Position numbers and translations under genes: made by a program | Notes under the pieces: model-generated | What the model was told of the DNA's origin: nothing | The model's input: only the letters and a program-made list of their open reading frames with translations | Databases searched by the model: none | Shown here: positions 1 to 64,000 of the stretch, in pieces | How positions within the stretch are numbered: position 1 is the first letter of the stretch | How the letters are laid out: each line of letters starts with the position of its first letter | Source of the DNA: Streptomyces kronopolitis | Lineage (GTDB): Bacteria > Actinomycetota > Actinomycetes > Streptomycetales > Streptomycetaceae | Assembly: GCF_014646275.1 (NCBI RefSeq) | Contig: NZ_BMND01000019.1 | Coordinates: forward strand, 1-64,000 | Direction: 5' to 3' | Length of the DNA stretch: 64,000 bases

Positions 1-48
1 GGGGTGCGGGGGGGCGCCCCGCCCGGGGGCCGCCCGCCCGCACCGCTC

Positions 49-645
49 TCACGCCTCGCCCGGACAGCACCCCGGACCGCCGCCCGGCGCCGCACCCCGC
101 TCGCCCGGCCGCCCCGGCCCGTCCGGCCCGGCCGCGCTCTCCTGCGGGTCGTCGGCCCGCCGCTGCGCCCCCGCCGGGTCGGTGGCGCTCCGGTCGACCC
201 GCAGCCGTCGCGCGCCGGGCCCCTGGGCGCCGAGGCTGTCGTAGGGGTTGGACAGCGCGCAGGTCTCCAGCGAGAGGCAGCCGCAGCCGATGCAGTCGCT
301 CAACCGGTCGCGCAGTTCCTTGAGTTGGCCGATCCGCTCGTCCAGCTCGGCGCGCCAGACCTCGGAGAGCCCGGCCCAGTCGGCGCGGTTGGGCGTGCGC
401 TCGTCGGGCAGCTGCGCCAGCGCGTCACGGATCACCGCGAGCGGGATCCCGACCCGCTGCGCCGCCCGCACGAACGCGACCCGGCGCAGCGCGTCACGGG
501 TGTAGCGGCGCTGGTTGCCCGCCGTCCGGGTGCTGCTGATCAGCCCCTTGGACTCGTAGAAGTGCAGCGCGGAGACCGCGGCGCCGCTGCGCGCGGAGAG
601 CTGACCGACGGAGAGTTCATGGACCTGGTACGGAAGCTGGGGCAC
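49..645 (-). CDS. soxR: Redox-sensing MerR-family activator SoxR
   Basis: A 198-residue protein opens with a MerR winged helix-turn-helix (about residues 11-80, with the family hallmark SALHFYESKGLI and an NQRRY wing), followed by a dimerisation helix and the cysteine cluster CIGCGCLSLETC near residues 118-129. In SoxR that cluster holds the [2Fe-2S] centre that senses redox-cycling compounds, so the iron-sulphur ligands appear intact. In Streptomyces SoxR typically responds to endogenous redox-active metabolites rather than running a superoxide regulon. The tail after the cluster is a disordered Gly/Pro/Arg-rich extension of about 60 residues, longer than in enteric SoxR. No SoxR-type box was seen next to it, so its targets are probably elsewhere. 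Confidence 0.92.
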   Translation of the reverse strand: MPQLPYQVHELSVGQLSARSGAAVSALHFYESKGLISSTRTAGNQRRYTRDALRRVAFVRAAQRVGIPLAVIRDALAQLPDERTPNRADWAGLSEVWRAELDERIGQLKELRDRLSDCIGCGCLSLETCALSNPYDSLGAQGPGARRLRVDRSATDPAGAQRRADDPQESAAGPDGPGRPGERGAAPGGGPGCCPGEA

Positions 646-734
646 GGATCCAGCCTAGGCGCTGCCTCCGGCGCCACCCGGGACGCGTCCGGTGGTCCGG
701 AAAGCGTTGACAGTGGGCACCCCCACTCCGCATG

Positions 735-750
735 CTGAGCAAGCGCTTAG
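735..750. promoter_or_regulatory. TetR operator upstream of the MaoC gene
   Basis: The 16-mer CTGAGCAAGCGCTTAG is an imperfect palindrome (half-sites CTGAGC and GCTTAG around AAGC), and dyad symmetry extends outward to about 730-755. The identical 16-mer occurs at 3015-3030 before the TetR gene ending at 2296. It resembles the AGCAAGCGCTT-type operators of KstR2-like TetR repressors of acyl-CoA and steroid catabolism. The inference is that the TetR protein at 2296-2949 represses the MaoC gene. Confidence 0.75.
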
Positions 751-808
751 TATGCGCCCCCGGCCGGTGTGTGGCAGCGGCGGATGGATCCCGAGGAGGC
801 AGACGGAG

Positions 809-1270
809 ATGGCACAGCCCCGAGTATTCGGATCGCTCGACGAACTGCGGGCCGCGGTCGGTGAGGAGCTGGGCACCAGCGACTGGCTGGAGATCGACCA
901 GAAGCGGATCGATCTGTTCGCGCAGGCCACCGGCGATCACCAGTGGATCCATGTGGACCCGCAGAAGGCGGCGGACGGCCCCTTCGGCACCACCATCGCG
1001 CACGGCTATCTGACGCTGTCGCTGCTGCCCGCCCTGGTGCCGCAGCTAATGCGCGTGGACAACGTGAAGATGGGCCTCAACTACGGCTCCAACAAGGTGC
1101 GCTTCCCGGCCACCGTCCCGGTCGGCTCCCGGCTGCGCGCCACGGGCCGGATCGCGGAGGTGGCCGAGGTGTCCGGCGGCGTCCAGCTCACCACGGTCGT
1201 GACCGTGGAGCGCGAGGGCGGCGAGAAGCCGGTGTGCGTCGCGGAGACGGTCAGCCGCTTCTACCTGTAG
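809..1270 (+). CDS. MaoC-like (R)-specific enoyl-CoA hydratase
   Basis: A 153-residue single-hotdog protein. It matches MaoC/PhaJ-type hydratases: the segment FAQATGDHQWIHVD supplies the catalytic Asp and His of hydratase motif 2, and FGTTIAHGYLTLSLLP follows. Such enzymes hydrate trans-2-enoyl-CoA in fatty-acid or related acyl-CoA degradation. The ATG at 809 was chosen because AGGAGG lies 9 nt upstream (794-799). A longer reading from 692 would run through the operator at 735-750 and is rejected. The gene stands alone on the plus strand and ends at a hairpin before a convergent gene. A TetR operator sits about 60 bp before the start, so expression is probably induced by an acyl-CoA-type ligand. 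Confidence 0.88.
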   Translation: MAQPRVFGSLDELRAAVGEELGTSDWLEIDQKRIDLFAQATGDHQWIHVDPQKAADGPFGTTIAHGYLTLSLLPALVPQLMRVDNVKMGLNYGSNKVRFPATVPVGSRLRATGRIAEVAEVSGGVQLTTVVTVEREGGEKPVCVAETVSRFYL

Positions 1271-1314
1271 GACGGCGGGCGCCCGGCTACCGGCCCGGCG
1301 CCCCACGGACCGGT

Positions 1315-1343
1315 GCCGGGGCCCCTCGCGGAGCGGCCCCGGC
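1315..1343. terminator. Hairpin between convergent genes
   Basis: A perfect 9-bp stem (GCCGGGGCC / GGCCCCGGC) with an 11-nt loop lies between the convergent MaoC and DinB-like genes. It has no T-tract, as is usual for Streptomyces terminators, and could serve both directions. Confidence 0.5.
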
Positions 1344-1348
1344 CCCCG

Positions 1349-1918
1349 TCACTGCCCCACCCTGCCGTCGACGCGTTCGCGCAGCAGGTCGGCGTGTCCG
1401 CAGTGCCGGGCGTACTCCTCGATCCGGTGCACCATCAGCGCCCGCACGGCGATCTGGTCCTTCCCCACCCGCTCGCCCAGGTCCGGGTGCGCGGCCAGCG
1501 CGGCGTCGGTCGCGGCCTGCTCGCGCTCCAGATCGGCGTACGCGGCGTCGACGGCGGACTGCTCGGCGACGACCCCGTCGAAGTCCGCGTCCCGCGCGCC
1601 GTACAGCTTCGGCAGCGGGGCGCCGTCGACGATCCAGTTGCGCCAGTCCCGTTCCACCTCGGCGAGGTGCCGCACCAGGCCGAGCAGCGACATCGTCGAC
1701 GGCGGCACCGACCGGCGGGCCAGCTGCTCCGCGTCCAGGCTTTCGCACTTCATCCGCAGGGTCATGCGGTAGTCCGCCAGGAAGCCCCGCAGCGTCGCCA
1801 ACTCGCCGTCCGGACCGGCGCCTTCGCTGTCGCGGGGGTCGTCGTCCGGATCGGCCCACATGTCGGGGTGGACGGTGGCCTGGCTCCATCGCGCGGGTGC
1901 GTCAGTCATGCGGGGCAT
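1349..1918 (-). CDS. DinB superfamily (DUF664-like) protein
   Basis: From the ATG at 1918 the product is 189 residues: a four-helix bundle of the DinB/DUF664 type, with TMSLLGLVRHLAEVERDW (first metal-ligand His) and the late motif MVHRIEEYARHCGHADLLRE carrying the remaining histidines. Such proteins bind divalent metal and often act as thiol-dependent (mycothiol or bacillithiol) transferases; the substrate here is unknown. GGGAG stands 4 nt before the chosen ATG; another in-frame ATG lies at 1909. The frame stays open upstream to an ATG at 2176, adding 86 helical, Arg-rich residues with coding-like third positions, so a 275-residue form is possible. Convergent with the MaoC gene. Confidence 0.75.
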   Translation of the reverse strand: MPRMTDAPARWSQATVHPDMWADPDDDPRDSEGAGPDGELATLRGFLADYRMTLRMKCESLDAEQLARRSVPPSTMSLLGLVRHLAEVERDWRNWIVDGAPLPKLYGARDADFDGVVAEQSAVDAAYADLEREQAATDAALAAHPDLGERVGKDQIAVRALMVHRIEEYARHCGHADLLRERVDGRVGQ

Positions 1919-2295
1919 GTTGCTCCCGGGCGGCCCGGGTTCGCCACCGAATTGCGGCCGACGGCGCCCCCTTTCGGCCGGTGGGAGCTGCCCGAGGACC
2001 GCGAGGCGCTGCCGTTCGGCGGCGTCGGTGTCACGGGCGATCGCACGGCTCCGCTCCACCTGCTCCCTGCCGTACGCGGCGGCCGCGGCGCGCCGCCGGG
2101 AGCGGATCCGCCGTATCTCCGCGGCGATCGCCCGAGCGGTGTCCTCCAGGTAATCGGTGTGCCTGCCGGACCACATGCCGCCCCCCGGTGGCTGCCGTTC
2201 GGATCGGCTCGGCCCGATCCGGACAACTGGCCCTTGTCGTCGGTGCAGCACACCAGGGTCGGCGGCCGGCGGCAAGAGGCCCGCCGGCCATCCGC

Positions 2296-2949
2296 TCAGT
2301 GCGAGGCGCCGGTGCTCCGGCCCGGGTCCGGTGCGCCCACCATCCGCAGCACGAGATCGGCGTAGAGGGTGCCGACCTCGTCGGGCGTGCGCGGGCCGTC
2401 GGCGGTGAACCACCGGGCGACGTCCACGCACAGCGACAGCACCGCGAGGGTGGTGCCCGGGACATCGTCGGCCCTGAACTCCCCGCTGTCCGCGCCGTCC
2501 TGGATGATCTGCCGCAGCAACCGGTCGGTCCGGCGGCGCAGGCCGGCGATCTCGGTGTAGTGCTCGGGGCCGAGCGCCTGGAGTTCGTACTGGATGACCC
2601 GGGCGGTGGTGTGGTGCTCGGCGTGCCAGCGGGCGAAGGTGCGCACGGCGTCGCGCAGCCGCTCGGTGGCGCTGCCCTCGGCCCCGGCGGCGGCACCCAT
2701 GATGCGCAGCGCCTTCTCGTGGCCGATGCCGCTGATGCGGTAGAGCAGCTCTTCCTTGGTCTTGTAGTGGATGTAGAGCGCGGCCGGGCTCATGCCGGCG
2801 CGGCCGGCGATGTCGCGGGTGGTGGTCGCGTGGTAGCCGCGCTCCGCGAAGGCCTCGACGGCGGCGCCGACCAGCCGTCGCGCGGCGTCCGGGGTCACCC
2901 CGGCCCACTCCTCGTGCTCCTCTTCGGCCCGCTCCGCCGCCGCACCCAT
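2296..2949 (-). CDS. TetR-family repressor (KstR2-like)
   Basis: A 217-residue TetR regulator. The N-terminal helix-turn-helix covers about residues 20-65 (ATTTRDIAGRAGMSPAALYIHYKTKEELL), followed by an all-helical ligand domain with the pattern ARWHAEHHTTARVIQYELQAL seen in acyl-CoA-responsive TetR proteins. The start has GGGAG 5 nt upstream. An operator identical to the one before the MaoC gene lies at 3015-3030, 66 bp upstream of the start codon, so the protein probably represses itself and the hydratase. The ligand is inferred to be an acyl-CoA from family resemblance only. Confidence 0.9.
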   Translation of the reverse strand: MGAAAERAEEEHEEWAGVTPDAARRLVGAAVEAFAERGYHATTTRDIAGRAGMSPAALYIHYKTKEELLYRISGIGHEKALRIMGAAAGAEGSATERLRDAVRTFARWHAEHHTTARVIQYELQALGPEHYTEIAGLRRRTDRLLRQIIQDGADSGEFRADDVPGTTLAVLSLCVDVARWFTADGPRTPDEVGTLYADLVLRMVGAPDPGRSTGASH

Positions 2950-3014
2950 CGCGCTCCCCGCTCCTCGGTCCGCCAGGGACCCTCCTCTGACGGATCGAAC
3001 ACCATATCGCGCCG

Positions 3015-3030
3015 CTGAGCAAGCGCTTAG
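3015..3030. promoter_or_regulatory. TetR operator, second copy of CTGAGCAAGCGCTTAG
   Basis: All 16 bases match the site at 735-750. The site lies upstream of the minus-strand TetR gene starting at 2949 and 25 bp from a different TetR operator at 3055-3074. Two unrelated TetR genes are thus transcribed divergently from one short region with one operator each. Autoregulation is inferred. Confidence 0.75.
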
Positions 3031-3054
3031 GGTCCGGCCGGGTGCGGGAACGCT

Positions 3055-3074
3055 TAATTAGCGCTGCTAGTTTT
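3055..3074. promoter_or_regulatory. TetR operator shared with the ALDH/ADH operon
   Basis: TAATTAGCGCTGCTAGTTTT lies 19 bp before the ATG of the plus-strand TetR gene (3094). It matches the 20-bp site at 6461-6480 (AAACTAGCGCCGGTAGTTTT) at 16 of 20 positions, and both show a CTA(G/C)CG-type dyad. The inference is that the TetR protein at 3094 controls itself here and the dehydrogenase operon at the second copy. Confidence 0.7.
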
Positions 3075-3093
3075 CGCCGCCGCAGCCTCTACC

Positions 3094-3750
3094 ATGTACG
3101 GCATGGCCCGACCCCGCAAGCCCCTGCTGAGCCGCGCACGCATCGTCTCCACGGCGCTGGCGCTCATCGACTCCGAGGGGCTGCCGGCGCTCTCCACCCG
3201 GCGTCTGGCGGCGGAGCTGGGCGTCAGCGGACCCTCCCTCTACAACCACTTCACGACCAAGGACGAGATCCTCGACGCGGTGGCCGACACGGTCATCGCC
3301 CAGGTCGACGTCTCGGCGCTGGCCTCGGGCGGCGACTGGCGCACCGGGCTGCTCGACTGGGCCCGCTCCTATCGCGCGGCGCTGGCCGCCCACCCGCAGA
3401 TCGTGCCGTTCCTCGCCCAGGGGCCCGGCCGCCGCCCCGCCGGGCTGGCGATGGCCGACGCGGCGTTCGGCGGCATGGTCGAGGCGGGCTGGCCGCCCGC
3501 CCAGGCCACCCGGGTCTGCGCGATGGTCCGCTACTTCGTCGCCGGCTCGGCGCTGGGCTCGTTCGCCCGCGGCTTCGTCGACGACCCGGGCGCCTACGAC
3601 CCCGCCGACTACCCGCACCTGGGCCAGGCCCATCTGCTGGCCGAGCATCAACGGCAGGTGGACGAGGGCGCGTTCGAGACCGGGCTGCGCGCGCTGGTGG
3701 ACGGCCTGGCGCTGGCGCACCCCGGCCTCGTCCCGCCGGACGGCGGCTGA
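3094..3750 (+). CDS. TetR-family repressor with TetR_C-type ligand domain
   Basis: A 218-residue regulator. The helix-turn-helix segment STRRLAAELGVSGPSLYNHFTTKDEIL covers about residues 35-62 and is followed by a helical domain with the VCAMVRYFVAGSALGSFARG pattern of TetR_C proteins. An in-frame ATG at 3103 (MARPRK) is an equally plausible start. The gene is divergent from the preceding TetR gene and convergent with the alcohol dehydrogenase operon, whose promoter region carries a copy of this gene's own operator (3055-3074 and 6461-6480). It is therefore the likely repressor of the aldehyde/alcohol dehydrogenase pair, with an alcohol, aldehyde or derived ligand. Confidence 0.88.
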   Translation: MYGMARPRKPLLSRARIVSTALALIDSEGLPALSTRRLAAELGVSGPSLYNHFTTKDEILDAVADTVIAQVDVSALASGGDWRTGLLDWARSYRAALAAHPQIVPFLAQGPGRRPAGLAMADAAFGGMVEAGWPPAQATRVCAMVRYFVAGSALGSFARGFVDDPGAYDPADYPHLGQAHLLAEHQRQVDEGAFETGLRALVDGLALAHPGLVPPDGG

Positions 3751-3809
3751 CCGGCCGTCACCGGCCCTCCGGCGCGGCCCGACCCGCCTCGGCAGCCTCG
3801 TCGGACGCC

Positions 3810-4907
3810 TCAGAAGACGACCAGCGCCCGCCCGCCCTTGCCGGCCAGCATCGCGTCGAAGGCAGCCGGGATACCGTCCAGGCCGATCCGCTCGGTGACC
3901 AGCGCGGACAGATCCAGCGCACCGGAGCGGACGTGCTCGGCGATGACGGGCAGATCGCGGGCGGGGTCGCTGTTGCCGTAGACGCAGCCGGAGAGCGTCC
4001 GGCCGAAGTAGAAGAGTTCCAACGCGGAGAACGTCACCTGCTGCTCCTGGCCGCCGATGCCGACCACCGTCGTACGGCCGCCGCGGCGGGTCGCCGACCA
4101 GGCGGCGCGGATGGTGTCGGCGCGGCCCACGCACTCGATCGCGACATCGGCGCCCACTCCCCCGGTGAGCCCGCGGATCCGCTTGGCGCCCTCCTTCTCG
4201 AAGAACGCGGCGTCCGCCACCAGGAACTCGGTGGCGCCGGCCGCCCGGGCCAGCTCCTCCTTCGCCGGTGAGGCGTCCACGGCCACGATCGGGCCGGCGC
4301 CCGCGATCCGCGCCGCCTGCAGCGTGGCCAGGCCCACCCCGCCGACACCGAGGACCACGACCGACTCCCCCGCGCGCACCCGGGCGCTGTGGTGGACGGC
4401 GCCCCAGCCGGTGAGCACCGCGCAGCCCAGCAGCGCGGCGTCGGCCAGCGGCACCCCGTCCGGCAGCGGCAGCGCGGCGTGTGCGGGCACCACGGTCTCC
4501 TCGGCGAACGCTGCGGTGCCCAGGCCGGGGTAGAGCGCGGTGGTGCCGTCGGCGAGGGTGGCGTACGGGGAGCCGGCGGCGAGGCCCGCGCCGGCGCACA
4601 GCCACGGCTCGGCCAGTCCGCAGTAGTGGCAGTCGCCGCAGGACGGCGCCCAGTTGAGGACGACCTGGTCGCCGGGGGCCACCGTGGTCACGTCGGGGCC
4701 GACCGCGGTCACGGTCCCCGCGCCCTCGTGTCCGAGGACCGCGGGGGCGGGCTGGCGCAGGGTCCCGTTGGACAGCGACAGATCCGAGTGGCACACACCG
4801 GCGGCGGCGAGCTTGATGCGGACCTGGCCGGGGCCGGGTGCGGGCAGCTCGATCTCGGTGACCCGGAGCGGGGCGTTGACGGCGGACAGGACGGCGGCGC
4901 GGACCAC
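3810..4907 (-). CDS. Zinc-dependent MDR alcohol dehydrogenase
   Basis: A 365-residue medium-chain dehydrogenase/reductase. Catalytic zinc ligands are visible in GVCHSD (Cys) and GHEGAG (His, Glu). The structural zinc lobe CGDCHYCGLAEPWLC has all four cysteines, and the Rossmann motif GVGGVG binds NAD(P). This class oxidises primary alcohols to aldehydes (or the reverse) and includes mycothiol/NDMA-dependent enzymes. The GTG at 4907 was chosen because GAGGAG precedes it by about 6 nt; the frame extends further upstream into low-complexity sequence and is not used. It lies 121 bp downstream of the aldehyde dehydrogenase gene on the same strand, so the two plausibly convert alcohol to aldehyde to acid in one operon. 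Confidence 0.9.
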   Translation of the reverse strand: MVRAAVLSAVNAPLRVTEIELPAPGPGQVRIKLAAAGVCHSDLSLSNGTLRQPAPAVLGHEGAGTVTAVGPDVTTVAPGDQVVLNWAPSCGDCHYCGLAEPWLCAGAGLAAGSPYATLADGTTALYPGLGTAAFAEETVVPAHAALPLPDGVPLADAALLGCAVLTGWGAVHHSARVRAGESVVVLGVGGVGLATLQAARIAGAGPIVAVDASPAKEELARAAGATEFLVADAAFFEKEGAKRIRGLTGGVGADVAIECVGRADTIRAAWSATRRGGRTTVVGIGGQEQQVTFSALELFYFGRTLSGCVYGNSDPARDLPVIAEHVRSGALDLSALVTERIGLDGIPAAFDAMLAGKGGRALVVF

Positions 4908-5028
4908 AGGATCTCCTCGGTGCGGAGGACGGGCGGAGGGAGGGGACGGACGGGGCGGGCGGACGACGGGCGGGCGGGCGGGCGGTGAACGGCAGGGCAT
5001 CCCGCCGTCCGCCGCCCGCCCCGCCGGC

Positions 5029-6423
5029 TCAGAACTGGAGCGACTTGGTCTGCAGGTATTCCGTCAGGCCGTGCGGGCCCAGCTCCCGGCCGATGCCGGA
5101 CTGCTTGTAACCGCCGAACGGGGCGAGGGGGTTGAAGCGGCCGCCGTTGATGTCGACCTGCCCGGTGTCCAGCCGGCGGGCGAACGCGGCCGCCGTGGCG
5201 TCGTCGCCCGCCCAGACCGCGCCGGCCAGGCCGTAGACGGTGCCGTTGGCGATCCGCACGGCGTCGTCCTCGTCCTCGTACTCCAGCAGCGCCAGGACCG
5301 GACCGAAGATCTCCTCCTGGGCGATGCCCATCTCCGGGGTGACGTCGGCGAAGACGGTCGGCCGGACGTAGTAGCCGGGACCCTCGAGCGCCTCCGGGCC
5401 GCCCGCCACGACGCGGGCCCCCTGGGCGATGCCCTGCTCGATGTAGCCGCGGACCCGGCCCTGCTGGCGGGCATTGACCAACGGGCCGACGCGCTCGCCG
5501 GGCACGTACTTGGCGGCCGCGGCGGCCGCCAGCTCGACGGCCTCGGCGTAGCTGTCCTTGTGGACCAGCATCCGGGTCCAGGCGCTGCACGTCTGGCCGG
5601 AGTTGGCCATGACGTTGGCGACGCCCACCGCGACCGCCCTGGCCAGGTCGGCGCCGGGCAGGATGACATTGGCGGACTTGCCGCCGAGCTCCAGCGCCAC
5701 CCGCTTGACCTCGGCGCCCGCGAGCGCGCCGATCCGCCGCCCGACCGCCGTCGAGCCGGTGAAGGACACCAGGTCGACGCCCTCGTGCGCGGCGAGGGCC
5801 TGCCCGGCGACCGGGCCGAGGCCGGTGACCAGGTTGAAGACGCCGGCGGGTATCCCGGCCTCGTCGACGCACTCGGCGAAGAGCCGGGCGACCAGCGGGG
5901 TGTCCTCGGCGGGCTTGAGCACCACCGTGCAGCCGGCCGCGAGGGCCGGGGCCACCTTGGCGACGATCTGGTGCAGCGGGTAGTTCCAGGGCGTGATCGC
6001 GCCCACCACCCCGACCGGTTCGTGCAGCACGGTGGAGTTGCCGATCTTCTCCTCGAACGCGTACGTACGGGCGAGTTCGGCGTAGGAGGCGCAGACCGCG
6101 AGCGGCACCCCGGCGTGCACGGCCTGGCTGAAGGCGAGCGGCGCGCCGAGTTCGGCGGTGACGGTCCCGGCGATCTCGTCGGCGCGCGCGGTGAGCCGGC
6201 CGTGCAGCGCGGCCAGCCGGTCCGCGCGCTCCCCGGGCGGGGTGGCGGCCCAGCCCGGCAGGGCGGCGCGGGCGGCGTGCACGGCGGCGTCCACGTCGGC
6301 CGCGGACCCGGCCGGGACGGTGGCGATGACCTGTTCGTCGGCCGGGTTGACGACCTCGATCGTCCCGCCGCCCGCGGCGGGCCGCCAGCTTCCGTCGATG
6401 TACATCGCGTCGTGCTGCTTCAC
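5029..6423 (-). CDS. NAD(P)-dependent aldehyde dehydrogenase
   Basis: A 464-residue ALDH superfamily enzyme. Visible motifs are NYPLHQIVAKVAPALAAGCT, the Rossmann-edge FTGSTAVGRRI, VALELGGKSANVI with the general-base Glu, and NSGQTCSAWTRML with the nucleophile Cys. It oxidises an aldehyde to a carboxylate; the substrate cannot be read from sequence. The GTG at 6423 is preferred because GGAGG stands 8 nt upstream. The alternative ATG at 6462 lies inside the operator at 6461-6480 and is therefore unlikely. It is the first gene of a two-gene operon with the alcohol dehydrogenase. Confidence 0.9.
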   Translation of the reverse strand: MKQHDAMYIDGSWRPAAGGGTIEVVNPADEQVIATVPAGSAADVDAAVHAARAALPGWAATPPGERADRLAALHGRLTARADEIAGTVTAELGAPLAFSQAVHAGVPLAVCASYAELARTYAFEEKIGNSTVLHEPVGVVGAITPWNYPLHQIVAKVAPALAAGCTVVLKPAEDTPLVARLFAECVDEAGIPAGVFNLVTGLGPVAGQALAAHEGVDLVSFTGSTAVGRRIGALAGAEVKRVALELGGKSANVILPGADLARAVAVGVANVMANSGQTCSAWTRMLVHKDSYAEAVELAAAAAAKYVPGERVGPLVNARQQGRVRGYIEQGIAQGARVVAGGPEALEGPGYYVRPTVFADVTPEMGIAQEEIFGPVLALLEYEDEDDAVRIANGTVYGLAGAVWAGDDATAAAFARRLDTGQVDINGGRFNPLAPFGGYKQSGIGRELGPHGLTEYLQTKSLQF

Positions 6424-6460
6424 GTCGTGATCCTCCCGTGGCGCCGGTCGTCGTCCCCCC

Positions 6461-6480
6461 AAACTAGCGCCGGTAGTTTT
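6461..6480. promoter_or_regulatory. TetR operator of the ALDH/ADH operon
   Basis: AAACTAGCGCCGGTAGTTTT contains a 19-bp dyad (AAACTA-N7-TAGTTT, with matching inner CG pairs) 38 bp upstream of the ALDH start. It matches the site at 3055-3074 before the TetR gene at 16 of 20 bases. Confidence 0.75.
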
Positions 6481-6613
6481 GCGTGCGCCAGGGAGCCCGC
6501 CGTCCCCCGGGCCGGGGCGACGGCGGGCACGAGCCTACGAGGCGTCCGCAACATCCCCTTGTGGGAGGGGGTGCGGGCCCCCGCGGCCGACCCCCGGGCC
6601 GGGTCCCGCCCCG

Positions 6614-8062
6614 CTAGATGATGCCGAAGAGCAGCCCCGCCCCCAGGACCACCAGCGAGGTCAGCGCGGCCCATTTGACGGTGAACCGGGTGTGGTCGCC
6701 GAACTCGACCTTGGCCATGCCGACGAGGACGTACACGGCGGGGACCAGCGGGCTGGACATGTGCAGGGCCTGGCCGACGAGCGAGGCCCGGGCGATCTCG
6801 ACGGGGGTCACGCCGTGGGCGGCACCGGCCTCCGCGAGGATCGGCACGATGCCGAAGTAGAAGCCGTCGTTGGACATGAAGTAGGTCAGCGGGATGCTGA
6901 GCACGCCGGTGACCAGGCCCATGTGCGGGCCGAGCGCGTCGGGGATGCCGCCGACCAGCCAGCGGGCCATGTGCTCGACCATGCCGGTGCCGGTGAGCAC
7001 CCCGGTGAAGACGGCGGCGGCGAAGACCATGCCGGAGACGTTGAGGACGTTCTCGGCGTGCGCGGCGACCCGGGCCCGCTGGTCCTTCATCTGCGGGAAG
7101 TTGACGGTGAGCGCGAGGGCCGCGCCGAGCAGGAACAGCACCGGGATCGGCAGCGCCTGGAGGATCAGCAGGGTGAGCAGCGCGACGGTGAGCGCGGCGT
7201 TGAACCAGTAGAGCTTGGGGCGCAGGGTGGCGCGCCGCGGGTCCAGCGCCTGGAGGTCGGCCTCGTCCGCGCCGTCCGGGGAGCCGGCGGACGCGGCGGC
7301 TCCGGAACCGCTGCCGGCGCCGCCCGCGGTGCGCGAACCACCGGACGGGACGCCCCCGGTGCCGACCGCACCCGCACCGACCAGGACCGGCTCGCCCTCC
7401 TTGACGTCCACGTCCTCGGTCACCTCCCGGGTGTCGCCGAGGGTCAGCACGCCGAGCCGCTTGCGCTCCCGCCGGCCGAGGACGTACGCGAGGACGAAGA
7501 CCGCGAGCAGGCCGACGGCCAGGGCGGGGATCATCGGGATGAAGATGTCGCCGGCGTCGAGCTTGAGGGCGGTGGCGGCGCGGGCGGTGGGGCCGCCCCA
7601 GGGGAGGGTGTTCATCACGCCGTTGGCGGTGGCGGCGACGCAGGTCATGACCACCAGGCTCATCTTCAGCCGCTTGTAGAGCGGGTAGAGGGCCGAGACG
7701 GTGATCATGAAGGTGGTGGAGCCGTCGCCGTCGAGCGAGACGATCGCGGCGAGCAGCGCCGTGCCGACCACCACGCGGACCGGGTCGGCCTTGCAGAACC
7801 TCAGGATGCCGCGGACGACCGGGTCGAAGAGTCCGACATCGATCATCACCCCGAAGTAGATGATGGCGAACATCAGCATCGCGGCCGTGGGGGCCAGGTC
7901 GCCGATGCCCTTGAGGACGTAGTCGCCCAGGTGCGCGCCCTGTCCGACCAGGACACAGAACAGCGCGGGAATCAGCACGAGCGCTGCCATCGGTGACATC
8001 TTCTTCATCATGATCAGCGCCAGGAAGGTGGCGATCATGACAAATCCGAGGATTGTCAGCAT
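6614..8062 (-). CDS. CitMHS-family citrate-divalent metal:proton symporter
   Basis: A 482-residue polytopic membrane protein of the CitMHS family (Bacillus CitM/CitH type), which imports citrate complexed with Mg2+, Ca2+ or similar ions together with protons. The N-terminal half holds several membrane helices with SLDGDGSTTFMITVSALYPLY and NGVMNTLPWGGPTARAATAL. A long hydrophilic Gly/Ser-rich cytoplasmic loop (about residues 215-290) separates it from the C-terminal half, which contains FMSNDGFYFGIVPILAEA. The ATG at 8062 has GTGAGG about 8 nt upstream and was preferred over the ATG at 8092. A sigma-70-like promoter lies just upstream. No citrate two-component system is adjacent. Confidence 0.88.
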   Translation of the reverse strand: MLTILGFVMIATFLALIMMKKMSPMAALVLIPALFCVLVGQGAHLGDYVLKGIGDLAPTAAMLMFAIIYFGVMIDVGLFDPVVRGILRFCKADPVRVVVGTALLAAIVSLDGDGSTTFMITVSALYPLYKRLKMSLVVMTCVAATANGVMNTLPWGGPTARAATALKLDAGDIFIPMIPALAVGLLAVFVLAYVLGRRERKRLGVLTLGDTREVTEDVDVKEGEPVLVGAGAVGTGGVPSGGSRTAGGAGSGSGAAASAGSPDGADEADLQALDPRRATLRPKLYWFNAALTVALLTLLILQALPIPVLFLLGAALALTVNFPQMKDQRARVAAHAENVLNVSGMVFAAAVFTGVLTGTGMVEHMARWLVGGIPDALGPHMGLVTGVLSIPLTYFMSNDGFYFGIVPILAEAGAAHGVTPVEIARASLVGQALHMSSPLVPAVYVLVGMAKVEFGDHTRFTVKWAALTSLVVLGAGLLFGII

Positions 8063-8116
8063 CAGTGGTACCTCACGTTCGCCCTTGAACATCTGCCGGG
8101 GGTGGCGGTTGGGCTG

Positions 8117-8146
8117 ACGTTAGGTGCCGCAAACTTTTGTTAACAA
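8117..8146 (-). promoter_or_regulatory. Candidate promoter of the CitMHS gene
   Basis: Read on the minus strand, TTGTTA (-35) and TAACGT (-10) are separated by 18 bp, with the -10 about 55 bp before the start codon. The -35 overlaps the perfect 10-bp palindrome TTGTTAACAA at 8137-8146, a possible operator. The rest of the 8063-8260 gap shows nothing else recognisable. Confidence 0.45.
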
Positions 8147-8260
8147 GGCCTTGACGCGCGAGCAATACGAGCAAAACCCCAGGTCAATGCGGATCTCCCG
8201 GAACGGCAGGGCCGCACCGCCGCGCCATGGCAGCCTCCGCGCCCCCGCCGGGCCGCGCCC

Positions 8261-8920
8261 TCACTCCCGGTCGTGGACCGTCCCGCCGCCGTCCAGATAG
8301 CGCACCAGATAGGCCCGCAGCAGCAGCTTGGTCTCCCCGACGATCGCGGGATCCCCCTCCGGATCCGTACGGAAGGCGAGCTGGAGCAGGGCGTCCGCGG
8401 TCTCGACGCCCACCAGGAAGGCGGTGCGCAGCCGCTGGTCGGCGGGGTCCAGGCCGAGCGGTTGGGCGAAGAGGCCCAGCAGCCGGTCGGCCACCTCGTA
8501 GTTGGCCTGGCGGGAGGCGCGCGGGGCGGGGACGGTGAACTCCACCAGCGCGAAGCCCGGCACCGTCCGCTTCATGGCGAGGTATTCGTCGATCACCACG
8601 TCCATCGCGCGGTGCCACTGCGACGACGCGGGGTGCGGGGTGGCCAGCCGGGCGGTGATGCGGTCCGCGTAGGCGTCGAGGTTGCGCCGGGCGAGGGCCT
8701 CGGCCATGGCGCGCTTGTTGGGGAAGAAGCGGTAGACGGAGCCGATCGGAACACCGGCCCGGACGGCCACCGAGCGGGTGCTCAGATTCTCGTAGCCGGT
8801 CTCCTCCAGCACATGGGCGCAGGCGTCCAGGATCCGGGCCAGGCGCTCGGCGCTGCGCTGCTGGACGGGGGCGCGGCGGAGGGAGCCGAGCGGCGGGGCG
8901 GGGCGCGGGGGCTGCTGCAC
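8261..8920 (-). CDS. TetR/AcrR-family regulator
   Basis: A 219-residue TetR protein. The helix-turn-helix LSTRSVAVRAGVPIGSVYRFFPNKRAMAEAL lies at about residues 45-75, after the QQRSAERLARILDACAHVLEETG lead-in typical of the family. The start is GTG at 8920 with AGGA 8 nt upstream. It is divergent from the homogentisate dioxygenase gene, and a 26-bp palindrome lies in the shared 138-bp gap, so it may control hmgA. The GntR protein downstream of hmgA is the competing candidate. Confidence 0.85.
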   Translation of the reverse strand: MQQPPRPAPPLGSLRRAPVQQRSAERLARILDACAHVLEETGYENLSTRSVAVRAGVPIGSVYRFFPNKRAMAEALARRNLDAYADRITARLATPHPASSQWHRAMDVVIDEYLAMKRTVPGFALVEFTVPAPRASRQANYEVADRLLGLFAQPLGLDPADQRLRTAFLVGVETADALLQLAFRTDPEGDPAIVGETKLLLRAYLVRYLDGGGTVHDRE

Positions 8921-9011
8921 CCGTCCATCCTGCCCGGCGACCGGGCCGGCGGCGGGTAACCGTGGCGTTCCGGCCGCGCGACCGGGAGTCTCCGTTGACG
9001 GCCCCCCACCT

Positions 9012-9037
9012 GAATCCTAATGTCTTGCATAGGATTC
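9012..9037. promoter_or_regulatory. Long palindrome before hmgA
   Basis: The perfect 8-bp arms GAATCCTA (9012-9019) and TAGGATTC (9030-9037) flank a 10-bp spacer. The palindrome ends 21 bp before the hmgA start codon, where a repressor would block initiation. The bound regulator is either the divergent TetR protein or the downstream HutC-type protein. Confidence 0.65.
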
Positions 9038-9058
9038 CTTGAGCGGCGGGAGCACGCG

Positions 9059-10414
9059 ATGACCGGCACGGGCAACGAGCAGGCGCGGAAGACAGCCGAG
9101 GCGCTGGCGTACAGCACCGGCTTCGGCAACGAGCACGGCTCGGAGGCCGTCCCCGGGGCACTGCCGATCGGCCGCAACTCCCCCCAGCGCGCCCCGCTCG
9201 GCCTCTACGCCGAGCAGCTCAGCGGCTCGGCGTTCACCGAACCGCGCGGCACCAACCACCGCTCCTGGCTCTACCGCATCCGCCCGTCGGCCGCCCACCC
9301 GCCGTTCGCCCGCGCCGCGCAGGGCGCCCTGCGCTCGGCGCCGTTCACCGACTGCGTCCCCGACCCCAACCGGCTGCGCTGGGACCCGCTGCCCGAGCCC
9401 GCCGGCCCGACCGACTTCCTCGACGGCCTGTGGACCCTGGGCGGCAACGGCGACGCGTCCCGGCGCAGCGGCATGGCCGTGCACCTCTACCGCGCCAACA
9501 CCTCCATGGACCGGCGGGTGTTCAGCAGCGCGGACGGCGAGCTGCTGATCGTGCCGGAGCGCGGCGGGCTGCTGCTGCGCACCGAACTCGGCCTGCTGCG
9601 CGCCGAACCGGGCGAGGTGGCCCTCATCCCGCGCGGGGTCCGCTTCCGCGTCGAGCTGCTGGACGCCGCGCCCGACGGGCGGGGCCCGGCCGCGCGCGGC
9701 TATGTCTGCGAGAACTACGGCCGGCCCTTCCAGCTCCCCGACCTCGGCCCGATCGGCGCCAACGGCCTCGCGAACGCCCGGGACTTCCGCGCGCCGCTCG
9801 CCGCCTACGAGGACGTCGAGGGCCCCGTCGAGGTCGTCAACAAGTTCTGCGGCCACCTCTGGACGGCGACCTACGACCACTCCCCGCTGGATGTCGTCGC
9901 CTGGCACGGCAACCACGTCCCGTACGTCTACGACCTGCGCCGCTTCAACGTCCTCGGCTCGATCAGCTACGACCATCCCGACCCGTCGGTCTTCACCGTC
10001 CTCACCTCCCCCTCCGACACCCCGGGGCTGGCGGGCGTGGACTTCGTGGTCTTCGCGCCGCGCTGGCTGGTCGGCGAGGACACCTTCCGTCCGCCGTATT
10101 TCCACCGCAACGTGATGACCGAGTACATGGGCCTGATCGAGGGCGCCTACGACGCGAAGGCCGCCGGGGAGGGCGGCTTCGTCCCGGGCGGCGGCTCGCT
10201 GCACAACATGATGTCGGCGCACGGGCCGGACCGGGAGACCTTCGACCGGGCGAGCGCCGCCGAACTCCAGCCGCAGAAGATCGACGACGGCCTGGCCTTC
10301 ATGTTCGAGACCCGCTGGCCGCTGACCCTCACCGAGCAGGCCCGCGACGCCGGCCATCTCCAGCAGGGCTACGACGACGTGTGGCAGGGTCTCCAGCGCC
10401 ATTTCCGTCCGTGA
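9059..10414 (+). CDS. hmgA: Homogentisate 1,2-dioxygenase
   Basis: A 451-residue enzyme opening with [19 protein letters not shown], the diagnostic N-terminus of homogentisate dioxygenases. The cupin-fold C-terminal domain contains [15 protein letters not shown], which carries the Fe(II) His and Glu ligands, and [14 protein letters not shown] with the later histidines. It opens the ring of homogentisate to maleylacetoacetate in tyrosine and phenylalanine catabolism; losing it usually causes brown pyomelanin. Length is normal. The ATG at 9059 has GGGAG 6 nt upstream. No maleylacetoacetate isomerase or fumarylacetoacetase is adjacent, so the rest of the pathway is elsewhere. A GntR regulator follows 16 bp later, probably in the same transcript. 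Confidence 0.97.
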
Positions 10415-10430
10415 CACCGGGGAAGACCTC

Positions 10431-11177
10431 GTGACCACCTTCGCTCCCGACTCGCTGGACCTGAACCGCAAGCTGCCGCTGTGGTACCAGGTCTCGCAGT
10501 CGCTGCGCGCCTCCATACTGGGCCGCTCCCCCGAGGCGCCGCTGCGGCTGCCCACCGAGGACGCGCTCGCCGCGCACTACGGCGTGAGCGTGCTGACCAT
10601 GCGCCAGGCCCTCAAGGAGCTGGAGGCGGAGGGCCTGATCAGCCGGCACCGGCGGCGCGGCACCTTCATCGAACCGAGCGCGCAGCGCGGTGCGCCGGTG
10701 CGTCTGCTGGGCTCCGTGGACGCGATCGTGGCCCAGCAGTCCGGGATGAGCACCGAACTGCTGGACCACGGCCCCACCCCCGTGCCGGCCGAACTCGCCG
10801 GCCACTTCCCCGGTGTGACCGAGGTGACCGGCTTCCGCCGGCTGCGCAGCGACGAGAAGACCGGCGAGCCGACCAACCACGCCCACAACTACGTACGCCC
10901 CGAGATCGCCGCCCGCATCGACCCGGCGGACCTGACCCGCTGGCCGATGACGAAGGTACTGCGCGACGTGGTGGGCGTACGGATCAGCCGCATCACCGAC
11001 ACGGTCGAGGCCAGACTGGCCGACCCCGAAACCGCCCGCCTCCTGCGGATCCCCCTGCTCAGCCCGATCCTCCACTACACGGGCATCACCTACGACGACG
11101 CGGGCCACCCGGTCGACGTGGCCCGCATCCACTATCGGGGCGATCGCTTCTCCTTCACGGTGACGCTGGACGCTTAG
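10431..11177 (+). CDS. GntR-family (HutC/UTRA) regulator
   Basis: A 248-residue protein. The N-terminal winged helix at about residues 15-80 contains LPTEDALAAHYGVSVLTMRQALKELEAEGLI and RRRGTFIEP, and a C-terminal UTRA ligand domain runs to the end, the HutC subfamily layout. UTRA domains bind small metabolites. The start is GTG at 10431, 16 bp after hmgA, which suggests co-transcription and a role in aromatic amino acid degradation, possibly through the palindrome at 9012-9037. It is followed by a long non-coding repeat region. Confidence 0.88.
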   Translation: MTTFAPDSLDLNRKLPLWYQVSQSLRASILGRSPEAPLRLPTEDALAAHYGVSVLTMRQALKELEAEGLISRHRRRGTFIEPSAQRGAPVRLLGSVDAIVAQQSGMSTELLDHGPTPVPAELAGHFPGVTEVTGFRRLRSDEKTGEPTNHAHNYVRPEIAARIDPADLTRWPMTKVLRDVVGVRISRITDTVEARLADPETARLLRIPLLSPILHYTGITYDDAGHPVDVARIHYRGDRFSFTVTLDA

Positions 11178-11436
11178 TCTTTTTCCCACGTAGTCGGCTG
11201 GCCCGCCGTGTTGTTGCGCGCCGTTTTACGCCCGCTTCGCGGTGCGCCTCCGCTGCGCGGGGCTGTTCCCGCGTTGTCGGCTTTCCCGCCGTGGGGGTTT
11301 TTCGCCGTTGCGCCTGCGGCGGGCCGGTTCGCTGCGCTTGACCGTTTCTCCCGCGTTGTCTTCTGCGGCGCCGCAGTGGCTTCTCGCCGTTGCGCCTGCG
11401 GCGGGCGGTGGGTGTTGGGTGCGGTGACGGACCTCC

Positions 11437-11485
11437 GGGGGTGGGTGTTCGGACTGCTTCGCTTTACGTCCGAACACCCACCCCC
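11437..11485. repeat. Hairpin module A of the mosaic repeat
   Basis: A perfect 18-bp stem (GGGGGTGGGTGTTCGGAC and its complement) with the 13-nt loop TGCTTCGCTTTAC. It is followed by CCCTCCGGCCCG. Module B downstream has the same loop in reverse complement but a different stem. Confidence 0.85.
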
Positions 11486-11664
11486 TCCGGCCCGTCCCCT
11501 CCCGTGGGGGGAGAAGTATCGGTGGGTGGGGGCGGGCGTCGTGCCCGGCCGGAGCCTCTGTCCGTCGTCGGCCGTTTCGGTACGACCACGAGGCGCGCTT
11601 GCCCATTCACGTGCACCCCCACCGGGCCTTTTCCCCACCCTCCAACGGGAGGGGGCGGGCCGGA

Positions 11665-11713
11665 GGGGCCTGGTGTGTGGACGTAAAGCGAAGCAGTCCA
11701 CACACCAGGCCCC
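11665..11713. repeat. Hairpin module B, inverted relative to A
   Basis: A perfect 18-bp stem (GGGGCCTGGTGTGTGGAC and its complement) with the 13-nt loop GTAAAGCGAAGCA, the exact reverse complement of the loop of module A. The conserved loop and varied but fully complementary stem imply compensatory change in a structured nucleic acid. Confidence 0.85.
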
Positions 11714-11849
11714 GCAGGACCGTCACCGCACCCAACAGCCCCGCGCAGCGGACCCGCCCGCCGCAGGCGCAACGGCGCGCGCACCGCGAAGCGGGCGAGA
11801 AACGGCGCGCAACAAACCACGGCGGGAAAGACAAAAACGTGGGAAGCCC

Positions 11850-13241
11850 TTAAATCCTTTCCAGGCTGCGCCCAGTCGTGCGGGGGCCCAGCAGTGCCAC
11901 GTTCAGGCACAGCAGGAGCATCAGTCCCGCGGAGGCCGTGAAGACCGCGGCGGCGCCGAAGTCGTTCAGCACGCTCAGTGCAACGAAGGGCAGTACGACC
12001 GACGTGAGTCGGGACAGTGCGTAGGCGATGCCGATCGCACTGCTGCGCAGGGCCGTGGGGAAGAGTTCGGTCTGGTAGACGTGGAAGGCGTTGGAGAAGA
12101 CGTTGCTGGCCACGGTCAGCAGGAAGCCGAAGGTGACGACGGCCCAGGAGGCGGTGGCGAAGCCGAAGGCCAGGCCGCAGGCGGCGATGCCGAGTGCGGA
12201 GGCGATGATCAGTGTCCGGCGCTCGATCCGGTCGATCAGCGGGACCGACAGCGCGGAGCCGACCGGATAGCCGCAGAAGCTCAGCGCCGCGTACAGCAGC
12301 GACTCGGTGACGGTGTGCCCCTTCGCGGTGAGGACCACGGGCGCCAGCGACCCGAAGCCGTAGTAGCCAACGGTCTGCAGTACCTGGAAGAGCCACCACA
12401 TCAGGGTCCGCCGCCGCCAAGGGGCCCGGAACATCTCCCCCAGCGGCACCCGCCGTTGCCAGACGGTCTCCGTCTCGGGTACCGACGGCAGGCTGCCGCC
12501 GCTCTCCCGGGCCACCTTCTCCTCCAGCTCCGCCACGATCCGTTCGGCCTCCGCGTCGCGCCCCTGCACCGCCAGCCAGCGCGGCGACTCCGGAAGGCGG
12601 CGCCGCATCAGCTGGAGGAAGGCGGCGCCCAGCGCGCCGGCGAGCAGCAGCCAGCGCCAGCCCTCCAGGCCCAGCAGCCGGTGGGCGGCCACCAGGCGGG
12701 CCCCGAGCAGCGCGGCGACCGGCACGCCGAGGAAGCCGACGGTGTAGGCCCAGGCGATGTAGCGCCCGCGCACCGCCCGGGGCAGGAACTCGGCGAGGTA
12801 GGTGTCCACCAGCACGAGTTCGGCGCCGAGCCCCAGCCCGGCCGCGAAGCGCAGCGGCAGCAGCCAGGACAGATCCGGCGCGGCGGCGCTCAGCAGCGAA
12901 AAGACCGAGTACGCGGCCAGGTTGACCAGGAACATCCGGCGCCGCCCGAACCGGTCGGCGAGCACCGAGAGCACGGTGGCGCCGACGAACATCCCCAGGA
13001 AGCCGGATGCGATCACCCAGGACACCGCGGCGTGCCCCAGGTGCCACTGCCCGGCCAGTACCGCGGCCAGCACCCCGCCCAGGAACAGCTCGTAGAGATC
13101 GAAGAAGGCACCGACGCCGACGAGGAGGGTGAGCCAGCGGTGCCAGCGCGTCGGCGGCAGCCGGTCGAGCCGTGCGGCGGCCCGGGCGCCCGGGGCCGTT
13201 CCCCCGCGCCGTTCCGGCGTGGGCGAGGTGGTGTCCCGCAT
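11850..13241 (-). CDS. MFS transporter (sugar/aromatic-acid porter type)
   Basis: A 463-residue major facilitator with about 12 membrane helices. Family marks are FFDLYELFLGGVLAAVL in the first helix, the loop 2-3 motif LADRFGRRRM, and PESPRWL after helix 6, as in metabolite:H+ and sugar porters. The substrate is not deducible. Proximity to hmgA suggests, but does not show, an aromatic compound. The ATG at 13241 has GGAGG about 6 nt upstream. A stop-free extension to 13400 lacks these signals. It is divergent from the type ISP-like gene. Confidence 0.85.
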   Translation of the reverse strand: MRDTTSPTPERRGGTAPGARAAARLDRLPPTRWHRWLTLLVGVGAFFDLYELFLGGVLAAVLAGQWHLGHAAVSWVIASGFLGMFVGATVLSVLADRFGRRRMFLVNLAAYSVFSLLSAAAPDLSWLLPLRFAAGLGLGAELVLVDTYLAEFLPRAVRGRYIAWAYTVGFLGVPVAALLGARLVAAHRLLGLEGWRWLLLAGALGAAFLQLMRRRLPESPRWLAVQGRDAEAERIVAELEEKVARESGGSLPSVPETETVWQRRVPLGEMFRAPWRRRTLMWWLFQVLQTVGYYGFGSLAPVVLTAKGHTVTESLLYAALSFCGYPVGSALSVPLIDRIERRTLIIASALGIAACGLAFGFATASWAVVTFGFLLTVASNVFSNAFHVYQTELFPTALRSSAIGIAYALSRLTSVVLPFVALSVLNDFGAAAVFTASAGLMLLLCLNVALLGPRTTGRSLERI

Positions 13242-13461
13242 GACGCTCCTCCCCTGAGCAGGTCCCGGCGCCCCGCACGGAGCCAGGTCCGCGGCGGGTG
13301 GCCGGTCGTACGGCGAGGACCGTACTCCGCCAAGATCAGCAAGCGGAAGAGCACGAGGAGACCCGCCCCCAAGGAGTGGCGTGACCGGCCGACCCGGCAC
13401 GCCCGCCGGGTCGCGTGGTTACCATGCCGGGGTCAACCGAACGGTCCGGGAGGGGCTCCGC

Positions 13462-14712
13462 GTGACGGCGAAGCAGGACGCGCCACGGCTGTCCGATCTC
13501 ATGCCGTGGTCCGTGGCGCCGCTGCGGCTCGGCCGTTCCTGGGTGCGCGCGGCGGACCCGGCGACCCTGCGGGCCCGCTGGAAGGCGCTGGTGGAGGCCG
13601 GTGACACGGCCGCCCGCGAGCGGCTGTTCCGGCCGTCCCGCGCCCGCACCCTGCACTCCGCCGTCGGCCAGCTGCCGGGCCAGGCCACCGGGACCGGGCG
13701 GCTGCACCGCGCGAGCGGCCCCTGCCCCGAGCCGGTGCGGATCCTGCACGGTCCGTTCGACCAGCAGTGGCTGCTGCCCGACCACCGGCTGATCGACGGG
13801 GCCCGGCCGGAGCTGTGGCGGGTGGCGGACGAGCGGCAGCTGTTCGTCGTCGAGTGGGGGCAGGTCCCGCAGCTGTCCGGGCCCCCGGTGGTGTGCACCA
13901 CGCTGCTGCCCGACGGGCGTTCGCCGGCCGGCCGCCCGGGCCGGATCCGCCCGTTCTACCGGCGGCCCGGCGGCCGGGAGCCGAACCTCGCACCCGGCCT
14001 GCTCGCCCTGCTCGGCCGGCGCCTGGACCGTGCGGTGGGCCCCGCCGACCTGCTCGCCTGGCTCGCCGCGAGCGCCCGGCACTCCCCCGACGGCTGCACG
14101 GTGCCGCTCACCGCCGACCCGGACGTCTGGGAGCGTGGCGTCGCGCTCGGCGGGCGGCTGCTGTGGCTGTGGACCCGGGGCGCGCATGTCCATGGCGCCC
14201 CGGGCGGATCGGACGGCGAGCGGCCCCGGATGCCCGGCGGCCGCCGCCCCTACGTCCGCTCCCCGCTCCCCGACCGGGGGCTGCCCCCGGCACCCGGCTA
14301 CGACCCGCAGGAGGAGGCGCTGCTGCTGGGCGACGGCCGGATCTCCCCGGTGCCGGCGGGCGCCTGGGAGTTCCACGCGGGCGGGCTGCGGGTCGTCGAG
14401 ACATGGTGCGCCGAGCGCACCGGCCCGGCCGCGGACGAGCCCGAGCCCGGCTCGCTGGCGGCGCTGCGCCCCACCGGCTGGCTCCCGGAGTGGACCTCGG
14501 AGCTGCTGGAGCTGCTGACCGTGCTGGCGCTGCTGGCCGAACTCGCCCCGCAGTGCGCGGAGTTGCACCGCGCCACGGACGAGGGCCCGCAGCTCGCGGC
14601 GGGGGAACTCCGGGCGGCCGGCATCCTGCCCGCGCCGGTCCACGCCCACCGCCCGGCCTCCGTGCTCGACCATCACGAGGAGGGGCCGGAGGGGCAGTTC
14701 GCGCTGCTGTGA
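13462..14712 (+). CDS. Orphan type ISP restriction-modification specificity domain
   Basis: A 416-residue soluble protein resembling the C-terminal DNA-recognition part of single-chain type ISP restriction-modification enzymes (Type_ISP_C-like), with PEPVRILHGPFDQQWLLPDHRLID and GRIRPFYRR conserved as I remember Streptomyces homologues annotated as DNA methyltransferase. No helicase, nuclease or methyltransferase motif is present in this gene or next to it, so it stands alone. The start is GTG at 13462, with GGGAGGGG 7 nt upstream. A hairpin follows 42 bp after the stop. Whether it still binds DNA, and for which partner, is unknown. Confidence 0.6.
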   Translation: MTAKQDAPRLSDLMPWSVAPLRLGRSWVRAADPATLRARWKALVEAGDTAARERLFRPSRARTLHSAVGQLPGQATGTGRLHRASGPCPEPVRILHGPFDQQWLLPDHRLIDGARPELWRVADERQLFVVEWGQVPQLSGPPVVCTTLLPDGRSPAGRPGRIRPFYRRPGGREPNLAPGLLALLGRRLDRAVGPADLLAWLAASARHSPDGCTVPLTADPDVWERGVALGGRLLWLWTRGAHVHGAPGGSDGERPRMPGGRRPYVRSPLPDRGLPPAPGYDPQEEALLLGDGRISPVPAGAWEFHAGGLRVVETWCAERTGPAADEPEPGSLAALRPTGWLPEWTSELLELLTVLALLAELAPQCAELHRATDEGPQLAAGELRAAGILPAPVHAHRPASVLDHHEEGPEGQFALL

Positions 14713-14753
14713 GCCCGCGGGGGCGCGTGCCGAGGGGTGTGCGCGCACAAGAA

Positions 14754-14780
14754 ACCACCCGTCGCGGCGCAACGGGTGGT
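14754..14780 (+). terminator. Hairpin after the type ISP-like gene
   Basis: A perfect 9-bp stem (ACCACCCGT / ACGGGTGGT) with a 9-nt loop, 42 bp after the stop codon. No T-tract is present. Confidence 0.55.
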
Positions 14781-14969
14781 GGGGAGTCCTGCGCCGGCCG
14801 GGTGGGGACGGGGCCGGGCGGATGAGCGGATCGGGGCAGCCGCGGGGCGGGGTTTCCCGCCCCGGCGAGCACACCGACACACTGCCGGCGCCCTGGGCCC
14901 GAGGAGCGGGTGGACCGCAGTGCCGCGCCGGGACGGTGTGATCGCCCGAGATGCCGCTTCAGCAGCGGA

Positions 14970-15233
14970 TCAGCCGTGCCCCCCGAACAGCGAGCGCCGC
15001 AGCCTGCGCAGCGGCGCGAACAGCGACACCCTGGCGCCGCGGCTGTTCCTCGAACGCGAACGATCGCGCGCGGTCAGCTCCTGCATCAGCGAGGTCGCGC
15101 CCTCCACCTCACGCTGCGGGATGGCGGGGCCACCCAGCACGGCGAAATGGCGGTCGAGGCGCGCACTGGACGCACTGCTCCCGCAGTTGATGGCAGGGAC
15201 ACGCGCCCTGCTACGCACTGTTATCTGTTCCAT
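14970..15233 (-). CDS. Small conserved actinobacterial protein, function unknown
   Basis: An 87-residue basic protein beginning MEQITVRSRARVPAINCGSS and ending in an Arg-rich tail (LFAPLRRLRRSLFGGHG). It has no membrane segment or signal peptide. The single Cys and the segment GGPAIPQREVEGATSLMQELTARDRSRSR look conserved among Streptomyces small proteins I recall, but no function is assigned. The ATG at 15233 has GGGGAG about 6 nt upstream; an in-frame GTG at 15245 is a weaker alternative. It is a monocistronic gene flanked by non-coding sequence on both sides. Confidence 0.65.
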   Translation of the reverse strand: MEQITVRSRARVPAINCGSSASSARLDRHFAVLGGPAIPQREVEGATSLMQELTARDRSRSRNSRGARVSLFAPLRRLRRSLFGGHG

Positions 15234-15398
15234 GACTCTCCCCACCCTACGAGGGCACCCGGCCCGGGCAGGGTAACCCTATCTCTCTCTCAGGACACGC
15301 GTGCAGACCGGTCATCGGATTCACCTGCCCCGCTATGGCGTTGACGCACACCATACGGAATGTCACCTACACCGCGCGGACCAGGGCGAGTTGAGCGA

Positions 15399-15426
15399 CC
15401 ACCGGGCCGCACGGGCGGCCCGGTGG
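15399..15426 (-). terminator. Terminator of the GDSL lipase gene
   Basis: A perfect 12-bp stem (CCACCGGGCCGC / GCGGCCCGGTGG) with a 4-nt loop, 80 bp beyond the stop of the minus-strand lipase gene. The rest of 15234-15505 shows no gene. Confidence 0.6.
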
Positions 15427-15505
15427 GGTCTCTGACGGGCCGCCGGGAGGTACGAGGGGAGACGCGGATCTCACCGCCCCTCCCCGGCGGCCGGCGGACG
15501 GGTGC

Positions 15506-16312
15506 TCACGCAGCGGAGGCGAACACCGGCAGATAGCCGCCGGACTGGCCGGCTGCGGTGGGGTGGTAGGACTCGTCGACGGGGAAGGTCACGCTGTGCA
15601 ACCACGGGCTGCCGGAGCACAGCTCATGTCCGGAAAATGTGGCGTTGACATCGGCGAAGGAGAAGCCGTGGTCGGCGGCCCGCTTGGCCATGACGCCGTT
15701 GATGTCGTCGGCCGCGGCGTTGATCGCGGCGCGGGACCGCTCGGAGAGGCCGGCGATGCAGGTGCCGTTGAGCCGGTAGAAGTGCGGATAGCCCAGGACG
15801 ACCACGCGGGCGGCCGGGGCCTTCTGGGAGATGGCGTCGTACACCCCGTCGAGCCGGCCGGGCAGGGTGCTGTCGATGAAGCTCCTGGCCTGGGCGACCC
15901 GGGACAGGCAGGCGCTCTCGCCCTGGAGCGCACAGGTCGTCATGGTGTCGGCGAATCCTGCGTCATTGCCGCCGATGGTGATGCTGACCAGCCCCGTGGA
16001 GTTGCTGAGCGGGCCGAGCTGGCTGCTGAGAACATCACCCGTTCGGGCGCCGGAGCAGGCGGTGAAGCGGAACGAGGAGGGGGAGTGCGCCGCGGCCCAG
16101 AGGGCCGGGTAGGACTTGGCGCTGCGCTTGCAGGAGCCGCCGGCACTGTCGTAGCTGCCGGCCCCGACACCGGAGGAGTAGGAGTCGCCGAGGGCCACAT
16201 AGCCGGTGGCGGTGGGGAGTTGGGCGGACGCGGCGGCGCTCGCGCCGGTGAGCGCGAGCGCCGAGGTGACGAAGAAGGCGGACGTCAAGGCCGCGAATCG
16301 GGACAGTTTCAT
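15506..16312 (-). CDS. Secreted SGNH/GDSL lipase
   Basis: A 268-residue precursor. A signal peptide (basic MKLSR, hydrophobic core, ASAAASA cleavage region near residue 30) precedes an SGNH hydrolase domain. Block I is YVALGDSYSSGVG with the nucleophile at Ser44; block III is SITIGGNDAGF with the oxyanion Asn; the late YHPTAAGQ contains the catalytic His. Six cysteines fit the three disulphides known in this family. The sequence closely resembles the extracellular lipase of Streptomyces rimosus, which hydrolyses p-nitrophenyl esters and triglycerides. The ATG at 16312 has GGGAGG 5 nt upstream. Monocistronic. Confidence 0.94.
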   Translation of the reverse strand: MKLSRFAALTSAFFVTSALALTGASAAASAQLPTATGYVALGDSYSSGVGAGSYDSAGGSCKRSAKSYPALWAAAHSPSSFRFTACSGARTGDVLSSQLGPLSNSTGLVSITIGGNDAGFADTMTTCALQGESACLSRVAQARSFIDSTLPGRLDGVYDAISQKAPAARVVVLGYPHFYRLNGTCIAGLSERSRAAINAAADDINGVMAKRAADHGFSFADVNATFSGHELCSGSPWLHSVTFPVDESYHPTAAGQSGGYLPVFASAA

Positions 16313-16573
16313 GGAACCTCCCTTAGCAGGAGCTCTGCCACCTCCGTGGTAGCAAGACTCGCGGGTAGCCGGAAGTGTCCATGCCAAAACTCATCATCAG
16401 TTCACGGCAAATCTCCCTTTCCGAGGCGATGTTCCCTCCGATGTCATCCGTTCACCCCGCCTCACCCGACACGTCCATGACCACCCCGATGGCGCACCGG
16501 GGAGCGCACGGCCGCGGGGCGTTCCCGGCAGGCGGCGGGGGCTCAGCACGGGGGCGGTGCACGCGACGGTCCG

Positions 16574-17284
16574 TCAGTCCTCCGTGGACGTGCGCCGGCG
16601 GGCCAGGCCGGGGACCAGCGCGGCGGTGGCCGCGACGGACACCGCGACCAGGGCGATCACCAGCATCGGGCGGGTGCCGAGACCCAGGAGGCCGGCGCCC
16701 AGGAGGCCGCCGGCGAACATCGCGCCGACCGAGGCCAGGCGGCGGCCCGCGACGTGGCTGCCGTAGCCCAGCCGCTTGTCGTGTCCCACCGGTGAGCCGC
16801 TGATCAGGGCGGTCATCGCCCGGGTCTCGACGGTGGTGGTGAGGTCGGGCGAGGCGATGCGCAGGGCGGTGACGTTGCGCATGCCCATCGCCACCGCCAT
16901 CAGGCCGACGATGACGTAGCTCCGGCCCGGCGGCAGCCCGTGGGCCGGGCCCTGCTGCCAGGCCGCGGCCGCGGCGGCGGCCAGCAGCACCGCCTCCGTG
17001 ACCAGTGCGGCCGGGAACCACGGGCGCCGGCGGCGGGCCAGCCCGGACTCCACCCGGGCCCCGAGCGCCGCCCCCAGCACGAAGGCGCCCAGCGAGACCA
17101 GCGTCGCCGCCACCGGTACGCCGCCCTGCCCGGCGATGCCGAAGCCGAGGAAGAGCAGATTGCCGGTCTGGGTGGCGGTGAAGACATGACCGAGCGCCAG
17201 AAAGCTGACGGCGTCGAGCATCCCGGTGGCCACGGTCAGACAGACCATGACCACCGTGAGGGGGGTTCCGCTCGGCGGCTCCAC
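16574..17284 (-). CDS. YoaK family (DUF1275) membrane protein
   Basis: A 236-residue protein with about six membrane helices. It carries the DUF1275 hallmarks GMLDAVSFLALGHVFTATQTGNLLFLG near the N-terminus and MAVAMGMRNVTALRIASPDLTTTVETRAMTALI in the middle. Function is unknown in this family; a small-molecule transport role is often supposed. The GTG at 17284 has AAGGAG about 9 nt upstream. It is divergent from the exopolysaccharide locus with a 236-bp gap and probably not part of it. Confidence 0.85.
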   Translation of the reverse strand: MEPPSGTPLTVVMVCLTVATGMLDAVSFLALGHVFTATQTGNLLFLGFGIAGQGGVPVAATLVSLGAFVLGAALGARVESGLARRRRPWFPAALVTEAVLLAAAAAAAWQQGPAHGLPPGRSYVIVGLMAVAMGMRNVTALRIASPDLTTTVETRAMTALISGSPVGHDKRLGYGSHVAGRRLASVGAMFAGGLLGAGLLGLGTRPMLVIALVAVSVAATAALVPGLARRRTSTED

Positions 17285-17520
17285 CAGCGCGGCTCCTTCC
17301 GGCGGGTCACCTCACCTCGCGGCACGTCCCCCCAGTCTCCGGACGGCGGCCCCGCGGCGGCGCCATTGCGCCGTCTGTGGGCGGCTCGCCGGCGCCGTAC
17401 CGACAGCGCACGGCCGTCCGGTTGCGCCGTTTTCCGGCCGTCTGCGCGTCTTGACGGTGCTCCGAACGCTGCGCGACATTGAGGCCCGGCATCCGGTGCT
17501 TATGGGGGGCAAAGCAGCCA

Positions 17521-17958
17521 ATGCAGCCAATGCACACCAAGACCATCCCGCACGGGGACCCGTACGACCGGCCGCCGTCCGGCGCACGAGGCCCGGTGGG
17601 CACCGCCGCCTCGCTGGCGCTCGGCGCGGCCGCGGGCGCCGGCGGCCTGGGCGCCGTCCTGGCGCTCGCCGGGGTCGAGTCGCCGCTGCGCGCGCCGCTC
17701 GCCCTCTTCTTCCTCCTGGCGGCACCGGCCGGCGCGATCGCCGCGGCGCTGGGCCGGATGGATCCGCTCGGCCGCGCGGTCGCCGCCGGGGCCGGGGCGC
17801 TCGCCGTCGATCTGCTGGTGGCGCAGGGCATGCTGACGCTGCATCTGTGGTCGATACGCGGCGGTGTGGTGGCGGTGGCGGTGTTCAGCCTCGCGCTGGC
17901 ACTGGTGGGCGCGCTGCCGCAGCGGGCCGGCCGGGCTCCCGGGCGGGGGGCGGGCTGA
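17521..17958 (+). CDS. Small membrane protein at head of polysaccharide locus
   Basis: A 145-residue protein with about four predicted membrane helices (SLALGAAAGAGGLGAVLALA, LALFFLLAAPAGAIAAAL, AVAAGAGALAVDLLVAQGML, GGVVAVAVFSLALALVGALP) and short basic ends. No family was recognised. The start is uncertain: ATG at 17521 or 17530. The stop is 1 bp before the ATG of the FemAB-like gene, so translation is coupled and a role in the same envelope pathway is likely. Confidence 0.6.
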   Translation: MQPMHTKTIPHGDPYDRPPSGARGPVGTAASLALGAAAGAGGLGAVLALAGVESPLRAPLALFFLLAAPAGAIAAALGRMDPLGRAVAAGAGALAVDLLVAQGMLTLHLWSIRGGVVAVAVFSLALALVGALPQRAGRAPGRGAG

Positions 17959-17959
17959 C

Positions 17960-19078
17960 ATGGACGTCGCGGTGTACCGCCCCGGCGAGCTCCCCGGGGC
18001 CGACCGGAGCGCCTGGACGGCCCTGCAGTCCCGGGCACCTGCCCTGGGCTCGCCGCAGCTGGCGAACCCCTTCCTGTCCCCCGAGTTCGCCGAGGCCGTC
18101 GACCGCTGCCGCGGCGGGGTGCGGGTCGCGGTGCTCCACCAGGAGGGCCGACCGGCCGCGTTCCTGCCCTTCCAGCGCTCGGCGCTGGGCATCGGCCGGG
18201 CCGTGGGCCTCGGCGTCTCCGACGCGCAGGGACTGGTGCACCTGCCCGGGTTCGGGTGGGACGCCCGGGAGCTGCTGCGCGCCTGCGGACTGTCGGTGCT
18301 GGAGTTCGATCACCTGGTGGCCGGTCAGCAGCCGTTCGAGACGGCCTCGTCGGTCCGGCACGCCTCGCCCGTCATCGATGTGGACCAGGGCTTCGAGGCG
18401 TATCTGGCGGGGCTTCGGGCGCGGTCGCCGAAGTTCACCCGGACCACCCTCGCCAAGGAGCGCAAGCTCGGCCGGGACGTCGGACCGGTGCGCTACGTCC
18501 ATGACGAGCGGGACCCGGCGGCGCTGCCGGCGCTGATGCGGTGGAAGTCCGCGCAGTACCGCAGGACGGGGCGCAGCGACCGCTTCGCACAGCCCTGGAT
18601 CGTCCGGCTCCTGCGCCACCTCTTCCACACCCGCACCGACTCCTTCGCGGGGCTGCTGTCGGTGCTCTACGCGGGCGAGCGGCCGGTCGCGGCGCACTTC
18701 GGGCTGCGTTCGGACGCCGTGCTCGGCTGCTGGTTCCCGGCCTACGACCCGCAGTTCGCGAAGTTCTCCCCCGGGCTGGTGCTGCATCTGCGGATGGCGC
18801 AGGCGGCGGCCGCGGAGTCGATGGCGTATCTCGATCTGGGGCGGGGCGCCAAGGACTACAAGGACTCCCTCAAGACCCGTGAACTCACGGTGTCCGAGGG
18901 GTGGGTGATGCGGCCCCACCCGGTGGCGCTGGGCCACCGGGCCCGGCGCGCGCCGGTGCGTGCGCTGCGCAACGCGGTGCTGGCCAGGCCCGAGCTGTTC
19001 GCGTCCGCCGATCGTGTCCTCAAGCAGTGGGGGCGTCTGCGGTCGGGGGGCGGGGACTCCTCGGCCACGCGCCGCTGA
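17960..19078 (+). CDS. FemAB/CelD-like GNAT acyltransferase
   Basis: A 372-residue protein of the GNAT fold related to FemAB and 'cellulose biosynthesis CelD' proteins. The region from about residue 130 onward carries the pattern KFTRTTLAKERKLGRD, LMRWKSAQYRRTG, GERPVAAHFGLR and the terminal LDLGRGAKDYKDSLKTRE found in such enzymes. Members transfer acyl or aminoacyl groups to cell-wall or exopolysaccharide precursors. The first codon directly follows the stop of the upstream membrane-protein gene. A 451-bp gap follows, so the glycosyltransferase operon downstream may have its own promoter. Confidence 0.8.
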   Translation: MDVAVYRPGELPGADRSAWTALQSRAPALGSPQLANPFLSPEFAEAVDRCRGGVRVAVLHQEGRPAAFLPFQRSALGIGRAVGLGVSDAQGLVHLPGFGWDARELLRACGLSVLEFDHLVAGQQPFETASSVRHASPVIDVDQGFEAYLAGLRARSPKFTRTTLAKERKLGRDVGPVRYVHDERDPAALPALMRWKSAQYRRTGRSDRFAQPWIVRLLRHLFHTRTDSFAGLLSVLYAGERPVAAHFGLRSDAVLGCWFPAYDPQFAKFSPGLVLHLRMAQAAAAESMAYLDLGRGAKDYKDSLKTRELTVSEGWVMRPHPVALGHRARRAPVRALRNAVLARPELFASADRVLKQWGRLRSGGGDSSATRR

Positions 19079-19529
19079 CATGGGGGTTCACCGCGTGGTG
19101 CGCAACGGCGCAACGGGGCGTGCGCCGGTGCATAAATACCGGCGTGCCTCGGTATGTGCGGGTGAATTACGCCAAAGGCCATTTCCGGCGGAAGATCTTG
19201 TCCTACAGTCCCAATTATCAATACCGACGCACATCCACCCGCAACGGACGATCATCGCAAGACGGCTCCTGGGGAGGGCCCCGGCGACACGATGAACCGT
19301 TCGGTGCGGTGCGCGGTGGGGGGGGTCCCGTACGCGGTTTTCGCTTGCCAATCGCGGCTTGCCGAGGACCGTGGCACGAGCCGCGCAGCCGTACGACGTA
19401 TGCCAGCTCGCCCTGCTCGGACGGTGATCGCGGCCGTCCCGACCGGGGTGTGAACCCCCCTTTCGAACCGGATACCAGCACGGAACCGCCCGGGGGTGGG
19501 CGGTCAACCGGACGAGAGGGCAAGAAATC
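19079..19529. other. Long, locally AT-richer gap before the glycosyltransferase operon
   Basis: No gene is supported in these 451 bp. The stretch 19125-19260 is clearly poorer in GC than its surroundings and contains the inverted repeat ATACCG-N8-CGGTAT (19136-19155). It is the likely promoter and regulatory region for the genes from 19530 on, but no promoter could be placed with confidence. Confidence 0.5.
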
Positions 19530-20345
19530 ATGAGCGCGTTCCTTCGCCCGGCCGACGCGGACGAACCACCGCTGACGCTGCCGCCGGACCAGTCCGCCTA
19601 CCGGCCCGTTTCCTCGCATCTGGCCATCGCACCACCGGTCAGTGTCGTCATTCCGGCGATGAATGAAGCGGAGAATCTCCCGTACGTCTTCAAGACCCTG
19701 CCGGACTGGATTCACGAAGTGGTCCTGGTCGACGGGAATTCCACCGATGACACGGTGCGGGTCGCCCGCGAGCTGTGGCCCGGCGTCACGGTCGTACCGC
19801 AGCGCGGCAGAGGCAAGGGGGACGCGCTGATCAGCGGATTCGCGGCCTGCACCGGCGAGATCATCGTGATGGTCGACGCGGACGGGTCGGCCGACGGCGC
19901 CGAGATCGTCAGCTATGTCTCGGCGCTGGTGTCCGGGGCCGATTTCGCGAAGGGCTCCCGGTTCGCCAACGGGGGCGGCACGGACGACATGACGGCCGTC
20001 CGCAAGCTCGGCAACCGCGTGCTGACCGCCGTCGTCAATGCCAAATTCGGCGCGCGCTATACCGACCTTTGCTATGGATACAACGCCTTCTGGCGGCACT
20101 GCCTGGACGAAATCGCCCTGGACTGCGCGGGGTTCGAGGTCGAGACGCTGATGAACATCCGGGTCGTCAAGGCCGGGCTGCGGGTGCAGGAGATCCCCAG
20201 CCACGAGTACAACCGCATCCACGGCGTCAGCAATCTGCGGGCGGTCCGGGACGGGCTGCGGGTGCTGAAGGTGATCCTGCGGGAGCGCGGCACACGGAAG
20301 AACCGCCCGGTCCGGCCGGCGATGATCACCGGGGAGGCGCGATGA
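19530..20345 (+). CDS. GT2 glycosyltransferase (DPM1/undecaprenyl type)
   Basis: A 271-residue family 2 glycosyltransferase. SVVIPAMNEAENLPYV starts the GT-A fold, VLVDGNSTDDT follows, and IIVMVDADGSADGAEIV is the DxD-type metal and nucleotide-sugar site. No membrane helices are evident, fitting dolichol/undecaprenyl-phosphate mannosyl- or glucosyltransferase relatives that load a lipid carrier at the cytoplasmic face. The ATG at 19530 has GAGGG about 9 nt upstream. It overlaps the next gene by ATGA, so the two glycosyltransferases are translationally coupled. Confidence 0.88.
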   Translation: MSAFLRPADADEPPLTLPPDQSAYRPVSSHLAIAPPVSVVIPAMNEAENLPYVFKTLPDWIHEVVLVDGNSTDDTVRVARELWPGVTVVPQRGRGKGDALISGFAACTGEIIVMVDADGSADGAEIVSYVSALVSGADFAKGSRFANGGGTDDMTAVRKLGNRVLTAVVNAKFGARYTDLCYGYNAFWRHCLDEIALDCAGFEVETLMNIRVVKAGLRVQEIPSHEYNRIHGVSNLRAVRDGLRVLKVILRERGTRKNRPVRPAMITGEAR

Positions 20346-21397
20346 GCCCGGCGCCGCGGATCTCGGTGGTCGTCTGTGTGCACACCGAGGAGCGCTGGGA
20401 CGACATCCTGGCCGCGGTGGCCTCGGTGCACGGCCAGTCCCGTCCCGCCCATGAGCTGCTGCTCGTGGTGGACCACCACCCCGCGCTGCTCACACGGCTC
20501 GGGGAGCACTTCGGGGGCGCTCGCGCGGGCGCGTCCGCTCCCGGTGCTCCCGCAACTCCCCTGCGGATCATGGCCAATTCCGGACCCCGCGGGCTGTCCG
20601 CGGGCCGGAACACCGGCATCGCCGCGGCCGGCGGCGAGGTCATCGCCTTCCTCGACGACGACGCGGTGGCCGAGCGGGACTGGCTGCGGCACTTCGCCGA
20701 GGCGTACGCGGACCCGGCGGTGATGGCGGTCGGCGGACGCACCGAGCCGGTCTGGGCGTCCGGCCGCCGCCCGGCGTGGTTCCCCGAGGAGTTCGACTGG
20801 GTGGTGGGCTGCACATACCGCGGCCTGCCGCCGGGCAGGGTGCGGGTGCGCAACGTCCTGGGCGGCAACGCCTCCTTCCGCAGGTCCGCGTTCGACCTCG
20901 TCGGCGGGTTCGCCGTCGGCATCGGCCGGGACGGCGGACGGCGGCCGCTGGGCGGCGAGGAGACCGAGCTGTGCATCCGGATCACCCAGGCGGTGCCCGG
21001 TGCCGTGCTGCTGCTCGACGACCGGTCGGTCATCCACCACCGGGTGCCGGCCGAGCGGCAGCGCTTCGGCTACTTCCGCAGCCGGGCGTACGCGGAGGGC
21101 CTGTCCAAGGCGCTGGTGGCGCGGAGCGTCGGCGCCCGGGACGGGCTGGCGACCGAGCGGCGCTACGCGACCCGGGTGCTGCCCGCCGGGGTGCTGCGCG
21201 GGGTGCGGGACGCGCTGCTGCGCCGGCCGGGCGGCGCCGGCCGGGCGGGCGCGATCGTCGCCGGGGTGGCGGCCGCCGCGGGCGGCTACGCCCGAGGCGC
21301 CGCGAGAGCCCGAAGAGGGTCAATAGCGTTCAGACACCGAGGAGTTGGCGGGGACGGGAACGGCGCGGGCGCGGTGCGTGAGGAGGCGGCGGCGTGA
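20342..21397 (+). CDS. GT2 glycosyltransferase
   Basis: A 351-residue GT-A glycosyltransferase. ISVVVCVHTEERWDDILAAV starts the fold, SAGRNTGIAAAGGEVIAFLDDDAVAERDWL contains the DDD metal site, and GGEETELCIRI is the acceptor-side ED motif. The C-terminal about 60 residues are Ala/Arg-rich and may contact the membrane. It probably extends the polysaccharide repeat unit built by the neighbouring enzymes. Both ends overlap neighbours by 4 bp (ATGA and GTGA), the mark of a tightly coupled operon. Confidence 0.88.
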   Translation: MSPAPRISVVVCVHTEERWDDILAAVASVHGQSRPAHELLLVVDHHPALLTRLGEHFGGARAGASAPGAPATPLRIMANSGPRGLSAGRNTGIAAAGGEVIAFLDDDAVAERDWLRHFAEAYADPAVMAVGGRTEPVWASGRRPAWFPEEFDWVVGCTYRGLPPGRVRVRNVLGGNASFRRSAFDLVGGFAVGIGRDGGRRPLGGEETELCIRITQAVPGAVLLLDDRSVIHHRVPAERQRFGYFRSRAYAEGLSKALVARSVGARDGLATERRYATRVLPAGVLRGVRDALLRRPGGAGRAGAIVAGVAAAAGGYARGAARARRGSIAFRHRGVGGDGNGAGAVREEAAA

Positions 21398-22197
21398 GCG
21401 TGCGCCCCTGCGCGGTGCCGGTGCTGATGTACCACGCGGTCGCCGTGGCACCGGCGCCCGCCGTGCGCGCCCTGTCCGTCCCGCCCGAGGCGTTCGCCGC
21501 GCAGCTGGCGGTGCTGGCCGACGGCGGGTTCACCCCGCTGACCACCGCGGGTCTCGCCGCCGCCTGGCGGACGGGCGGGGCGCTGCCCGAGCGGCCCGTG
21601 CTGATCACCTTCGACGACGGCTACGAAGGGGTGTACCGCCATGCGCTGCCCCTGCTCGCCCGGCACGGCTTCCCGGCCACGCTCTTCGTGACGACCGGGT
21701 GGCTGCGCGGCCCGCACGACACCGGGGGCGCGCCCGACACCATGCTCGACTGGGATCAGGTGCGCGAACTGGCCGCGGCCGGGGTGGAGATCGGCGGGCA
21801 CAGCCACGGCCACCCCCCGCTGGACGACCTCGGCGACGAGCGGCTGCGGCACGAGGTGCTGCGCTGCAAGGAGATCATCGCCGAGGAGACCGGGGTGCCG
21901 CCGGAGTCCTTCGCCTACCCCTACGGGCACTCCGGCCGGCGGGTGCGGCGGACGGTGCGCGGCGCGGGGTTCCGGCAGGCGCTCGCGGTGGGCAACGCGC
22001 TCGCCGACCGCCGGCAGGGGCCGTACGCCCTGGCCCGGATGACGGTGCGGCGCGACACGGGGATCGAGGAGTTCGCCCGGATCGTCGAGGGCCGGGGCGT
22101 GCTCCGCGCCTTCGCCCGGGACCGGGTGCTCACCAAGGGGTACGCGGTGGTCCGCAGAACACGGCAGGCGGTCCGGCTGTGCACGCCGGGCGACTGA
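21394..22197 (+). CDS. NodB-like polysaccharide deacetylase
   Basis: A 267-residue carbohydrate esterase family 4 domain. LITFDDGYEGVYRHALPLL holds the catalytic Asp and the metal Asp (motif 1), IGGHSHGHPPL the metal histidines (motif 2), and FAYPYGHSG motif 3. It removes N-acetyl groups from a glycan, as in PgaB/IcaB-type exopolysaccharide maturation. There is no signal peptide, so it acts in the cytoplasm or is held by partners. The start is the overlapping GTG at 21394. Its place between glycosyltransferases and the flippase gene implies modification of the same polymer. Confidence 0.9.
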   Translation: MSVRPCAVPVLMYHAVAVAPAPAVRALSVPPEAFAAQLAVLADGGFTPLTTAGLAAAWRTGGALPERPVLITFDDGYEGVYRHALPLLARHGFPATLFVTTGWLRGPHDTGGAPDTMLDWDQVRELAAAGVEIGGHSHGHPPLDDLGDERLRHEVLRCKEIIAEETGVPPESFAYPYGHSGRRVRRTVRGAGFRQALAVGNALADRRQGPYALARMTVRRDTGIEEFARIVEGRGVLRAFARDRVLTKGYAVVRRTRQAVRLCTPGD

Positions 22198-22242
22198 GCG
22201 CGCCGCGGAGGGTCCGCGGCGGAGGAGAGGGCGACGAAGCCG

Positions 22243-25200
22243 GTGTCTGACACGACCGTCCAGACCGAGGAGCGCACGGAACCGGAGCCGGAGCCGCGGC
22301 CGGAGGGCGGCCGCGGGACGCGCCGCGGGTGGCGCGGCGGCGGCAGTCCGCTGTTCCGCAACGCCTATGCGCTGATGCTCAACACCGGCGTCTCCGGGCT
22401 GCTCGGTCTGGGGTTCTGGCTGGTCGCGGCCCGCTGCTACACGGAGTCCGCGGTCGGCCAGGGCTCGGCGGCGATCGCCGCGATGAAGCTGCTGGCGGGG
22501 CTGACGGCGCTGACCCTGACCGGGGCGCTGGCCCGCTTCATCCCGGTCGCCGGGCGGGGCACCGCACGGCTGGTGCGGCGGGCCTACGCGGGCAGTTCGG
22601 TGGTGGTGGCCGTGGCCGCGGCCGTCTTCCTGCTGACCCTCGACACCTGGGGCTCCTCGTACGGCTTTCTGCACGGCCCGCTGCCGGGGCTGGGCTTCGC
22701 CCTGGCCGTGGTCGCCTGGTCGCTGCTCACGCTTCAGGACGGTGTGCTGACCGGACTGCGCAGCGCCCTGTGGGTGCCGGCCGGCAATCTCGCCTTCTCC
22801 ACGGTGAAGCTGGGGCTGCTGGTGGCGGTCGCCGCGCTCCTGCCCATGGCCGGGGTGTTCGTCTCCTGGGCCGCGGCGATCGCGGTGTCGGTGCTTCCGC
22901 TGGGCTGGCTGGTGTTCCGGCGGCTGGTGCCCCGGCACATGGCGGCCACCCACCGCACCGCCCGGCCGCCGTCGCTCGGGGAGATGGGCCGGTTCCTGGC
23001 CGGCGACTCCACCGGGTCGCTGTTCTCGCTGGCCGTGGTCTATCTGGTGCCGGTGCTGGTGGCCGCGCAGGTGGACCCGGCGGACAACGCCTACTTCTAC
23101 ATCACCACCACCATCGGCGGCACGGTCAATCTGCTCGCCCTCAACATGGGCGCCTCGCTGACCGTCGAGGGGGCGCACGACCCGGCGCAGCTGGCCCGGC
23201 ACACCCGGGCCGCGCTGGGGCGGATGGCCCGCATCATGCTGCCGGTCTGCCTCACCCTGTTCCTCCTCGCGCCCCGCCTCCTGGGGATCTTCGGCCCCGG
23301 GTACGCGCAGGCGGCCACGCCGCTGCTGCGCTGGTTCGCGGTGGGGGCCGCGCTGCGGGTGGTGATGGAGGTGTACTTCGCGGTACTGCGCGCCCGGAGC
23401 CGCACCACCGAACTCGCCGTGCTCCAGGGCATGTTGTGCGTGCTGGTGCTCGGCCTGACGCTGGTCCTGCTGCCGCGGACGGGGCTGACCGGGGCCGGGG
23501 TCGCGGAGATCTCCAGCCTGGCGGTGATCGTGGCGGTCGCGGGCGTCCGGCTGCGGCGGGTGCTGCGCGGGGAGCTGCCCGCGGCCCGCCCGGCCGGCCA
23601 GCGTGCGCCCGTGGGCCGTCCGCCGCTCTCGGTGCGGCTGCGGAGCCGTCCCGACCTCGCCGTGTGGGCGCTGGGCGCCGCCGCGCTCGCCCTGTTCTGG
23701 CTGCCGCTGCGCGGGATGGGCGATGCCTCGCTGGACCGGATGAGCGGGCTGGGGCTGATCTCGGTGCTGCCGGCGCTCACGCTGGCCGGGCTGGTGCTGC
23801 TGGTGGTGGCGTACGGCGCGGCGCTGTGGCTCGCCCGGCCGCGCCCGGTGCTGCTCACCGCCGTCCTGCTGGCCACGGTGGTGACGCTGCACGCGCTGCC
23901 GGCCGTATTGGAGAGCGAGCCGCGCTTCCCGACGGCCTGGCAGCATCTGGGCTTCCTGGACCACCTGGCCCGGACCGGTACCGCCGTACCGGATCTGGAC
24001 GCCCGCTGGAGCTGGCCCGGCTTCTTCGCCGGGGCGCAGTTCCTCGCCGGGGCCTGCGGCGTCACCGACTTCACCGAGGTGCTGCGCTGGTGGCCCACCG
24101 TCCTCCAACTGCTGTATCTGGCGCCACTGTTCCTCCTGCTGCGGGCGATCCGGGCGAGCTGGCGCGCGACCTGGTGCGCGGCGTGGCTGTTCGCGCTGTG
24201 CGGCTGGGTCGGCCAGGACTACTTCTCCCCGCAGGGGTTCACCTATCTGCTCTATCTCGCGTTCGTGGCGATCCTGCTGGTGTGGTTCCGGGCGCCGCGC
24301 CCGCTGGGCGGCCGGCTGCTGCCGGGCGAGCGGGAGGTGCGGGCGGCCGGCCCCGGCCGGCTGGTGGTGCTGCTCGGGGTGCTGATCGCGCTGTTCGCGG
24401 CGTCGGTGGCGGGCCATCAGCTCACCCCGTTCGTGATGCTCGGGGTGCTGACCGCCCTCGTGCTGGTCCACCGCTCCAGCCTCCCGGGCCTTCCGCTGCT
24501 GCTCGGCGTGCTGGTCGTGGCCTGGGTGGGATTCCTGGCGGAGCCGTACTGGTCGGGTCATCTGGGCGAGTTGTTCGGCGGGCTCGGCGGGGTCGGCGGC
24601 AATCTCTCCTCCTCCGTCACGGACCGGATCGCCGGCGATCCCACGCACAAGCTGGTGCTCTACACCCGGGTCGCGCTGGCCGGCGGGGTGCTGGCGCTGG
24701 CCTGCTGGGGGGTGCTGCGGCGGCGGGCGGCGGGCTTCACGGAGCGGGCGCTGCTGGTGCTGACATTCGTGCCGTTCCTCGCCTTCGGGATGCAGTCCTA
24801 CGGCGGCGAGATGGCGCTGCGGGTCTTCCTGTTCGCGCTGCCGGGCGCGTGTGTGCTGGCGGGGCTATCAATCTTCCCGCGCGGCGCGGACCGGCGCGGG
24901 CTGGGGCCGCTCGCCGCGCTGCTGACGGGCCTGGTGCTGGCCGTCGGCTTCCTCGTCGCCCGCTGGGGCAACGAGCCGTTCGAACGGATCCGGCCGGGCG
25001 AGGTCGCGGCGATGGACTACGTCTACGCCCATGACCGGCCGACGGCGCGGCTGCTGTGGCTGAGCAGCGACCCGGTCAACAGCGTCACCCCGGAGATGCC
25101 GTGGGGCGCCAAGGACATGGAGCGGGTGCAGTACGAACCGGTGCTGGCGCCGCGCGCCCCGGACCGCGTCGTCCCGCTGCTCGCCGCGCTGCGGAAGGCG

Positions 25201-25623
25201 GGGCCGCGGTCGTACCTCCTCGTCAACCACGGGCAGGCGGAGTCGCTGCGGCTGGATTCCGGCTACCGCCCGGACTGGGAGGGGAAGGTGCGCGGCGCGC
25301 TGGACGGGCGTCCCGAGCTGCGGCGGGTGCTGTCCAACCGGCATGCGGCGGTGTACGAACTTGCCCGGCAGCCGGCGGGCGCGGCGCCTGCGCCGCACCC
25401 CGGCCGGCCCGGCCCGCAGGTGACCTGGACGCCGTGGTCGGTGCTCGGGGCGCTGGCGGGGCTCGTGCTGGTCCTGGTGCTGACGGCCCGCGAGGTGCTG
25501 CGGGTCGCGGTCCTGCCCGGTCGGCGGCAACTGCACTGGATGCAGGGGATGTTCTGGTTCTCGTTGCCACTGCTGGCGGTGTTCCTGGCGTCGCTGGTGC
25601 AGCGGTTCCTGACGATGTCATGA
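22243..25623 (+). CDS. Flippase fused to a second polytopic domain (1,126 residues)
   Basis: The N-terminal part (about residues 35-445) is a MOP-superfamily oligosaccharide-lipid flippase with about 12 helices, including RNAYALMLNTGVSGLLGLGFWLVA and PADNAYFYITTTIGGTVNLLA. After an Arg/Pro linker, residues about 465-1040 form a second block of roughly 12 helices resembling integral-membrane glycosyltransferase or polymerase-like proteins. A soluble stretch (about 930-1040) and two C-terminal helices end the protein. Single-chain joining of flippase and a putative polymerase or glycosyltransferase would link export to assembly. The start GTG at 22243 has only a distant purine-rich stretch upstream. 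Last gene of the plus-strand operon. Confidence 0.75.
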   Translation: MSDTTVQTEERTEPEPEPRPEGGRGTRRGWRGGGSPLFRNAYALMLNTGVSGLLGLGFWLVAARCYTESAVGQGSAAIAAMKLLAGLTALTLTGALARFIPVAGRGTARLVRRAYAGSSVVVAVAAAVFLLTLDTWGSSYGFLHGPLPGLGFALAVVAWSLLTLQDGVLTGLRSALWVPAGNLAFSTVKLGLLVAVAALLPMAGVFVSWAAAIAVSVLPLGWLVFRRLVPRHMAATHRTARPPSLGEMGRFLAGDSTGSLFSLAVVYLVPVLVAAQVDPADNAYFYITTTIGGTVNLLALNMGASLTVEGAHDPAQLARHTRAALGRMARIMLPVCLTLFLLAPRLLGIFGPGYAQAATPLLRWFAVGAALRVVMEVYFAVLRARSRTTELAVLQGMLCVLVLGLTLVLLPRTGLTGAGVAEISSLAVIVAVAGVRLRRVLRGELPAARPAGQRAPVGRPPLSVRLRSRPDLAVWALGAAALALFWLPLRGMGDASLDRMSGLGLISVLPALTLAGLVLLVVAYGAALWLARPRPVLLTAVLLATVVTLHALPAVLESEPRFPTAWQHLGFLDHLARTGTAVPDLDARWSWPGFFAGAQFLAGACGVTDFTEVLRWWPTVLQLLYLAPLFLLLRAIRASWRATWCAAWLFALCGWVGQDYFSPQGFTYLLYLAFVAILLVWFRAPRPLGGRLLPGEREVRAAGPGRLVVLLGVLIALFAASVAGHQLTPFVMLGVLTALVLVHRSSLPGLPLLLGVLVVAWVGFLAEPYWSGHLGELFGGLGGVGGNLSSSVTDRIAGDPTHKLVLYTRVALAGGVLALACWGVLRRRAAGFTERALLVLTFVPFLAFGMQSYGGEMALRVFLFALPGACVLAGLSIFPRGADRRGLGPLAALLTGLVLAVGFLVARWGNEPFERIRPGEVAAMDYVYAHDRPTARLLWLSSDPVNSVTPEMPWGAKDMERVQYEPVLAPRAPDRVVPLLAALRKAGPRSYLLVNHGQAESLRLDSGYRPDWEGKVRGALDGRPELRRVLSNRHAAVYELARQPAGAAPAPHPGRPGPQVTWTPWSVLGALAGLVLVLVLTAREVLRVAVLPGRRQLHWMQGMFWFSLPLLAVFLASLVQRFLTMS

Positions 25624-25690
25624 GGCCGGGAGGGGCCGGGGGCGAGCGCCTCCCGACCCGAGCCCCTCCCGACCCGAGCCCCTCCCGGCC
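25624..25690. terminator. Bidirectional terminator with tandem repeat in the loop
   Basis: A perfect 12-bp stem (GGCCGGGAGGGG at 25624-25635, CCCCTCCCGGCC at 25679-25690) begins at the base after the flippase stop. The loop holds a tandemly repeated 16-bp unit (CCCGACCCGAGCCCCT, two copies). It separates convergent genes. Confidence 0.6.
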
Positions 25691-25694
25691 GGGG

Positions 25695-27041
25695 TCACGA
25701 GCGGTCGAGCCACCGCACGTCATACCCCGCCAGGGTGACGCTCCTGCCGTCCACGGTCACCGTGACAGACCGCTTGCCGGTGTTGACCAGCAGCGCGGTG
25801 CGGTCGTCGGCGAGCCCCCGGACCTCCGGGCGGCCGGTGTCGAGGTCGTGCGGGCCGCTGCCCGGCGGGAAGGCGCGCGCGAAGCGGGACAGCAGCGTCA
25901 TCATCGGCAGCTCCCTGCCGCCGTCGTCGAGCCGGGTGCTGGTCCACAGGCATCCGGGGCAGTCGGCGCCCTCGGTCTCCGGGTTCCAGTAGAAGCCGCC
26001 GGCGGCGCCGCCGGCCGTCATCTCGATCAGTGCGGTGGCCTGCGCGGCGGTCCGGGTGCGCTCGCTCCACCGGGCCCGGTTGTCGTTCTCGTCGGCGACC
26101 TCCACGTACCACTCCGCCCACCACAGCGGCAGCCCGCTCTGCTTGCGCAGCCATCGCCCCACATCGGCGAACTTCCGGGCGGCGGCGAACGGGTCGGGGG
26201 CGTAGCGGTCGTCCTTGCTGTAACTGGAGCCGTCGACGACCACGAAGTCCGCGCCGGCCTTGTGGCGGTTCCAGTAGGTGAAGGCGTCGAGGGTGCGCCG
26301 GTCGATGCTTCCCCAGGGGCCCTTGAGGTCGGAGGCGTAGGTGTCGTCGCCCGGTACATGGCTGTCCATCACCAGATAGGGGCCGCCGACCTGATTGGCG
26401 CCGTTCACCTTCTTCAGCGCGCGGTAGACGAGGTTGTAGAGGCGGGTGTAACCCTCGTAATTCCAGCGGCCCTTGGCGTCGTCGAAGAATCCCTTGAATT
26501 CATTCCAGACGACATAGTGGCGGACGTCCGGAAAGCGCTGGGCGATCTTTCCGGCGAGGGCGGCGAAGTCCCCGTAATGCTGTGGGTCGGGGGCTTTTTC
26601 CAGGGCGTTCCAGTCGGTGTGGCCGGCCGTGCCGCCCTTCATCCAGTCGGGCGCGCAGCACAGGGTCACCACGGGCGTGCCGCCGGTGCGCCGGATCAGC
26701 GCGAGGCGGCGGTCCAGGTCGGCGAAGTCGTACTGCCCCGGGCGGGGTTCGGGGTTGTCCGCGCCCCAGCCCATGATGTGCTGGTTCTGCGGCATCGGAC
26801 GGTCGTGCAGCAGCTGGGCGGCCCGGGCCGTGGACGCGTCGGTTCCGGTGTCCGCGCTGAATTGCGTGTGGGTGAATCCCCAGCCGATGGCGGGGCCGGT
26901 GACGCCCGGCCGGACGGGCCGTTTCCCGTCCTGTTCGCGGTCCCCCGGAAGGGAACAGATGACCACCAGTATCGCCAGCGCCGCCAGCCCGGCAGCGATG
27001 GCGATGAACCTGCTCTGACGTTCCCCGGCACGACGGCGCAC
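25695..27041 (-). CDS. Membrane-anchored GH39-like glycoside hydrolase
   Basis: A 448-residue protein. A basic start and hydrophobic segment (about residues 10-30, FIAIAAGLAALAILVVICSL) anchor or export it, followed by a (beta/alpha)8 clan GH-A domain. HYVVWNEFKGFF contains the NE acid/base Glu, and PLWWAEWYVE the probable nucleophile Glu. A small beta domain closes the chain. It resembles GH39 enzymes and is often labelled xylan 1,4-beta-xylosidase in related genomes. Its place beside an exopolysaccharide operon recalls PslG, the GH39 hydrolase of the Pseudomonas Psl locus, so trimming or release of the local polymer is a better guess than xylan breakdown. The GTG start has no clear Shine-Dalgarno. 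Confidence 0.75.
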   Translation of the reverse strand: MRRRAGERQSRFIAIAAGLAALAILVVICSLPGDREQDGKRPVRPGVTGPAIGWGFTHTQFSADTGTDASTARAAQLLHDRPMPQNQHIMGWGADNPEPRPGQYDFADLDRRLALIRRTGGTPVVTLCCAPDWMKGGTAGHTDWNALEKAPDPQHYGDFAALAGKIAQRFPDVRHYVVWNEFKGFFDDAKGRWNYEGYTRLYNLVYRALKKVNGANQVGGPYLVMDSHVPGDDTYASDLKGPWGSIDRRTLDAFTYWNRHKAGADFVVVDGSSYSKDDRYAPDPFAAARKFADVGRWLRKQSGLPLWWAEWYVEVADENDNRARWSERTRTAAQATALIEMTAGGAAGGFYWNPETEGADCPGCLWTSTRLDDGGRELPMMTLLSRFARAFPPGSGPHDLDTGRPEVRGLADDRTALLVNTGKRSVTVTVDGRSVTLAGYDVRWLDRS

Positions 27042-27150
27042 ATTGAGCAGATTAGCCAGTGAACGAGCGGGTGCACCGGGCTTTCTGAGTAACAGTTCTG
27101 TTCTGGTACCGGGAAAACGCCGGGATAATCCGTGTACGCGCGGGGGCGCC

Positions 27151-28284
27151 GTGACCGATCATGGCGGTATGTGTGCCGATCATGTCCAGCCGTCCGCCAC
27201 CGAGGAGTCCCTTCCGCTCCGGCTGACCATGGACGACAGCGACTCGCCGTCCGATGTCGTCGATGCGCTCTTCCTGGGCCGGTTCGCCAAGGGGGAGCAG
27301 CCCTTCGCCCGGAGCCGGTCCGTGGACCGGGTGCGGTCCGGGCTGACGCTGCTGCCACCGGGCGCCCGGATCCTGCGCGCGGCGAGCGACGAGGACCGCA
27401 GCGCCACGCTCGCCGAGGGGGACGGCTACACGCTGCTGGTCTCCCGCTGGAACCGCGGCGCCGATGTGACGGTCACCGCCGTCACCGACGAGCGCGCCGA
27501 GGCGGTGCTGGGGCAGGCCACCGACGGCGCCGAGGACGAGCCGGCCCCGCAGCCGGCGAACGTCCCGATGGGCTTTTGGTACTTCTCCCCGCGCCGCGGG
27601 GAGAAGTACCGCACCTCCCGGCAGATCTCGGCCGGGACCTGGGAGGAGATCCGCCCCAACTACACCGCGCCGGTGGCCGAGGCGATGGACCGGCTGATGA
27701 AGGTGTCGCCCGACGAGATCGCCGGCCGGCTGCTGCTGCTGCACGGCCCGCCCGGCACGGGCAAGACCTCCGCGCTGCGCACCCTGGCCCGCTCCTGGCG
27801 GGACTGGTGCCAGGTGGACTGCGTGCTGGACCCGGAGCGGCTGTTCAACGACGTCGGCTATCTGATGGACATCGCGATCGGCGAGGACGACAGCACCGGC
27901 AAGGGCCGCTGGCGGCTGCTGCTCCTGGAGGACTGCGACGAGCTGATCCGCGGCGAGGCCAAGCACGCCGCCGGGCAGGCGCTGTCGCGGCTGCTCAACC
28001 TGACGGACGGTCTGCTGGGCCAGGGCCGGAACGTCCTGGTCGGGGTGACCACCAACGAGGATCTGGAGCGGATGCATCCGGCGGTGATCCGCCCCGGCCG
28101 CTGCCTGGCCCGGGTCGAGGTCGGCCCGCTGAGCCGCGCCGAGGCGGTGCGCTGGCTCGGCACGGAGGAGGGCATCGGACGCGAGGGCGCCTCGCTGGCC
28201 GAGCTGTACGCGCTGCGCCGCGGCACCCGTCCGGCGTCGGTCCCGGCCCAGGACGCGGGGGCCGACGCGGGCCTGTATCTCTGA
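27151..28284 (+). CDS. DUF5925-type AAA ATPase
   Basis: A 377-residue protein. The N-terminal domain (SPSDVVDALFLGRFAKGEQPF onward, about 120 residues) is the DUF5925-type domain found almost only in actinobacteria. It is followed by an AAA module: Walker A HGPPGTGKTSALRTL, Walker B LLLLEDCDEL, sensor-1 VTTNED, and a GR(C) arginine-finger-like HPAVIRPGRCLARVE. In these proteins the AAA part is proteasomal-ATPase-like, but the role is unknown. The start could be GTG at 27151 (G-rich stretch just upstream) or ATG at 27169 without a visible ribosome site. Probably monocistronic; the following DUF5954 gene is 93 bp away. Confidence 0.8.
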   Translation: MTDHGGMCADHVQPSATEESLPLRLTMDDSDSPSDVVDALFLGRFAKGEQPFARSRSVDRVRSGLTLLPPGARILRAASDEDRSATLAEGDGYTLLVSRWNRGADVTVTAVTDERAEAVLGQATDGAEDEPAPQPANVPMGFWYFSPRRGEKYRTSRQISAGTWEEIRPNYTAPVAEAMDRLMKVSPDEIAGRLLLLHGPPGTGKTSALRTLARSWRDWCQVDCVLDPERLFNDVGYLMDIAIGEDDSTGKGRWRLLLLEDCDELIRGEAKHAAGQALSRLLNLTDGLLGQGRNVLVGVTTNEDLERMHPAVIRPGRCLARVEVGPLSRAEAVRWLGTEEGIGREGASLAELYALRRGTRPASVPAQDAGADAGLYL

Positions 28285-28377
28285 CCTCCGGCCCCGGTCC
28301 GCCCGGCGCACGGCGGAAAGGCTGATCATTTGCGGCGTTCCGGCCCGCCTCCCGCCGCCCGCCACAACAATGAGTGC

Positions 28378-29397
28378 ATGGACGACGACTGGAAGCGACA
28401 GCTCGATCGGCTGCACGAGGGCCTGGTCCGGCGGGACGACCCGGCCGAGTGGGTGACCGAGGCCGATGCCGTGCGGGCCTCCCGCCGCTATCCGTATCTC
28501 ATGCTCCGCGGCCCGGTCTTCGGCCTCGCCGCACAGGACCCCGGCGGCTCGGCGCCGTGGCGCCTGGTGCGGTCCGTGACCAGCGGCGCGCCCCAGGACG
28601 TGCGGGACGGCCTGAACTCCCTGCTGTGGTTCCGGGCCCGGGACGACACCGACGACCCCGCGGAGCGGCGGGAGTTGCTGGCCGCGGTGGCGGTGCTGGA
28701 ACGTGAACCGGTCGACGAGCTGACGGTCCTCGGGGTGCGCTACCGCGTGGTGCGCGGGGAGGAGTTCGCCCGCGTCGGCGAGAGCGGCCCGGAGCCGCCG
28801 CGCCCCACGGACCCGGAACCCGCCGACCCGTCGTGGGAGGAGCACCGCCGCGACGCCCCGGTACCCGACCCCGGCTTCGCCCTCACCCCCGGCCGGGAGG
28901 ACGGCCTGATGGCCGGCGCCATGAAGCTGGCGCTGCGGGACCTGGTCTACACCGGGGCGCACTTCCCCAAGGAGATGCGCGCGGATTCCACGCGGGCGCT
29001 CACCTCCCATCCGGAGGTCGTGCTGCTGCCCGTCGGCTTCGGTGTGGTGGAGCACGACGGACGGGGCTGGCGGCCGAGGGGGGCGCTGCGGGCGAGCCCG
29101 CACGACGCTCGGCAGCAGCTCTTCGGCGGGCTGACCGAATCCTGGCCGCTGCTCTACGGGTTCGACGACCGGGAGCGGGCCCGTTACGCGCGGGCCGCCG
29201 CGGAGTTCCGGGCCGCGGGCCGCGCCGACGAGTTGCGGGTGGACGACGAGCTGTTCCGGATCTGCCGGGTCGAGCGGATGGTCCGCTGCGGCCCCGACGG
29301 CCCGGAGCCGCCCCGCCCCTCGGACGCGGACCACTACGGGCCGACGAAGATGCATCCGAGGATGGACGAGGACGGCACCGTGCACCACGGCGAGTGA
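28378..29397 (+). CDS. DUF5954 family protein
   Basis: A 339-residue acidic, soluble protein of a Streptomyces-restricted family (DUF5954). It is rich in EPPRPTD/EPPRPSD-like elements that occur once in each half, around residues 140 and 315, and VLGVRYRVVRGEEFARVG pairs with VDDELFRICRVERMVR, so the protein looks like an internal duplication. No catalytic motif is recognised. The ATG at 28378 lacks a strong ribosome site. It ends 39 bp from the convergent mgtA gene. Confidence 0.75.
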   Translation: MDDDWKRQLDRLHEGLVRRDDPAEWVTEADAVRASRRYPYLMLRGPVFGLAAQDPGGSAPWRLVRSVTSGAPQDVRDGLNSLLWFRARDDTDDPAERRELLAAVAVLEREPVDELTVLGVRYRVVRGEEFARVGESGPEPPRPTDPEPADPSWEEHRRDAPVPDPGFALTPGREDGLMAGAMKLALRDLVYTGAHFPKEMRADSTRALTSHPEVVLLPVGFGVVEHDGRGWRPRGALRASPHDARQQLFGGLTESWPLLYGFDDRERARYARAAAEFRAAGRADELRVDDELFRICRVERMVRCGPDGPEPPRPSDADHYGPTKMHPRMDEDGTVHHGE

Positions 29398-29436
29398 GCC
29401 GGCGCGGACCGGCCCGCCCACCGTTGCCCTCCCCCT

Positions 29437-32157
29437 CTACAGCCAGCTGTGGAACCTGCGGATGTACCAGGTCTTCACCCACTGGGTGAGGGCGCAGTAG
29501 GAGAGCAGGACCGCGATCAGCCAGGGGAAGTAGCTCATCGGCAGTGCCACCATGCCGAGCCCGGCGGCCAGCGGCGAGAAGGGCAGGAACAGCCCGGTGG
29601 CCATCGCCAGGGCCGTCATCACCATGACCGGCCAGGACGCGCGGGACTGCAGGAAGGGGATCCTGCGGGTGCGGATCATGTGGACGATCAGGGTCTGCGA
29701 CAGCAGTCCCTCGATGAACCAGCCGGACTGGAAGAGCGCCTGATGGGCCTCGTTGTCGGCGCCGAAGACGTGCCACATGATCAGGAACATCGCGATGTCG
29801 AAGACGGAGCTGATCGGTCCGATGGCGACCATGAACCGGCCGATGCCCCGCGCGTCCCAGTTCCGCGGCCTGCGCAGGTATTCGGGGTCCATCCGGTCCC
29901 ACGGGGTGGCCAGCTGGGAGACGTCGTAGACCAGGTTCTGGATGAGCAGATGGATCGCCAGCATCGGCTGGAAGGGGAGGAACGCGGAGGCGACGAGGAC
30001 GGAGAAGACGTTCCCGAAGTTCGAACTGGCCGTCATCTTCAGGTACTTGATGGTGTTGCCGAAGGTGGTCCGCCCCTGGGAGACGCCGTCGCCGAGGACG
30101 CCGAGGCTCTTCTCCAGCAGGATGAGGTCCGCGGACTCCCTGGCGATGTCCACGGCGGTGTCCACGGAGATGCCGACATCGGCGTCGCGCAGCGCGGCCG
30201 CGTCGTTGACGCCGTCGCCGAGGAAGCCGACCGTGTGCCCGCGGGCCTGCAGCGCCCGCACGAGGCGGGCCTTCTGCACCGGGGTGACCTTGGCGAACAC
30301 CGTGGTGCGGGCGGCCAGTTCGCTCAGTTCGGCGTCGGACAGGGCGTCGAGCGCGGCCCCGGGGACCACCTCGCCCACGGTGAGGCCGACCTCCGCGCAG
30401 ACCCGGGCGGCGACCAGTTCGTTGTCGCCGGTGATCACCTTGACGGTGATGCCCTGGTCCGCGAGGCCCTCCAGGGCGGCCGCGGCGTCCGCCTTGGGCG
30501 GGTCGAGGAAGGCCAGGAAGCCGAGCAGGGTCAGCCCGGACTCGTCCGCGACGCCGTAGGTGTCCCGGGGCTCGTCGACGGTCCGGGTGGCGACGGCCAG
30601 CACCCGCAGGCCCTGCCGGTTGTGCTCCTCGGCGATCCGGCCGGCGTGCCACCGCAGCTGCTCGGTGAGGGCGACCGTCTCGCCGCGGTCCCTCATATGG
30701 GTGCACAGGCCCAGGACTTCCTCGACCGCGCCCTTGGTGATCAGGACGTGCCCGTGGTCGCTCTCCCCGCCGGCCAGGGCGTTGCGGCGCAGGACGACCG
30801 ACATCCGCCGGCGGGCGAAGTCGAAGGGGATCTCGTCGACCGCCGTGAAACGCGCGTCGACGACAACCTCCTCGGCCTCGTGCATCCGGTCGATGACGGC
30901 CTGGTCCAGCAGGTTCTTCAGCCCGGTCTGGAAGTGGCTGTTGAGGTAGGCGTACTCCAGGACCTCGGGGTCCTGCCTGCCGTGCACATCGAGGTGGCGG
31001 TCCAGGACGACGCGGTCCTCGGTGAGGGTGCCGGTCTTGTCCGTGCACAGCACGTCCATCGCGCCCAGGTTCTGGATCGCGTTGAGCCGCTTGACGACGA
31101 CCTTGCGGCGGGACAGCGCGACCGCGCCGCGCGCCAGGTTGGTGGTGACGACCATCGGCAGCATCTCGGGGGTCAGCCCGACCGCGACCGCGACGCCGAA
31201 CTCGAAGGCGCCCTTCCAGTCGCCCTTGGTCAGCCCGTTGACGGCGAACACGGCGGGGACCATCACCAGCATGAAGCGGATCAGCAGCAGGCTGACCTTG
31301 CGGACGCCGTGGTCGAAGTTGGTCTGCGGGCGTTCGCCGGCCAGCGAGCCGGCCATCGAGCCGAAGTAGGTGTCCGCGCCGGTCGCCACGACCACCCCGG
31401 TCGCGGTGCCCGAGGTCACCGACGTGCCCATCAGGCAGAGGTTGCCGGCGTCCACCGGGTCGGCCGTGGGGTGCTGCCCCCGGTCGTCGCCGCGGAGGTC
31501 GTCCTTGGCGACCGGCAGCGACTCCCCCGACAGCGCGGCCTGCCCGACCATCAGGTCCTTGGCCGCGATCAGCCGCAGATCGGCGGGGACGAGGTCGCCC
31601 GCGGCGAGCTTGACGAGGTCACCGGGGACCACTTGGTCCATCGGCACCTCCAGGGTGGCGGGCTGCGACGAACGGCCGGCCCGGCGGCGGACCGCGCAGG
31701 TGGTGGTGACCAGCCGGCTGAGGGCGTCGGCGGCCCGGCCGGAGCGGAACTCCTGCCAGAAGCGCAGCAGTCCGCTGATCCCCACCATGACGGAGAGGAT
31801 GACCACGCCCGGGTCCTCGGGGTCCTGGACGTACATGACGGCGGCGAGCAGCACCAGGACGGCGATGAACGGGTTCGCGAAGGCCCTGGCCAGCTGGACG
31901 CCCCAGTGCGGCGCCTTCTCGTGGGCGACGGTATTGGGCCCGAAACGCTCCTGGCGCTCGGTGACATCGGAATACTTCAGGCCGTCGCGCCTGGCCTGCA
32001 CGTCCTGGAGGACCTGTGCGGCGGGGCGCGCGCTGATGCGGGCGAGCTTTTCGCCGGCGATTCGGGTACGGGCCTCGAATTCTGCGGCTTTTCGGGCTCG
32101 GCGGCCGCGGGGTCCGCGGCCCGGCGGAGCGAGCTTCTCCGGGGCGAGCATGGTCAT
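29437..32157 (-). CDS. mgtA: Magnesium-translocating P-type ATPase
   Basis: A 906-residue P3B-type ATPase. The actuator loop has the LSGES dephosphorylation motif, the phosphorylation loop is DKTGTLTEDRV with Asp373, and the hinge is GDGVNDAAALRDADVGI. The transmembrane half contains the MgtA-type VALLxPEM-like GLTPEMLPMVVTTNLARGA and the C-terminal SNFGNVFSVLVASAFLPFQPML. It imports Mg2+ under limitation. The first 60 residues are basic and probably disordered. The ATG at 32157 has GGGA 9 nt upstream. A long leader with hairpins and a strong short ORF precedes it. It is divergent from an envelope two-component system, whose box lies in the shared region. Confidence 0.95.
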   Translation of the reverse strand: MTMLAPEKLAPPGRGPRGRRARKAAEFEARTRIAGEKLARISARPAAQVLQDVQARRDGLKYSDVTERQERFGPNTVAHEKAPHWGVQLARAFANPFIAVLVLLAAVMYVQDPEDPGVVILSVMVGISGLLRFWQEFRSGRAADALSRLVTTTCAVRRRAGRSSQPATLEVPMDQVVPGDLVKLAAGDLVPADLRLIAAKDLMVGQAALSGESLPVAKDDLRGDDRGQHPTADPVDAGNLCLMGTSVTSGTATGVVVATGADTYFGSMAGSLAGERPQTNFDHGVRKVSLLLIRFMLVMVPAVFAVNGLTKGDWKGAFEFGVAVAVGLTPEMLPMVVTTNLARGAVALSRRKVVVKRLNAIQNLGAMDVLCTDKTGTLTEDRVVLDRHLDVHGRQDPEVLEYAYLNSHFQTGLKNLLDQAVIDRMHEAEEVVVDARFTAVDEIPFDFARRRMSVVLRRNALAGGESDHGHVLITKGAVEEVLGLCTHMRDRGETVALTEQLRWHAGRIAEEHNRQGLRVLAVATRTVDEPRDTYGVADESGLTLLGFLAFLDPPKADAAAALEGLADQGITVKVITGDNELVAARVCAEVGLTVGEVVPGAALDALSDAELSELAARTTVFAKVTPVQKARLVRALQARGHTVGFLGDGVNDAAALRDADVGISVDTAVDIARESADLILLEKSLGVLGDGVSQGRTTFGNTIKYLKMTASSNFGNVFSVLVASAFLPFQPMLAIHLLIQNLVYDVSQLATPWDRMDPEYLRRPRNWDARGIGRFMVAIGPISSVFDIAMFLIMWHVFGADNEAHQALFQSGWFIEGLLSQTLIVHMIRTRRIPFLQSRASWPVMVMTALAMATGLFLPFSPLAAGLGMVALPMSYFPWLIAVLLSYCALTQWVKTWYIRRFHSWL

Positions 32158-32310
32158 GGTGAATTCCCTTTCCGCGCAGGACGGCACGGCAAAGCCGCGC
32201 CGGCGTACGGAGTGGTGGAGTGTGGAGTGAGGAAGCGGGCGGGCGGCAAGGGCCTTTCCCGCGGTGCAGAAGAGGGTGAGGGTACGGGCGCGCGGCGCAC
32301 CGGCGTCAGG

Positions 32311-32329
32311 GCGCGGCGGCGTGCCGCGC
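32311..32329 (-). promoter_or_regulatory. Hairpin in the mgtA leader after the short ORF
   Basis: A 7-bp GC-only stem (GCGCGGC / GCCGCGC) with a 5-nt loop begins 20 nt after the stop codon of the leader ORF and about 155 nt before mgtA. A ribosome stalled or released at the ORF could influence its folding. Confidence 0.4.
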
Positions 32330-32348
32330 GACGGCGCTCGGGGAGCGG

Positions 32349-32393
32349 TCAGCCGGCCGGCAGGGCGCGGTGAGGACTTCGACCGGGGGGCAT
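32349..32393 (-). CDS. Proline-rich leader peptide of mgtA (14 residues)
   Basis: On the mgtA strand, ATG at 32393 encodes MPPGRSPHRALPAG and stops with TGA at 32349. Before it stands AGGAGGTGATC (32398-32408), an 11-nt perfect complement to the 3' end of 16S rRNA, with 9 nt between AGGAGG and ATG. This is far stronger than the mgtA ribosome site. Four of 14 residues are proline, including an initial Pro-Pro pair. In Salmonella the proline-rich mgtL ORF in the mgtA leader couples Mg2+ and proline levels to transcription; a similar mechanism is inferred here. It is too short to be found by ordinary gene callers. Confidence 0.6.
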   Translation of the reverse strand: MPPGRSPHRALPAG

Positions 32394-32437
32394 TCCCGAT
32401 CACCTCCTCCACTCGCGGGGCAACGGCCCGGATTCCT

Positions 32438-32466
32438 GTGCCGCCGGACAACACCGCCGGCGGCAC
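32438..32466 (-). promoter_or_regulatory. Hairpin at the 5' side of the mgtA leader
   Basis: A perfect 10-bp stem (GTGCCGCCGG / CCGGCGGCAC) with a 9-nt loop lies about 45 nt upstream of the leader ORF. It may be part of the leader RNA or a terminator-like barrier. No M-box signature was seen. Confidence 0.45.
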
Positions 32467-32504
32467 CCGAAGGAAAGTAACACGCCCTTCCGGCGCAGGA
32501 GAAA

Positions 32505-32541
32505 CCTGAATCCGTCTTCAGGAATTTCAGTTTCCGTTCAG
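32505..32541. promoter_or_regulatory. CTGAA/TTCAG box between mgtA and the response regulator
   Basis: Four elements in fixed register: CCTGAA at 32505, then TTCAG at 32517, 32526 and 32537. The same register (offsets 0, 12, 21, 32) occurs at 34774-34810 before the LCP gene, with 3-base TCAG cores conserved. Direct repeats with about 11-bp spacing are typical of OmpR/PhoB-type regulators, so the adjacent response regulator is the probable binder. Confidence 0.65.
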
Positions 32542-32690
32542 TCGGTATCGGCTCGGGAATGATTCCCGGGGAGCGTTGTCGCAGATCCCACCGAGGCGGT
32601 TTCGCGGAAGGGCGGCGCCCTTGCGGAAATCGCCTCCCGCCGGGCGGACGGAAAGGCAATTCCCTTGCGGGATATGCCATCCTTGCCGGT

Positions 32691-33368
32691 ATGCGCATTC
32701 TGGTGGTCGAGGACGAGGAGGGGCTGGCCGACAGCCTGCGGCGGGGGCTGGCCCTGGAGGGCCACTGGGTCGATGTCACCCACGACGGTCACCGCGGCCT
32801 CGAACGCGCCCGGGTCCGCGACTACGACGCCCTCGTCCTGGACGTGATGCTCCCCGGCCTGAACGGGTACGAGGTCTGCCGCCGGCTGCGGCACGCGGGG
32901 GACACCACCCCCATCCTGATGCTGACCGCCAAGGACGGCGAGCACGACGAGGCCGAGGGGCTCGACTCGGGCGCCGACGACTACCTCGCCAAGCCCTTCT
33001 CGTTCGTCGTGCTGCTGGCGCGGCTGCGGGCGCTGGGCCGTCGTGCGCAGCAGGTGCACTCCCCCACGCTCCAGGCGGGGGACCTCGTCGTCGACACCGT
33101 CGCTCGCCGCTGCCGCCGGGGGGACACCGAGATCGAACTCACCGCCCGTGAACTCGCCGTCCTGGCCTGTGTGATGGCGGGGGACGGCGGCACGGTCGCC
33201 AAGCTGCACATCCTGCACGAGGTCTGGGACTCGCCGCTGGACATGGACCCCAACATCGTCGAGGTCTACATCAGCTCGCTGCGCAAGAAGGTCGACGTCC
33301 CCTTCGGGCGGCGCGCCATCCGCACGGTGCGCGGGCTCGGCTACCGGATCTCTCCCGATGGCGGCTGA
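32691..33368 (+). CDS. OmpR-family response regulator
   Basis: A 225-residue regulator. The receiver domain covers residues 1-115 with the acidic pocket at residues 7-9, phospho-acceptor Asp51 (ALVLDVMLPG) and the conserved Lys of DDYLAKPF. It is followed by a winged-helix output domain (about 125-222) with LTARELAVLACVM, the NIVEVYISSLRKKV recognition helix and the wing IRTVRGLGYRI. The ATG at 32691 lacks a strong ribosome site. The last 11 bp overlap the histidine kinase gene. A CTGAA/TTCAG direct-repeat box lies 150 bp upstream and another before the LCP gene, suggesting autoregulation and control of envelope genes. Confidence 0.93.
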   Translation: MRILVVEDEEGLADSLRRGLALEGHWVDVTHDGHRGLERARVRDYDALVLDVMLPGLNGYEVCRRLRHAGDTTPILMLTAKDGEHDEAEGLDSGADDYLAKPFSFVVLLARLRALGRRAQQVHSPTLQAGDLVVDTVARRCRRGDTEIELTARELAVLACVMAGDGGTVAKLHILHEVWDSPLDMDPNIVEVYISSLRKKVDVPFGRRAIRTVRGLGYRISPDGG

Positions 33369-34749
33369 CCGGCTGCGCGCCCTGGTGCGCGCGCTGCCGC
33401 TGCCGCGCAGCGTCCGGGCGCGGGCGGCCACGGCGGCCGCGCTGGTCATGGCCATGGTCCTGGCCGTGGGCGGCGCCTGGCTGTACATGACGCTGACCGA
33501 CAACCTCCTGGACAACACCCAGGACCGCACCGAACTCGCCGCCCGCAAGGTGGCCGCCCGTACCGGCCCGCTGCCCCACCATCTGCCGCAGCCGGCCGGC
33601 GGCGTCGATGCCGTCGTCGTCCTGGACGCGCGGGGCAGGGCGCTCGCCGGCACCGGCCCGGACCCGACGGCCGGCGCCGCCGACCTCGCCGGCTTCCGGC
33701 CGGGCCCGGGCAGGGAGGCGAGCAGCAAGGTCCTGCCCAGGACGGCGGCCTTCGGCCAGCGCAGCCTGGCGGTCGTCGTGCGGGCGGACTCGGCGCAGGG
33801 CACCCGGTACGTCTACGCGCTGACCACGCTGGCCGACCTCAACGACGCCACCCGCGCGCTGGGTGTGACGCTGCTGGCGGGCGGTCCGCTGCTGATGGCG
33901 CTGGCCGCCCTCATCGCCTGGGCGGTGACCGGGCTCGCGCTGCGCCCCGTGGAGGCCATCCGCGCCGAGCTGGCGTCCGTGACGGCGAGCGAACTGGGCC
34001 GGCGGGTGCCCGATCCCAAGGGCAAGGACGAGATCACGCAGCTGGCCCGTACGGTCAACCTCACCCTCGACCGCCTGGAGCAAGCCGTCTCGCGGCAGCG
34101 GCAGTTCACCGCCGACGCCTCCCACGAGCTGCGCAATCCGATCGCCGCGCTGCGCACCGAACTGGAGGTGGCGCTGCGCACCGCGCGGGACCCGGACTCG
34201 GCCGCGTCCGTACGGCAGGCGCTGGACGCCGCGGTGCGCCTCCAGCGGATCGCCGACGATCTGCTGCTGCTCGCCCGGCTCGACACCCACCCGGTGCCGG
34301 CCGGGGAGCCGGCCGATCTGGCGCTGCTGTGCGCGGAGGAGGTCGCCCGGCGCCGCGACCCCCGGGTGCCGCTGGTGCTGGACGCGGCGGCTCCGGTGCC
34401 CGTACGCGGCGACGCCGTGCAGCTGGAGCGGCTGCTGGCCAACCTCGTGGACAACGCCCTGCGGCACGCCGCCCACGAGGTCCGCCTCGGCGCCGGCGTC
34501 GACCCGGCCACCGGGGAGGCGGTGCTGCGGGTCGCCGACGACGGGCCGGGCATCCCCCCGGAGGCCGCCGAGCGGGTCTTCGAGCGCTTCACCCGGCTGC
34601 ACGCCGCCCGCCACCGCGGGGGCGGCGGCACCGGACTGGGCCTGGCCATCGCGCGGGACATCGCACGGGCCCACGGCGGCGGCCTGCGGGTGGAGCCCAG
34701 CGAGCGCGGCGCGCTCCTGGTGGCCCGCTTCCCCGCGCGCGGAGCCTGA
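33358..34749 (+). CDS. Sensor histidine kinase
   Basis: A 463-residue kinase. Membrane helices at about residues 25-47 and 180-203 enclose an extracytoplasmic sensor of about 130 residues without a recognised fold. Then come a HAMP linker (LRPVEAIRAELASV), the H-box ASHELRNPIAALRTE with phospho-accepting His256, the N-box LLANLVDNALRH, the G1 box DDGPGIPPEAAERVFERF and the G2 box GTGLGLAIA. It partners the overlapping response regulator. The signal is unknown; genes around it (mgtA, LCP ligase, SEDS protein) point to cell-envelope or cation stress. Confidence 0.93.
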   Translation: MAADRLRALVRALPLPRSVRARAATAAALVMAMVLAVGGAWLYMTLTDNLLDNTQDRTELAARKVAARTGPLPHHLPQPAGGVDAVVVLDARGRALAGTGPDPTAGAADLAGFRPGPGREASSKVLPRTAAFGQRSLAVVVRADSAQGTRYVYALTTLADLNDATRALGVTLLAGGPLLMALAALIAWAVTGLALRPVEAIRAELASVTASELGRRVPDPKGKDEITQLARTVNLTLDRLEQAVSRQRQFTADASHELRNPIAALRTELEVALRTARDPDSAASVRQALDAAVRLQRIADDLLLLARLDTHPVPAGEPADLALLCAEEVARRRDPRVPLVLDAAAPVPVRGDAVQLERLLANLVDNALRHAAHEVRLGAGVDPATGEAVLRVADDGPGIPPEAAERVFERFTRLHAARHRGGGGTGLGLAIARDIARAHGGGLRVEPSERGALLVARFPARGA

Positions 34750-34773
34750 TGAGGACGCCGCCGGGCCCGGGAG

Positions 34774-34810
34774 CCTGAAGGCGCCGTCAGGAACCTCAGC
34801 TTTCCTTCAG
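34774..34810 (+). promoter_or_regulatory. CTGAA/TTCAG box upstream of the LCP gene
   Basis: CCTGAA at 34774, GTCAG at 34786, CTCAG at 34795 and TTCAG at 34806. Spacings equal those at 32505-32541, and the flanking GGAA, TTTCC and CGG bases are also shared. It lies 88 bp before the LCP start, so the LCP-SEDS pair is probably a direct target of the two-component system. Confidence 0.65.
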
Positions 34811-34898
34811 CCGGCCCTGCCCACACTCGGGACTCGCCCCCAGCGCCCGTGGCCTCGTCCGCCGAGAGCCGCCGGGACGAGACCGACAGGACGCCCGT

Positions 34899-36164
34899 AT
34901 GCACCACCGCCGTCACGCCTCCCCCGGGCCGGCCGGGGCCGACGCCCCGCGCACCCGCCGCCACCGGCGCGGACGTTCCCGGGCCGCCCGTTTCGTGCTC
35001 GTGTTCCTGGCCCTGCTGCTGGTGGTGGCCGGGTTCGGCGGCTGGTACGTCTACCACGACGTCTTCGGCAGCATGGGCAGCTCCCGGGCCCTGGACGGTG
35101 CGGAGCGGTCCACCGACGGAGCGACGAACATCCTGCTCATGGGGCTGGACAGCCGCAAGGACCAGAACGGCGAGGACCTGCCCCCGGCGGTGCTGGACAA
35201 GCTGCACGCCGGCAGCTCCGAGATCGGGGGCTACAACACCAACACCCTGATCCTGCTGCACGTGCCGGCCGGCGGCGGCCGGGCCACCGCCCTCTCGGTG
35301 CCGCGGGACGACCTCGTCGACATCCCCGGCTTCCCCCGGGACAAGATCAAAAAGGCGTACGGGCTGGCCAAGGCGCACCACGAGAACCTCCTCGCCGGGC
35401 AGGGCGGCGCGGACCACCGGGCCCTGGAGCAGGCCGGGCGCGAGGCGGGGCGGCGGGCGGCGATCACCACCGTCTCGCAGTTCCTGGGCGTGCCCGTCGA
35501 CCACTTCGCCGAGGTCAACCTCGCCGGCTTCTACCACCTGGCCGACTCCCTGGGGGGCGTACCGGTCTGCCTCAAGCACCCGGTCAAGGACCGCTATTCC
35601 GGGGCCGACTTCCCCGCCGGCCGCCAGACGCTGGACGGCGCGCAGTCCCTCGCCTTCGTCCGGCAGCGCCACGGCCTGCCGCGCGGGGACCTGGACCGCA
35701 CCCGCCGGCAGCAGGCGTTCCTCGCCTCGGCCCTGCACGAGCTCGACAGCGCCGAGACGTTCACGGACCCGGCCCGGCTGCTGCGCCTGCTCGATGCCGC
35801 CAAGCAGGACGTGGTCATCGACCAGGGCTGGGACCTGCCCGCCTTCCTCCGGCAGGCGAAGAACCTCTCCGGCGGCAACGTGGAGTTCTCGACGCTGCCG
35901 ATCACCGGATTCGCCAAGCACCACGGCGAGGACGTGAACCTGGTCGACCCCGCGACGATCCGGCGGCTGGTGCGGGAGCGCATCGGCCCCGGAACCGACG
36001 GCAACGAAACGGACGGCAAGGGAGCGGACGGCAAGGCTCCGGACAAGGCAGCGGGCGGCAACTCCGGCCCGCCCGCGGCCGACCGCTCCGGCGCTCCCCC
36101 GTCGTCCGGTGGCGGGCCGCGGCGCGAGACGGTCGAGGGAGGCGGCGTCCCGTGCGTGGACTGA
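34899..36164 (+). CDS. LytR-CpsA-Psr (LCP) family glycopolymer ligase
   Basis: A 421-residue type II membrane protein: a basic cytoplasmic start, one membrane helix (about residues 28-52), then an extracellular LCP domain. TNILLMGLDSRKDQNGED begins the domain, NTNTLILLHVPAGGGRATALSVPRDDLVDIPG holds the Arg and Asp residues that bind the lipid diphosphate, and SLAFVRQRHGLPRGDLDRTRRQQAF is the signature. LCP enzymes transfer teichoic acid- or polysaccharide-type polymers from undecaprenyl carriers to peptidoglycan. The C-terminal about 70 residues are disordered and rich in Gly/Asp/Lys. The 3' end overlaps the SEDS gene by 13 bp. Confidence 0.92.
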   Translation: MHHRRHASPGPAGADAPRTRRHRRGRSRAARFVLVFLALLLVVAGFGGWYVYHDVFGSMGSSRALDGAERSTDGATNILLMGLDSRKDQNGEDLPPAVLDKLHAGSSEIGGYNTNTLILLHVPAGGGRATALSVPRDDLVDIPGFPRDKIKKAYGLAKAHHENLLAGQGGADHRALEQAGREAGRRAAITTVSQFLGVPVDHFAEVNLAGFYHLADSLGGVPVCLKHPVKDRYSGADFPAGRQTLDGAQSLAFVRQRHGLPRGDLDRTRRQQAFLASALHELDSAETFTDPARLLRLLDAAKQDVVIDQGWDLPAFLRQAKNLSGGNVEFSTLPITGFAKHHGEDVNLVDPATIRRLVRERIGPGTDGNETDGKGADGKAPDKAAGGNSGPPAADRSGAPPSSGGGPRRETVEGGGVPCVD

Positions 36165-37624
36165 CCCTCCCGGCCCGGCGGGCCACCGGGTCCGACGGCA
36201 CCCCGGGGGCACCGGCCGCGCGCCGGACCGAGGCACTGCTGCTGGGACTCGTCGTGGTCGTCGTGCTCTTCGGCTACCTCGCGGTCGGCATGGCGACCGG
36301 GGGCGCGGTGCCGGACGGGACCGCGGGGTTCGCGCTCGCGATGTGCTGCCTCGCCGCCGCCCCGCATCTCGCGCTGCGCCGCTACGCCCCGGACGCGGAC
36401 CCGCTGATCCTGCCGGTGGCCACCCTGCTCACCGGCCTGGGCCTGGTCCTCCTGCACCGCCTCGACCACGCCTACCGCACCCCGCCCGCCGCCGGGCAGC
36501 AACTCCTGTGGACCGTCATCGGGGTGGCCGCCTGCATCCTGACGGTGGCCCTGCTCAAGGACTACCGGCGGCTTCAGCGCTACCTCTACGTCACCATGGC
36601 CGCCGCGCTCGTGCTGCTGATCGCCCCGGCCCTCTACCCCGGGGACACCTACGGGGCCAAGCGCTGGGTGTATCTGGGGCCGGTGTCCTTCCAGCCGGGC
36701 GAGTTCGTGAAGGTCATGATCGCCGTGTTCTTCGCCGGGTACCTCGTGGTCCACCGCGACGCCCTGGCGCTGACCGGCCGGCGGACCCTGGGCGTGCGGC
36801 TGCCGCCCGGCCGGCAGCTCGGCCCGATCGTCGCCATCTGGATCGCGAGCCTGCTGGTCCTGGTCCTGGAGCGGGACCTGGGCACCTCGCTGATCTTCTT
36901 CGGCCTGTTCATCGTGATGCTGTACGTCGCGACCGGGCGCGGCAGTTGGGTGGTGTGCGGCGCGCTGATGGCCGTGGCCGGCGCGGCCGTCGTGGGCTCC
37001 ACCGAACCCCATGTCAAGGGCCGGATCGAGGCCTGGCTGCACCCCTTCGCCATCTTCCTTCCCCCCGACCGGCGCCCGCCGGGCCTGATCTCCGACCAGG
37101 CCGCACAGGCGCTGTTCAGCTTCGGCACCGGCGGCATGACCGGCACCGGACTGGGCCAGGGGCACCCCGAACTGATCGGCTTCGCCGGCCGCTCGGACTT
37201 CATCCTCACCACCGTCGGTGAGGAACTCGGCCTCGCCGGGCTGATGGCGGTGCTGCTCCTCTACGTCCTGCTGGCCGAGCGGGGCCTGCGCGCGGCGCTG
37301 CTGTCCCGGGACCCGTTCGGCACCCTGCTCGCGCTCGGACTGGCCGTGGCGCTGTCCCTCCAGGTCTTCGTCGTCGCGGCCGGCGTCACCGGCCTCATGC
37401 CGCTGACCGGCAAGGCGCTGCCCTTCCTCGCCCAGGGCGGCTCGTCGATGGTCGCCAACTGGCTGCTGATCGCCCTGCTGCTGAAGGTCAGCGATCACGC
37501 ACGACGCGGCGCCGGTACACCGCCCGACGAGGACGACGAGGACGACGACGGCGGCGAACCGGCGGCAGGGCCCGGTGGAACGGGCGCGCTGCTCCCGGCG
37601 CAACGGTGCCGTCCCCCGTCCTGA
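36152..37624 (+). CDS. SEDS-family peptidoglycan polymerase (RodA/FtsW/SpoVE)
   Basis: A 490-residue protein with about ten membrane helices. SEDS hallmarks are GAKRWVYLGPVSFQPGEFVKVMIAVF, LVLERDLGTSLIFFGLFIVMLYVATG (conserved Asp of the active region), FGTGGMTGTGLGQG and the late PLTGKALPFLAQGGSSMVANW. These enzymes polymerise lipid II with a class B PBP; no PBP gene is adjacent, so the partner is encoded elsewhere. The GTG start at 36152, behind GGAGG, lies inside the LCP gene, so both are co-translated. It is likely a specialised paralogue induced with the LCP ligase. Confidence 0.93.
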   Translation: MRGLTLPARRATGSDGTPGAPAARRTEALLLGLVVVVVLFGYLAVGMATGGAVPDGTAGFALAMCCLAAAPHLALRRYAPDADPLILPVATLLTGLGLVLLHRLDHAYRTPPAAGQQLLWTVIGVAACILTVALLKDYRRLQRYLYVTMAAALVLLIAPALYPGDTYGAKRWVYLGPVSFQPGEFVKVMIAVFFAGYLVVHRDALALTGRRTLGVRLPPGRQLGPIVAIWIASLLVLVLERDLGTSLIFFGLFIVMLYVATGRGSWVVCGALMAVAGAAVVGSTEPHVKGRIEAWLHPFAIFLPPDRRPPGLISDQAAQALFSFGTGGMTGTGLGQGHPELIGFAGRSDFILTTVGEELGLAGLMAVLLLYVLLAERGLRAALLSRDPFGTLLALGLAVALSLQVFVVAAGVTGLMPLTGKALPFLAQGGSSMVANWLLIALLLKVSDHARRGAGTPPDEDDEDDDGGEPAAGPGGTGALLPAQRCRPPS

Positions 37625-37737
37625 CGGCGGGAGGGGCGTGCGGAGGTGGCGCAGAAGATATCGTCAACGGCCCTTTTCCTGGCCGCCGGGCTCGGCTCGC
37701 TCCTACGATGCCGGTACCCGGGGGAGAGGTTGTGGGC

Positions 37738-38718
37738 GTGGCACGCAGGACCGCAGAGGCAGGGCAGGCAGGGCGGACACGGCACAGCGTCGAGAATTCC
37801 GTCGCCTGGACCCTCCGCAATCTCGACAGCGTCGTCGCGCTCGGCGCCGCGCTGGTCATCGGGCTGCTCGACGTCTTCGGCGGGGCGATCCAGGACAACG
37901 TCGTCTCCGGCGCGACCCTGCTGGTGCTCGCCGCGCTGGTCTTCGGGACGCTGACCGAGCGCAGACGCCGGGTGGCCGACATCCAGGGCGCGATGTCGGC
38001 GACGCACCGGGCGCTGGAAGACCTCACCATGGTGCGGTCGTTGACCGGCGCCGAGCTGGAGCAGGCCCTGGACCGGGCCCGCCACCGCACCGACCGCTGG
38101 GTGTTCAAGGGCGGCACCGGAACGTACCTGCGTGCGGTGACCCTGCCGGTCTGCATCCGGGAGGCGCAGCTCCAGCGCCGCTCCCTGACCGTCAAGATCG
38201 ACATCATCAACCCGGCGGACGAGCAGGCCTGCGCCGCCTACGCCCGCTTCCGGCAGACCTTCGCGCACCGGCTGGACGTCGTGCCGCCGGACAGCTGGAG
38301 CGCCGACCGCACCCGCAAGGAGTCGTTCGCCACGGTGCTCGCGGCCTGCTGGCACCGGCAGCGGCTCGACACGCTGGAGATCGATGTGCATCTGTCATCG
38401 GTCGTGCCCACTCTGCGCTTCGACCTCTCCGCCTCGTGCCTGATCATCACCCAGGACGACCCCCGGCGGGTCAACCTCCTCGTGGAGCGGGACCGTCCGC
38501 TCTACGACTACTACGTCACCGAACTCCACCAGAGCCGGGAGCAGGCCGTCGCGCTCGACCTGCGGCGCACCGTCCCGCTGAGCGAGGAGCCGACGGTCGA
38601 CGAGACCCTGCGGCTCTTCGAGGGCCTCGGGCTGCCGCTCCCGACGTCCTTCACCGACGGGGACGTCAGCGAGGTCATCGAGAAGGCGCTGCGCGCGGAG
38701 AACCCGTACCGGAGGTGA
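37738..38718 (+). CDS. Two-TM protein with uncharacterised cytoplasmic domain
   Basis: A 326-residue protein. Two membrane helices (about residues 30-50 and 55-75: SVVALGAALVIGLLDVFGG and VVSGATLLVLAALVFG) are followed by a helical linker and a cytoplasmic alpha/beta domain of about 220 residues. That domain carries FKGGTGTYLRAVTLPVCIREA, VKIDIINPADEQACAAYARFR, LRFDLSASCLIITQDDP and LYDYYVTELHQSREQA. I do not recognise the family. The layout of a membrane hairpin plus one soluble domain is common in signalling and defence effectors. The start could be GTG at 37732 or 37738; the second has GAGAGG at better spacing. The next gene starts 8 bp after the stop. Confidence 0.6.
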   Translation: MARRTAEAGQAGRTRHSVENSVAWTLRNLDSVVALGAALVIGLLDVFGGAIQDNVVSGATLLVLAALVFGTLTERRRRVADIQGAMSATHRALEDLTMVRSLTGAELEQALDRARHRTDRWVFKGGTGTYLRAVTLPVCIREAQLQRRSLTVKIDIINPADEQACAAYARFRQTFAHRLDVVPPDSWSADRTRKESFATVLAACWHRQRLDTLEIDVHLSSVVPTLRFDLSASCLIITQDDPRRVNLLVERDRPLYDYYVTELHQSREQAVALDLRRTVPLSEEPTVDETLRLFEGLGLPLPTSFTDGDVSEVIEKALRAENPYRR

Positions 38719-38726
38719 GCTGCCGA

Positions 38727-39404
38727 GTGCACAGTCCCATGGATCACCGACGGCTCGCACGGGCCATGCACCGGCAGGGCGCCCCCGCGGAGGTCTTCGA
38801 GACGGCCGCCTCGGTCCTGGAGGAGATCGCCGCCGGCCGCCGCGGACTGCGCGCGGTGCGCCATCCGCTCGGCTTCGTCTGCTTCCCGGTGGAGCGCGTC
38901 GGCGACCACGGCGTCTGCGTGCACGCGTTCGGCGGCGAGGCGGCCGGGCAGGCGGCCCGGCCGACCACCTCGCCGGTGCACTCGCACAGCTGGGAGCTGA
39001 CCAGTTGTGTGCTGTACGGGGCGGTGGGCAATCTGCGGGTGCGGGTCGTCGAGCGGCCGGCGGAGCCCACCCACCGGGTGTTCGAGGTCCTCAGCCGCCC
39101 CTCGGGCGTGGACGAGATTCAGCCGACTTCCCGGCTGGTGAGCTGCGAGCCGGGCCCTCAGCAGACCAGCCACCGCGGCACGGTGTACACCCTGCCGGCC
39201 GGAGAGTTCCACACCACGGTCGTCCCGGAGGACCGCCCCGCCGCCACGCTGGTGCTCGGCCGGACCCTGCCGGGGCGCTTCGACCTTTCCCTCGGACCGC
39301 TGCACGGCACCGGCCATCGAGTGGTACGACAGGCATGCGACGCCGAGCAGACCGCCCGGACCGCGCGGACCGTGCTCAGGAGGATCCATGACCCCTGCCC
39401 CTGA
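38727..39404 (+). CDS. Cupin-like protein
   Basis: A 225-residue protein with a predicted double-stranded beta-helix. SPVHSHSWELTSCVLYGAVGNLRVRVVE resembles cupin motif 1 (HxH...E...G), and YTLPAGEFHTTVVP motif 2 with its His. A helical N-terminal segment precedes it. The metal and substrate are unknown. The start is probably GTG at 38727, with GGAGG (38711-38715) in the end of the upstream gene; an in-frame ATG at 38739 is too far from it. The last 17 bp overlap the phosphatase gene, so it is the middle member of a coupled three-gene operon. Confidence 0.6.
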   Translation: MHSPMDHRRLARAMHRQGAPAEVFETAASVLEEIAAGRRGLRAVRHPLGFVCFPVERVGDHGVCVHAFGGEAAGQAARPTTSPVHSHSWELTSCVLYGAVGNLRVRVVERPAEPTHRVFEVLSRPSGVDEIQPTSRLVSCEPGPQQTSHRGTVYTLPAGEFHTTVVPEDRPAATLVLGRTLPGRFDLSLGPLHGTGHRVVRQACDAEQTARTARTVLRRIHDPCP

Positions 39405-40260
39405 CAGCCCCTCGGCGCGGTTCGCGGCCGAGCGGGAGCTGGCCGTCGCCGCCGCGCGGGAGGCCGGCGCCCTGCTGCGCTCCCGCTTCCGGGACGACTC
39501 CGACGACTACGGCGTGCGGGCCAAGGGCGACGACGGCGACGTGGTCACCGAACTCGACACGATGGCCGAGGACTTGATCGTCCGCCGGATCCGGGAGCGC
39601 TATCCGCACGACCGGATCCTCGCCGAGGAGGCCGGGGCGCTGGACGGCGACGACGGCGGCCGGGGCACCCCGCGCACCTGGCTGGTCGACCCGCTCGACG
39701 GCAGCAACAACGTCGTCATCGGCCTGCCCGCGTATGTCGTCGGCATCGCCCTGTGCGTGGGCGACGAGGCCGCCGTCGGCGTCGTGCACGACCCGGTCAC
39801 CGACCGGACCTGGACCGCGCTCGCCGGCTGCGGCGCGTACGGGCCGCGGGGCCGGATGACCGGACCCGGGCGCGCGCTGCCGCCCGCCGGGCCGCTGCTC
39901 GCCTGGACCCAGGGGCACGGGGTGGCCCGCGACGATCCGGCGGCACGGGCCCTGAAGGAGGTGCTGGAGGTCCGCTCCCGGCGGCTGCTCCAGCTGTGGG
40001 CGCCGCTGCTGACCTGGGCGATGCTGGCCCGCGGTGCGATCGACGGCTTCGTCGGCTACCGCGCGGAGGCCGTCGACCTGCCCGCCGGCGCGCTGCTCGC
40101 CACGGAGGCGGGGGTGGAGATCCGGGCCCTCGACGGCGGCCCGTTCCGCGGTACCGCCACCGGCCCGGACACCGACCGCAGCTTCGTCGCCGGACGGCCG
40201 GACGCCCTGCCGTATCTGCTGGAGCTGGCCGCGCGCGGAGCGGCGGCCGGCATCCGCTGA
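39388..40260 (+). CDS. Inositol-monophosphatase-family phosphatase
   Basis: A 290-residue Mg2+-dependent phosphatase. Metal ligands are visible as the Glu pair in ILAEEAGAL and the signature WLVDPLDGSNNVVIGLPAYVVGIAL (DPLDGS). The late VDLPAGALLATEAGVEI corresponds to the usual WDxAAG segment but with Val-Asp in place of Trp-Asp. Family members hydrolyse inositol phosphates, fructose-1,6-bisphosphate, histidinol phosphate or 3'-phosphoadenosine nucleotides, so the substrate cannot be assigned. AGGAGG stands 4 nt before the ATG at 39388. Last gene of the operon, convergent with the transporter gene 15 bp away. Confidence 0.88.
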   Translation: MTPAPDSPSARFAAERELAVAAAREAGALLRSRFRDDSDDYGVRAKGDDGDVVTELDTMAEDLIVRRIRERYPHDRILAEEAGALDGDDGGRGTPRTWLVDPLDGSNNVVIGLPAYVVGIALCVGDEAAVGVVHDPVTDRTWTALAGCGAYGPRGRMTGPGRALPPAGPLLAWTQGHGVARDDPAARALKEVLEVRSRRLLQLWAPLLTWAMLARGAIDGFVGYRAEAVDLPAGALLATEAGVEIRALDGGPFRGTATGPDTDRSFVAGRPDALPYLLELAARGAAAGIR

Positions 40261-40275
40261 GCCCTCCGGGGGCGC

Positions 40276-41487
40276 CTAACCGGCCACCGCGAGCGCGACC
40301 GTGGCGGCCGGCAGCGCGACGGCGGCGAGCAGCGCCCCGGTGGCCATGAAGGTCTTCATCGACACCCGCACCCCCTGGGCGTGGCAGCGCTCGAACCACA
40401 GCAGCGTCGCCAGCGAGGCCCACGGGGTCACCACCGGGCCGACGTTCGTCCCGATGAGCAGTGCCAGCAGCTGGTGGTGGTTGCCGGCCGGCACGGCGGC
40501 CTCGCCGGCCAGGTAGACGGGCAGGTTGTTGAGCACGTTGGACAGCCCGCCGCCGACGGACGCGGCGCGCAGCATGCCGGGCAGCCCGGCGTCGGTGCCG
40601 ATGGCGGCCGCCAGCAGCTCGTGGAGCCCGTTCGCGTCGACCGTCTCGACCACCAGGAACAGCCCCGGCACCAGGACCAGCAGCCGCCACGGGACGAGCG
40701 AGAGCCGCAGCGCCTCCCGGCGGCGCACCGCGAACGCCGCCACCACGATGCCGGCGGCCGCCGCCGAGGCCGCCCACAGCGGGATGTCGGCGAGCAGGAT
40801 GGCCAGCAGGAAGCCCGCGCAGACCACCGCGCAGACGCGGAAGAGCGTGCGGTCCGCGGGCCGGTGCGGCGCCGGGGGCGAGTAGCTGCGCGCACCGCGC
40901 CGGCCGGCGCGCCAGAAGAACAGCCACAGGCAGCCCATGGTGACCGCGATGGCCACCAGCTGGGGCGCCCACATCGTGGCCGCCAGCCCGGTGGGGGTGA
41001 GCGCGACGCGGTCCGCCGCCAGCAGGTTCGTCAGGTTCGACACGGGCAGCAGCAGGCTCGCCGTATTGGCCAGCCACACCGTCGTCATGGCCAGCGGCAC
41101 GGGGGCGATCCCCACCCGGGTGGCGAGCGCCAGCATGACGGGGGTGAGCAGCACCGCCGTCGTGTCGAGGTTGAGGGTGATGGTGGTGAGCGAGGCGAAG
41201 GCCACGCACAGCACGAACAGCGCGGCGTAACTGCCCCGCCCGGCGCGCGCCACACCGGCGGCGACCACGTCGAACACCTCGGCCGCGCTGGTGAGTTCGG
41301 CCAGCACGATCACCGTACCGAGGAAGGCGAGCAGCGGGGCTACGCGGAGCATGGCGTCCCCGGCGGACCCGGCCGGCAGCAGCCCGGTGGCCAGGCACAG
41401 CAGACCGCAGGCGAGCATCCCCCCGGCCAGCCAGTCCAGCACATGGAGACGTTGTATGGCGGCACGCACCCGCAAAGCATGGCACAC
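40276..41487 (-). CDS. ArsB/NhaD-type (IT superfamily) ion transporter
   Basis: A 403-residue polytopic protein with about 11 helices. The repeated IT-superfamily signatures are TTITLNLDTTAVLLTPVMLALA plus TASLLLPVSNLTNLLAADR in the first half, and SNVLNNLPVYLAGEA plus IGTNVGPVVTPWASLATLLWFE in the second. Members export arsenite or move sodium/protons or organic anions. No arsenical regulator or reductase is near, so the substrate is open. The start is uncertain: GTG at 41487 or 41469. It is divergent from the TIR-NACHT gene across only 51 bp. Confidence 0.8.
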   Translation of the reverse strand: MCHALRVRAAIQRLHVLDWLAGGMLACGLLCLATGLLPAGSAGDAMLRVAPLLAFLGTVIVLAELTSAAEVFDVVAAGVARAGRGSYAALFVLCVAFASLTTITLNLDTTAVLLTPVMLALATRVGIAPVPLAMTTVWLANTASLLLPVSNLTNLLAADRVALTPTGLAATMWAPQLVAIAVTMGCLWLFFWRAGRRGARSYSPPAPHRPADRTLFRVCAVVCAGFLLAILLADIPLWAASAAAAGIVVAAFAVRRREALRLSLVPWRLLVLVPGLFLVVETVDANGLHELLAAAIGTDAGLPGMLRAASVGGGLSNVLNNLPVYLAGEAAVPAGNHHQLLALLIGTNVGPVVTPWASLATLLWFERCHAQGVRVSMKTFMATGALLAAVALPAATVALAVAG

Positions 41488-41526
41488 CGTTCGTGCGAAC
41501 CCGGTGCCCCGCGGGGGCCCGCTCCC

Positions 41527-41532
41527 TAGGAT
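41527..41532 (+). promoter_or_regulatory. Candidate -10 of a leaderless TIR-NACHT mRNA
   Basis: TAGGAT ends 6 bp before the ATG at 41539, the spacing expected if transcription starts at or very near the A of the start codon. No Shine-Dalgarno is visible and no clear -35 was found. Confidence 0.4.
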
Positions 41533-41538
41533 GGCACC

Positions 41539-44500
41539 ATGGGCGGGCGTCAGGAACTTTCGGGGGAAACGCAGCTGCTGGACTTCTTCATCAGCTATTC
41601 ACCGGCCGACGAGCGATGGGCCTCCTGGATCGCCTGGACGCTGGAGGAGGCCGGCTACCGGACCGTCGTGCAGGCCTGGGACTTCGTGGCCGGCACGAAC
41701 TTCGTCGACTTCATGGACCGCGGGGTCAGCGAGTCCGCCGCCGTCATCGCCGTCCTCTCCCGCAACTACGAGCGCTCCCGGTACGGGCGGATGGAGTGGC
41801 AGGCCGCGTTACGCGCCGACCCCGACGCCCCGGAGCGCCGGCTGATCACGGTCCGTACGGAGGACATCCCCGTCGAGGGCCTGCTCGCCACCATCACCTA
41901 CGTCGACCTGGTGGGCGTCAGCGACACCGCCGCCGCCAAGGACCTGCTGCTCACCCGGGTCGGCCAGGCGCTGGAGGGCCGGGCGCGGCCCACCGCGCGC
42001 CCGGGCTTCCCCGGCGGCCCGCAGGCGCGCTCCGCGCCGCCCGCCGTGCCGAGCGTCCCGCGGCCCTCCTCGCACCGCCCGCTCGGGCAGCCGGGCTGGG
42101 CCGGGCGCCGGCGGCCCGCGGTGCCGCCCCGCTACCCGCAGGCCGTGGAGGCGAGCCCGTCCCGGGAGGCCGTCTCGGTGCTGCACCTCGCCGGGCCGTG
42201 CTTCGGCCGCGGCGCCGAACCGGCCGCGCTCCAGGCGGCGATCTGGGGCGATCTGGTCGAACTCGCCGACGCCGGGGCGCCCGAGCCCGACCTCCTGGTC
42301 GTCACTGGCGACCTCACGGCGTCCGGCAGCCCCCGGGAGTGCGAACAGGCGCTCAGCTTCCTGACCGGGCTGCGCTCCCGGCTCGGCCTCGATCCGGACC
42401 GGCTCGCCGTCGTCCCCGGCGGGCAGGACGTCAGCCAGGCCGCCTGCCGGGCCTACTTCAGCACCTGCGAGGCCGACGAGATGCAGCCCCGGCCGCCGTA
42501 CTGGCCGAAGTGGCGGCACTACCACCGGCTGTTCCAGGAGCTCTACCAGGGCCTCGACGTCGTCTTCGACGGCGACCAGCCCTGGAGCCTGTTCCCGGTC
42601 CCGGCCCTGCGCACCGTCGTCGCCGGGCTCAACTCCTCGATGGCGTACAGCCACCGGCCCGACGACCGCTACGGCCTGCTCGGGCCCGAGCAGGCGGCCT
42701 GGTTCGCCCAGGCCCTGCGCCCGTACGAGCAGGAGGGGTGGCTGCGGATCGGGGCGCTGCGCCACCCGGTGGGGGCGGACCGGCCGCTCGCCTCCGACGG
42801 CGGGTCCGGCGCGGCCCCGGACGGCGACCGCGGCCCGCGCCGCGGCAGTGGCCAGGACACCGCGCCCGGCGCCGCGCCGGTCCGCGACGGCGATGTCCTC
42901 GCCCGGCTCACCGGCCCGCGGCTGCATCTGCTGCTGCACGGGCCCGCCGGCGGCCCCCGGGCCGCGTCCGCCGCGCCCACCGCCGCCGCACTCCCCCTCG
43001 CCGCCGGCGAACTCCCGGTCTTCGGCGCCGCCGCCCCGGCCCGGCACCAGCTGCTCCGGATCACCGGCGAGGGCGTCACCCGCTGGCCGGAGCGCTCCGG
43101 CGGGCAGCCGCGGAGCTTCGCCACCGGATGGGGCGGCAGCCGGCGCGTCTTCGGCGGTCCGGAGGCGGCGCCCGCCCCGGGCGGCGAGGCGTCCGGCGCC
43201 CCGGACGCCGCATCGGCCGGGGCCGGTTCCGCGGCGCCCGCGCCGGAGGCCGGCCGCACCGTCGAGGACCCGCTCGACACCCTGATCGCCCGGGTCACCG
43301 AGGTCTGCCGCACCCGCCACGAGGGCGCCCAGCTCCGCCGGGTGCCCGGCGAGGTGCCGCAACTGCTCGTCACGTGGCCGGAGTCCGGGTTCGTCCGGCA
43401 GCAGCGGGTGGCGGTCTGCACCGGCACCCCGCAGCCGGAGTTCGTCGACCGCTTCCTCGACCACCTCCACGCCTCCGATGCGCTGCCGGACGCCGAACTC
43501 GTCCACGACGGCCCGCCCCCGCCGCCGGAGCTGCGCGAGCGGGCCCGCCGCCGCGGGGTGCGGGTGCGCAGCTTCACCGAGTTCCAGGGGCTGCTGGATC
43601 TGCGCGGCTACGTGGCCCGCCAGACCGAGCGGCTCAGCACCGACCTCCCCTACCACCCGAGCCTGTATCTGCCGCAGCGCTACCGCGAGGTGGAGCGGCC
43701 CGGCGGCGCGGAGCGCGACGGGCTCGTCGAGGACATGCTGCGGCTGCTCGACGCCGACCACGGCCGCTTCGTGCTGCTCCTCGGCGACTTCGGCCACGGC
43801 AAGACCTTCGCCCTGCGCGAGCTGGCCCGCCGGCTGCCCGAGGAACTCCCCCGGGCCGTACCGCTGCTGATCGAGCTGAGCACCCTCGACAAGGCCCACA
43901 CCGTCGACGGCCTGGTGGCGGCCCATCTGGCGAACCACGGCGTCGACACCATCGATCTGCGGGCCTTTCGCTACATGCTCCGGCAGGGCCGCATCGTGCT
44001 GCTCTTCGACGGGTTCGACGAACTGGTCAACCAGGTCAGCTACGAGCGCGCCGCCGACCATCTGCAGATGCTGCTGGACGCCGCGGTGGACAACGCCAAG
44101 ATCGTGGTCAGCAGCCGCACCCAGCACTTCAGGTCGCAGGCCCAGGTGCTGACCGCGCTCGGGGAGCGCGTCGGACTGCTGCCGCAGCGCCGGGTCCTGG
44201 CCGTCCAGGAGTTCTCACCCCGCCAGATCCGCACCTACCTGGTGAACCGCTACGGCGACGAGCACGCGGCCGAACGCCGGGTCCGGCTGCTCGAAGGCGT
44301 CCCCGACCTGCTCGCGATGTGCCGCAACCCGCGGCTGCTCAGCTTCGTCGCCGACCTCGACCACGAGCGGCTGCGCGCCGTCGCGGGCGCCGGCCGGGCG
44401 CTGAGCCCTGCGGGGCTGTACGAGGAGGTGTTCACCTCCTGGCTGCGCTACGAGGAGCGCCGCGGCCAGGGCGGTCCCGGCAGCCTGCCCGGGCTGAGCG

Positions 44501-47500
44501 AACGGCAGCTGTGGCGGGGCGTGACGACCCTGGCGCTGCGCCTGTGGGAGAGCGGCCGCAGCGCGCTGCGGCTGGACGAACTCCATGACGTGGGCGAGGT
44601 GCTGACCGGCCTCGCCGACAGCAGGCTCTCCGTGCCGCAGGCCGCCCACGCGGTCGGCTCGGGCAGTCTGCTGCTGCGCACCGAGGACGGCCTGTTCCAG
44701 TTCATCCACGGCTCGGTGGTCGAGTGGCTGGTGGCCCGGGAGGCCGCCGCGCAGCTGGCGGGCGCGGCCCCCGGGGACAGCGGCCTGCTCGCCCGCCGCC
44801 CGCTGAGCCGGCTCGCGGTGGAGTTCCTGTGCGACCTCGCCGACCACCGCACCTGCCAGCAGTGGGCCGAACGCGTGCTGGCCGGCGGTGCCGAGGGGGC
44901 GGAGGGCGAGCCGGGTGCCGCTGCGGAGGGTAGTGAGGCCGCCCGGGCGAACGCGGTCAAGGTCCTCAGCCGCCTGCGGGTGCCGGCCCACACGGATCTG
45001 CGGGGCGCCGTCCTCGCCGGGGAGGACCTCTCCTACCGCGACTTCTCCGGCGTCGACCTCACCCGCGCCGACCTCACCGACGCCGGCCTGGTCGGCGCGG
45101 ACTTCTCCGGCGCGGTGCTGCGCGACGCCTGCCTGGCCGGGGCGCGCCTCGACGAGGCGCGGCTCACCGGCGCGGATCTGCGCGGCGCCGATCTGCGGAT
45201 GGCCCGGCTGATCGGCGCCGAACTCCGCGGCGCCCGGGTGGCCGGCAGCCACTGGCACCGCGCCGCCCTCATCAACACCGTCGCCGACGGCACCACGCTG
45301 GACACCCCAGAGCTGCGGGCGGCGGCCAAGGCGCCCGGCATGCCCGTGGAGGCCGGCTTCCGGCCGTCCGCGGTCGGCGTGCCGTACGGCTTCGACATGC
45401 GCACCAGCAGGCTGCCCGAGCCGGTCTCCTACAGCCCCGACGGCGAACTCCTCGCCGTGGGCAGCGAGGACGGCGGCGTGCTGGTGTGCGATGCCGCGAC
45501 GGGCACGGCGGTGCGCACCCTCCAGGGCCACACCGGCCGGGTCTACGCGGTGAAGTTCCGCGACCGGGTGCTCGCCACCGGCGGCGCGGACGGCACCGTG
45601 CGGCTGTGGGACCCGGTCGCCGGCACCTGCCTGCACCGGCTGGAGGTGCACCCGGACGGGGTGTGGCCGGTGTCCCTGGACGTCGTCGGGGCGCAGCTCG
45701 CGACCGGCGACCGCGAGGGCACGGTCACGGTGTGGGAGGTGGCCGACGGGACCCCGCGGCACCGGCTGTACGGCCACACCGCGCCCGTCTACACCGCGGG
45801 GTTCAGCCCCGACGGCCGCACCCTCGTCACGGGCGACGCGGCCGGTGCGGTGCGCCTGTGGGACACCGCGTCCGGCCGGCTCCTCGGCTCCCTCGACGGC
45901 CATCAGGGGCCCGCCTACCGCGCGCAGTTCAGCCCGGACGGCACCCTGCTGGCCACCGGTGACATGGGCGCGGACGAGCGGGGCACGGTGCGGGTCTGGG
46001 ACGTAGCCGAGCGGCGGCTGCGCCACGAGTTCACCGGTCACACGGGCCGCGTCTACACCCTCGACTTCCACCCCGGCGGCCGGCTGCTCGCCAGCGGCGA
46101 CACCACCGGGCAGGTACGGCTGTGGGACCCGGTGACCGGGGCCGCCGCCGGAGCGCCGGCCGAGGGCGGCGGCCATGTCTACCAGGTGGTCTTCGACCCC
46201 GAGGGGACGATGCTGGCCGCGGGCGGCAGCGACGGATCGGTCCGCCTGTGGCGGGTGGCGCACCGGTCCGGGGACTGGACGGTGACCCCGCTGCGGCAGC
46301 AGCCCGCGGCCCATCAGGGGGCGGTCTGGGCCTGCCGGTTCCGGCCGCGGAGCCGCTTCGGCACCCGGGAGGCCGACCCGGTGCTGGTGACCATCGGCAA
46401 CGAGGGCCTGGTGCGGCTGTGGGACACCTCCACCGGTCAGGGCCGGCGGATCCTGCGCGGCCACGGGCGGCGGATCGCGAGCCTGGCCTTCAGCCCGGAC
46501 GGGACGTATCTGGCGGCCTGCGGCAACGACGGCGTGGTCCGGCTGTGGGAGTCCGCGACCGGCCGCCGCACCCGGGAGTTCGCCGGCGACCACGACCGCC
46601 TGGTCTCGGCGCTGTTCGTCCCCGGCAGCCACCAACTGGCCACCGCCAGCAGCGACGGCGACCTCTACCTCTGGAACGCCCGCACCGGTGAGTACCAGCG
46701 CGAGATCGACGCCGAGACCGACCATGTGTGGGCCGAGGCGTTCAGCACCGACGGCGAGATCCTCGCCACCGCCAACGACGACGACACCGTGGCGCTGTGG
46801 TACCGCAGCACGGGCGCCCGGGTGACCACCCTCGCCGAGCACCGGGGCCGGGTGCGGTCGATCGCGTTCCGGGCGGACGGGACGGGCCTGGCCACCGGCT
46901 GCGACGACCGGTGCGTGCGGCTGTGGGACCTCGCCGAGGGCCGCCTCGTCGCCGAACTCGCGGGCCACACCGCCCGGGTGTACGCGGTGGCCCACGGCCC
47001 CGGTGACGCCTGGCTGGCGAGCGCGTCCTGGGACGGCGAGGCGATCATCTGGCAGGACGGCGCACTGCGCCACCGGCTCCGGGGCCACGTCGGCCGGCTG
47101 TGGACCGCCGCCGCCCATCCGGCGCGGCCGCTGCTGGCCACGGCCGGCGACGACCGGACCGTACGCCTGTGGAACCCGCTGGAGGGCCGGGAGACGGCCC
47201 GGCTGACCGGCCACACCGGCCGCGTGCTCACCCTGGCGTTCAGCCCGGACGGGTCGCTGCTGGCGAGCGGCGGCGAGGACGGCACGGTCCGGCTGTGGGA
47301 CGTCCCCGAGGACGGCGCACCGGCCCCGCGGGCCACGCTGGTCGGTGTGCCGGGCGGCTGGGCGGCGCTGTCCCCCTCGGGCGGCTACAAGTACGACGGT
47401 GACATCGCGGGCGAGTTCTGGCACGTGGTGGGCATGTGCCGGTTCGAGCCCGGCGAACTCGACGACCGGCTGCCCGGGGTCCGGCGCCTCGCGCCGGACG

Positions 47501-47511
47501 ACCCGATCTGA
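41539..47511 (+). CDS. TIR-(pseudo)phosphoesterase-NACHT-pentapeptide-WD40 STAND protein
   Basis: A single 1,990-residue chain. Residues about 12-140 are a TIR domain (FFISYSPADERWASWIA; candidate NADase glutamate at Glu86 in GRMEWQAAL). Residues about 210-470 have a calcineurin-like phosphoesterase fold with nearly all metal ligands replaced. A linker and an alpha/beta segment (about 570-700) precede a NACHT-type NTPase: Walker A GDFGHGKTF near 749, Walker B IVLLFDGFDEL near 820, VVSSRTQHF sensor. About 1152-1240 are pentapeptide repeats (A(D/N)LxxAxL type). About 1296-1955 carry some 15 WD40 repeats, then a cap with FWHVVGMCRFEPGELDDRLPG. WD40 ends sense in STAND proteins, NACHT oligomerises, TIR executes, so an immune or suicide role is inferred. 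The start ATG may be leaderless. Confidence 0.85.
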   Translation: MGGRQELSGETQLLDFFISYSPADERWASWIAWTLEEAGYRTVVQAWDFVAGTNFVDFMDRGVSESAAVIAVLSRNYERSRYGRMEWQAALRADPDAPERRLITVRTEDIPVEGLLATITYVDLVGVSDTAAAKDLLLTRVGQALEGRARPTARPGFPGGPQARSAPPAVPSVPRPSSHRPLGQPGWAGRRRPAVPPRYPQAVEASPSREAVSVLHLAGPCFGRGAEPAALQAAIWGDLVELADAGAPEPDLLVVTGDLTASGSPRECEQALSFLTGLRSRLGLDPDRLAVVPGGQDVSQAACRAYFSTCEADEMQPRPPYWPKWRHYHRLFQELYQGLDVVFDGDQPWSLFPVPALRTVVAGLNSSMAYSHRPDDRYGLLGPEQAAWFAQALRPYEQEGWLRIGALRHPVGADRPLASDGGSGAAPDGDRGPRRGSGQDTAPGAAPVRDGDVLARLTGPRLHLLLHGPAGGPRAASAAPTAAALPLAAGELPVFGAAAPARHQLLRITGEGVTRWPERSGGQPRSFATGWGGSRRVFGGPEAAPAPGGEASGAPDAASAGAGSAAPAPEAGRTVEDPLDTLIARVTEVCRTRHEGAQLRRVPGEVPQLLVTWPESGFVRQQRVAVCTGTPQPEFVDRFLDHLHASDALPDAELVHDGPPPPPELRERARRRGVRVRSFTEFQGLLDLRGYVARQTERLSTDLPYHPSLYLPQRYREVERPGGAERDGLVEDMLRLLDADHGRFVLLLGDFGHGKTFALRELARRLPEELPRAVPLLIELSTLDKAHTVDGLVAAHLANHGVDTIDLRAFRYMLRQGRIVLLFDGFDELVNQVSYERAADHLQMLLDAAVDNAKIVVSSRTQHFRSQAQVLTALGERVGLLPQRRVLAVQEFSPRQIRTYLVNRYGDEHAAERRVRLLEGVPDLLAMCRNPRLLSFVADLDHERLRAVAGAGRALSPAGLYEEVFTSWLRYEERRGQGGPGSLPGLSERQLWRGVTTLALRLWESGRSALRLDELHDVGEVLTGLADSRLSVPQAAHAVGSGSLLLRTEDGLFQFIHGSVVEWLVAREAAAQLAGAAPGDSGLLARRPLSRLAVEFLCDLADHRTCQQWAERVLAGGAEGAEGEPGAAAEGSEAARANAVKVLSRLRVPAHTDLRGAVLAGEDLSYRDFSGVDLTRADLTDAGLVGADFSGAVLRDACLAGARLDEARLTGADLRGADLRMARLIGAELRGARVAGSHWHRAALINTVADGTTLDTPELRAAAKAPGMPVEAGFRPSAVGVPYGFDMRTSRLPEPVSYSPDGELLAVGSEDGGVLVCDAATGTAVRTLQGHTGRVYAVKFRDRVLATGGADGTVRLWDPVAGTCLHRLEVHPDGVWPVSLDVVGAQLATGDREGTVTVWEVADGTPRHRLYGHTAPVYTAGFSPDGRTLVTGDAAGAVRLWDTASGRLLGSLDGHQGPAYRAQFSPDGTLLATGDMGADERGTVRVWDVAERRLRHEFTGHTGRVYTLDFHPGGRLLASGDTTGQVRLWDPVTGAAAGAPAEGGGHVYQVVFDPEGTMLAAGGSDGSVRLWRVAHRSGDWTVTPLRQQPAAHQGAVWACRFRPRSRFGTREADPVLVTIGNEGLVRLWDTSTGQGRRILRGHGRRIASLAFSPDGTYLAACGNDGVVRLWESATGRRTREFAGDHDRLVSALFVPGSHQLATASSDGDLYLWNARTGEYQREIDAETDHVWAEAFSTDGEILATANDDDTVALWYRSTGARVTTLAEHRGRVRSIAFRADGTGLATGCDDRCVRLWDLAEGRLVAELAGHTARVYAVAHGPGDAWLASASWDGEAIIWQDGALRHRLRGHVGRLWTAAAHPARPLLATAGDDRTVRLWNPLEGRETARLTGHTGRVLTLAFSPDGSLLASGGEDGTVRLWDVPEDGAPAPRATLVGVPGGWAALSPSGGYKYDGDIAGEFWHVVGMCRFEPGELDDRLPGVRRLAPDDPI

Positions 47512-47574
47512 GCGGCCGGGACGGATCTGCCACCGGCTCGTCGGGAGCGGGCCGGCGCGGCGGATCCGGCGCCG

Positions 47575-48534
47575 TCAGCGCTCCCTGCCGCGGGGCTTCA
47601 GCGCCCCCGGCGGCAGCGCCGGAGCCGCCAGCCGGTCGCCGTCGTAGCCCGTCACCTCGCCGAAGCGCGAGCCCGACATCCAGGCCGACCGGGCCTCCTC
47701 GATGTCCGCGTGCGAGCGGCCCACGAAGTTCCACCACATCACGATCCGCTCCTCGAACGGCTCACCGCCCAGGAGCAGCAGGCTGCTGTCGGAGTCGGCG
47801 CGCAGCGGCAGTTCACCGCGGCCGCAGCCGAGGTAGAGCAGGGCGCCGGGGCCCAGGCGGACGCCGTCGACCTCGCTCTCGCCGGAGATGGTCAGCGCCG
47901 CGTACTCGAAGTCGGGGTCGACGGGCAGCCGGGTGTCGGTGCCGGCGGCGAGGGTGAGGTCGGCGCCGACCAGCGGGGAGTAGGTGGCGCCGGGCGAGGT
48001 GGCGCCGTCCAGTTGGCCGAGGAGGACGGTGGCGGACAGCCCGCCGCCCTCGATCACCGGCAGGTCGGTGTGGTGGGCGAAGGCGGGGGCGGTGTCGCGG
48101 TGCGCGTCCGGGAGGGCGACCCACAGCTGGGCACCGTGCAGGAACGGGCCGTGGCCGTGCGGGGATTCCTCGGAGTGCGCGATGGCCCGGCCCGAGGTCA
48201 TCAGGCCCAGCTCCCGGGGCCGCACGGTCTGCAGGCTGCCCAGGCTGTCGCGGTGCAGCACCTCGCCCTGGTGGAGCCAGGTGACGGTCTGCAGACCCAT
48301 GTGCGGATGCGGCGGCACCTGCATACCGGGCTCGGCAACGATGTCGTCGGGCCCGTAGTGGTCGACGAAGCACCAGGCGCCGACCATCCGCCGGCCGAGG
48401 TTCGGCAGCAGTCGGCGGACGACGGTGCTCTCGCCGAGGGGCACCTGCTTGCCGGGCTGGACATCGCGTACCGGGCCGGTGCGGCCGGTGCCGCCGCACA
48501 CGCCGGGCGCGGGTCTGAGGTCGAGGTTGCTCAT
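47575..48534 (-). CDS. Pirin-family bicupin protein
   Basis: A 319-residue pirin. The N-terminal cupin contains VVRRLLPNLGRRMVGAWCFVDHYGP, PHPHMGLQTVTWLHQGEVLHRDSLG (metal His pair and His) and LMTSGRAIAHSEESP (His and Glu), so the iron site appears complete. The C-terminal half is the second cupin. Bacterial pirins have been linked to quercetinase activity and to modulation of pyruvate dehydrogenase; which applies is not visible. It is monocistronic, convergent with the TIR-NACHT gene, and has no strong ribosome site. Confidence 0.93.
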   Translation of the reverse strand: MSNLDLRPAPGVCGGTGRTGPVRDVQPGKQVPLGESTVVRRLLPNLGRRMVGAWCFVDHYGPDDIVAEPGMQVPPHPHMGLQTVTWLHQGEVLHRDSLGSLQTVRPRELGLMTSGRAIAHSEESPHGHGPFLHGAQLWVALPDAHRDTAPAFAHHTDLPVIEGGGLSATVLLGQLDGATSPGATYSPLVGADLTLAAGTDTRLPVDPDFEYAALTISGESEVDGVRLGPGALLYLGCGRGELPLRADSDSSLLLLGGEPFEERIVMWWNFVGRSHADIEEARSAWMSGSRFGEVTGYDGDRLAAPALPPGALKPRGRER

Positions 48535-48600
48535 GGCGTCACGATAGGCGCGGTCGGGCGCGCGGCCCGGGCAGGCGCACGCGGTGCGGAACGGCGCCCG

Positions 48601-49377
48601 TCACGCGTACAGCTCGCGCAGCCGCACCGAGAGGCAGGTCACGCAGCCCTCCAGCTTCTCGAACTCGCCGATGTCCACGAGGACCGGCCGGTATCCCAGG
48701 CCGGCGAGGAGTTCCGCGCTCTTCGGGGCGCTGGCGGCCATCAGCAGCCTGCCGCCGCCGAGCAGGACGACATGGGCGCCGGACTCCTCCGGGACGGGCA
48801 GGAAGCGGGGGAAGAGGGCGGGGTCGTCGACCACCGGCGGGTAGCCGATGACGGTGCCGTCCGGGAGGGCGGTGACCGCGGACTTCAGGTGCAGGACGCG
48901 GCTGACCGGTACGGCGACCACGCGGGCGCCCAACGGCTCGAAGGCGGAGCGGAGTTGACGGATGCCCTCGCCGTCGGTGCGGCCGCCGCGGCCGACGTAG
49001 ACGGTGTCGCCGACCTTGAGGACGTCGCCGCCGTCCAGGGTGCCGGGGGCCCGGACCTCGCCCACGGAGCAGCCGAGGGCCTCCACCGCGGCGCGGGCGG
49101 CGGCCACCTCGGGGCGGCGGGAGCCGGCGCCGGGGCGGGTGAGGAGCGCGACATTGCGGAACATGACCACGGCGTCCTCGATGAAGACCGCGTCGGGGCA
49201 GTCGTCGGCGGGGGCCACTTCGGTGGTCTGCCAGCCGTGGTCGCGCAGCGCCCCGACGTAGGCCTCCCACTGGCGCAGGGCGAGCGCGGGGTCGACCGGG
49301 CGGCGGTCGATGTGGGTGACGAGGCCCTCGGCGAGGCGGGGGCCGGGGCGGCGTATGAGCGCGTGCCGGCTGGGCAT
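48601..49377 (-). CDS. Dimethylarginine dimethylaminohydrolase
   Basis: A 258-residue pentein-fold enzyme resembling DDAH. Conserved elements are the substrate-lid/Asp region DAVFIEDAVVMFRNVALLTRPG, GTLDGGDVLKVGDTVYVGRGGRT, the catalytic His in SRVLHLKSAVT and the C-terminal nucleophile Cys248 in LEGCVTCLSVRLRE. It hydrolyses N-omega-methylated arginines to citrulline plus methylamines; plain arginine deiminase is less likely at this length. The ATG has AAAGGA 6 nt upstream. It follows a YtrA-type GntR gene by 41 bp, so the two are probably one transcript. Confidence 0.88.
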   Translation of the reverse strand: MPSRHALIRRPGPRLAEGLVTHIDRRPVDPALALRQWEAYVGALRDHGWQTTEVAPADDCPDAVFIEDAVVMFRNVALLTRPGAGSRRPEVAAARAAVEALGCSVGEVRAPGTLDGGDVLKVGDTVYVGRGGRTDGEGIRQLRSAFEPLGARVVAVPVSRVLHLKSAVTALPDGTVIGYPPVVDDPALFPRFLPVPEESGAHVVLLGGGRLLMAASAPKSAELLAGLGYRPVLVDIGEFEKLEGCVTCLSVRLRELYA

Positions 49378-49418
49378 GCGGGTCCTTTCGGGCGGCGGGT
49401 GCTGGGTGGCGGTGCGGG

Positions 49419-49808
49419 TCAGGCGCCGGCGCCGTAGGTGGCGCGCAGGGCGTTCTCGGCGGCGGCGAGGGCGGCACGCTGGTCCAGGCCGAGGCGCCGG
49501 ACGCGGCGGGCGTAGGACTCGGCGGCCGCGGCGGCCTCCTTGTCGGCGGCCTCGCCGGCCGCCGCGATGAAGCTGCCGTTGCGGCCGCGGGTCTCGATCA
49601 CCCCGTCGGTCTCCAGGGCGCGGTAGGCCTTGGCGACGGTGTTGGCGGCCAGCCCGAGGTCCTCGGCCAGGCCGCGGACGGTGGGCAGCTTGTAGCCGAC
49701 CGGCAGGGCGCCGTCCCGGGCCTGATCCGCGATCTGGGTGCGTACCTGCTCGAACGGCGCGGCGGACGCGGCCGGGTCGATGGTGAGGGACAAGGTCTGC
49801 GGGGACAC
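49419..49808 (-). CDS. GntR-family regulator, YtrA subfamily
   Basis: A 129-residue short GntR protein: a winged helix (about residues 10-80, FEQVRTQIADQARDGALPVGYKLPTVRGLAEDLGLAANTVAKAYRALETDGVI) and a short helical tail without a ligand domain, as in the YtrA subfamily. Start GTG at 49808 has AGGAG 8 nt upstream; the stop-free extension to 49922 is low-complexity and lacks a ribosome site. YtrA regulators usually sit with ABC transporter genes, but none is adjacent. The downstream partner is the dimethylarginine hydrolase. Confidence 0.88.
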   Translation of the reverse strand: MSPQTLSLTIDPAASAAPFEQVRTQIADQARDGALPVGYKLPTVRGLAEDLGLAANTVAKAYRALETDGVIETRGRNGSFIAAAGEAADKEAAAAAESYARRVRRLGLDQRAALAAAENALRATYGAGA

Positions 49809-49973
49809 GGGGGCGCTCCTGTTGCTGGTGGTGGGGCGGGTGCGCGACGCCTCTCCGCCCCGGGGGCTCCCGGGGTGCGTGAGGTGCGCGGACCCGCCGG
49901 TGCGCTTGTTTGTCGCATCCATTGTGCGTCAGGAGCGCCCGCCGTGCCGGGAGGTGCTATCCCCCGGGGGTGG

Positions 49974-51824
49974 TCACAGTGCGAGGGCGGTGCCGGTCGT
50001 GCGCAGCCAGGCGTTCATGCCGAGGACGAGTTCGGCGGCCGGACGGATGCCGGCGGCCGCCCCGTCGGTGAGGGCGTGCGCGGTGGCGGCGGCGTCCAGC
50101 AGCGGCCGGACGGGGGCGTCGCGGTCGGCGCACAGCGCCTTCAGCTCGGTGCGCAGCGCCTCGCTGTAGCGCGGGTCCTGGGTGCTGGGGTAGGGGCTCT
50201 TGACCCGGTCGGCCACCAGGTCGGGGAGCACCTCGCGGGTGGCGGCGCGCAGCAGCGACTTCTCCCGGCCGTCGAAGGTCTTCATCGCCCAGGGGGTGTT
50301 GAAGACGTAGTCGACGAGGCGGTGGTCGCAGAACGGGACGCGGACCTCCAGGCCGACGGCCATGCTGGCCCGGTCCTTGCGGTCGAGCAGGATCTGCACG
50401 AAGCGGGTCAGATGCAGATAGCTGATCTCGCGCATCCGGCGCTGCAGGCCGGTGTCGCTGTCGAGGTAGGGCACTTCGGCGAGCGCCTCGCGGTAGCGGC
50501 GCCGCTCGTATCCGGGCAGGTCGAGCTTGCCGAGCAGCCCGTGGTCGAGCAGCGCCTCACGGTCGGTGTCGCCGCCGGCGAACCGGCCGGCGATGCCGGC
50601 GGCGATCCAGGGGAACGTGTCGGCGTGGACGGCCGCGGGGTCGTGGAACCAGCGGTAGCCGCCGAAGACCTCGTCCGCGGACTCGCCGGACAGGGCGACC
50701 GTGGACCGTTCGCGGACGGCCTTGAACAGCAGGTAGAGGGAGGTGTCGCCGTCGCCGAAGCCGTTGGGCAGATCGCGGGCGGCGAGCACGGCGGCGCGGT
50801 GGCCGGGGTCCATCAGGTCGGCGGTGTCCAGGACGATGTCGCGGTGGTCGGAGCGGACGTGCTCGGCCAGGGCGTGGGCGTACGGGCCGTCGGGGGTGCC
50901 GCGCAGATCGTCGGGGGTGAAGTTCTCGGTGTAGCCGGTGAAGTCGACGGCGAACGAGCGGACCGGGCCGCGGCCCTGCTCCGCCAGCGCCTTGGCGGCC
51001 AGCGCGGTGATGGCGGAGGAGTCCAGGCCGCCGGAGAGCAGGGTGCACAGCGGCACGTCGGCGATCAGCTGGCGGGCCACGATGTCGTCGAGGAGTTCCC
51101 GTATGTGCGCGACGGTGGTGTCGAGGCCGTCGGTGTGCTCGCGGGCCTCGAGGGCCCAGTAGCGCGTGGTGCGCACGCCGTTGCGGCCGACCCGGACGAC
51201 ATGGCCGGGGCGCACCTCGTGCATGCCCTGGTAGACGGCGTGGCCGGGGGTCTTGGTGAAGGTGATGAGTTCGGCGAGGCCCTCGGCGTCGACGGTGGGG
51301 CGTACCGAGGGGTGGGCGAGGATGGCCTTGGGCTCGGAGCCGAACAGCACGCCGTCGGGGGTGGGGTGGTAGTAGAGCGGCTTGATGCCCATCCGGTCGC
51401 GGATCAGCAGCAGTTCCTCGGTGCGCGGGTCCCAGAGCGCGAAGGCGTACATGCCGTTGAGGTGCTCGGCGCACGCCGCGCCCCACTCGAGGTAGGCGTG
51501 CAGCACCACTTCGGTGTCGCTGTGGGTGCGGAAGGTGTGGCCCAGTCCGGTCAGTTCGCGGCGCAGCTCACGGTAGTTGTAGACCTCGCCGCTGTAGGTG
51601 GTGACGACCAGGGTGCGGCCCTCGTGGTCCACCGCCATGGGCTGGGCGCCGCCGTCGAGGTCGATGACGGCGAGCCTGCGGTGGCCGAACGCGGCGTGGG
51701 TGTCGAGCCAGACCCCGTCCGCGTCGGGCCCGCGGCAGGCCATGGTCCGGGTCATCGTCTCCAGCGTGCGGCGCTGGGTGGTGAGGTCGGTGTCGTAGGA
51801 GATCCATCCGGTGATTCCGCACAT
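49974..51824 (-). CDS. asnB: Glutamine-hydrolysing asparagine synthetase
   Basis: A 616-residue two-domain enzyme. Cys2 of MCGITGWIS is the glutaminase nucleophile, with GHRRLAVIDL and SGEVYNYRELR completing that domain. The synthetase domain has the PPi loop LLSGGLDSSAITALAA and ALSGESADEVFGGYRWF. It makes asparagine from aspartate, ATP and glutamine; homologues can also amidate secondary metabolites, but no pathway genes are near. The ATG at 51824 has AAGGAGGAG upstream. It is divergent from a GNAT gene over a 198-bp gap. Confidence 0.94.
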   Translation of the reverse strand: MCGITGWISYDTDLTTQRRTLETMTRTMACRGPDADGVWLDTHAAFGHRRLAVIDLDGGAQPMAVDHEGRTLVVTTYSGEVYNYRELRRELTGLGHTFRTHSDTEVVLHAYLEWGAACAEHLNGMYAFALWDPRTEELLLIRDRMGIKPLYYHPTPDGVLFGSEPKAILAHPSVRPTVDAEGLAELITFTKTPGHAVYQGMHEVRPGHVVRVGRNGVRTTRYWALEAREHTDGLDTTVAHIRELLDDIVARQLIADVPLCTLLSGGLDSSAITALAAKALAEQGRGPVRSFAVDFTGYTENFTPDDLRGTPDGPYAHALAEHVRSDHRDIVLDTADLMDPGHRAAVLAARDLPNGFGDGDTSLYLLFKAVRERSTVALSGESADEVFGGYRWFHDPAAVHADTFPWIAAGIAGRFAGGDTDREALLDHGLLGKLDLPGYERRRYREALAEVPYLDSDTGLQRRMREISYLHLTRFVQILLDRKDRASMAVGLEVRVPFCDHRLVDYVFNTPWAMKTFDGREKSLLRAATREVLPDLVADRVKSPYPSTQDPRYSEALRTELKALCADRDAPVRPLLDAAATAHALTDGAAAGIRPAAELVLGMNAWLRTTGTALAL

Positions 51825-52022
51825 GAGGCGGCTCCTCCTTCGTGGCATCGGCGGGCCTCCGCGCCACGGCGGCGGCCCACAGCAGCACCGTACGCGCGAA
51901 TAGATGTACAGGCCACTGAAACCGTGCGGCGGCCGTACGGAATGAGCCACGGCCGTCTGCCGCGCCCCGCCCGCCGGAAATTCGGCGGCGCCCGGGCGCA
52001 CCGACGCGTACTGTCCGCCGTC

Positions 52023-52952
52023 ATGACACTCACCGTGCGCGACTTCCGTCCGTCCGACGCCCGGGCCGTCGCCGAGCTGCGACGGGCCGCCGTGCCCTTC
52101 CTCCTCTCCACCCCGCAGGGCGTCGCCTGGGAGGTCGCCACGGCGCCCGCGGCGCAGCGGCTGCGGCTGTTCGTCGCCGAGCGGGACGGCCGGGTCGTCG
52201 GCACGGTGCGGGCCGTCGTGGTGCACGACGCCGCCGTTCCGGGGCAGGCCGCGGCCACTCCCCAGGTCCACCCCGACCACCGCGGCCGGGGCGTGGGCCG
52301 CGCCCTGCTGACCGCGGCCGAGGAGCATCTCGCCGCGGTCGGCGCCACCCGGCTGCACGGCTGGGCGGTGGACGGGACCGGCGGATCGGCCTTCGCGGAG
52401 CGCCATGGCTACCGCCGCACCCGGCAGGCCCGCTTCCTGCGCCTGGACCTCACCGGGGCCGCGCTGCCGCAGCTCCCCTCCGACCTGCCGCCCGGCGTCC
52501 GGCTGCACCCCGGCACGGACCTCGAGGCCGACCCGCGGCGGCTGTTCGAGGCGGACACCGAGGCCACCGCGGATGTGCCGGGCGATGTCACCATCGACGC
52601 CATGGCCTACGAGGACTGGCTGCGGCACACCTGGGAACACCCCCACCACGACCCGGACCTCACCTCGGTGGTCACCGTCGACGGCGAGATCGCCTCCTTC
52701 GCCCTGGCCTTCACCGACGGCCGCACCCGCTACTCCTCCGACATGACCGGCACCCGCCGCGCCTTCCGCGGCCGGGGCCTGGCCCGGCTGGCCAAGACCG
52801 CCTCCCTGCACCGCGCCCGCGAGGCCGGCTACACCGAGGCGTTCACCGGCAACGACGCCGACAACGCCCCGATGCTCGCCCTCAACCAGACCTTCGGCTA
52901 CCGGCCGTTCGCCGCGGAGTGGCGGTACGTCCGCCCGCTGGGCGAGGGCTGA
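52023..52952 (+). CDS. Tandem GNAT acetyltransferase
   Basis: A 309-residue protein made of two GNAT domains. The first (about 1-145) has the acetyl-CoA loop VHPDHRGRGVGRALLTAAEEHL. The second (about 160-309) has TGTRRAFRGRGLARLAKTASLHRAREAG. Duplicated GNATs of this kind include mycothiol synthase and small-molecule acetyltransferases; the substrate is not evident. The ATG at 52023 lacks a clear ribosome site. It is convergent with the methyltransferase gene. Confidence 0.88.
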   Translation: MTLTVRDFRPSDARAVAELRRAAVPFLLSTPQGVAWEVATAPAAQRLRLFVAERDGRVVGTVRAVVVHDAAVPGQAAATPQVHPDHRGRGVGRALLTAAEEHLAAVGATRLHGWAVDGTGGSAFAERHGYRRTRQARFLRLDLTGAALPQLPSDLPPGVRLHPGTDLEADPRRLFEADTEATADVPGDVTIDAMAYEDWLRHTWEHPHHDPDLTSVVTVDGEIASFALAFTDGRTRYSSDMTGTRRAFRGRGLARLAKTASLHRAREAGYTEAFTGNDADNAPMLALNQTFGYRPFAAEWRYVRPLGEG

Positions 52953-52973
52953 GCACCACCCGCACCCGACAGC

Positions 52974-53705
52974 TCACCCGCACGGGGGCTGGGGCACGGC
53001 ACCGGTCACCGCCGCGTCCCGGCCCGGGAGTTCGGCGATCAGCGCATAGCGTTCGTCGGTCACCTCCTTGCCCCACAGCACCGGATCACCCACCAGGCTC
53101 TCCACCCGTATCCCGGCGGCCAACGGCGCGACGAGGTCGGTGAGTTCGGCAGCCGGCAGGCCCATGGGCTCGGCCTCGCCCCAGCGGCCCTCGACCAGCA
53201 CCAGCCGCCCGCCGGGGGCCAGCAGACCGGCCCAGCGGCGCAGCGCGGCCGCGGCATCGGGCAGCGCCCACAGGACATGACGCACCAGCACCGCGTCGAA
53301 CCTCCGCTCCCCCACGGGTGGTTGGGCGGCGTCACCGACCAGGAGCGCGGCCTCGTGGCCGGCGAGCTTGGCGCGCGCCCGGGCGATCATGCGCGGTGAG
53401 CGGTCGACGCCCGTGACGCGATGCCCCTGTTCGGCGGCGAGCAGCGCCAGGCTGCCCGTGCCGCAGCCCAGGTCGAGGACGGCGGCGGGCCCGGACGGCA
53501 GCCAGGTGCGCAACCGGGCGGCCCAGGCGGCACGGACGGCCGGGTCGCGCAGGCCGTGGTCCGGCTCGTCGTCGAAGGAGGCGGCGGCCGCTTCCCAGTA
53601 GGCGGCGCCGGCGGTCGGCAGGGGCGACTCCCGGGGGCGGGCACGGGGGTTGGCGGGGGCGGAACGGGGTCGGCGGGAAGGGTCGGCAGTGGCATCGGTG
53701 CTCAT
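52974..53705 (-). CDS. SAM-dependent class I methyltransferase
   Basis: A 243-residue methyltransferase. Motif I VLDLGCGTGSLALLAAEQGHRVTGVD binds S-adenosylmethionine, then FDAVLVRHVLWALPDAAAALRRW and LLAPGGRLVLVEG give motifs II and III of the Methyltransf_11 type. The first about 35 residues are Arg/Pro-rich and probably disordered. The acceptor substrate is unknown. No strong ribosome site precedes the ATG at 53705. It is divergent from the PP2C regulator gene. Confidence 0.87.
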   Translation of the reverse strand: MSTDATADPSRRPRSAPANPRARPRESPLPTAGAAYWEAAAASFDDEPDHGLRDPAVRAAWAARLRTWLPSGPAAVLDLGCGTGSLALLAAEQGHRVTGVDRSPRMIARARAKLAGHEAALLVGDAAQPPVGERRFDAVLVRHVLWALPDAAAALRRWAGLLAPGGRLVLVEGRWGEAEPMGLPAAELTDLVAPLAAGIRVESLVGDPVLWGKEVTDERYALIAELPGRDAAVTGAVPQPPCG

Positions 53706-53899
53706 GCGCCGAGGATGGCAGCGACCACTGACAACGCCGTGCGGACGCGGTTCCCGGGCGGGCTCCGCGGGGCGGCGGCCGGTGCCGGGAAGCGCGCCCG
53801 CCAAGGGCGCAGGGAGTACCGTGGAAGGGCCGGTACGGTGCGTCGAGGACGTCCGGGAAGGGCGTCCGTCGCAGGTGGTACCGGCATTGGACCGGTCAT

Positions 53900-56434
53900 A
53901 TGAGTGTGCCCCAGAGCAGCCGTGTCTCCGGAGACGGCGTCTTCGACCTCACGCGGACGGCCGTGGTGGTGACGGATCGCGCGGGGGTCACGCAGGGCTG
54001 GACCGAGGGGGCCGAGCGGCTGCTCGGCTACCGGGTGTCCGAGGCCGTCGGCAGGCCCCTCGCGGACCTGTTCACCGGAGTGGACCCCAGCTCGGCGCCG
54101 GACAGTGAGTGGCGCACGCGGCTGGCGTCGGCGGACGGCTGGAGCGGGCTGGAGGCCGTACGCCACAAGGACGGGCACCGGCTCGACCTGGAACTTCGCA
54201 TCCTGCCGGTCCAGGACACCGAGCACGGCTCCGCACGTCTCCTGCTGGCCGCCGAGATGACACAGACCCCCTGGTCAGGAGCGAGCCGGTCGTTCCTGGA
54301 GGGGATTTTGGGGATGTCCCCGATCGGCGTGGGCATGGTGAACGCCGATCTGCGGTTCGTGTGGCTGAACGACGCGCTGGAGCGGATGGGCGGCACCAGC
54401 CGCGAGGCGCGCCTCGGCAGGCGCCTGGGGGACGTCCAGCCGGGCCTGGCCGTGAAGGCCATCGAGGCGGAGATGCGCCGGGTGCTGCGTACCGGCCTGC
54501 CCTCGGTCGGCTACGAGTACCTGGGCCGGCCGCAGTCCGATCCGCAGCGCGAGCATGCCTACTCCACGTCGTTCTTCCGCCTGGAGGACAGCGCCGGCCA
54601 GGTCCTCGGCGTCTGCTACATGGTGCTCGACGTCACGGAGAGTTACCGGTCCCGGCAGCGGATGGCGCTGCTGAACCGGGCCGGGGAGCGCATCGGCAGC
54701 TCACTGGACGTCTGGCGGACCGCGCAGGAGCTGGCCGACGCGGCGGTGCCGGATCTCGCCGACTTCGTCACCGTCGACCTGCTCGACGCGCTGCTCAGCG
54801 GCGAGCAGCCGGCCGCGGGGCCGGTCGAGGCCTCGGCGCTGTTCGCCATGCGCCGCGCGGGCCAGCAGTCCGTGCGCGAGGGCTGCCCGGAGGCCGTGGT
54901 CGCGGTCGGGGAGCGGGCCTCCTACCCGCCGTCGGCGCCCGTGGTGCTGAGCCTGACCGAGGGCAACTCCACACTGCTCCAGACGCTCGACCTCGACGAC
55001 GGCGACTGGGCGGCCGAGGACCCGGTGCACGCCGCGCAGCTGCGCGCGCTCGGCTTCCACTCGCTGATGGTGGTGCCGCTGCGGGCGCGCGGGGTCTTCC
55101 TGGGCGCCGCCGCGTTCGCCCGCTGGCAGCACACCGGGCCCTTCCAGCCCGACGACCTGGTGCTGGCCGAGGAGTTCGGCACCCGCGCCGCGATGGCCAT
55201 CGACAACGCCCGCCGATACACCCGCGAGCACACCACGGCCCTCACCCTCCAGCACAGCCTGCTGCCGCGCGATCTGCCCGACCAGTGCGCGGTGGAGGCG
55301 GCCTACCGCTATCTGCCGGCCGACTCGCTCAGCGGCGTCGGCGGCGACTGGTTCGACGTGATCCCGCTGTCCGGGGCCCGGGTCGCGCTGGTGGTCGGCG
55401 ACGTGGTCGGCCACGGCGTGCACGCCGCGGCCACCATGGGCCGGCTGCGCGCCGCCGTCCAGGCGCTGGCCGACCTGCCGCTGTCCCCGGAAGAGGTGCT
55501 GGCGCACCTCGACGACATGGTCAACCGGGTCGCCGACGACGCGCAGACCGGCACCGCCGACACCGCCGGCAACGGAGTCGTCGGCGCCACCTGCCTGTAC
55601 GCGGTCTACGACCCGGTCGCCTGTAGTTGCACGCTGGCCCGCGCCGGCCACCCCGCGCCGCTGCTGGTGAGCCCCACCGGCGCCGCCGAACTGCTGGAGC
55701 TGCCGACCGGACCGCCGCTGGGGCTGGGCGGGATGCCCTTCGAATCCGCCGAACTGCACCTGCCCGAGGGGAGTTTGCTGGCGCTCTACACCAACGGGCT
55801 GCTGATGGGGAAGGCCCTCGACCTCGACGGGGGCATCGCCCGGCTGCGCAGCGCCCTGGCCGATCCGCAGGCGCCGCTGGAGAGCCTCTGCGACACGGTG
55901 GTCGACGGGCTGCCGGGCGCCCGGCCGGTCGACGACGTGGCGCTGCTGCTGGCCCGCACCCGGGCCCTGCCGCACACCCAGCTGGCCACGTGGGAGATCC
56001 CCGCCGACCCCTCGGCGGTCGGCGAGGCCCGCAGGGCGGCGGCGGCCCGGCTGGCGGAGTGGGACCTGGAGGAGCTCGGCTTCTCCACCGAACTCATCGT
56101 CAGCGAGCTGGTCACCAACGCCATCCGGCACGCCACCGGCCCGATCAGCCTGCGGATGATCCGGGCGCGGGCGCTGATCTGCGAGGTGTCCGACACCGGC
56201 AGCACCGCCCCGCACCTCCGCCATGCCCGGACCACCGACGAGGGCGGCCGCGGCCTGTTCCTCATCGCCCGCGTCGCCCAGCGCTGGGGCACCCGCCACA
56301 CCTCCCAGGGAAAGATCATCTGGGCCGAACTCCCCCTCCGCCCGGCTCCCTTGGACGCCCCGGCGAACGACTTCACCACCCTCGCCGCCGACCTCGGCAC
56401 CCCGCCCGCCTTCACCACGGCGGACGACCAGTGA
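53900..56434 (+). CDS. PAS-PAS-GAF-PP2C-HATPase regulatory phosphatase
   Basis: An 844-residue cytoplasmic signalling protein: PAS (about 12-120), second PAS (about 130-250), GAF (about 265-440), a SpoIIE-like PP2C phosphatase (about 450-690, with GVGGDWFDVIPL and ALVVGDVVGHGVHAAATMGRLRAA carrying metal-binding Asp residues), and a C-terminal HATPase_c anti-sigma-type domain (about 700-825, with LIVSELVTNAIRHA and DEGGRGLFLIARVAQRWG). Streptomyces encodes many such proteins; they pair phosphatase and kinase activities in partner-switching around anti-sigma-factor antagonists. No sigma factor or antagonist gene is adjacent, so partners are elsewhere. Confidence 0.93.
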   Translation: MSVPQSSRVSGDGVFDLTRTAVVVTDRAGVTQGWTEGAERLLGYRVSEAVGRPLADLFTGVDPSSAPDSEWRTRLASADGWSGLEAVRHKDGHRLDLELRILPVQDTEHGSARLLLAAEMTQTPWSGASRSFLEGILGMSPIGVGMVNADLRFVWLNDALERMGGTSREARLGRRLGDVQPGLAVKAIEAEMRRVLRTGLPSVGYEYLGRPQSDPQREHAYSTSFFRLEDSAGQVLGVCYMVLDVTESYRSRQRMALLNRAGERIGSSLDVWRTAQELADAAVPDLADFVTVDLLDALLSGEQPAAGPVEASALFAMRRAGQQSVREGCPEAVVAVGERASYPPSAPVVLSLTEGNSTLLQTLDLDDGDWAAEDPVHAAQLRALGFHSLMVVPLRARGVFLGAAAFARWQHTGPFQPDDLVLAEEFGTRAAMAIDNARRYTREHTTALTLQHSLLPRDLPDQCAVEAAYRYLPADSLSGVGGDWFDVIPLSGARVALVVGDVVGHGVHAAATMGRLRAAVQALADLPLSPEEVLAHLDDMVNRVADDAQTGTADTAGNGVVGATCLYAVYDPVACSCTLARAGHPAPLLVSPTGAAELLELPTGPPLGLGGMPFESAELHLPEGSLLALYTNGLLMGKALDLDGGIARLRSALADPQAPLESLCDTVVDGLPGARPVDDVALLLARTRALPHTQLATWEIPADPSAVGEARRAAAARLAEWDLEELGFSTELIVSELVTNAIRHATGPISLRMIRARALICEVSDTGSTAPHLRHARTTDEGGRGLFLIARVAQRWGTRHTSQGKIIWAELPLRPAPLDAPANDFTTLAADLGTPPAFTTADDQ

Positions 56435-56723
56435 GCCGGAACCCCCCACCGGCCCCACCCGCGCCGCCCGTTTCCTCCCGGCCTGCCTGTGCCCCCGCTT
56501 AGCGGCTCCTTAAGCCCACCATAAAGATCATCCGCATCGCCCTCCGTGCCGTAAATCCGCTGTTCAGCGGGGCTAGCGTGCTTCTCGCAAGGCGGCGTTG
56601 CGAGGCGCCGGCACCGTTCACCGGGGGGCGGTGCCGTCGTGCGCATCCCGACCCCCCACCACTGGCGCCGCCCTTGCTCCCCCTGCCCCGGCTGGATGCC
56701 CACTGATGAAGGAGACCCCCACG

Positions 56724-57734
56724 ATGACCGCTCGTCGTAAGGCCACCGGGATCGCGCTGGTCGGTGCCGCGCCGCTCGTGCTCACCGTGCTCGCCGCGAG
56801 CCCGGCCGCCGCGCACGGTTCGATGACGGATCCGGTGAGCCGGGTCTCGGCCTGCTACGCGGAGGGGCCGGAGAGCCCGCAGTCCGCGGCGTGCAAGGCC
56901 GCCGTGCGGGTCGGCGGGAGCCAGGCGCTCTACGACTGGAACGGGGTGCGGGACGGCGAGGCCGGCGGCAAGTCGAAGACCCGGATCCCGAACGGCAAGC
57001 TGTGCAGCGCCAACAACCCCGCGTACAAGGGCCTGGACCTGGCGCGGGCCGACTGGCCGTCCTCCCGTATGCGGGCCGGGACGCACACGTTCCACTACAA
57101 GGCCACCGCCCCGCACAAGGGCTCCTTCGAGCTGTACCTCACCAAGAAGGGCTACGACCCGGCCAAGCCGCTGAAGTGGTCCGACCTGGAGTCGAAGCCG
57201 TTCGTGAAGGTGACCGACCCGAAGCTGACCAACGGTGAGTACGTCTTCAGCGGGAAGGTGCCGGCGCGGTCCGGGCGCCACCTGATCTACAGCATCTGGC
57301 AGCGGTCGGACAGCCCGGAGGCGTTCTACACCTGCTCCGACGTCGTCTTCGGGAAGGGCGCGGCCGCCGGAGCCAGCGTGAAGTCCGCGCCCCTGGCCTC
57401 CGCGCCGACCGACAGCCAGATCGCGGCGGGCGCCGCGAAGTCGTCGATGGACATGAGCCACCACGACCACCAGGGCGCCGGTGCGGACGGCCACACCGGC
57501 ACCGTGCGGTCGGCGAGCGCCGAGGACCCCGCGGTGGGCGGGGGCGCGGACGCCTCCGGCAACGCCCCGCGGCCCGACGGCGGCGCCCGTCCGGCCGGCA
57601 CCCGGCAGCTGGCGGAGACCGGCGGTGACAGCTCCACCGCCCCGCTGGCCGCCACCGGCGCCGCCGTCGTGGCCCTGGGCGCCGGCGTGCTGATCGCCAC
57701 CACCCGCCGCAAGGCCGCCCGGTCCCGCGGCTGA
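56724..57734 (+). CDS. Sortase-anchored AA10 lytic polysaccharide monooxygenase
   Basis: A 336-residue precursor. A signal peptide ends at ASPAAA, exposing His31 (HGSMTDPVSR), the N-terminal copper ligand of the histidine brace; the second ligand is probably His131 in APHKGSFELYL. Paired cysteines fit the AA10 fold (to about residue 215). A low-complexity linker then leads to LAETG (296-300), a hydrophobic helix and a basic tail, the layout of a cell-wall sorting signal for class E sortases. The enzyme oxidatively cleaves chitin or cellulose; here it would stay attached to the wall. The ATG at 56724 has AAGGAG about 9 nt upstream and was preferred over 56706. A strong terminator follows. Confidence 0.92.
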   Translation: MTARRKATGIALVGAAPLVLTVLAASPAAAHGSMTDPVSRVSACYAEGPESPQSAACKAAVRVGGSQALYDWNGVRDGEAGGKSKTRIPNGKLCSANNPAYKGLDLARADWPSSRMRAGTHTFHYKATAPHKGSFELYLTKKGYDPAKPLKWSDLESKPFVKVTDPKLTNGEYVFSGKVPARSGRHLIYSIWQRSDSPEAFYTCSDVVFGKGAAAGASVKSAPLASAPTDSQIAAGAAKSSMDMSHHDHQGAGADGHTGTVRSASAEDPAVGGGADASGNAPRPDGGARPAGTRQLAETGGDSSTAPLAATGAAVVALGAGVLIATTRRKAARSRG

Positions 57735-57818
57735 CCTGCGCGGTTGACCGGCCACCCGGCCGATCGGTCCCGTGACGGTCCGCCCGTGACCGATCCGTCG
57801 GCCCGGAAGCCCGGGAGC

Positions 57819-57857
57819 GGCGCCGCCTCCCCGTCCGGTGAACGGGGAGGCGGCGCC
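57819..57857 (+). terminator. Strong terminator after the LPMO gene
   Basis: A perfect 16-bp stem (GGCGCCGCCTCCCCGT and its complement) with the 7-nt loop CCGGTGA, followed by GTTT. It lies 84 bp after the stop codon. Confidence 0.8.
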
Positions 57858-57913
57858 GTTTCCGTCCCCCGTCCACCCGCTTCGGACCGTTTCGGAGGGG
57901 TATCTCCGGCATG

Positions 57914-57929
57914 TGGAGAGTACCCTCCA
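57914..57929. promoter_or_regulatory. Candidate autoregulatory operator of the TetR gene
   Basis: TGGAGAGTACCCTCCA is a 16-bp palindrome with a single symmetric mismatch pair, 4 bp before the ATG at 57934. Binding here would block initiation. Confidence 0.5.
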
Positions 57930-57933
57930 GAAC

Positions 57934-58521
57934 ATGGCCAGGCCCTCCCGCTTCGACACCCCGCGGCTGCTCGACGCCGCCGTGCGGCTGGCGGCCGACG
58001 CCGGGCCGTCGGGGGTCACCATGTCCGCGGTCGCGGCGGCCGTCGGCGCGCCCAGCGGCTCGCTCTACCACCGCTTCCCCGGCCGGTCCGCGCTGCTCGC
58101 CGAGGTGTGGCTGCGGACCGTCGAGGGCTTCCAGGAGGGCTACTTCGAGGCCCTGGAGTCGTCGGACGACCCCCTCTCGGGGGCCCGGGCCGCCGCCCGG
58201 CACGTCGTGGCGTGGAGCCGCACCCATCCCCGGGAGGCCGCGCTGCTGCTGTACGGGGCCCACGACTTCGGCCACGACGACTGGCCGGATGAGTACCTGC
58301 TGCGGGCCGAGGACGGGAACATGCAGGTCCGGGCCGCCATGGCGGCGCTCGCGGGGGCGCTGGGGATGCACGGCCGCCCCGCCCTGGACCGGGTGACGCT
58401 CGCGGTCATCGACCTCCCGCTGGCAGTGGTGCGCCGCCATCTGCGCGGCGGACACCCGCTGCCCCCGCACGCCGAGGACCTCGCCGAGCAGTGCACCACC
58501 GCCCTGCTGGCCGACGGCTGA
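57934..58521 (+). CDS. TetR-family regulator
   Basis: A 195-residue TetR protein. The helix-turn-helix segment GVTMSAVAAAVGAPSGSLYHRFPGRSALLAEVW lies at about residues 28-60; the C-terminal helical domain (YGAHDFGHDDWPDEYLLRAEDGN, later LPLAVVRRHLRGG) is unclassified. The start ATG at 57934 directly follows a palindrome that may serve as its own operator; a stop-free extension to 57838 runs through the preceding terminator and is rejected. It is convergent with the lipase gene, so its target cannot be inferred from position. Confidence 0.87.
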   Translation: MARPSRFDTPRLLDAAVRLAADAGPSGVTMSAVAAAVGAPSGSLYHRFPGRSALLAEVWLRTVEGFQEGYFEALESSDDPLSGARAAARHVVAWSRTHPREAALLLYGAHDFGHDDWPDEYLLRAEDGNMQVRAAMAALAGALGMHGRPALDRVTLAVIDLPLAVVRRHLRGGHPLPPHAEDLAEQCTTALLADG

Positions 58522-58565
58522 CGGCGGCGGCCCCGGGTACGCGGCCGGTCCGGTCCTCGCCGACA

Positions 58566-58602
58566 CCGGTCCGGCCCCCTCGCCGACAGGGGGCCGGACC
58601 GG
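58566..58602. terminator. Bidirectional terminator between TetR and lipase genes
   Basis: A perfect 15-bp stem (CCGGTCCGGCCCCCT and its complement) with a 7-nt loop. It lies 44 bp after the TetR stop and 7 bp after the convergent lipase stop. Confidence 0.75.
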
Positions 58603-58609
58603 CTCCCGG

Positions 58610-59461
58610 TCAGCCCGAGGTGCAGGTCGTCCGGGTGGCGTGGGCCGGGTCGAGGGCGTTGGCCGTCTCGTGGAAGGCGACCCGGTCGAGGAGTCCGATG
58701 GCCACGTGCTCGGAGAGGTCGAGCGCGCACAGGTCCTGGAGCACGACGTTGTGCACATCGGGGCCGTCGAGGAACTGGGTCCGGTAGGGCGTGACGACCT
58801 CGTCGTAGCGGGTGGCGAGCACGGTGTAGTGGACCCCGGGGACGGTGTCGCCGCCCTCGTTGAGGCGGCGCAGGATGTCGGAGCCGGCGATCTGGTCGGT
58901 CAGGCCCGGGGTCGCCCTGTCGAGGTACTGCTTGGCACCGGGGAAGTACGGCAGCAGGCGGGTCAGCCCGTCCAGGTCGGTGCCGTGGTTGTCGGGGGCC
59001 AGCCCGACCAGCGTGTGCACCTTGTCCGCGCCGCCGTGGAACTTCAGGTACACCCGCGCCATCATGCCGCCCTGCGAGTGGCCGACGAGGTCGGCCTGCC
59101 GCGTCCCGGTGGCGGCCAGCACCCGGTCGACGAAGTCGGCGAGCTGCCCGGCGGAGGCGTCGACCGGGCCCAGCCCGTGGAAGAGCGGGACGCCGGGCAG
59201 CTGGCCGTAGTCCAGGGAGAAGACGCAGTAGCCGCGGGCCACCAAGTAGGGCGCCAGGCCCAGCCAGTTGTCGACGGAGTTGCCGAGGGTGCCGTGCACC
59301 AGGACCACCGGCCGCGGGTGGTCGGCGGAGGGCTTGCAGGAGTAGTTGTTCCAGCCGCTGCTGACGGTGGGGGCGTCGGCGGCGGCGGGCACGGTGGCGG
59401 CACCGAAGGCCAGGGCGAGGGCGGAGAGGCAGGTCAGCGCTCTTGACCAGCGCAGCTTCAT
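58610..59461 (-). CDS. Secreted triacylglycerol lipase/esterase (EstA type)
   Basis: A 283-residue precursor. A signal peptide (about residues 1-28, cleaved near AAADA) precedes an alpha/beta-hydrolase domain. VVLVHGTLGNSVDNW carries the oxyanion-hole loop, LVGHSQGGMMARVYL the nucleophile Ser. A late Asp and His (for example in HVAIGLLDRVAFHETANA) should complete the triad. Paired cysteines suggest disulphides in the exported enzyme. The family hydrolyses medium- to long-chain acyl esters. The ATG at 59461 has AAGGAG upstream. Monocistronic. Confidence 0.9.
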   Translation of the reverse strand: MKLRWSRALTCLSALALAFGAATVPAAADAPTVSSGWNNYSCKPSADHPRPVVLVHGTLGNSVDNWLGLAPYLVARGYCVFSLDYGQLPGVPLFHGLGPVDASAGQLADFVDRVLAATGTRQADLVGHSQGGMMARVYLKFHGGADKVHTLVGLAPDNHGTDLDGLTRLLPYFPGAKQYLDRATPGLTDQIAGSDILRRLNEGGDTVPGVHYTVLATRYDEVVTPYRTQFLDGPDVHNVVLQDLCALDLSEHVAIGLLDRVAFHETANALDPAHATRTTCTSG

Positions 59462-59792
59462 ACGATGCTCCTTGCGGGGTGAGGGGGACTCCGACGTGCT
59501 CGGTGAGTCGTTCACGCGATCCGGATCGCAAGGGCCAACGCAGTTGACTGACAAGTAAGTTACGGCCGGGTAAGCGAGATGTGCCAGCGGCGTGACGGTG
59601 AAGGAAGCGCCACACAATCCTCACCGGATGTCCGGGGTGCGCGGCGGCCGGACCGTGCTGCGCGCGGCGCGCGGCACGGCGCCTCTCCTGTCCCGCCGCC
59701 CGGGCGGCCGGTCGCGGTGCGTAACTGCGTTCGCCCCAGGTCCTGTTGGGCTCCGGCGGGACCGCGCGCCCGGTCCGGACGCGGACGGTCGA

Positions 59793-59815
59793 TTGTCAGT
59801 GGCATCGCGTACATT
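59793..59815 (+). promoter_or_regulatory. PafBC-type (RecA-NDp) DNA-damage promoter motif
   Basis: TTGTCAGTG (59793-59801), 8 bp, then TACATT (59810-59815) fits the consensus TTGTCRGTG-N8-TANNNT described for LexA-independent, PafBC-activated DNA-damage promoters in mycobacteria. It ends 38 bp before the flavoprotein start. The rest of the 392-bp gap 59462-59853 shows no gene. Confidence 0.7.
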
Positions 59816-59853
59816 CGGTGATGCCTTGACCGAGCGAGTGAGGGGAGACGCCG

Positions 59854-60537
59854 ATGGGGACGGCGGAAGCGGCGGACACGGCTGGAGCGGCGGACGCGGC
59901 GGGGGCGGCGGACGCGGCCGGGCTGGTGGAGATCTCGTCGGCGGCGGAGCTGCGCGAACTGATCGGTGAGCCCTCCGCCCATGCCGCGCACAAGACCCGG
60001 CACCGCCTGCACGAACTCGACCGCCAGTGGCTGGCCCGCTCGCCGTTCTGCATGCTGGCCACCGCGGATGCGCAGGGCCGCTGCGACGTCTCCCCCAAGG
60101 GCGACCCCGCGGGCTTCACCCACGTCCTGGACGACACCACCCTCGTGATCCCCGACCGCCCCGGCAACAAGCGCATGGACGGCCTGATGAACGTCCTGGC
60201 CAATCCGTATGTCGGGCTGGACTACGTCCTTCCGGGGCGCTGTGACACCCTGCGCATCAACGGCCGTGCCCGGCTGCTGCGCGATGCCCCGTTCTTCGAC
60301 GACCTGGTCGTCCGGGGCCACCGCCCGCGGCTGGCGCTGCTGGTGGAGGTCGAGGAGGTCTTCTACCACTGCTCCAAGGCGTTCTTGCGCTCGGAGCTGT
60401 GGAAGCCGGAGACCTGGGAGCCGGACGCCCTGCCGTCGCGGGCCCGGATAGTCAAGGGCGTCGAGGCCCAGGATCTGCCCCTGGAGGAGCTGGAGCGGCA
60501 CTACGGCCCGCGGTACGCGGAGCGGCTGTACGGCTGA
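59854..60537 (+). CDS. PPOX-class FMN flavoprotein (MSMEG_1061 type)
   Basis: A 227-residue protein of the pyridoxamine 5'-phosphate oxidase-like split-barrel fold. FCMLATADAQGRCDVSPKGDPAGFTHVLDDTTLVIPDRPGNKRMDGLMNVLANPYVGL is the flavin-binding core, followed by RINGRARLLRDAPFFDD and the C-terminal IVKGVEAQDLPLEELERHYG. The first 25 residues are an Ala/Asp/Gly repeat, probably disordered. Relatives reduce or oxidise small molecules with FMN or F420; the substrate is unknown. The ATG has AGGGGAG upstream. A DNA-damage-type promoter motif precedes it, and it is convergent with the ImuB-like/dnaE2 genes. Confidence 0.85.
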   Translation: MGTAEAADTAGAADAAGAADAAGLVEISSAAELRELIGEPSAHAAHKTRHRLHELDRQWLARSPFCMLATADAQGRCDVSPKGDPAGFTHVLDDTTLVIPDRPGNKRMDGLMNVLANPYVGLDYVLPGRCDTLRINGRARLLRDAPFFDDLVVRGHRPRLALLVEVEEVFYHCSKAFLRSELWKPETWEPDALPSRARIVKGVEAQDLPLEELERHYGPRYAERLYG

Positions 60538-60630
60538 GCGACCGGGGCGGGTCCGGGCGCCGGGCCGGACGGCGGGCCGACGCCGGGTGCGGGGTGCATT
60601 GGGGCCGGTGAGTCACGAACGGCCGGTGGG

Positions 60631-61734
60631 TCACGGCCGGGTAGCACCGGGGCCGGAAGGTTTCGCGCCCCGGAGCGGGGGCGGGCGGCCGGCTCCGCCG
60701 AAGGCCGCCGCGGGTCGTACGCTCCCGTCCCCGAAGCGGGCCCTGGCCCGGTCGACGGCCGCCTCGATGCGGTGCGCCCGGTCGTCGGACGGGTCGAAGG
60801 ACAGCTGGCGGGCGGCGAGTTCGGCGCGGCACAGGTCCTCCGCGCGCAGCGCCACCGACCGCACCCGCGCCCGCTGCAGCCCGAGCGCGGCGTGCAGCGC
60901 GTACGCCGCCTCGACCAGCGCGGGACCGTGCGCGGTCGGCCCGGCCAGCCGCCGGGTGCGGGTGGTGGTGGAGCGGTCGGCGTAGCGGACGGTGAGGGTG
61001 AGCGCGCGGGCCACCTGTCCGCTCGCCCGCATCCGGGCCCCGAGGCCGTCCGCGAGCGAGAGCAGCGCCCGCCGGCGGCGGTCCGGGTCCAACTCGTCGT
61101 GGGCGAAGCGGTGTTCCGCCGCCGCCGAGCGGGCCGCGGCGTTGGGGACCACCGGCGTCGGGTCGATGCCGCGGGCCCGCTCGTACACCACCCGGCCGGT
61201 CCGCGCGCCGAGGATCCGCTGGAGGGTCGCGGGCGGTGCGGCGGCGACCCGGCCGACGCTGTCGAGCCCGTAGGCGCACAGGGCGCGCGCGGCCGCCGGG
61301 CCGACACCGTGCAGCGCCGAGGCCGGCCGGCGGTCGAGGAACGCGGCGACGGCGGCGGCGTCATCGGGGACGACCCTGATCTCCCCCGGGGCCGCTCCCT
61401 GGGCCGCCATCCGGGCGAGCAGCGGGTTGACGGCGATCCCGATCGTGCACCGCACGCCGTGCCAGGCCAGCGCGCGCAGCCGCACCAGTTCGGCCAGGCC
61501 CGCCGCGTCCCGGTCGAAGTAGCGCAGCGCACCGCGGACGTCCGCCAGCGCGGCGTCCGGCGGCAGCGCCTCGATCACCGGCGTGAACTGTGCGAGCAGT
61601 TGCAGCAGTTGCGCGAAGCACCCGGCGCCCAGCGGGGTGCCGTCGGCGGTCCGGAAGCGGATGTGCAGCATGCCCGGCTGCCGCTCGGCGGGGACTGCCG
61701 CCGGGCCGGGTCCGGTGTCGGCGCCGGGGGTCAT
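60631..61734 (-). CDS. ImuB-like Y-family polymerase homologue
   Basis: A 367-residue protein related to Y-family polymerases. The palm opening MLHIRFRTADGTPLGAG lacks the DxD of active enzymes, and the usual DEAFLD element is replaced by PPDAALADVRG, so the catalytic carboxylates seem absent, as in ImuB. The helix-hairpin-helix LHGVGPAAARALCAYGLDSVGRVAA and a little-finger domain follow; QLSF near residue 325 could be a clamp-binding element. In mycobacteria ImuB is the non-catalytic adaptor that brings DnaE2 to the clamp for damage-induced mutagenesis. The ATG overlaps the dnaE2 stop (ATGA). No imuA gene is seen in the window. Confidence 0.82.
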   Translation of the reverse strand: MTPGADTGPGPAAVPAERQPGMLHIRFRTADGTPLGAGCFAQLLQLLAQFTPVIEALPPDAALADVRGALRYFDRDAAGLAELVRLRALAWHGVRCTIGIAVNPLLARMAAQGAAPGEIRVVPDDAAAVAAFLDRRPASALHGVGPAAARALCAYGLDSVGRVAAAPPATLQRILGARTGRVVYERARGIDPTPVVPNAAARSAAAEHRFAHDELDPDRRRRALLSLADGLGARMRASGQVARALTLTVRYADRSTTTRTRRLAGPTAHGPALVEAAYALHAALGLQRARVRSVALRAEDLCRAELAARQLSFDPSDDRAHRIEAAVDRARARFGDGSVRPAAAFGGAGRPPPLRGAKPSGPGATRP

Positions 61735-64000
61735 CCCGCGCTCCCGGGGCTGGAGTGCCACAACTTGCGTCCGGTGGCGGCGCGTTCCCCCGGGGGCTGG
61801 AGGTCGGCCCACGGGTGCAGCTCGTAGCCGGTCTCCAGCCGGATGGTGCGGCCCGGGGCGCCGGCCGGCTCGGCCTCCCCGCCCGCGCCGGACTCCCCGC
61901 CGGGCCCCCGGTCCGCCCCGGCCTCCCCGGTGTCCGCCCCGGATGCCCCGGACGCCCCGGACGCCCCGGCGGCTCCCCCGTCCGGCCGGGTCGCGAGCCG
62001 GGCGGCGACCGCCTCCAGCCCGCCCTCCTGGCGCAGTTCGGCCAGTTCGGCGAGGTTCCAGGCGGCGGCGCCGACCACGCTGAGGCTGCGCGGACCGCGC
62101 CGCTGGACCGTGCCGCGCACCAGCAGCAGCCAGGAGTGGAAGATCGTGTGCGCACAGGCCTCGTGGCTGTCGTCGAAGAAGGCGCAGTCGACCAGGCCCG
62201 TGCTGTCGTCGAGGGTGGTGAAGATGACCCGCCGGCCGGAGCGGATCGGTGGCGTCTGGGTGGCCGCCTTGGCGCCGGCGACCAGCACCGTCTCGCCGTG
62301 CCGGGCCTCCCTCAGCAGCCGGGCCGGCAGCGCCCCCAGCTCCGCGAGGAACTCCTGGTGGTCGGCCATCAGATGGCGGGAGGCGTCCATGCCGAGGACG
62401 CCCAGCTCGGCGCTGAGCCGTTCGACCTCGCCGAGGTCGGGCAGCCCCGCGGGCTCGACCGGATCGGCCGCCGCCCCCGGCTCCGCGTCCGCCCCGTCGA
62501 GGGCCCGGTCCGGCAGCGCCAGCTGGCCGCCGGACGCCTGCCGCCCGCGGTGGTGCAGCTCGGCGACGTGCAGCAGCAGATCCCGCCGGTTCGCGCCGAA
62601 GGCGTCCAACGCGCCCACCCGGGCGAGGCGTTCGGCCACCGGGCGACTCGGCCTGGCCCGCTGCCACAGGTCCTGGAGCGAGTGGTAGGGCTGCCCCGCC
62701 TCGATCCGCCGCGCCTCGGCCTCGCTCATGCCGTGCACATCGCAGAACGCGAGCCGCAGCCCCCAGACCGCGCCGGACCGGCCCCCGGAACCGCCGGGAC
62801 CGACGGAACCCAACCCGGCACCGGACACCAGTTCGATTCGATGAGCGAGGGCCGAGCGGTTCACGTCCAGCGGCAGCACCGGCACCCCGCGCCGCCGCGC
62901 GTCCGCGAGCAGCAGCCGCTTCGGGTACATCCCGGGGTCATGGGTGAGCAGCCCGGCGTAGAAGGCCGCGGGGTGGTGCGCCTTGAGCCAGGCCGACTGG
63001 TAGGTGGGGACCGCGAAGGCCACCGCGTGCGCCTTGCAGAAGCCGTACGAGCCGAAGGCCTCGACGATCTCCCAGGTGCGGGCGATGACATCGGACGGAT
63101 AGCCGCGCCGCCCGGCGCACTGCGCGAACCAGGCGCGGACCCGGCCCTGGAGTTCGGGGTGCGACAGGGCCCGCCGCTTCTCGTCCGCCTCGTCCCGCTG
63201 ACAGCCCGTCATGATCCGCAGCAGCTCGATGATCTGCTCGTGGAACACCACCACCCCGTAGGTCTCGCGCAGCGGTTCCGCCAGGTCGGGGTGCGGATAG
63301 CGGATCGCCTTGCGGCCGTGCCGGGCCTCGATGAAGGGCCGCACCATATCGGCGGCGACCGGCCCCGGCCGGAAGAGGGAGATGTCGACGACCAGATCGT
63401 GGAAGGTGGCGGGCTGGAGCCTGCCGACCAGGTCGCGCTGGCCCGGCGACTCGATCTGGAAGCAGCCGAGGGTCTCGGTCGAGCGGATCAGCGTATACGT
63501 CGCCTCGTCTCCGGGCGGCACCTGCGCGGGGTCGTCGAGGTCGATCCGGCGTCCGGTGGCCCGGCCGATCTCGGCGACCGCGTGCGCCATCGCGGACTGC
63601 ATCCGCACGCCCAGCACATCGAGCTTGAGCAGCCCCATCTCCTCCACGTCGTCCTTGTCGAACTGGGACATCGCGAAGTGCTCGCCGCTGGTGGGCACGG
63701 TGGGCGTGCGGTCCAGCAGGGTGGCGTCGGAGAGCAGCACCCCGCACGGGTGCATGGCGATCCCGCGCGGCAGCGCGTCCAGCGCCTCGACCAGCTGCCA
63801 CAGCCGCTCGTCGCCGGCCTCCCGCACCCCGCGCAGCTCCGGCAGCTCGGCCAGCGCCGTCCGCGCGTCACGGGCGCGGATGTGCGGAAAGGCCTTGGCG
63901 AGGCGGTCCACCCGGGCCGGGTCCATGCCCAGCGCCGCGCCCACGTCCCGTACCGCGTGCCGCACCCGGTAGGTCTCGGGCATCGAGACCGTGGCGACCC
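61731..64000 (-). CDS. dnaE2: Error-prone DNA polymerase III alpha subunit DnaE2 (C-terminal part)
   Basis: About 755 residues of the C-terminal two thirds; the gene enters from beyond the right edge, and the internal Met codons near 63983 are not its start. Visible are the polymerase segment with GLLKLDVLGVRMQSAMAHAV (an active-site Asp), DISLFRPGPVAADMVRPFIEARHGR, VVFHEQIIELLRIMTG, the finger region GFCKAHAVAFAVPTYQSAWLKAHHPAAFYAGLL, a helix-hairpin-helix, and a late OB fold (VIFTTLDDSTGLVDCAFFDDSHEA). DnaE2 carries out translesion synthesis together with ImuB after DNA damage. The 3' part has a Gly/Ala-Ser repeat insert (about 61880-62000). It is coupled to the ImuB-like gene. Confidence 0.93.
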   Translation of the reverse strand, partial: VATVSMPETYRVRHAVRDVGAALGMDPARVDRLAKAFPHIRARDARTALAELPELRGVREAGDERLWQLVEALDALPRGIAMHPCGVLLSDATLLDRTPTVPTSGEHFAMSQFDKDDVEEMGLLKLDVLGVRMQSAMAHAVAEIGRATGRRIDLDDPAQVPPGDEATYTLIRSTETLGCFQIESPGQRDLVGRLQPATFHDLVVDISLFRPGPVAADMVRPFIEARHGRKAIRYPHPDLAEPLRETYGVVVFHEQIIELLRIMTGCQRDEADEKRRALSHPELQGRVRAWFAQCAGRRGYPSDVIARTWEIVEAFGSYGFCKAHAVAFAVPTYQSAWLKAHHPAAFYAGLLTHDPGMYPKRLLLADARRRGVPVLPLDVNRSALAHRIELVSGAGLGSVGPGGSGGRSGAVWGLRLAFCDVHGMSEAEARRIEAGQPYHSLQDLWQRARPSRPVAERLARVGALDAFGANRRDLLLHVAELHHRGRQASGGQLALPDRALDGADAEPGAAADPVEPAGLPDLGEVERLSAELGVLGMDASRHLMADHQEFLAELGALPARLLREARHGETVLVAGAKAATQTPPIRSGRRVIFTTLDDSTGLVDCAFFDDSHEACAHTIFHSWLLLVRGTVQRRGPRSLSVVGAAAWNLAELAELRQEGGLEAVAARLATRPDGGAAGASGASGASGADTGEAGADRGPGGESGAGGEAEPAGAPGRTIRLETGYELHPWADLQPPGERAATGRKLWHSSPGSAG

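What the first reader, a model, noticed from the sequence alone, without database searches (positions are those of the whole stretch)
41539..47511. Single-gene TIR-NACHT-pentapeptide-WD40 protein, a candidate stand-alone immune system
The sequence shows TIR, a phosphoesterase fold, a NACHT-type NTPase with Walker A and B, pentapeptide repeats and about 15 WD40 repeats in one 1,990-residue chain. STAND NTPases with N-terminal TIR effectors are known to act in bacterial antiphage defence and abortive infection by depleting NAD+ once the C-terminal sensor binds its ligand. The insertion of both a phosphoesterase fold and pentapeptide repeats makes this architecture unusual. It sits alone next to an uncharacterised three-gene operon. 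An immune or programmed-death role is inference.
Basis: partly seen in the sequence, partly recalled or inferred. Interest (0 to 1): 0.85.

Follow-up and report, generated by a model that had tools for sequence, protein, structure and literature searches.

The report
Five-gene TIR-NACHT cassette with dead enzymes
A very large bacterial switch protein built like animal and plant immune sensors turns out not to act alone: in many soil actinomycetes it comes with the same four partner genes, and several of the enzyme-like parts in the set have lost catalytic residues, which points to a multi-gene signalling or self-destruct module whose function is untested.

Summary
Three corrections matter.

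(1) An inactive restriction-endonuclease fold (NA-iREase3) was missed.

(2) The phosphoesterase fold is predicted dead: in 76 aligned sequences (window included) motif-I Asp is always Gly and both GHxH His are always lost, while TIR Glu86 and Walker residues are always kept.

(3) It is not stand-alone. A divergent CitMHS/ArsB-type permease gene was found in 77 of 80 loci. Beyond it lies an operon: 2TM pseudo-phospholipase-D protein (F1), cupin-like protein, IMPase-type phosphatase, found in 70, 72 and 71 of the 73 loci with enough upstream DNA, in four actinomycete families.

F1 and iREase3 co-occur: both in 6 of 101 Streptomyces genomes (7 each) and in 18 of 394 class genomes (21 and 37). In DNA fetched around 18 relatives outside the cassette clade I found no cupin or permease; one has a near-intact phosphoesterase and no TIR.

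Best reading: a patchy, co-inherited, membrane-linked TIR-STAND cassette with TIR the only plausible live effector in the big chain. Immunity or cell death is inference: the WD40 part is conserved and no defence island was seen.

The parts
41539..47511 (+). TIR - pseudo-phosphoesterase - NA-iREase3 - NACHT - pentapeptide - WD40 protein, 1,990 aa
   Evidence: 75 homologues aligned with it
41584..41946 (+). TIR_2 domain (aa 16-136); candidate catalytic Glu86 at 41794-41796
   Evidence: PF13676 E 6.5e-35; Glu86 in 76 of 76 sequences
42169..43143 (+). calcineurin-like (metallophosphoesterase) fold, about aa 211-535, metal site degenerate: predicted pseudoenzyme
   Evidence: model; Rv0805, GpdQ, Lmo2642, SMPDL3A; ligand tally
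43276..43602 (+). NA-iREase3, NACHT-associated inactive restriction endonuclease fold (aa 580-688)
   Evidence: PF22739 E 1.2e-39; position; weak MspJI match in Foldseek, E 1.4e-3, that I take to be this domain
43765..44247 (+). NACHT NTPase (about aa 743-903): Walker A GDFGHGKT (K755), Walker B LLFDGFDE (D824, D827)
   Evidence: PF05729 E 5.5e-12; K755, T756, D824, D827 in 76 of 76 sequences
44989..45327 (+). pentapeptide repeats, about aa 1151-1263
   Evidence: PF00805 E 2.2e-31; extent
45406..47358 (+). WD40 repeats (14 Pfam stretches), probably two propellers (inferred from the number), plus a conserved C-terminal tail to 47511
   Evidence: PF00400; length 628-721 aa in 75 sequences
40276..41487 (-). 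permease of the CitMHS/ArsB kind, divergent from the TIR-NACHT gene (51 nt between the called ends; start codon uncertain)
   Evidence: PF03600 E 3.4e-31, PF02040 E 6.6e-25; found on the opposite strand in 77 of 80 loci; start candidates
39388..40260 (+). IMPase-superfamily phosphatase, catalytic motifs intact; overlaps the cupin gene by 17 nt
   Evidence: PF00459 E 1.5e-37; Glu80, Asp101, Asp104, Asp230 invariant in 28 sequences; junction
38715..39404 (+). cupin-like protein (start may be 38715, 38727 or 38739), HxH and a later His conserved
   Evidence: His89, His91, His166 invariant in 31 sequences; PF07883 E 0.059 only, so the family call is weak; no NCBIfam match; one match in own genome
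37708..38718 (+). F1: pseudo-phospholipase-D fold protein with two N-terminal helices that are probably membrane-spanning (start uncertain, 37606-37738)
   Evidence: no Pfam family above cut-off, no NCBIfam match; model; PLD-fold matches; HxK(x)4D in 0 of 53

Best explanation
The gene is the large component of a co-inherited five-gene, membrane-linked TIR-STAND cassette: F1 (2TM pseudo-PLD), cupin-like protein, IMPase-type phosphatase, CitMHS/ArsB permease, and the TIR-pseudoMPE-iREase-NACHT-pentapeptide-WD40 protein. Proposed working: in the resting state the NACHT ATPase holds the chain closed. A signal read by the WD40 and pentapeptide part, possibly a ligand or state produced, transported or guarded by the four partners, lets NACHT exchange nucleotide and oligomerise. 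Clustered TIR domains then act, most likely by cleaving NAD+ or making an NAD+-derived signal, stopping growth or killing the cell. The dead phosphoesterase and dead endonuclease folds serve as scaffold or autoinhibitory parts left from older effectors. The intact phosphatase may set or erase the small-molecule signal. Shown here: gene content, co-occurrence, co-inheritance, folds, loss or retention of catalytic residues. Inferred: oligomerisation, NADase activity, signal, outcome, and the roles of cupin, phosphatase, permease and F1.
For: Linkage: permease gene on the opposite strand in 77 of 80 loci; F1, cupin and phosphatase in 70, 72 and 71 of the 73 loci with at least 3.9 kb upstream, from Streptomycetaceae, Streptosporangiaceae, Thermomonosporaceae and Micromonosporaceae (titles; family labels). 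Linkage survives rearrangement: operon downstream in L056, inverted in L074, 6.6-8 kb away in L088. In five loci of an unnamed family (f90) the cupin is present and a diverged permease (E 9.8e-30 to 2.5e-33) lies downstream instead.
Co-occurrence: Streptomyces, F1 7 and iREase3 7 of the same 101, both in 6; class, F1 21 and iREase3 37 of the same 394, both in 18; outside f90 all 13 iREase3 genomes also have F1. Fisher p 3.8e-8 and 3.7e-18, ignoring phylogeny.
Co-inheritance: distance matrices of F1, cupin, phosphatase and permease against NACHT, r 0.92-0.95, 64 loci. Cassette proteins form one NACHT clade, 30 of 48 rows, support 100/100.
Live and dead parts: Glu86 and Walker residues 76 of 76; phosphoesterase motif-I Asp 0 of 76 and both GHxH His 0 of 76; HKD-type motif 0 of 53 in F1; phosphatase residues invariant in 28.
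Effector turnover: no MPE match in six TIR-iREase-NACHT relatives; near-intact MPE and no TIR in L187.
Against: No activity is shown for any part. The retained Glu does not prove NADase activity: TLR1 and TLR2 have Glu at the aligned place and animal TLR/MyD88 TIRs were the best PDB matches. The WD40 part is conserved and of near-constant length. In the fetched DNA F1+cupin pairs occur without the other genes (L161, L162, L183, L184, L185, L104), and F1-cupin-phosphatase lies 3.8 Mb from a TIR-less iREase3 protein in G685, so the cassette may be two modules that meet often. In 4 of the 18 class genomes with both, F1 and iREase3 are not linked (3 on different contigs). 19 iREase3 genomes, all f90, lack F1. 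Micromonospora L087 has only the permease in the fetched DNA, and L028 and L075 lack F1. NACHT groups follow taxonomic families, so part of the distance correlation is plain vertical descent.
Confidence: 0.55

Rival explanations
1. Stand-alone anti-phage abortive-infection protein: the WD40 part binds a phage ligand and TIR depletes NAD+; the neighbours are irrelevant.
For: NLR-like architecture; patchy distribution; experimentally tested bacterial NACHT and metallophosphatase-NACHT (DS-8) proteins defend against phage (PMC12169576 and PMC13092281, passages read).
Against: Neighbours are conserved and co-inherited. WD40 part not hypervariable. No PADLOC match in the partners and only one marginal one in six other neighbours.
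Confidence: 0.12
2. A homeostasis or stress guard rather than immunity: permease, phosphatase and cupin handle a metabolite or ion, F1 senses the membrane, and the TIR-STAND protein acts only if that pathway fails (self-guarding signalling; TIR may only scaffold).
For: Partners resemble metabolic and transport proteins with intact phosphatase and cupin-type residues. Conserved WD40 part. In Streptosporangiales the cassette often sits beside two gene families found in 16 and 15 loci that I recognise as coaE and rpsA, and the NACHT tree looks mostly vertical.
Against: Patchy presence argues against a needed pathway. The TIR Glu is completely conserved. No substrate is known.
Confidence: 0.25
3. 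Genetic hitchhiking: the five genes stay together by descent from one ancestral locus, without functional coupling.
For: Groups in the NACHT tree follow taxonomy; F1+cupin can occur alone.
Against: Linkage is kept after inversion and separation (L056, L074, L088) and with a different permease in a different place. The outer flank is not kept: pirin, the next gene downstream in the window, is in 1 of 80 loci.
Confidence: 0.08

Closest known systems
Bacterial NACHT (bNACHT) NLR-related proteins, e.g. bNACHT25 (PMC12169576, passages read)
   Same: Tripartite plan: N-terminal effector, central NACHT, C-terminal sensor.
   Different: bNACHT25 has a DNase effector and the passages name no partner operon; here TIR plus two dead enzyme folds, pentapeptide and WD40 repeats, and four conserved partner genes. 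Only weak matches to the antiphage NACHT models EruA and HyoA (E about 1e-3, far below cut-off).
DS-8 and DS-9, metallophosphatase systems of DefensePredictor (PMC13092281, passages read)
   Same: DS-8 joins a metallophosphatase and NACHT in one chain; the NCBIfam model DS9_1_antiphage, by its name presumably from DS-9, matches aa 247-409 (E 1.5e-10, below cut-off).
   Different: DS-8 and DS-9 need predicted catalytic residues of that domain; here most of the metal-binding residues are lost in all 76 sequences and a TIR precedes the domain.
STAND conflict systems of multicellular bacteria (Kaur et al. 2020 and 2021, PMC7159879 and PMC8195603; passages read)
   Same: TIR, calcineurin-type enzymes, NACHT, pentapeptide and propeller domains named among the parts of multi-gene conflict systems of multicellular bacteria.
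   Different: The passages I read do not describe this domain order or this set of partners. The ternary systems there centre on MoxR and vWA proteins, not among the five products here.
Thoeris and other TIR NADase defences (recalled)
   Same: TIR as NAD+-consuming effector is the working model.
   Different: TIR is fused to NACHT here; no Thoeris model of PADLOC matched the main protein or the partners.

Membership tests
STAND NTPase, NACHT clade (NLR-like proteins) | NACHT P-loop NTPase with Walker A and B | tested here: met
   PF05729 E 5.5e-12; K755, T756, D824, D827 in 76 of 76 sequences
STAND NTPase, NACHT clade (NLR-like proteins) | N-terminal effector-type domain and C-terminal repeats | tested here: met
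   TIR_2, pentapeptide and WD40
STAND NTPase, NACHT clade (NLR-like proteins) | ligand-driven oligomerisation | not testable with these tools
   needs biochemistry or cryo-EM
TIR NADase effectors | catalytic Glu in the conserved helix | tested here: met
   Glu86 in 76 of 76; aligned Glu also in TLR1 and TLR2, so not sufficient
TIR NADase effectors | NAD+ cleavage | not testable with these tools
   no assay
Calcineurin-like metallophosphoesterase, active (DS-8/DS-9 type) | fold | tested here: met
   VIA Z 21.4, rmsd 3.2, 224 aligned to 2hyo, Rv0805; top row 9a6c_B, an integrative model, Z 22.6
Calcineurin-like metallophosphoesterase, active (DS-8/DS-9 type) | metal-binding DxH, GD, GNH, GHxH residues (motifs recalled) | tested here: not met
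   Asp I 0 of 76, His I 0 of 76, Asp II 62, Asn III 7, His III 14, His IV 76, GHxH His 0 and 0 of 76
Phospholipase D superfamily, active (for F1) | fold | tested here: met
   VIA Z 11.2, rmsd 3.0, 149 aligned to SauUSI; many PLD-fold rows at Z 8-11, along with TrmB-type sugar-binding domains
Phospholipase D superfamily, active (for F1) | HxK(x)4D motif (recalled) | tested here: not met
   0 of 53; HxK alone in 4 of 53
IMPase superfamily (phosphatase gene) | family match and catalytic Glu/Asp residues | tested here: met
   PF00459 E 1.5e-37; residues invariant in 28; best PDB IMPase E 2.4e-42
Cupin superfamily (cupin gene) | significant family match with metal-binding His | tested here: inconclusive
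   PF07883 E 0.059 only, no convincing PDB relative, though His89, His91, His166 are invariant in 31
Catalogued anti-phage system (PADLOC 2.0) | match to a catalogued system | tested here: not met
   main protein: only partial TIR or WD40 hits to other systems; no hit for the four partners
Anti-phage defence | protection against phage | not testable with these tools
   needs plaque assays

The most novel reading that the evidence does not exclude
An undescribed kind of bacterial innate-immune or cell-death module: a membrane sensor unit (pseudo-PLD F1 and cupin) and a small-molecule unit (phosphatase and permease) set or report a specific metabolite to an apoptosome-like TIR-NACHT-WD40 protein, in which two successive former effectors (endonuclease, phosphoesterase) were kept as dead structural parts after TIR took over.
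Probability: 0.25. Interest if true: 0.85.

Novelty: new variant of a known kind. Interest (0 to 1): 0.6.

Why it matters
Bacterial NLR-like proteins are often studied as single-gene systems with one live effector. Here a TIR-STAND protein keeps four partner genes across several actinomycete families. Relatives also appear to record effector replacement inside one chain: a near-intact phosphoesterase without TIR, TIR with a decayed phosphoesterase, and TIR with none. That makes two questions testable: whether pseudoenzyme folds in STAND proteins are working scaffolds, and what small molecule or membrane state such a protein reads. If it is a death switch, it would be a multi-gene one in a multicellular bacterial lineage.

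Tried and rejected
Considered and rejected or left open: (a) stand-alone gene, rejected by neighbourhood and co-occurrence. (b) Active second effector (phosphoesterase), rejected on ligand loss. (c) Hypervariable phage-sensing WD40, not seen in cassette members; one non-cassette relative (L180) does have near-identical blades. (d) Phage- or plasmid-borne spread: no F1 relative in viral contigs (the main protein was not searched there). The one plasmid-collection record with the main protein at over half identity, and the only one with F1 over 80%, is an 11.85 Mb Nonomuraea 'plasmid' record, which is chromosome-sized. Two other plasmids carry a distant F1+cupin-like pair. (e) Phylum-wide samples were uninformative: F1 and iREase3 each matched in 2 of 396 genomes, the window's own and one weak, short match. 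(f) Promoter and terminator scan gave nothing above chance. (g) PDB sequence searches found no relative of F1, none of the NACHT part at E 0.01, and no convincing one of the cupin. (h) My first PADLOC and NCBIfam runs on neighbours included shadow reading frames opposite real genes; they were repeated on the likely real genes. (i) A search of the own genome with the main protein gave no second full-length copy (13 matches).

Literature: the listings of eight searches showed nothing that describes this cassette. Passages of PMC8195603, PMC7159879, PMC13092281, PMC12169576 and PMC10907252 were read, none in full.

Rows dropped before counts: the alignment used 75 of 80 loci plus the window; left out were L048, L051, L059 and L072 (cut by contig ends or lacking the N-terminus in frame) and L082 (frame broken). 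The NACHT tree used 24 of those 75 loci, the window and 23 fetched relatives; four further cassette loci (L189, L190, L191, L194) were left out by choice. The distance test used the 64 loci with all genes at near-typical length. Alignments A1 to A5 used redundancy-reduced or hand-picked subsets. The scan kept the best 80 of 192 relatives, so its counts describe those only. The 101- and 394-genome samples overlap.
Full report
CHECK OF THE OBSERVATION. The ORF 41539-47511 (+) is open over 1,990 codons from an ATG with coding-type GC by codon position (0.78/0.55/0.96). The named domains are there: TIR_2 (E 6.5e-35), NACHT (5.5e-12) and Pentapeptide (2.2e-31), and WD40 with 14 stretches (6.6e-117). 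The calcineurin-type phosphoesterase is below Pfam's cut-off by sequence (PF00149 E 0.0037), but the model of aa 205-710 (mean pLDDT 79.7) matches Rv0805 (Foldseek E 5.8e-11; VIA Z 21.4, rmsd 3.2, 224 residues for 2hyo), GpdQ, Lmo2642 and SMPDL3A; the top VIA row is an integrative model, 9a6c_B, Z 22.6.

HOMOLOGUES. A pattern-and-tblastn scan of one genome for each of 84,980 species gave 192 relatives, of which the best 80 loci were kept: Streptomyces, Kitasatospora, Streptacidiphilus, Streptosporangium, Nonomuraea, Sphaerisporangium, Herbidospora, Acrocarpospora, Actinomadura, Micromonospora, Plantactinospora and one Streptosporangiaceae MAG. Seventy-five of these align with the window over its domains (L068 lacks the last residues). 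Over the 76 sequences, Glu86, Walker K755 and T756, D824 and D827 are invariant. The phosphoesterase motif-I Asp is Gly in all 76, its His is never His, and the two GHxH His are never His; Asp II is kept in 62, Asn III in 7, His III in 14, His IV in 76. So the chain has a TIR that looks live and a phosphoesterase that looks dead. The endonuclease fold is 'inactive' by Pfam's family name; I did not tally its active site.

NOT ALONE. Clustering and a directed tblastn of the neighbours (recounted) show a permease gene of the CitMHS/ArsB kind, always on the opposite strand, in 77 of 80 loci; the other three (L048, L051, L059) are cut by contig ends or lack the N-terminus in frame. Seventy-three loci have at least 3.9 kb upstream. 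Of these, 70 hold F1, 72 the cupin and 71 the phosphatase. Missing: F1 in L028, L075, L087; cupin in L087; phosphatase in L085 and L087. The outer flank is not kept: pirin, the next gene downstream of the window protein, is found in 1 of 80. In L056 the F1-cupin-phosphatase operon lies downstream, in L074 it is inverted, and in L088 it is 6.6-8 kb away. In the window the phosphatase start overlaps the cupin end by 17 nt and the cupin frame may start 4 nt inside F1, as expected of an operon.

CO-OCCURRENCE. In the same 101 Streptomyces genomes, iREase3 is in 7 and F1 in 7, six of them shared. The exceptions are G049 (F1 and cupin only, L104) and G010 (a phosphatase fragment, permease and a TIR-NACHT gene with a broken frame; L105). 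In the same 394 class genomes, F1 is in 21 and iREase3 in 37, 18 shared. In 14 of these 18 the two lie within 18 kb on one contig; G685 has them 3.8 Mb apart, and G703, G727 and G791 on different contigs. F1 without iREase3: 3 genomes. iREase3 without F1: 19 genomes, all in one unnamed family (f90); outside f90 all 13 iREase3 genomes have F1. Fisher p is 3.8e-8 and 3.7e-18, without correction for shared ancestry. Distances of F1, cupin, phosphatase and permease track those of NACHT (r 0.92-0.95, 64 loci). Shared descent explains part of that.

RELATIVES OUTSIDE THE CASSETTE. Family f90 may be Frankiaceae (a guess from genome sizes and several copies per genome). Regions fetched from it and elsewhere were scanned with profiles. 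Six proteins are TIR-iREase-NACHT with no phosphoesterase match (L164, L168, L175, L177, L179, L181). Others have a phosphoesterase domain in different states of decay. L187 has GD, GNHD and GHTH intact (motif I reads D-V-Q), scores above the Pfam cut-off (E 7.9e-12), and has no TIR in the 2 kb upstream that I read. In the NACHT tree (48 rows) 30 rows form one fully supported clade. It contains all 25 cassette rows used and five f90 proteins (L165, L172, L176, L192, L193) that have the cupin nearby and a diverged permease downstream; two of these five (L192, L193) also have F1 and the phosphatase. In the 11-18 kb fetched around each of the other 18 rows neither cupin nor permease was found. 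I read this as effector turnover, phosphoesterase to TIR, with the old domain kept as structure; the direction is inferred, since the tree is midpoint-rooted.

THE PARTNERS. F1: two N-terminal helices (low confidence, membrane character inferred) and a well-predicted PLD-type domain, with matches to SauUSI, NucT, FAM83B, phosphatidylserine synthase, Zucchini and TrmB-type domains but no HKD-type motif in 53 of 53. Phosphatase: IMPase family with invariant catalytic residues; substrate unknown. Cupin-like protein: conserved HxH and His but no significant family match. Permease: CitMHS/ArsB; substrate unknown. None of the four matches a PADLOC model. F1+cupin pairs occur alone in the fetched DNA of two plasmids (Methylobacterium L161, Rhodococcus L162) and of L183, L184 and L185. 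In L184 and L185 the pair lies beside genes I recognise as coaE and rpsA, the place where full cassettes sit in many of the Streptosporangiales loci. So F1+cupin may be one sub-module and TIR-NACHT with permease and cupin another.

MECHANISM. Best-supported: an NLR-like switch whose TIR is the effector, embedded in a membrane-linked set that sets, transports or reports its signal. Shown: parts, linkage, conservation and loss of residues. Inferred: oligomerisation, NAD+ cleavage, nature of the signal, growth arrest or death. The conserved, near-constant WD40 part (628-721 residues in 75 sequences; 44-59% identity to the window in four sampled loci from other families) fits an internal or fixed ligand better than fast-changing phage proteins, though a conserved phage feature cannot be excluded.

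COMPARISON AND NOVELTY. It works like bacterial NACHT/NLR-related proteins and meets their sequence criteria. It resembles DS-8, which joins a metallophosphatase and NACHT, but DS-8 needs that active site (PMC13092281, passages) and here it is gone. PADLOC has no matching system. Eight paper searches listed nothing describing the cassette; I read passages, not whole papers, and no supplements. I rate it a new variant of a known kind: the domains are known, but I found no description of the conserved gene set or of its pseudoenzyme content.

Noticed in passing
L161:7689-9240 and L162:7794-9330: Distant F1+cupin-like pairs on a Methylobacterium and a Rhodococcus plasmid, both near a recombinase gene and ParA. 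In L161 an ORC-CDC6-like NTPase, a metallophosphoesterase with a weak calcineurin-associated wHTH match, a Dam methylase and a CHAT protein lie alongside.
   Followed up: partly
L180:2523-8288: Non-cassette TIR-MPE-iREase-NACHT relative whose WD40 blades are nearly identical to each other, as in recently amplified sensors; unlike the cassette members.
   Followed up: no
L106 (G005), L105 (G010), L082: TIR-NACHT reading frame broken (frame changes inside the gene) in two of the seven iREase3-positive Streptomyces genomes and in S. lilacinus L082: decay or assembly error.
   Followed up: no
L186 (G685:C1:731000-749000): F1-cupin-phosphatase operon without the TIR-NACHT gene nearby; the genome's iREase3 protein lies 3.8 Mb away and lacks TIR.
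   Followed up: partly
window 34899-37624: LytR-CpsA-Psr and FtsW/RodA-type genes directly upstream of F1, overlapping head to tail as called.
   Followed up: no
window 47575-52811: Downstream of the TIR-NACHT gene, all on the - strand: pirin, a dimethylargininase (NCBIfam, above cut-off), a GntR regulator and an asparagine synthase.
   Followed up: no
own genome G000:C13:117042-130187: A second TIR-like region (32% identity) and a pentapeptide region about 12 kb apart in the same genome.
   Followed up: no
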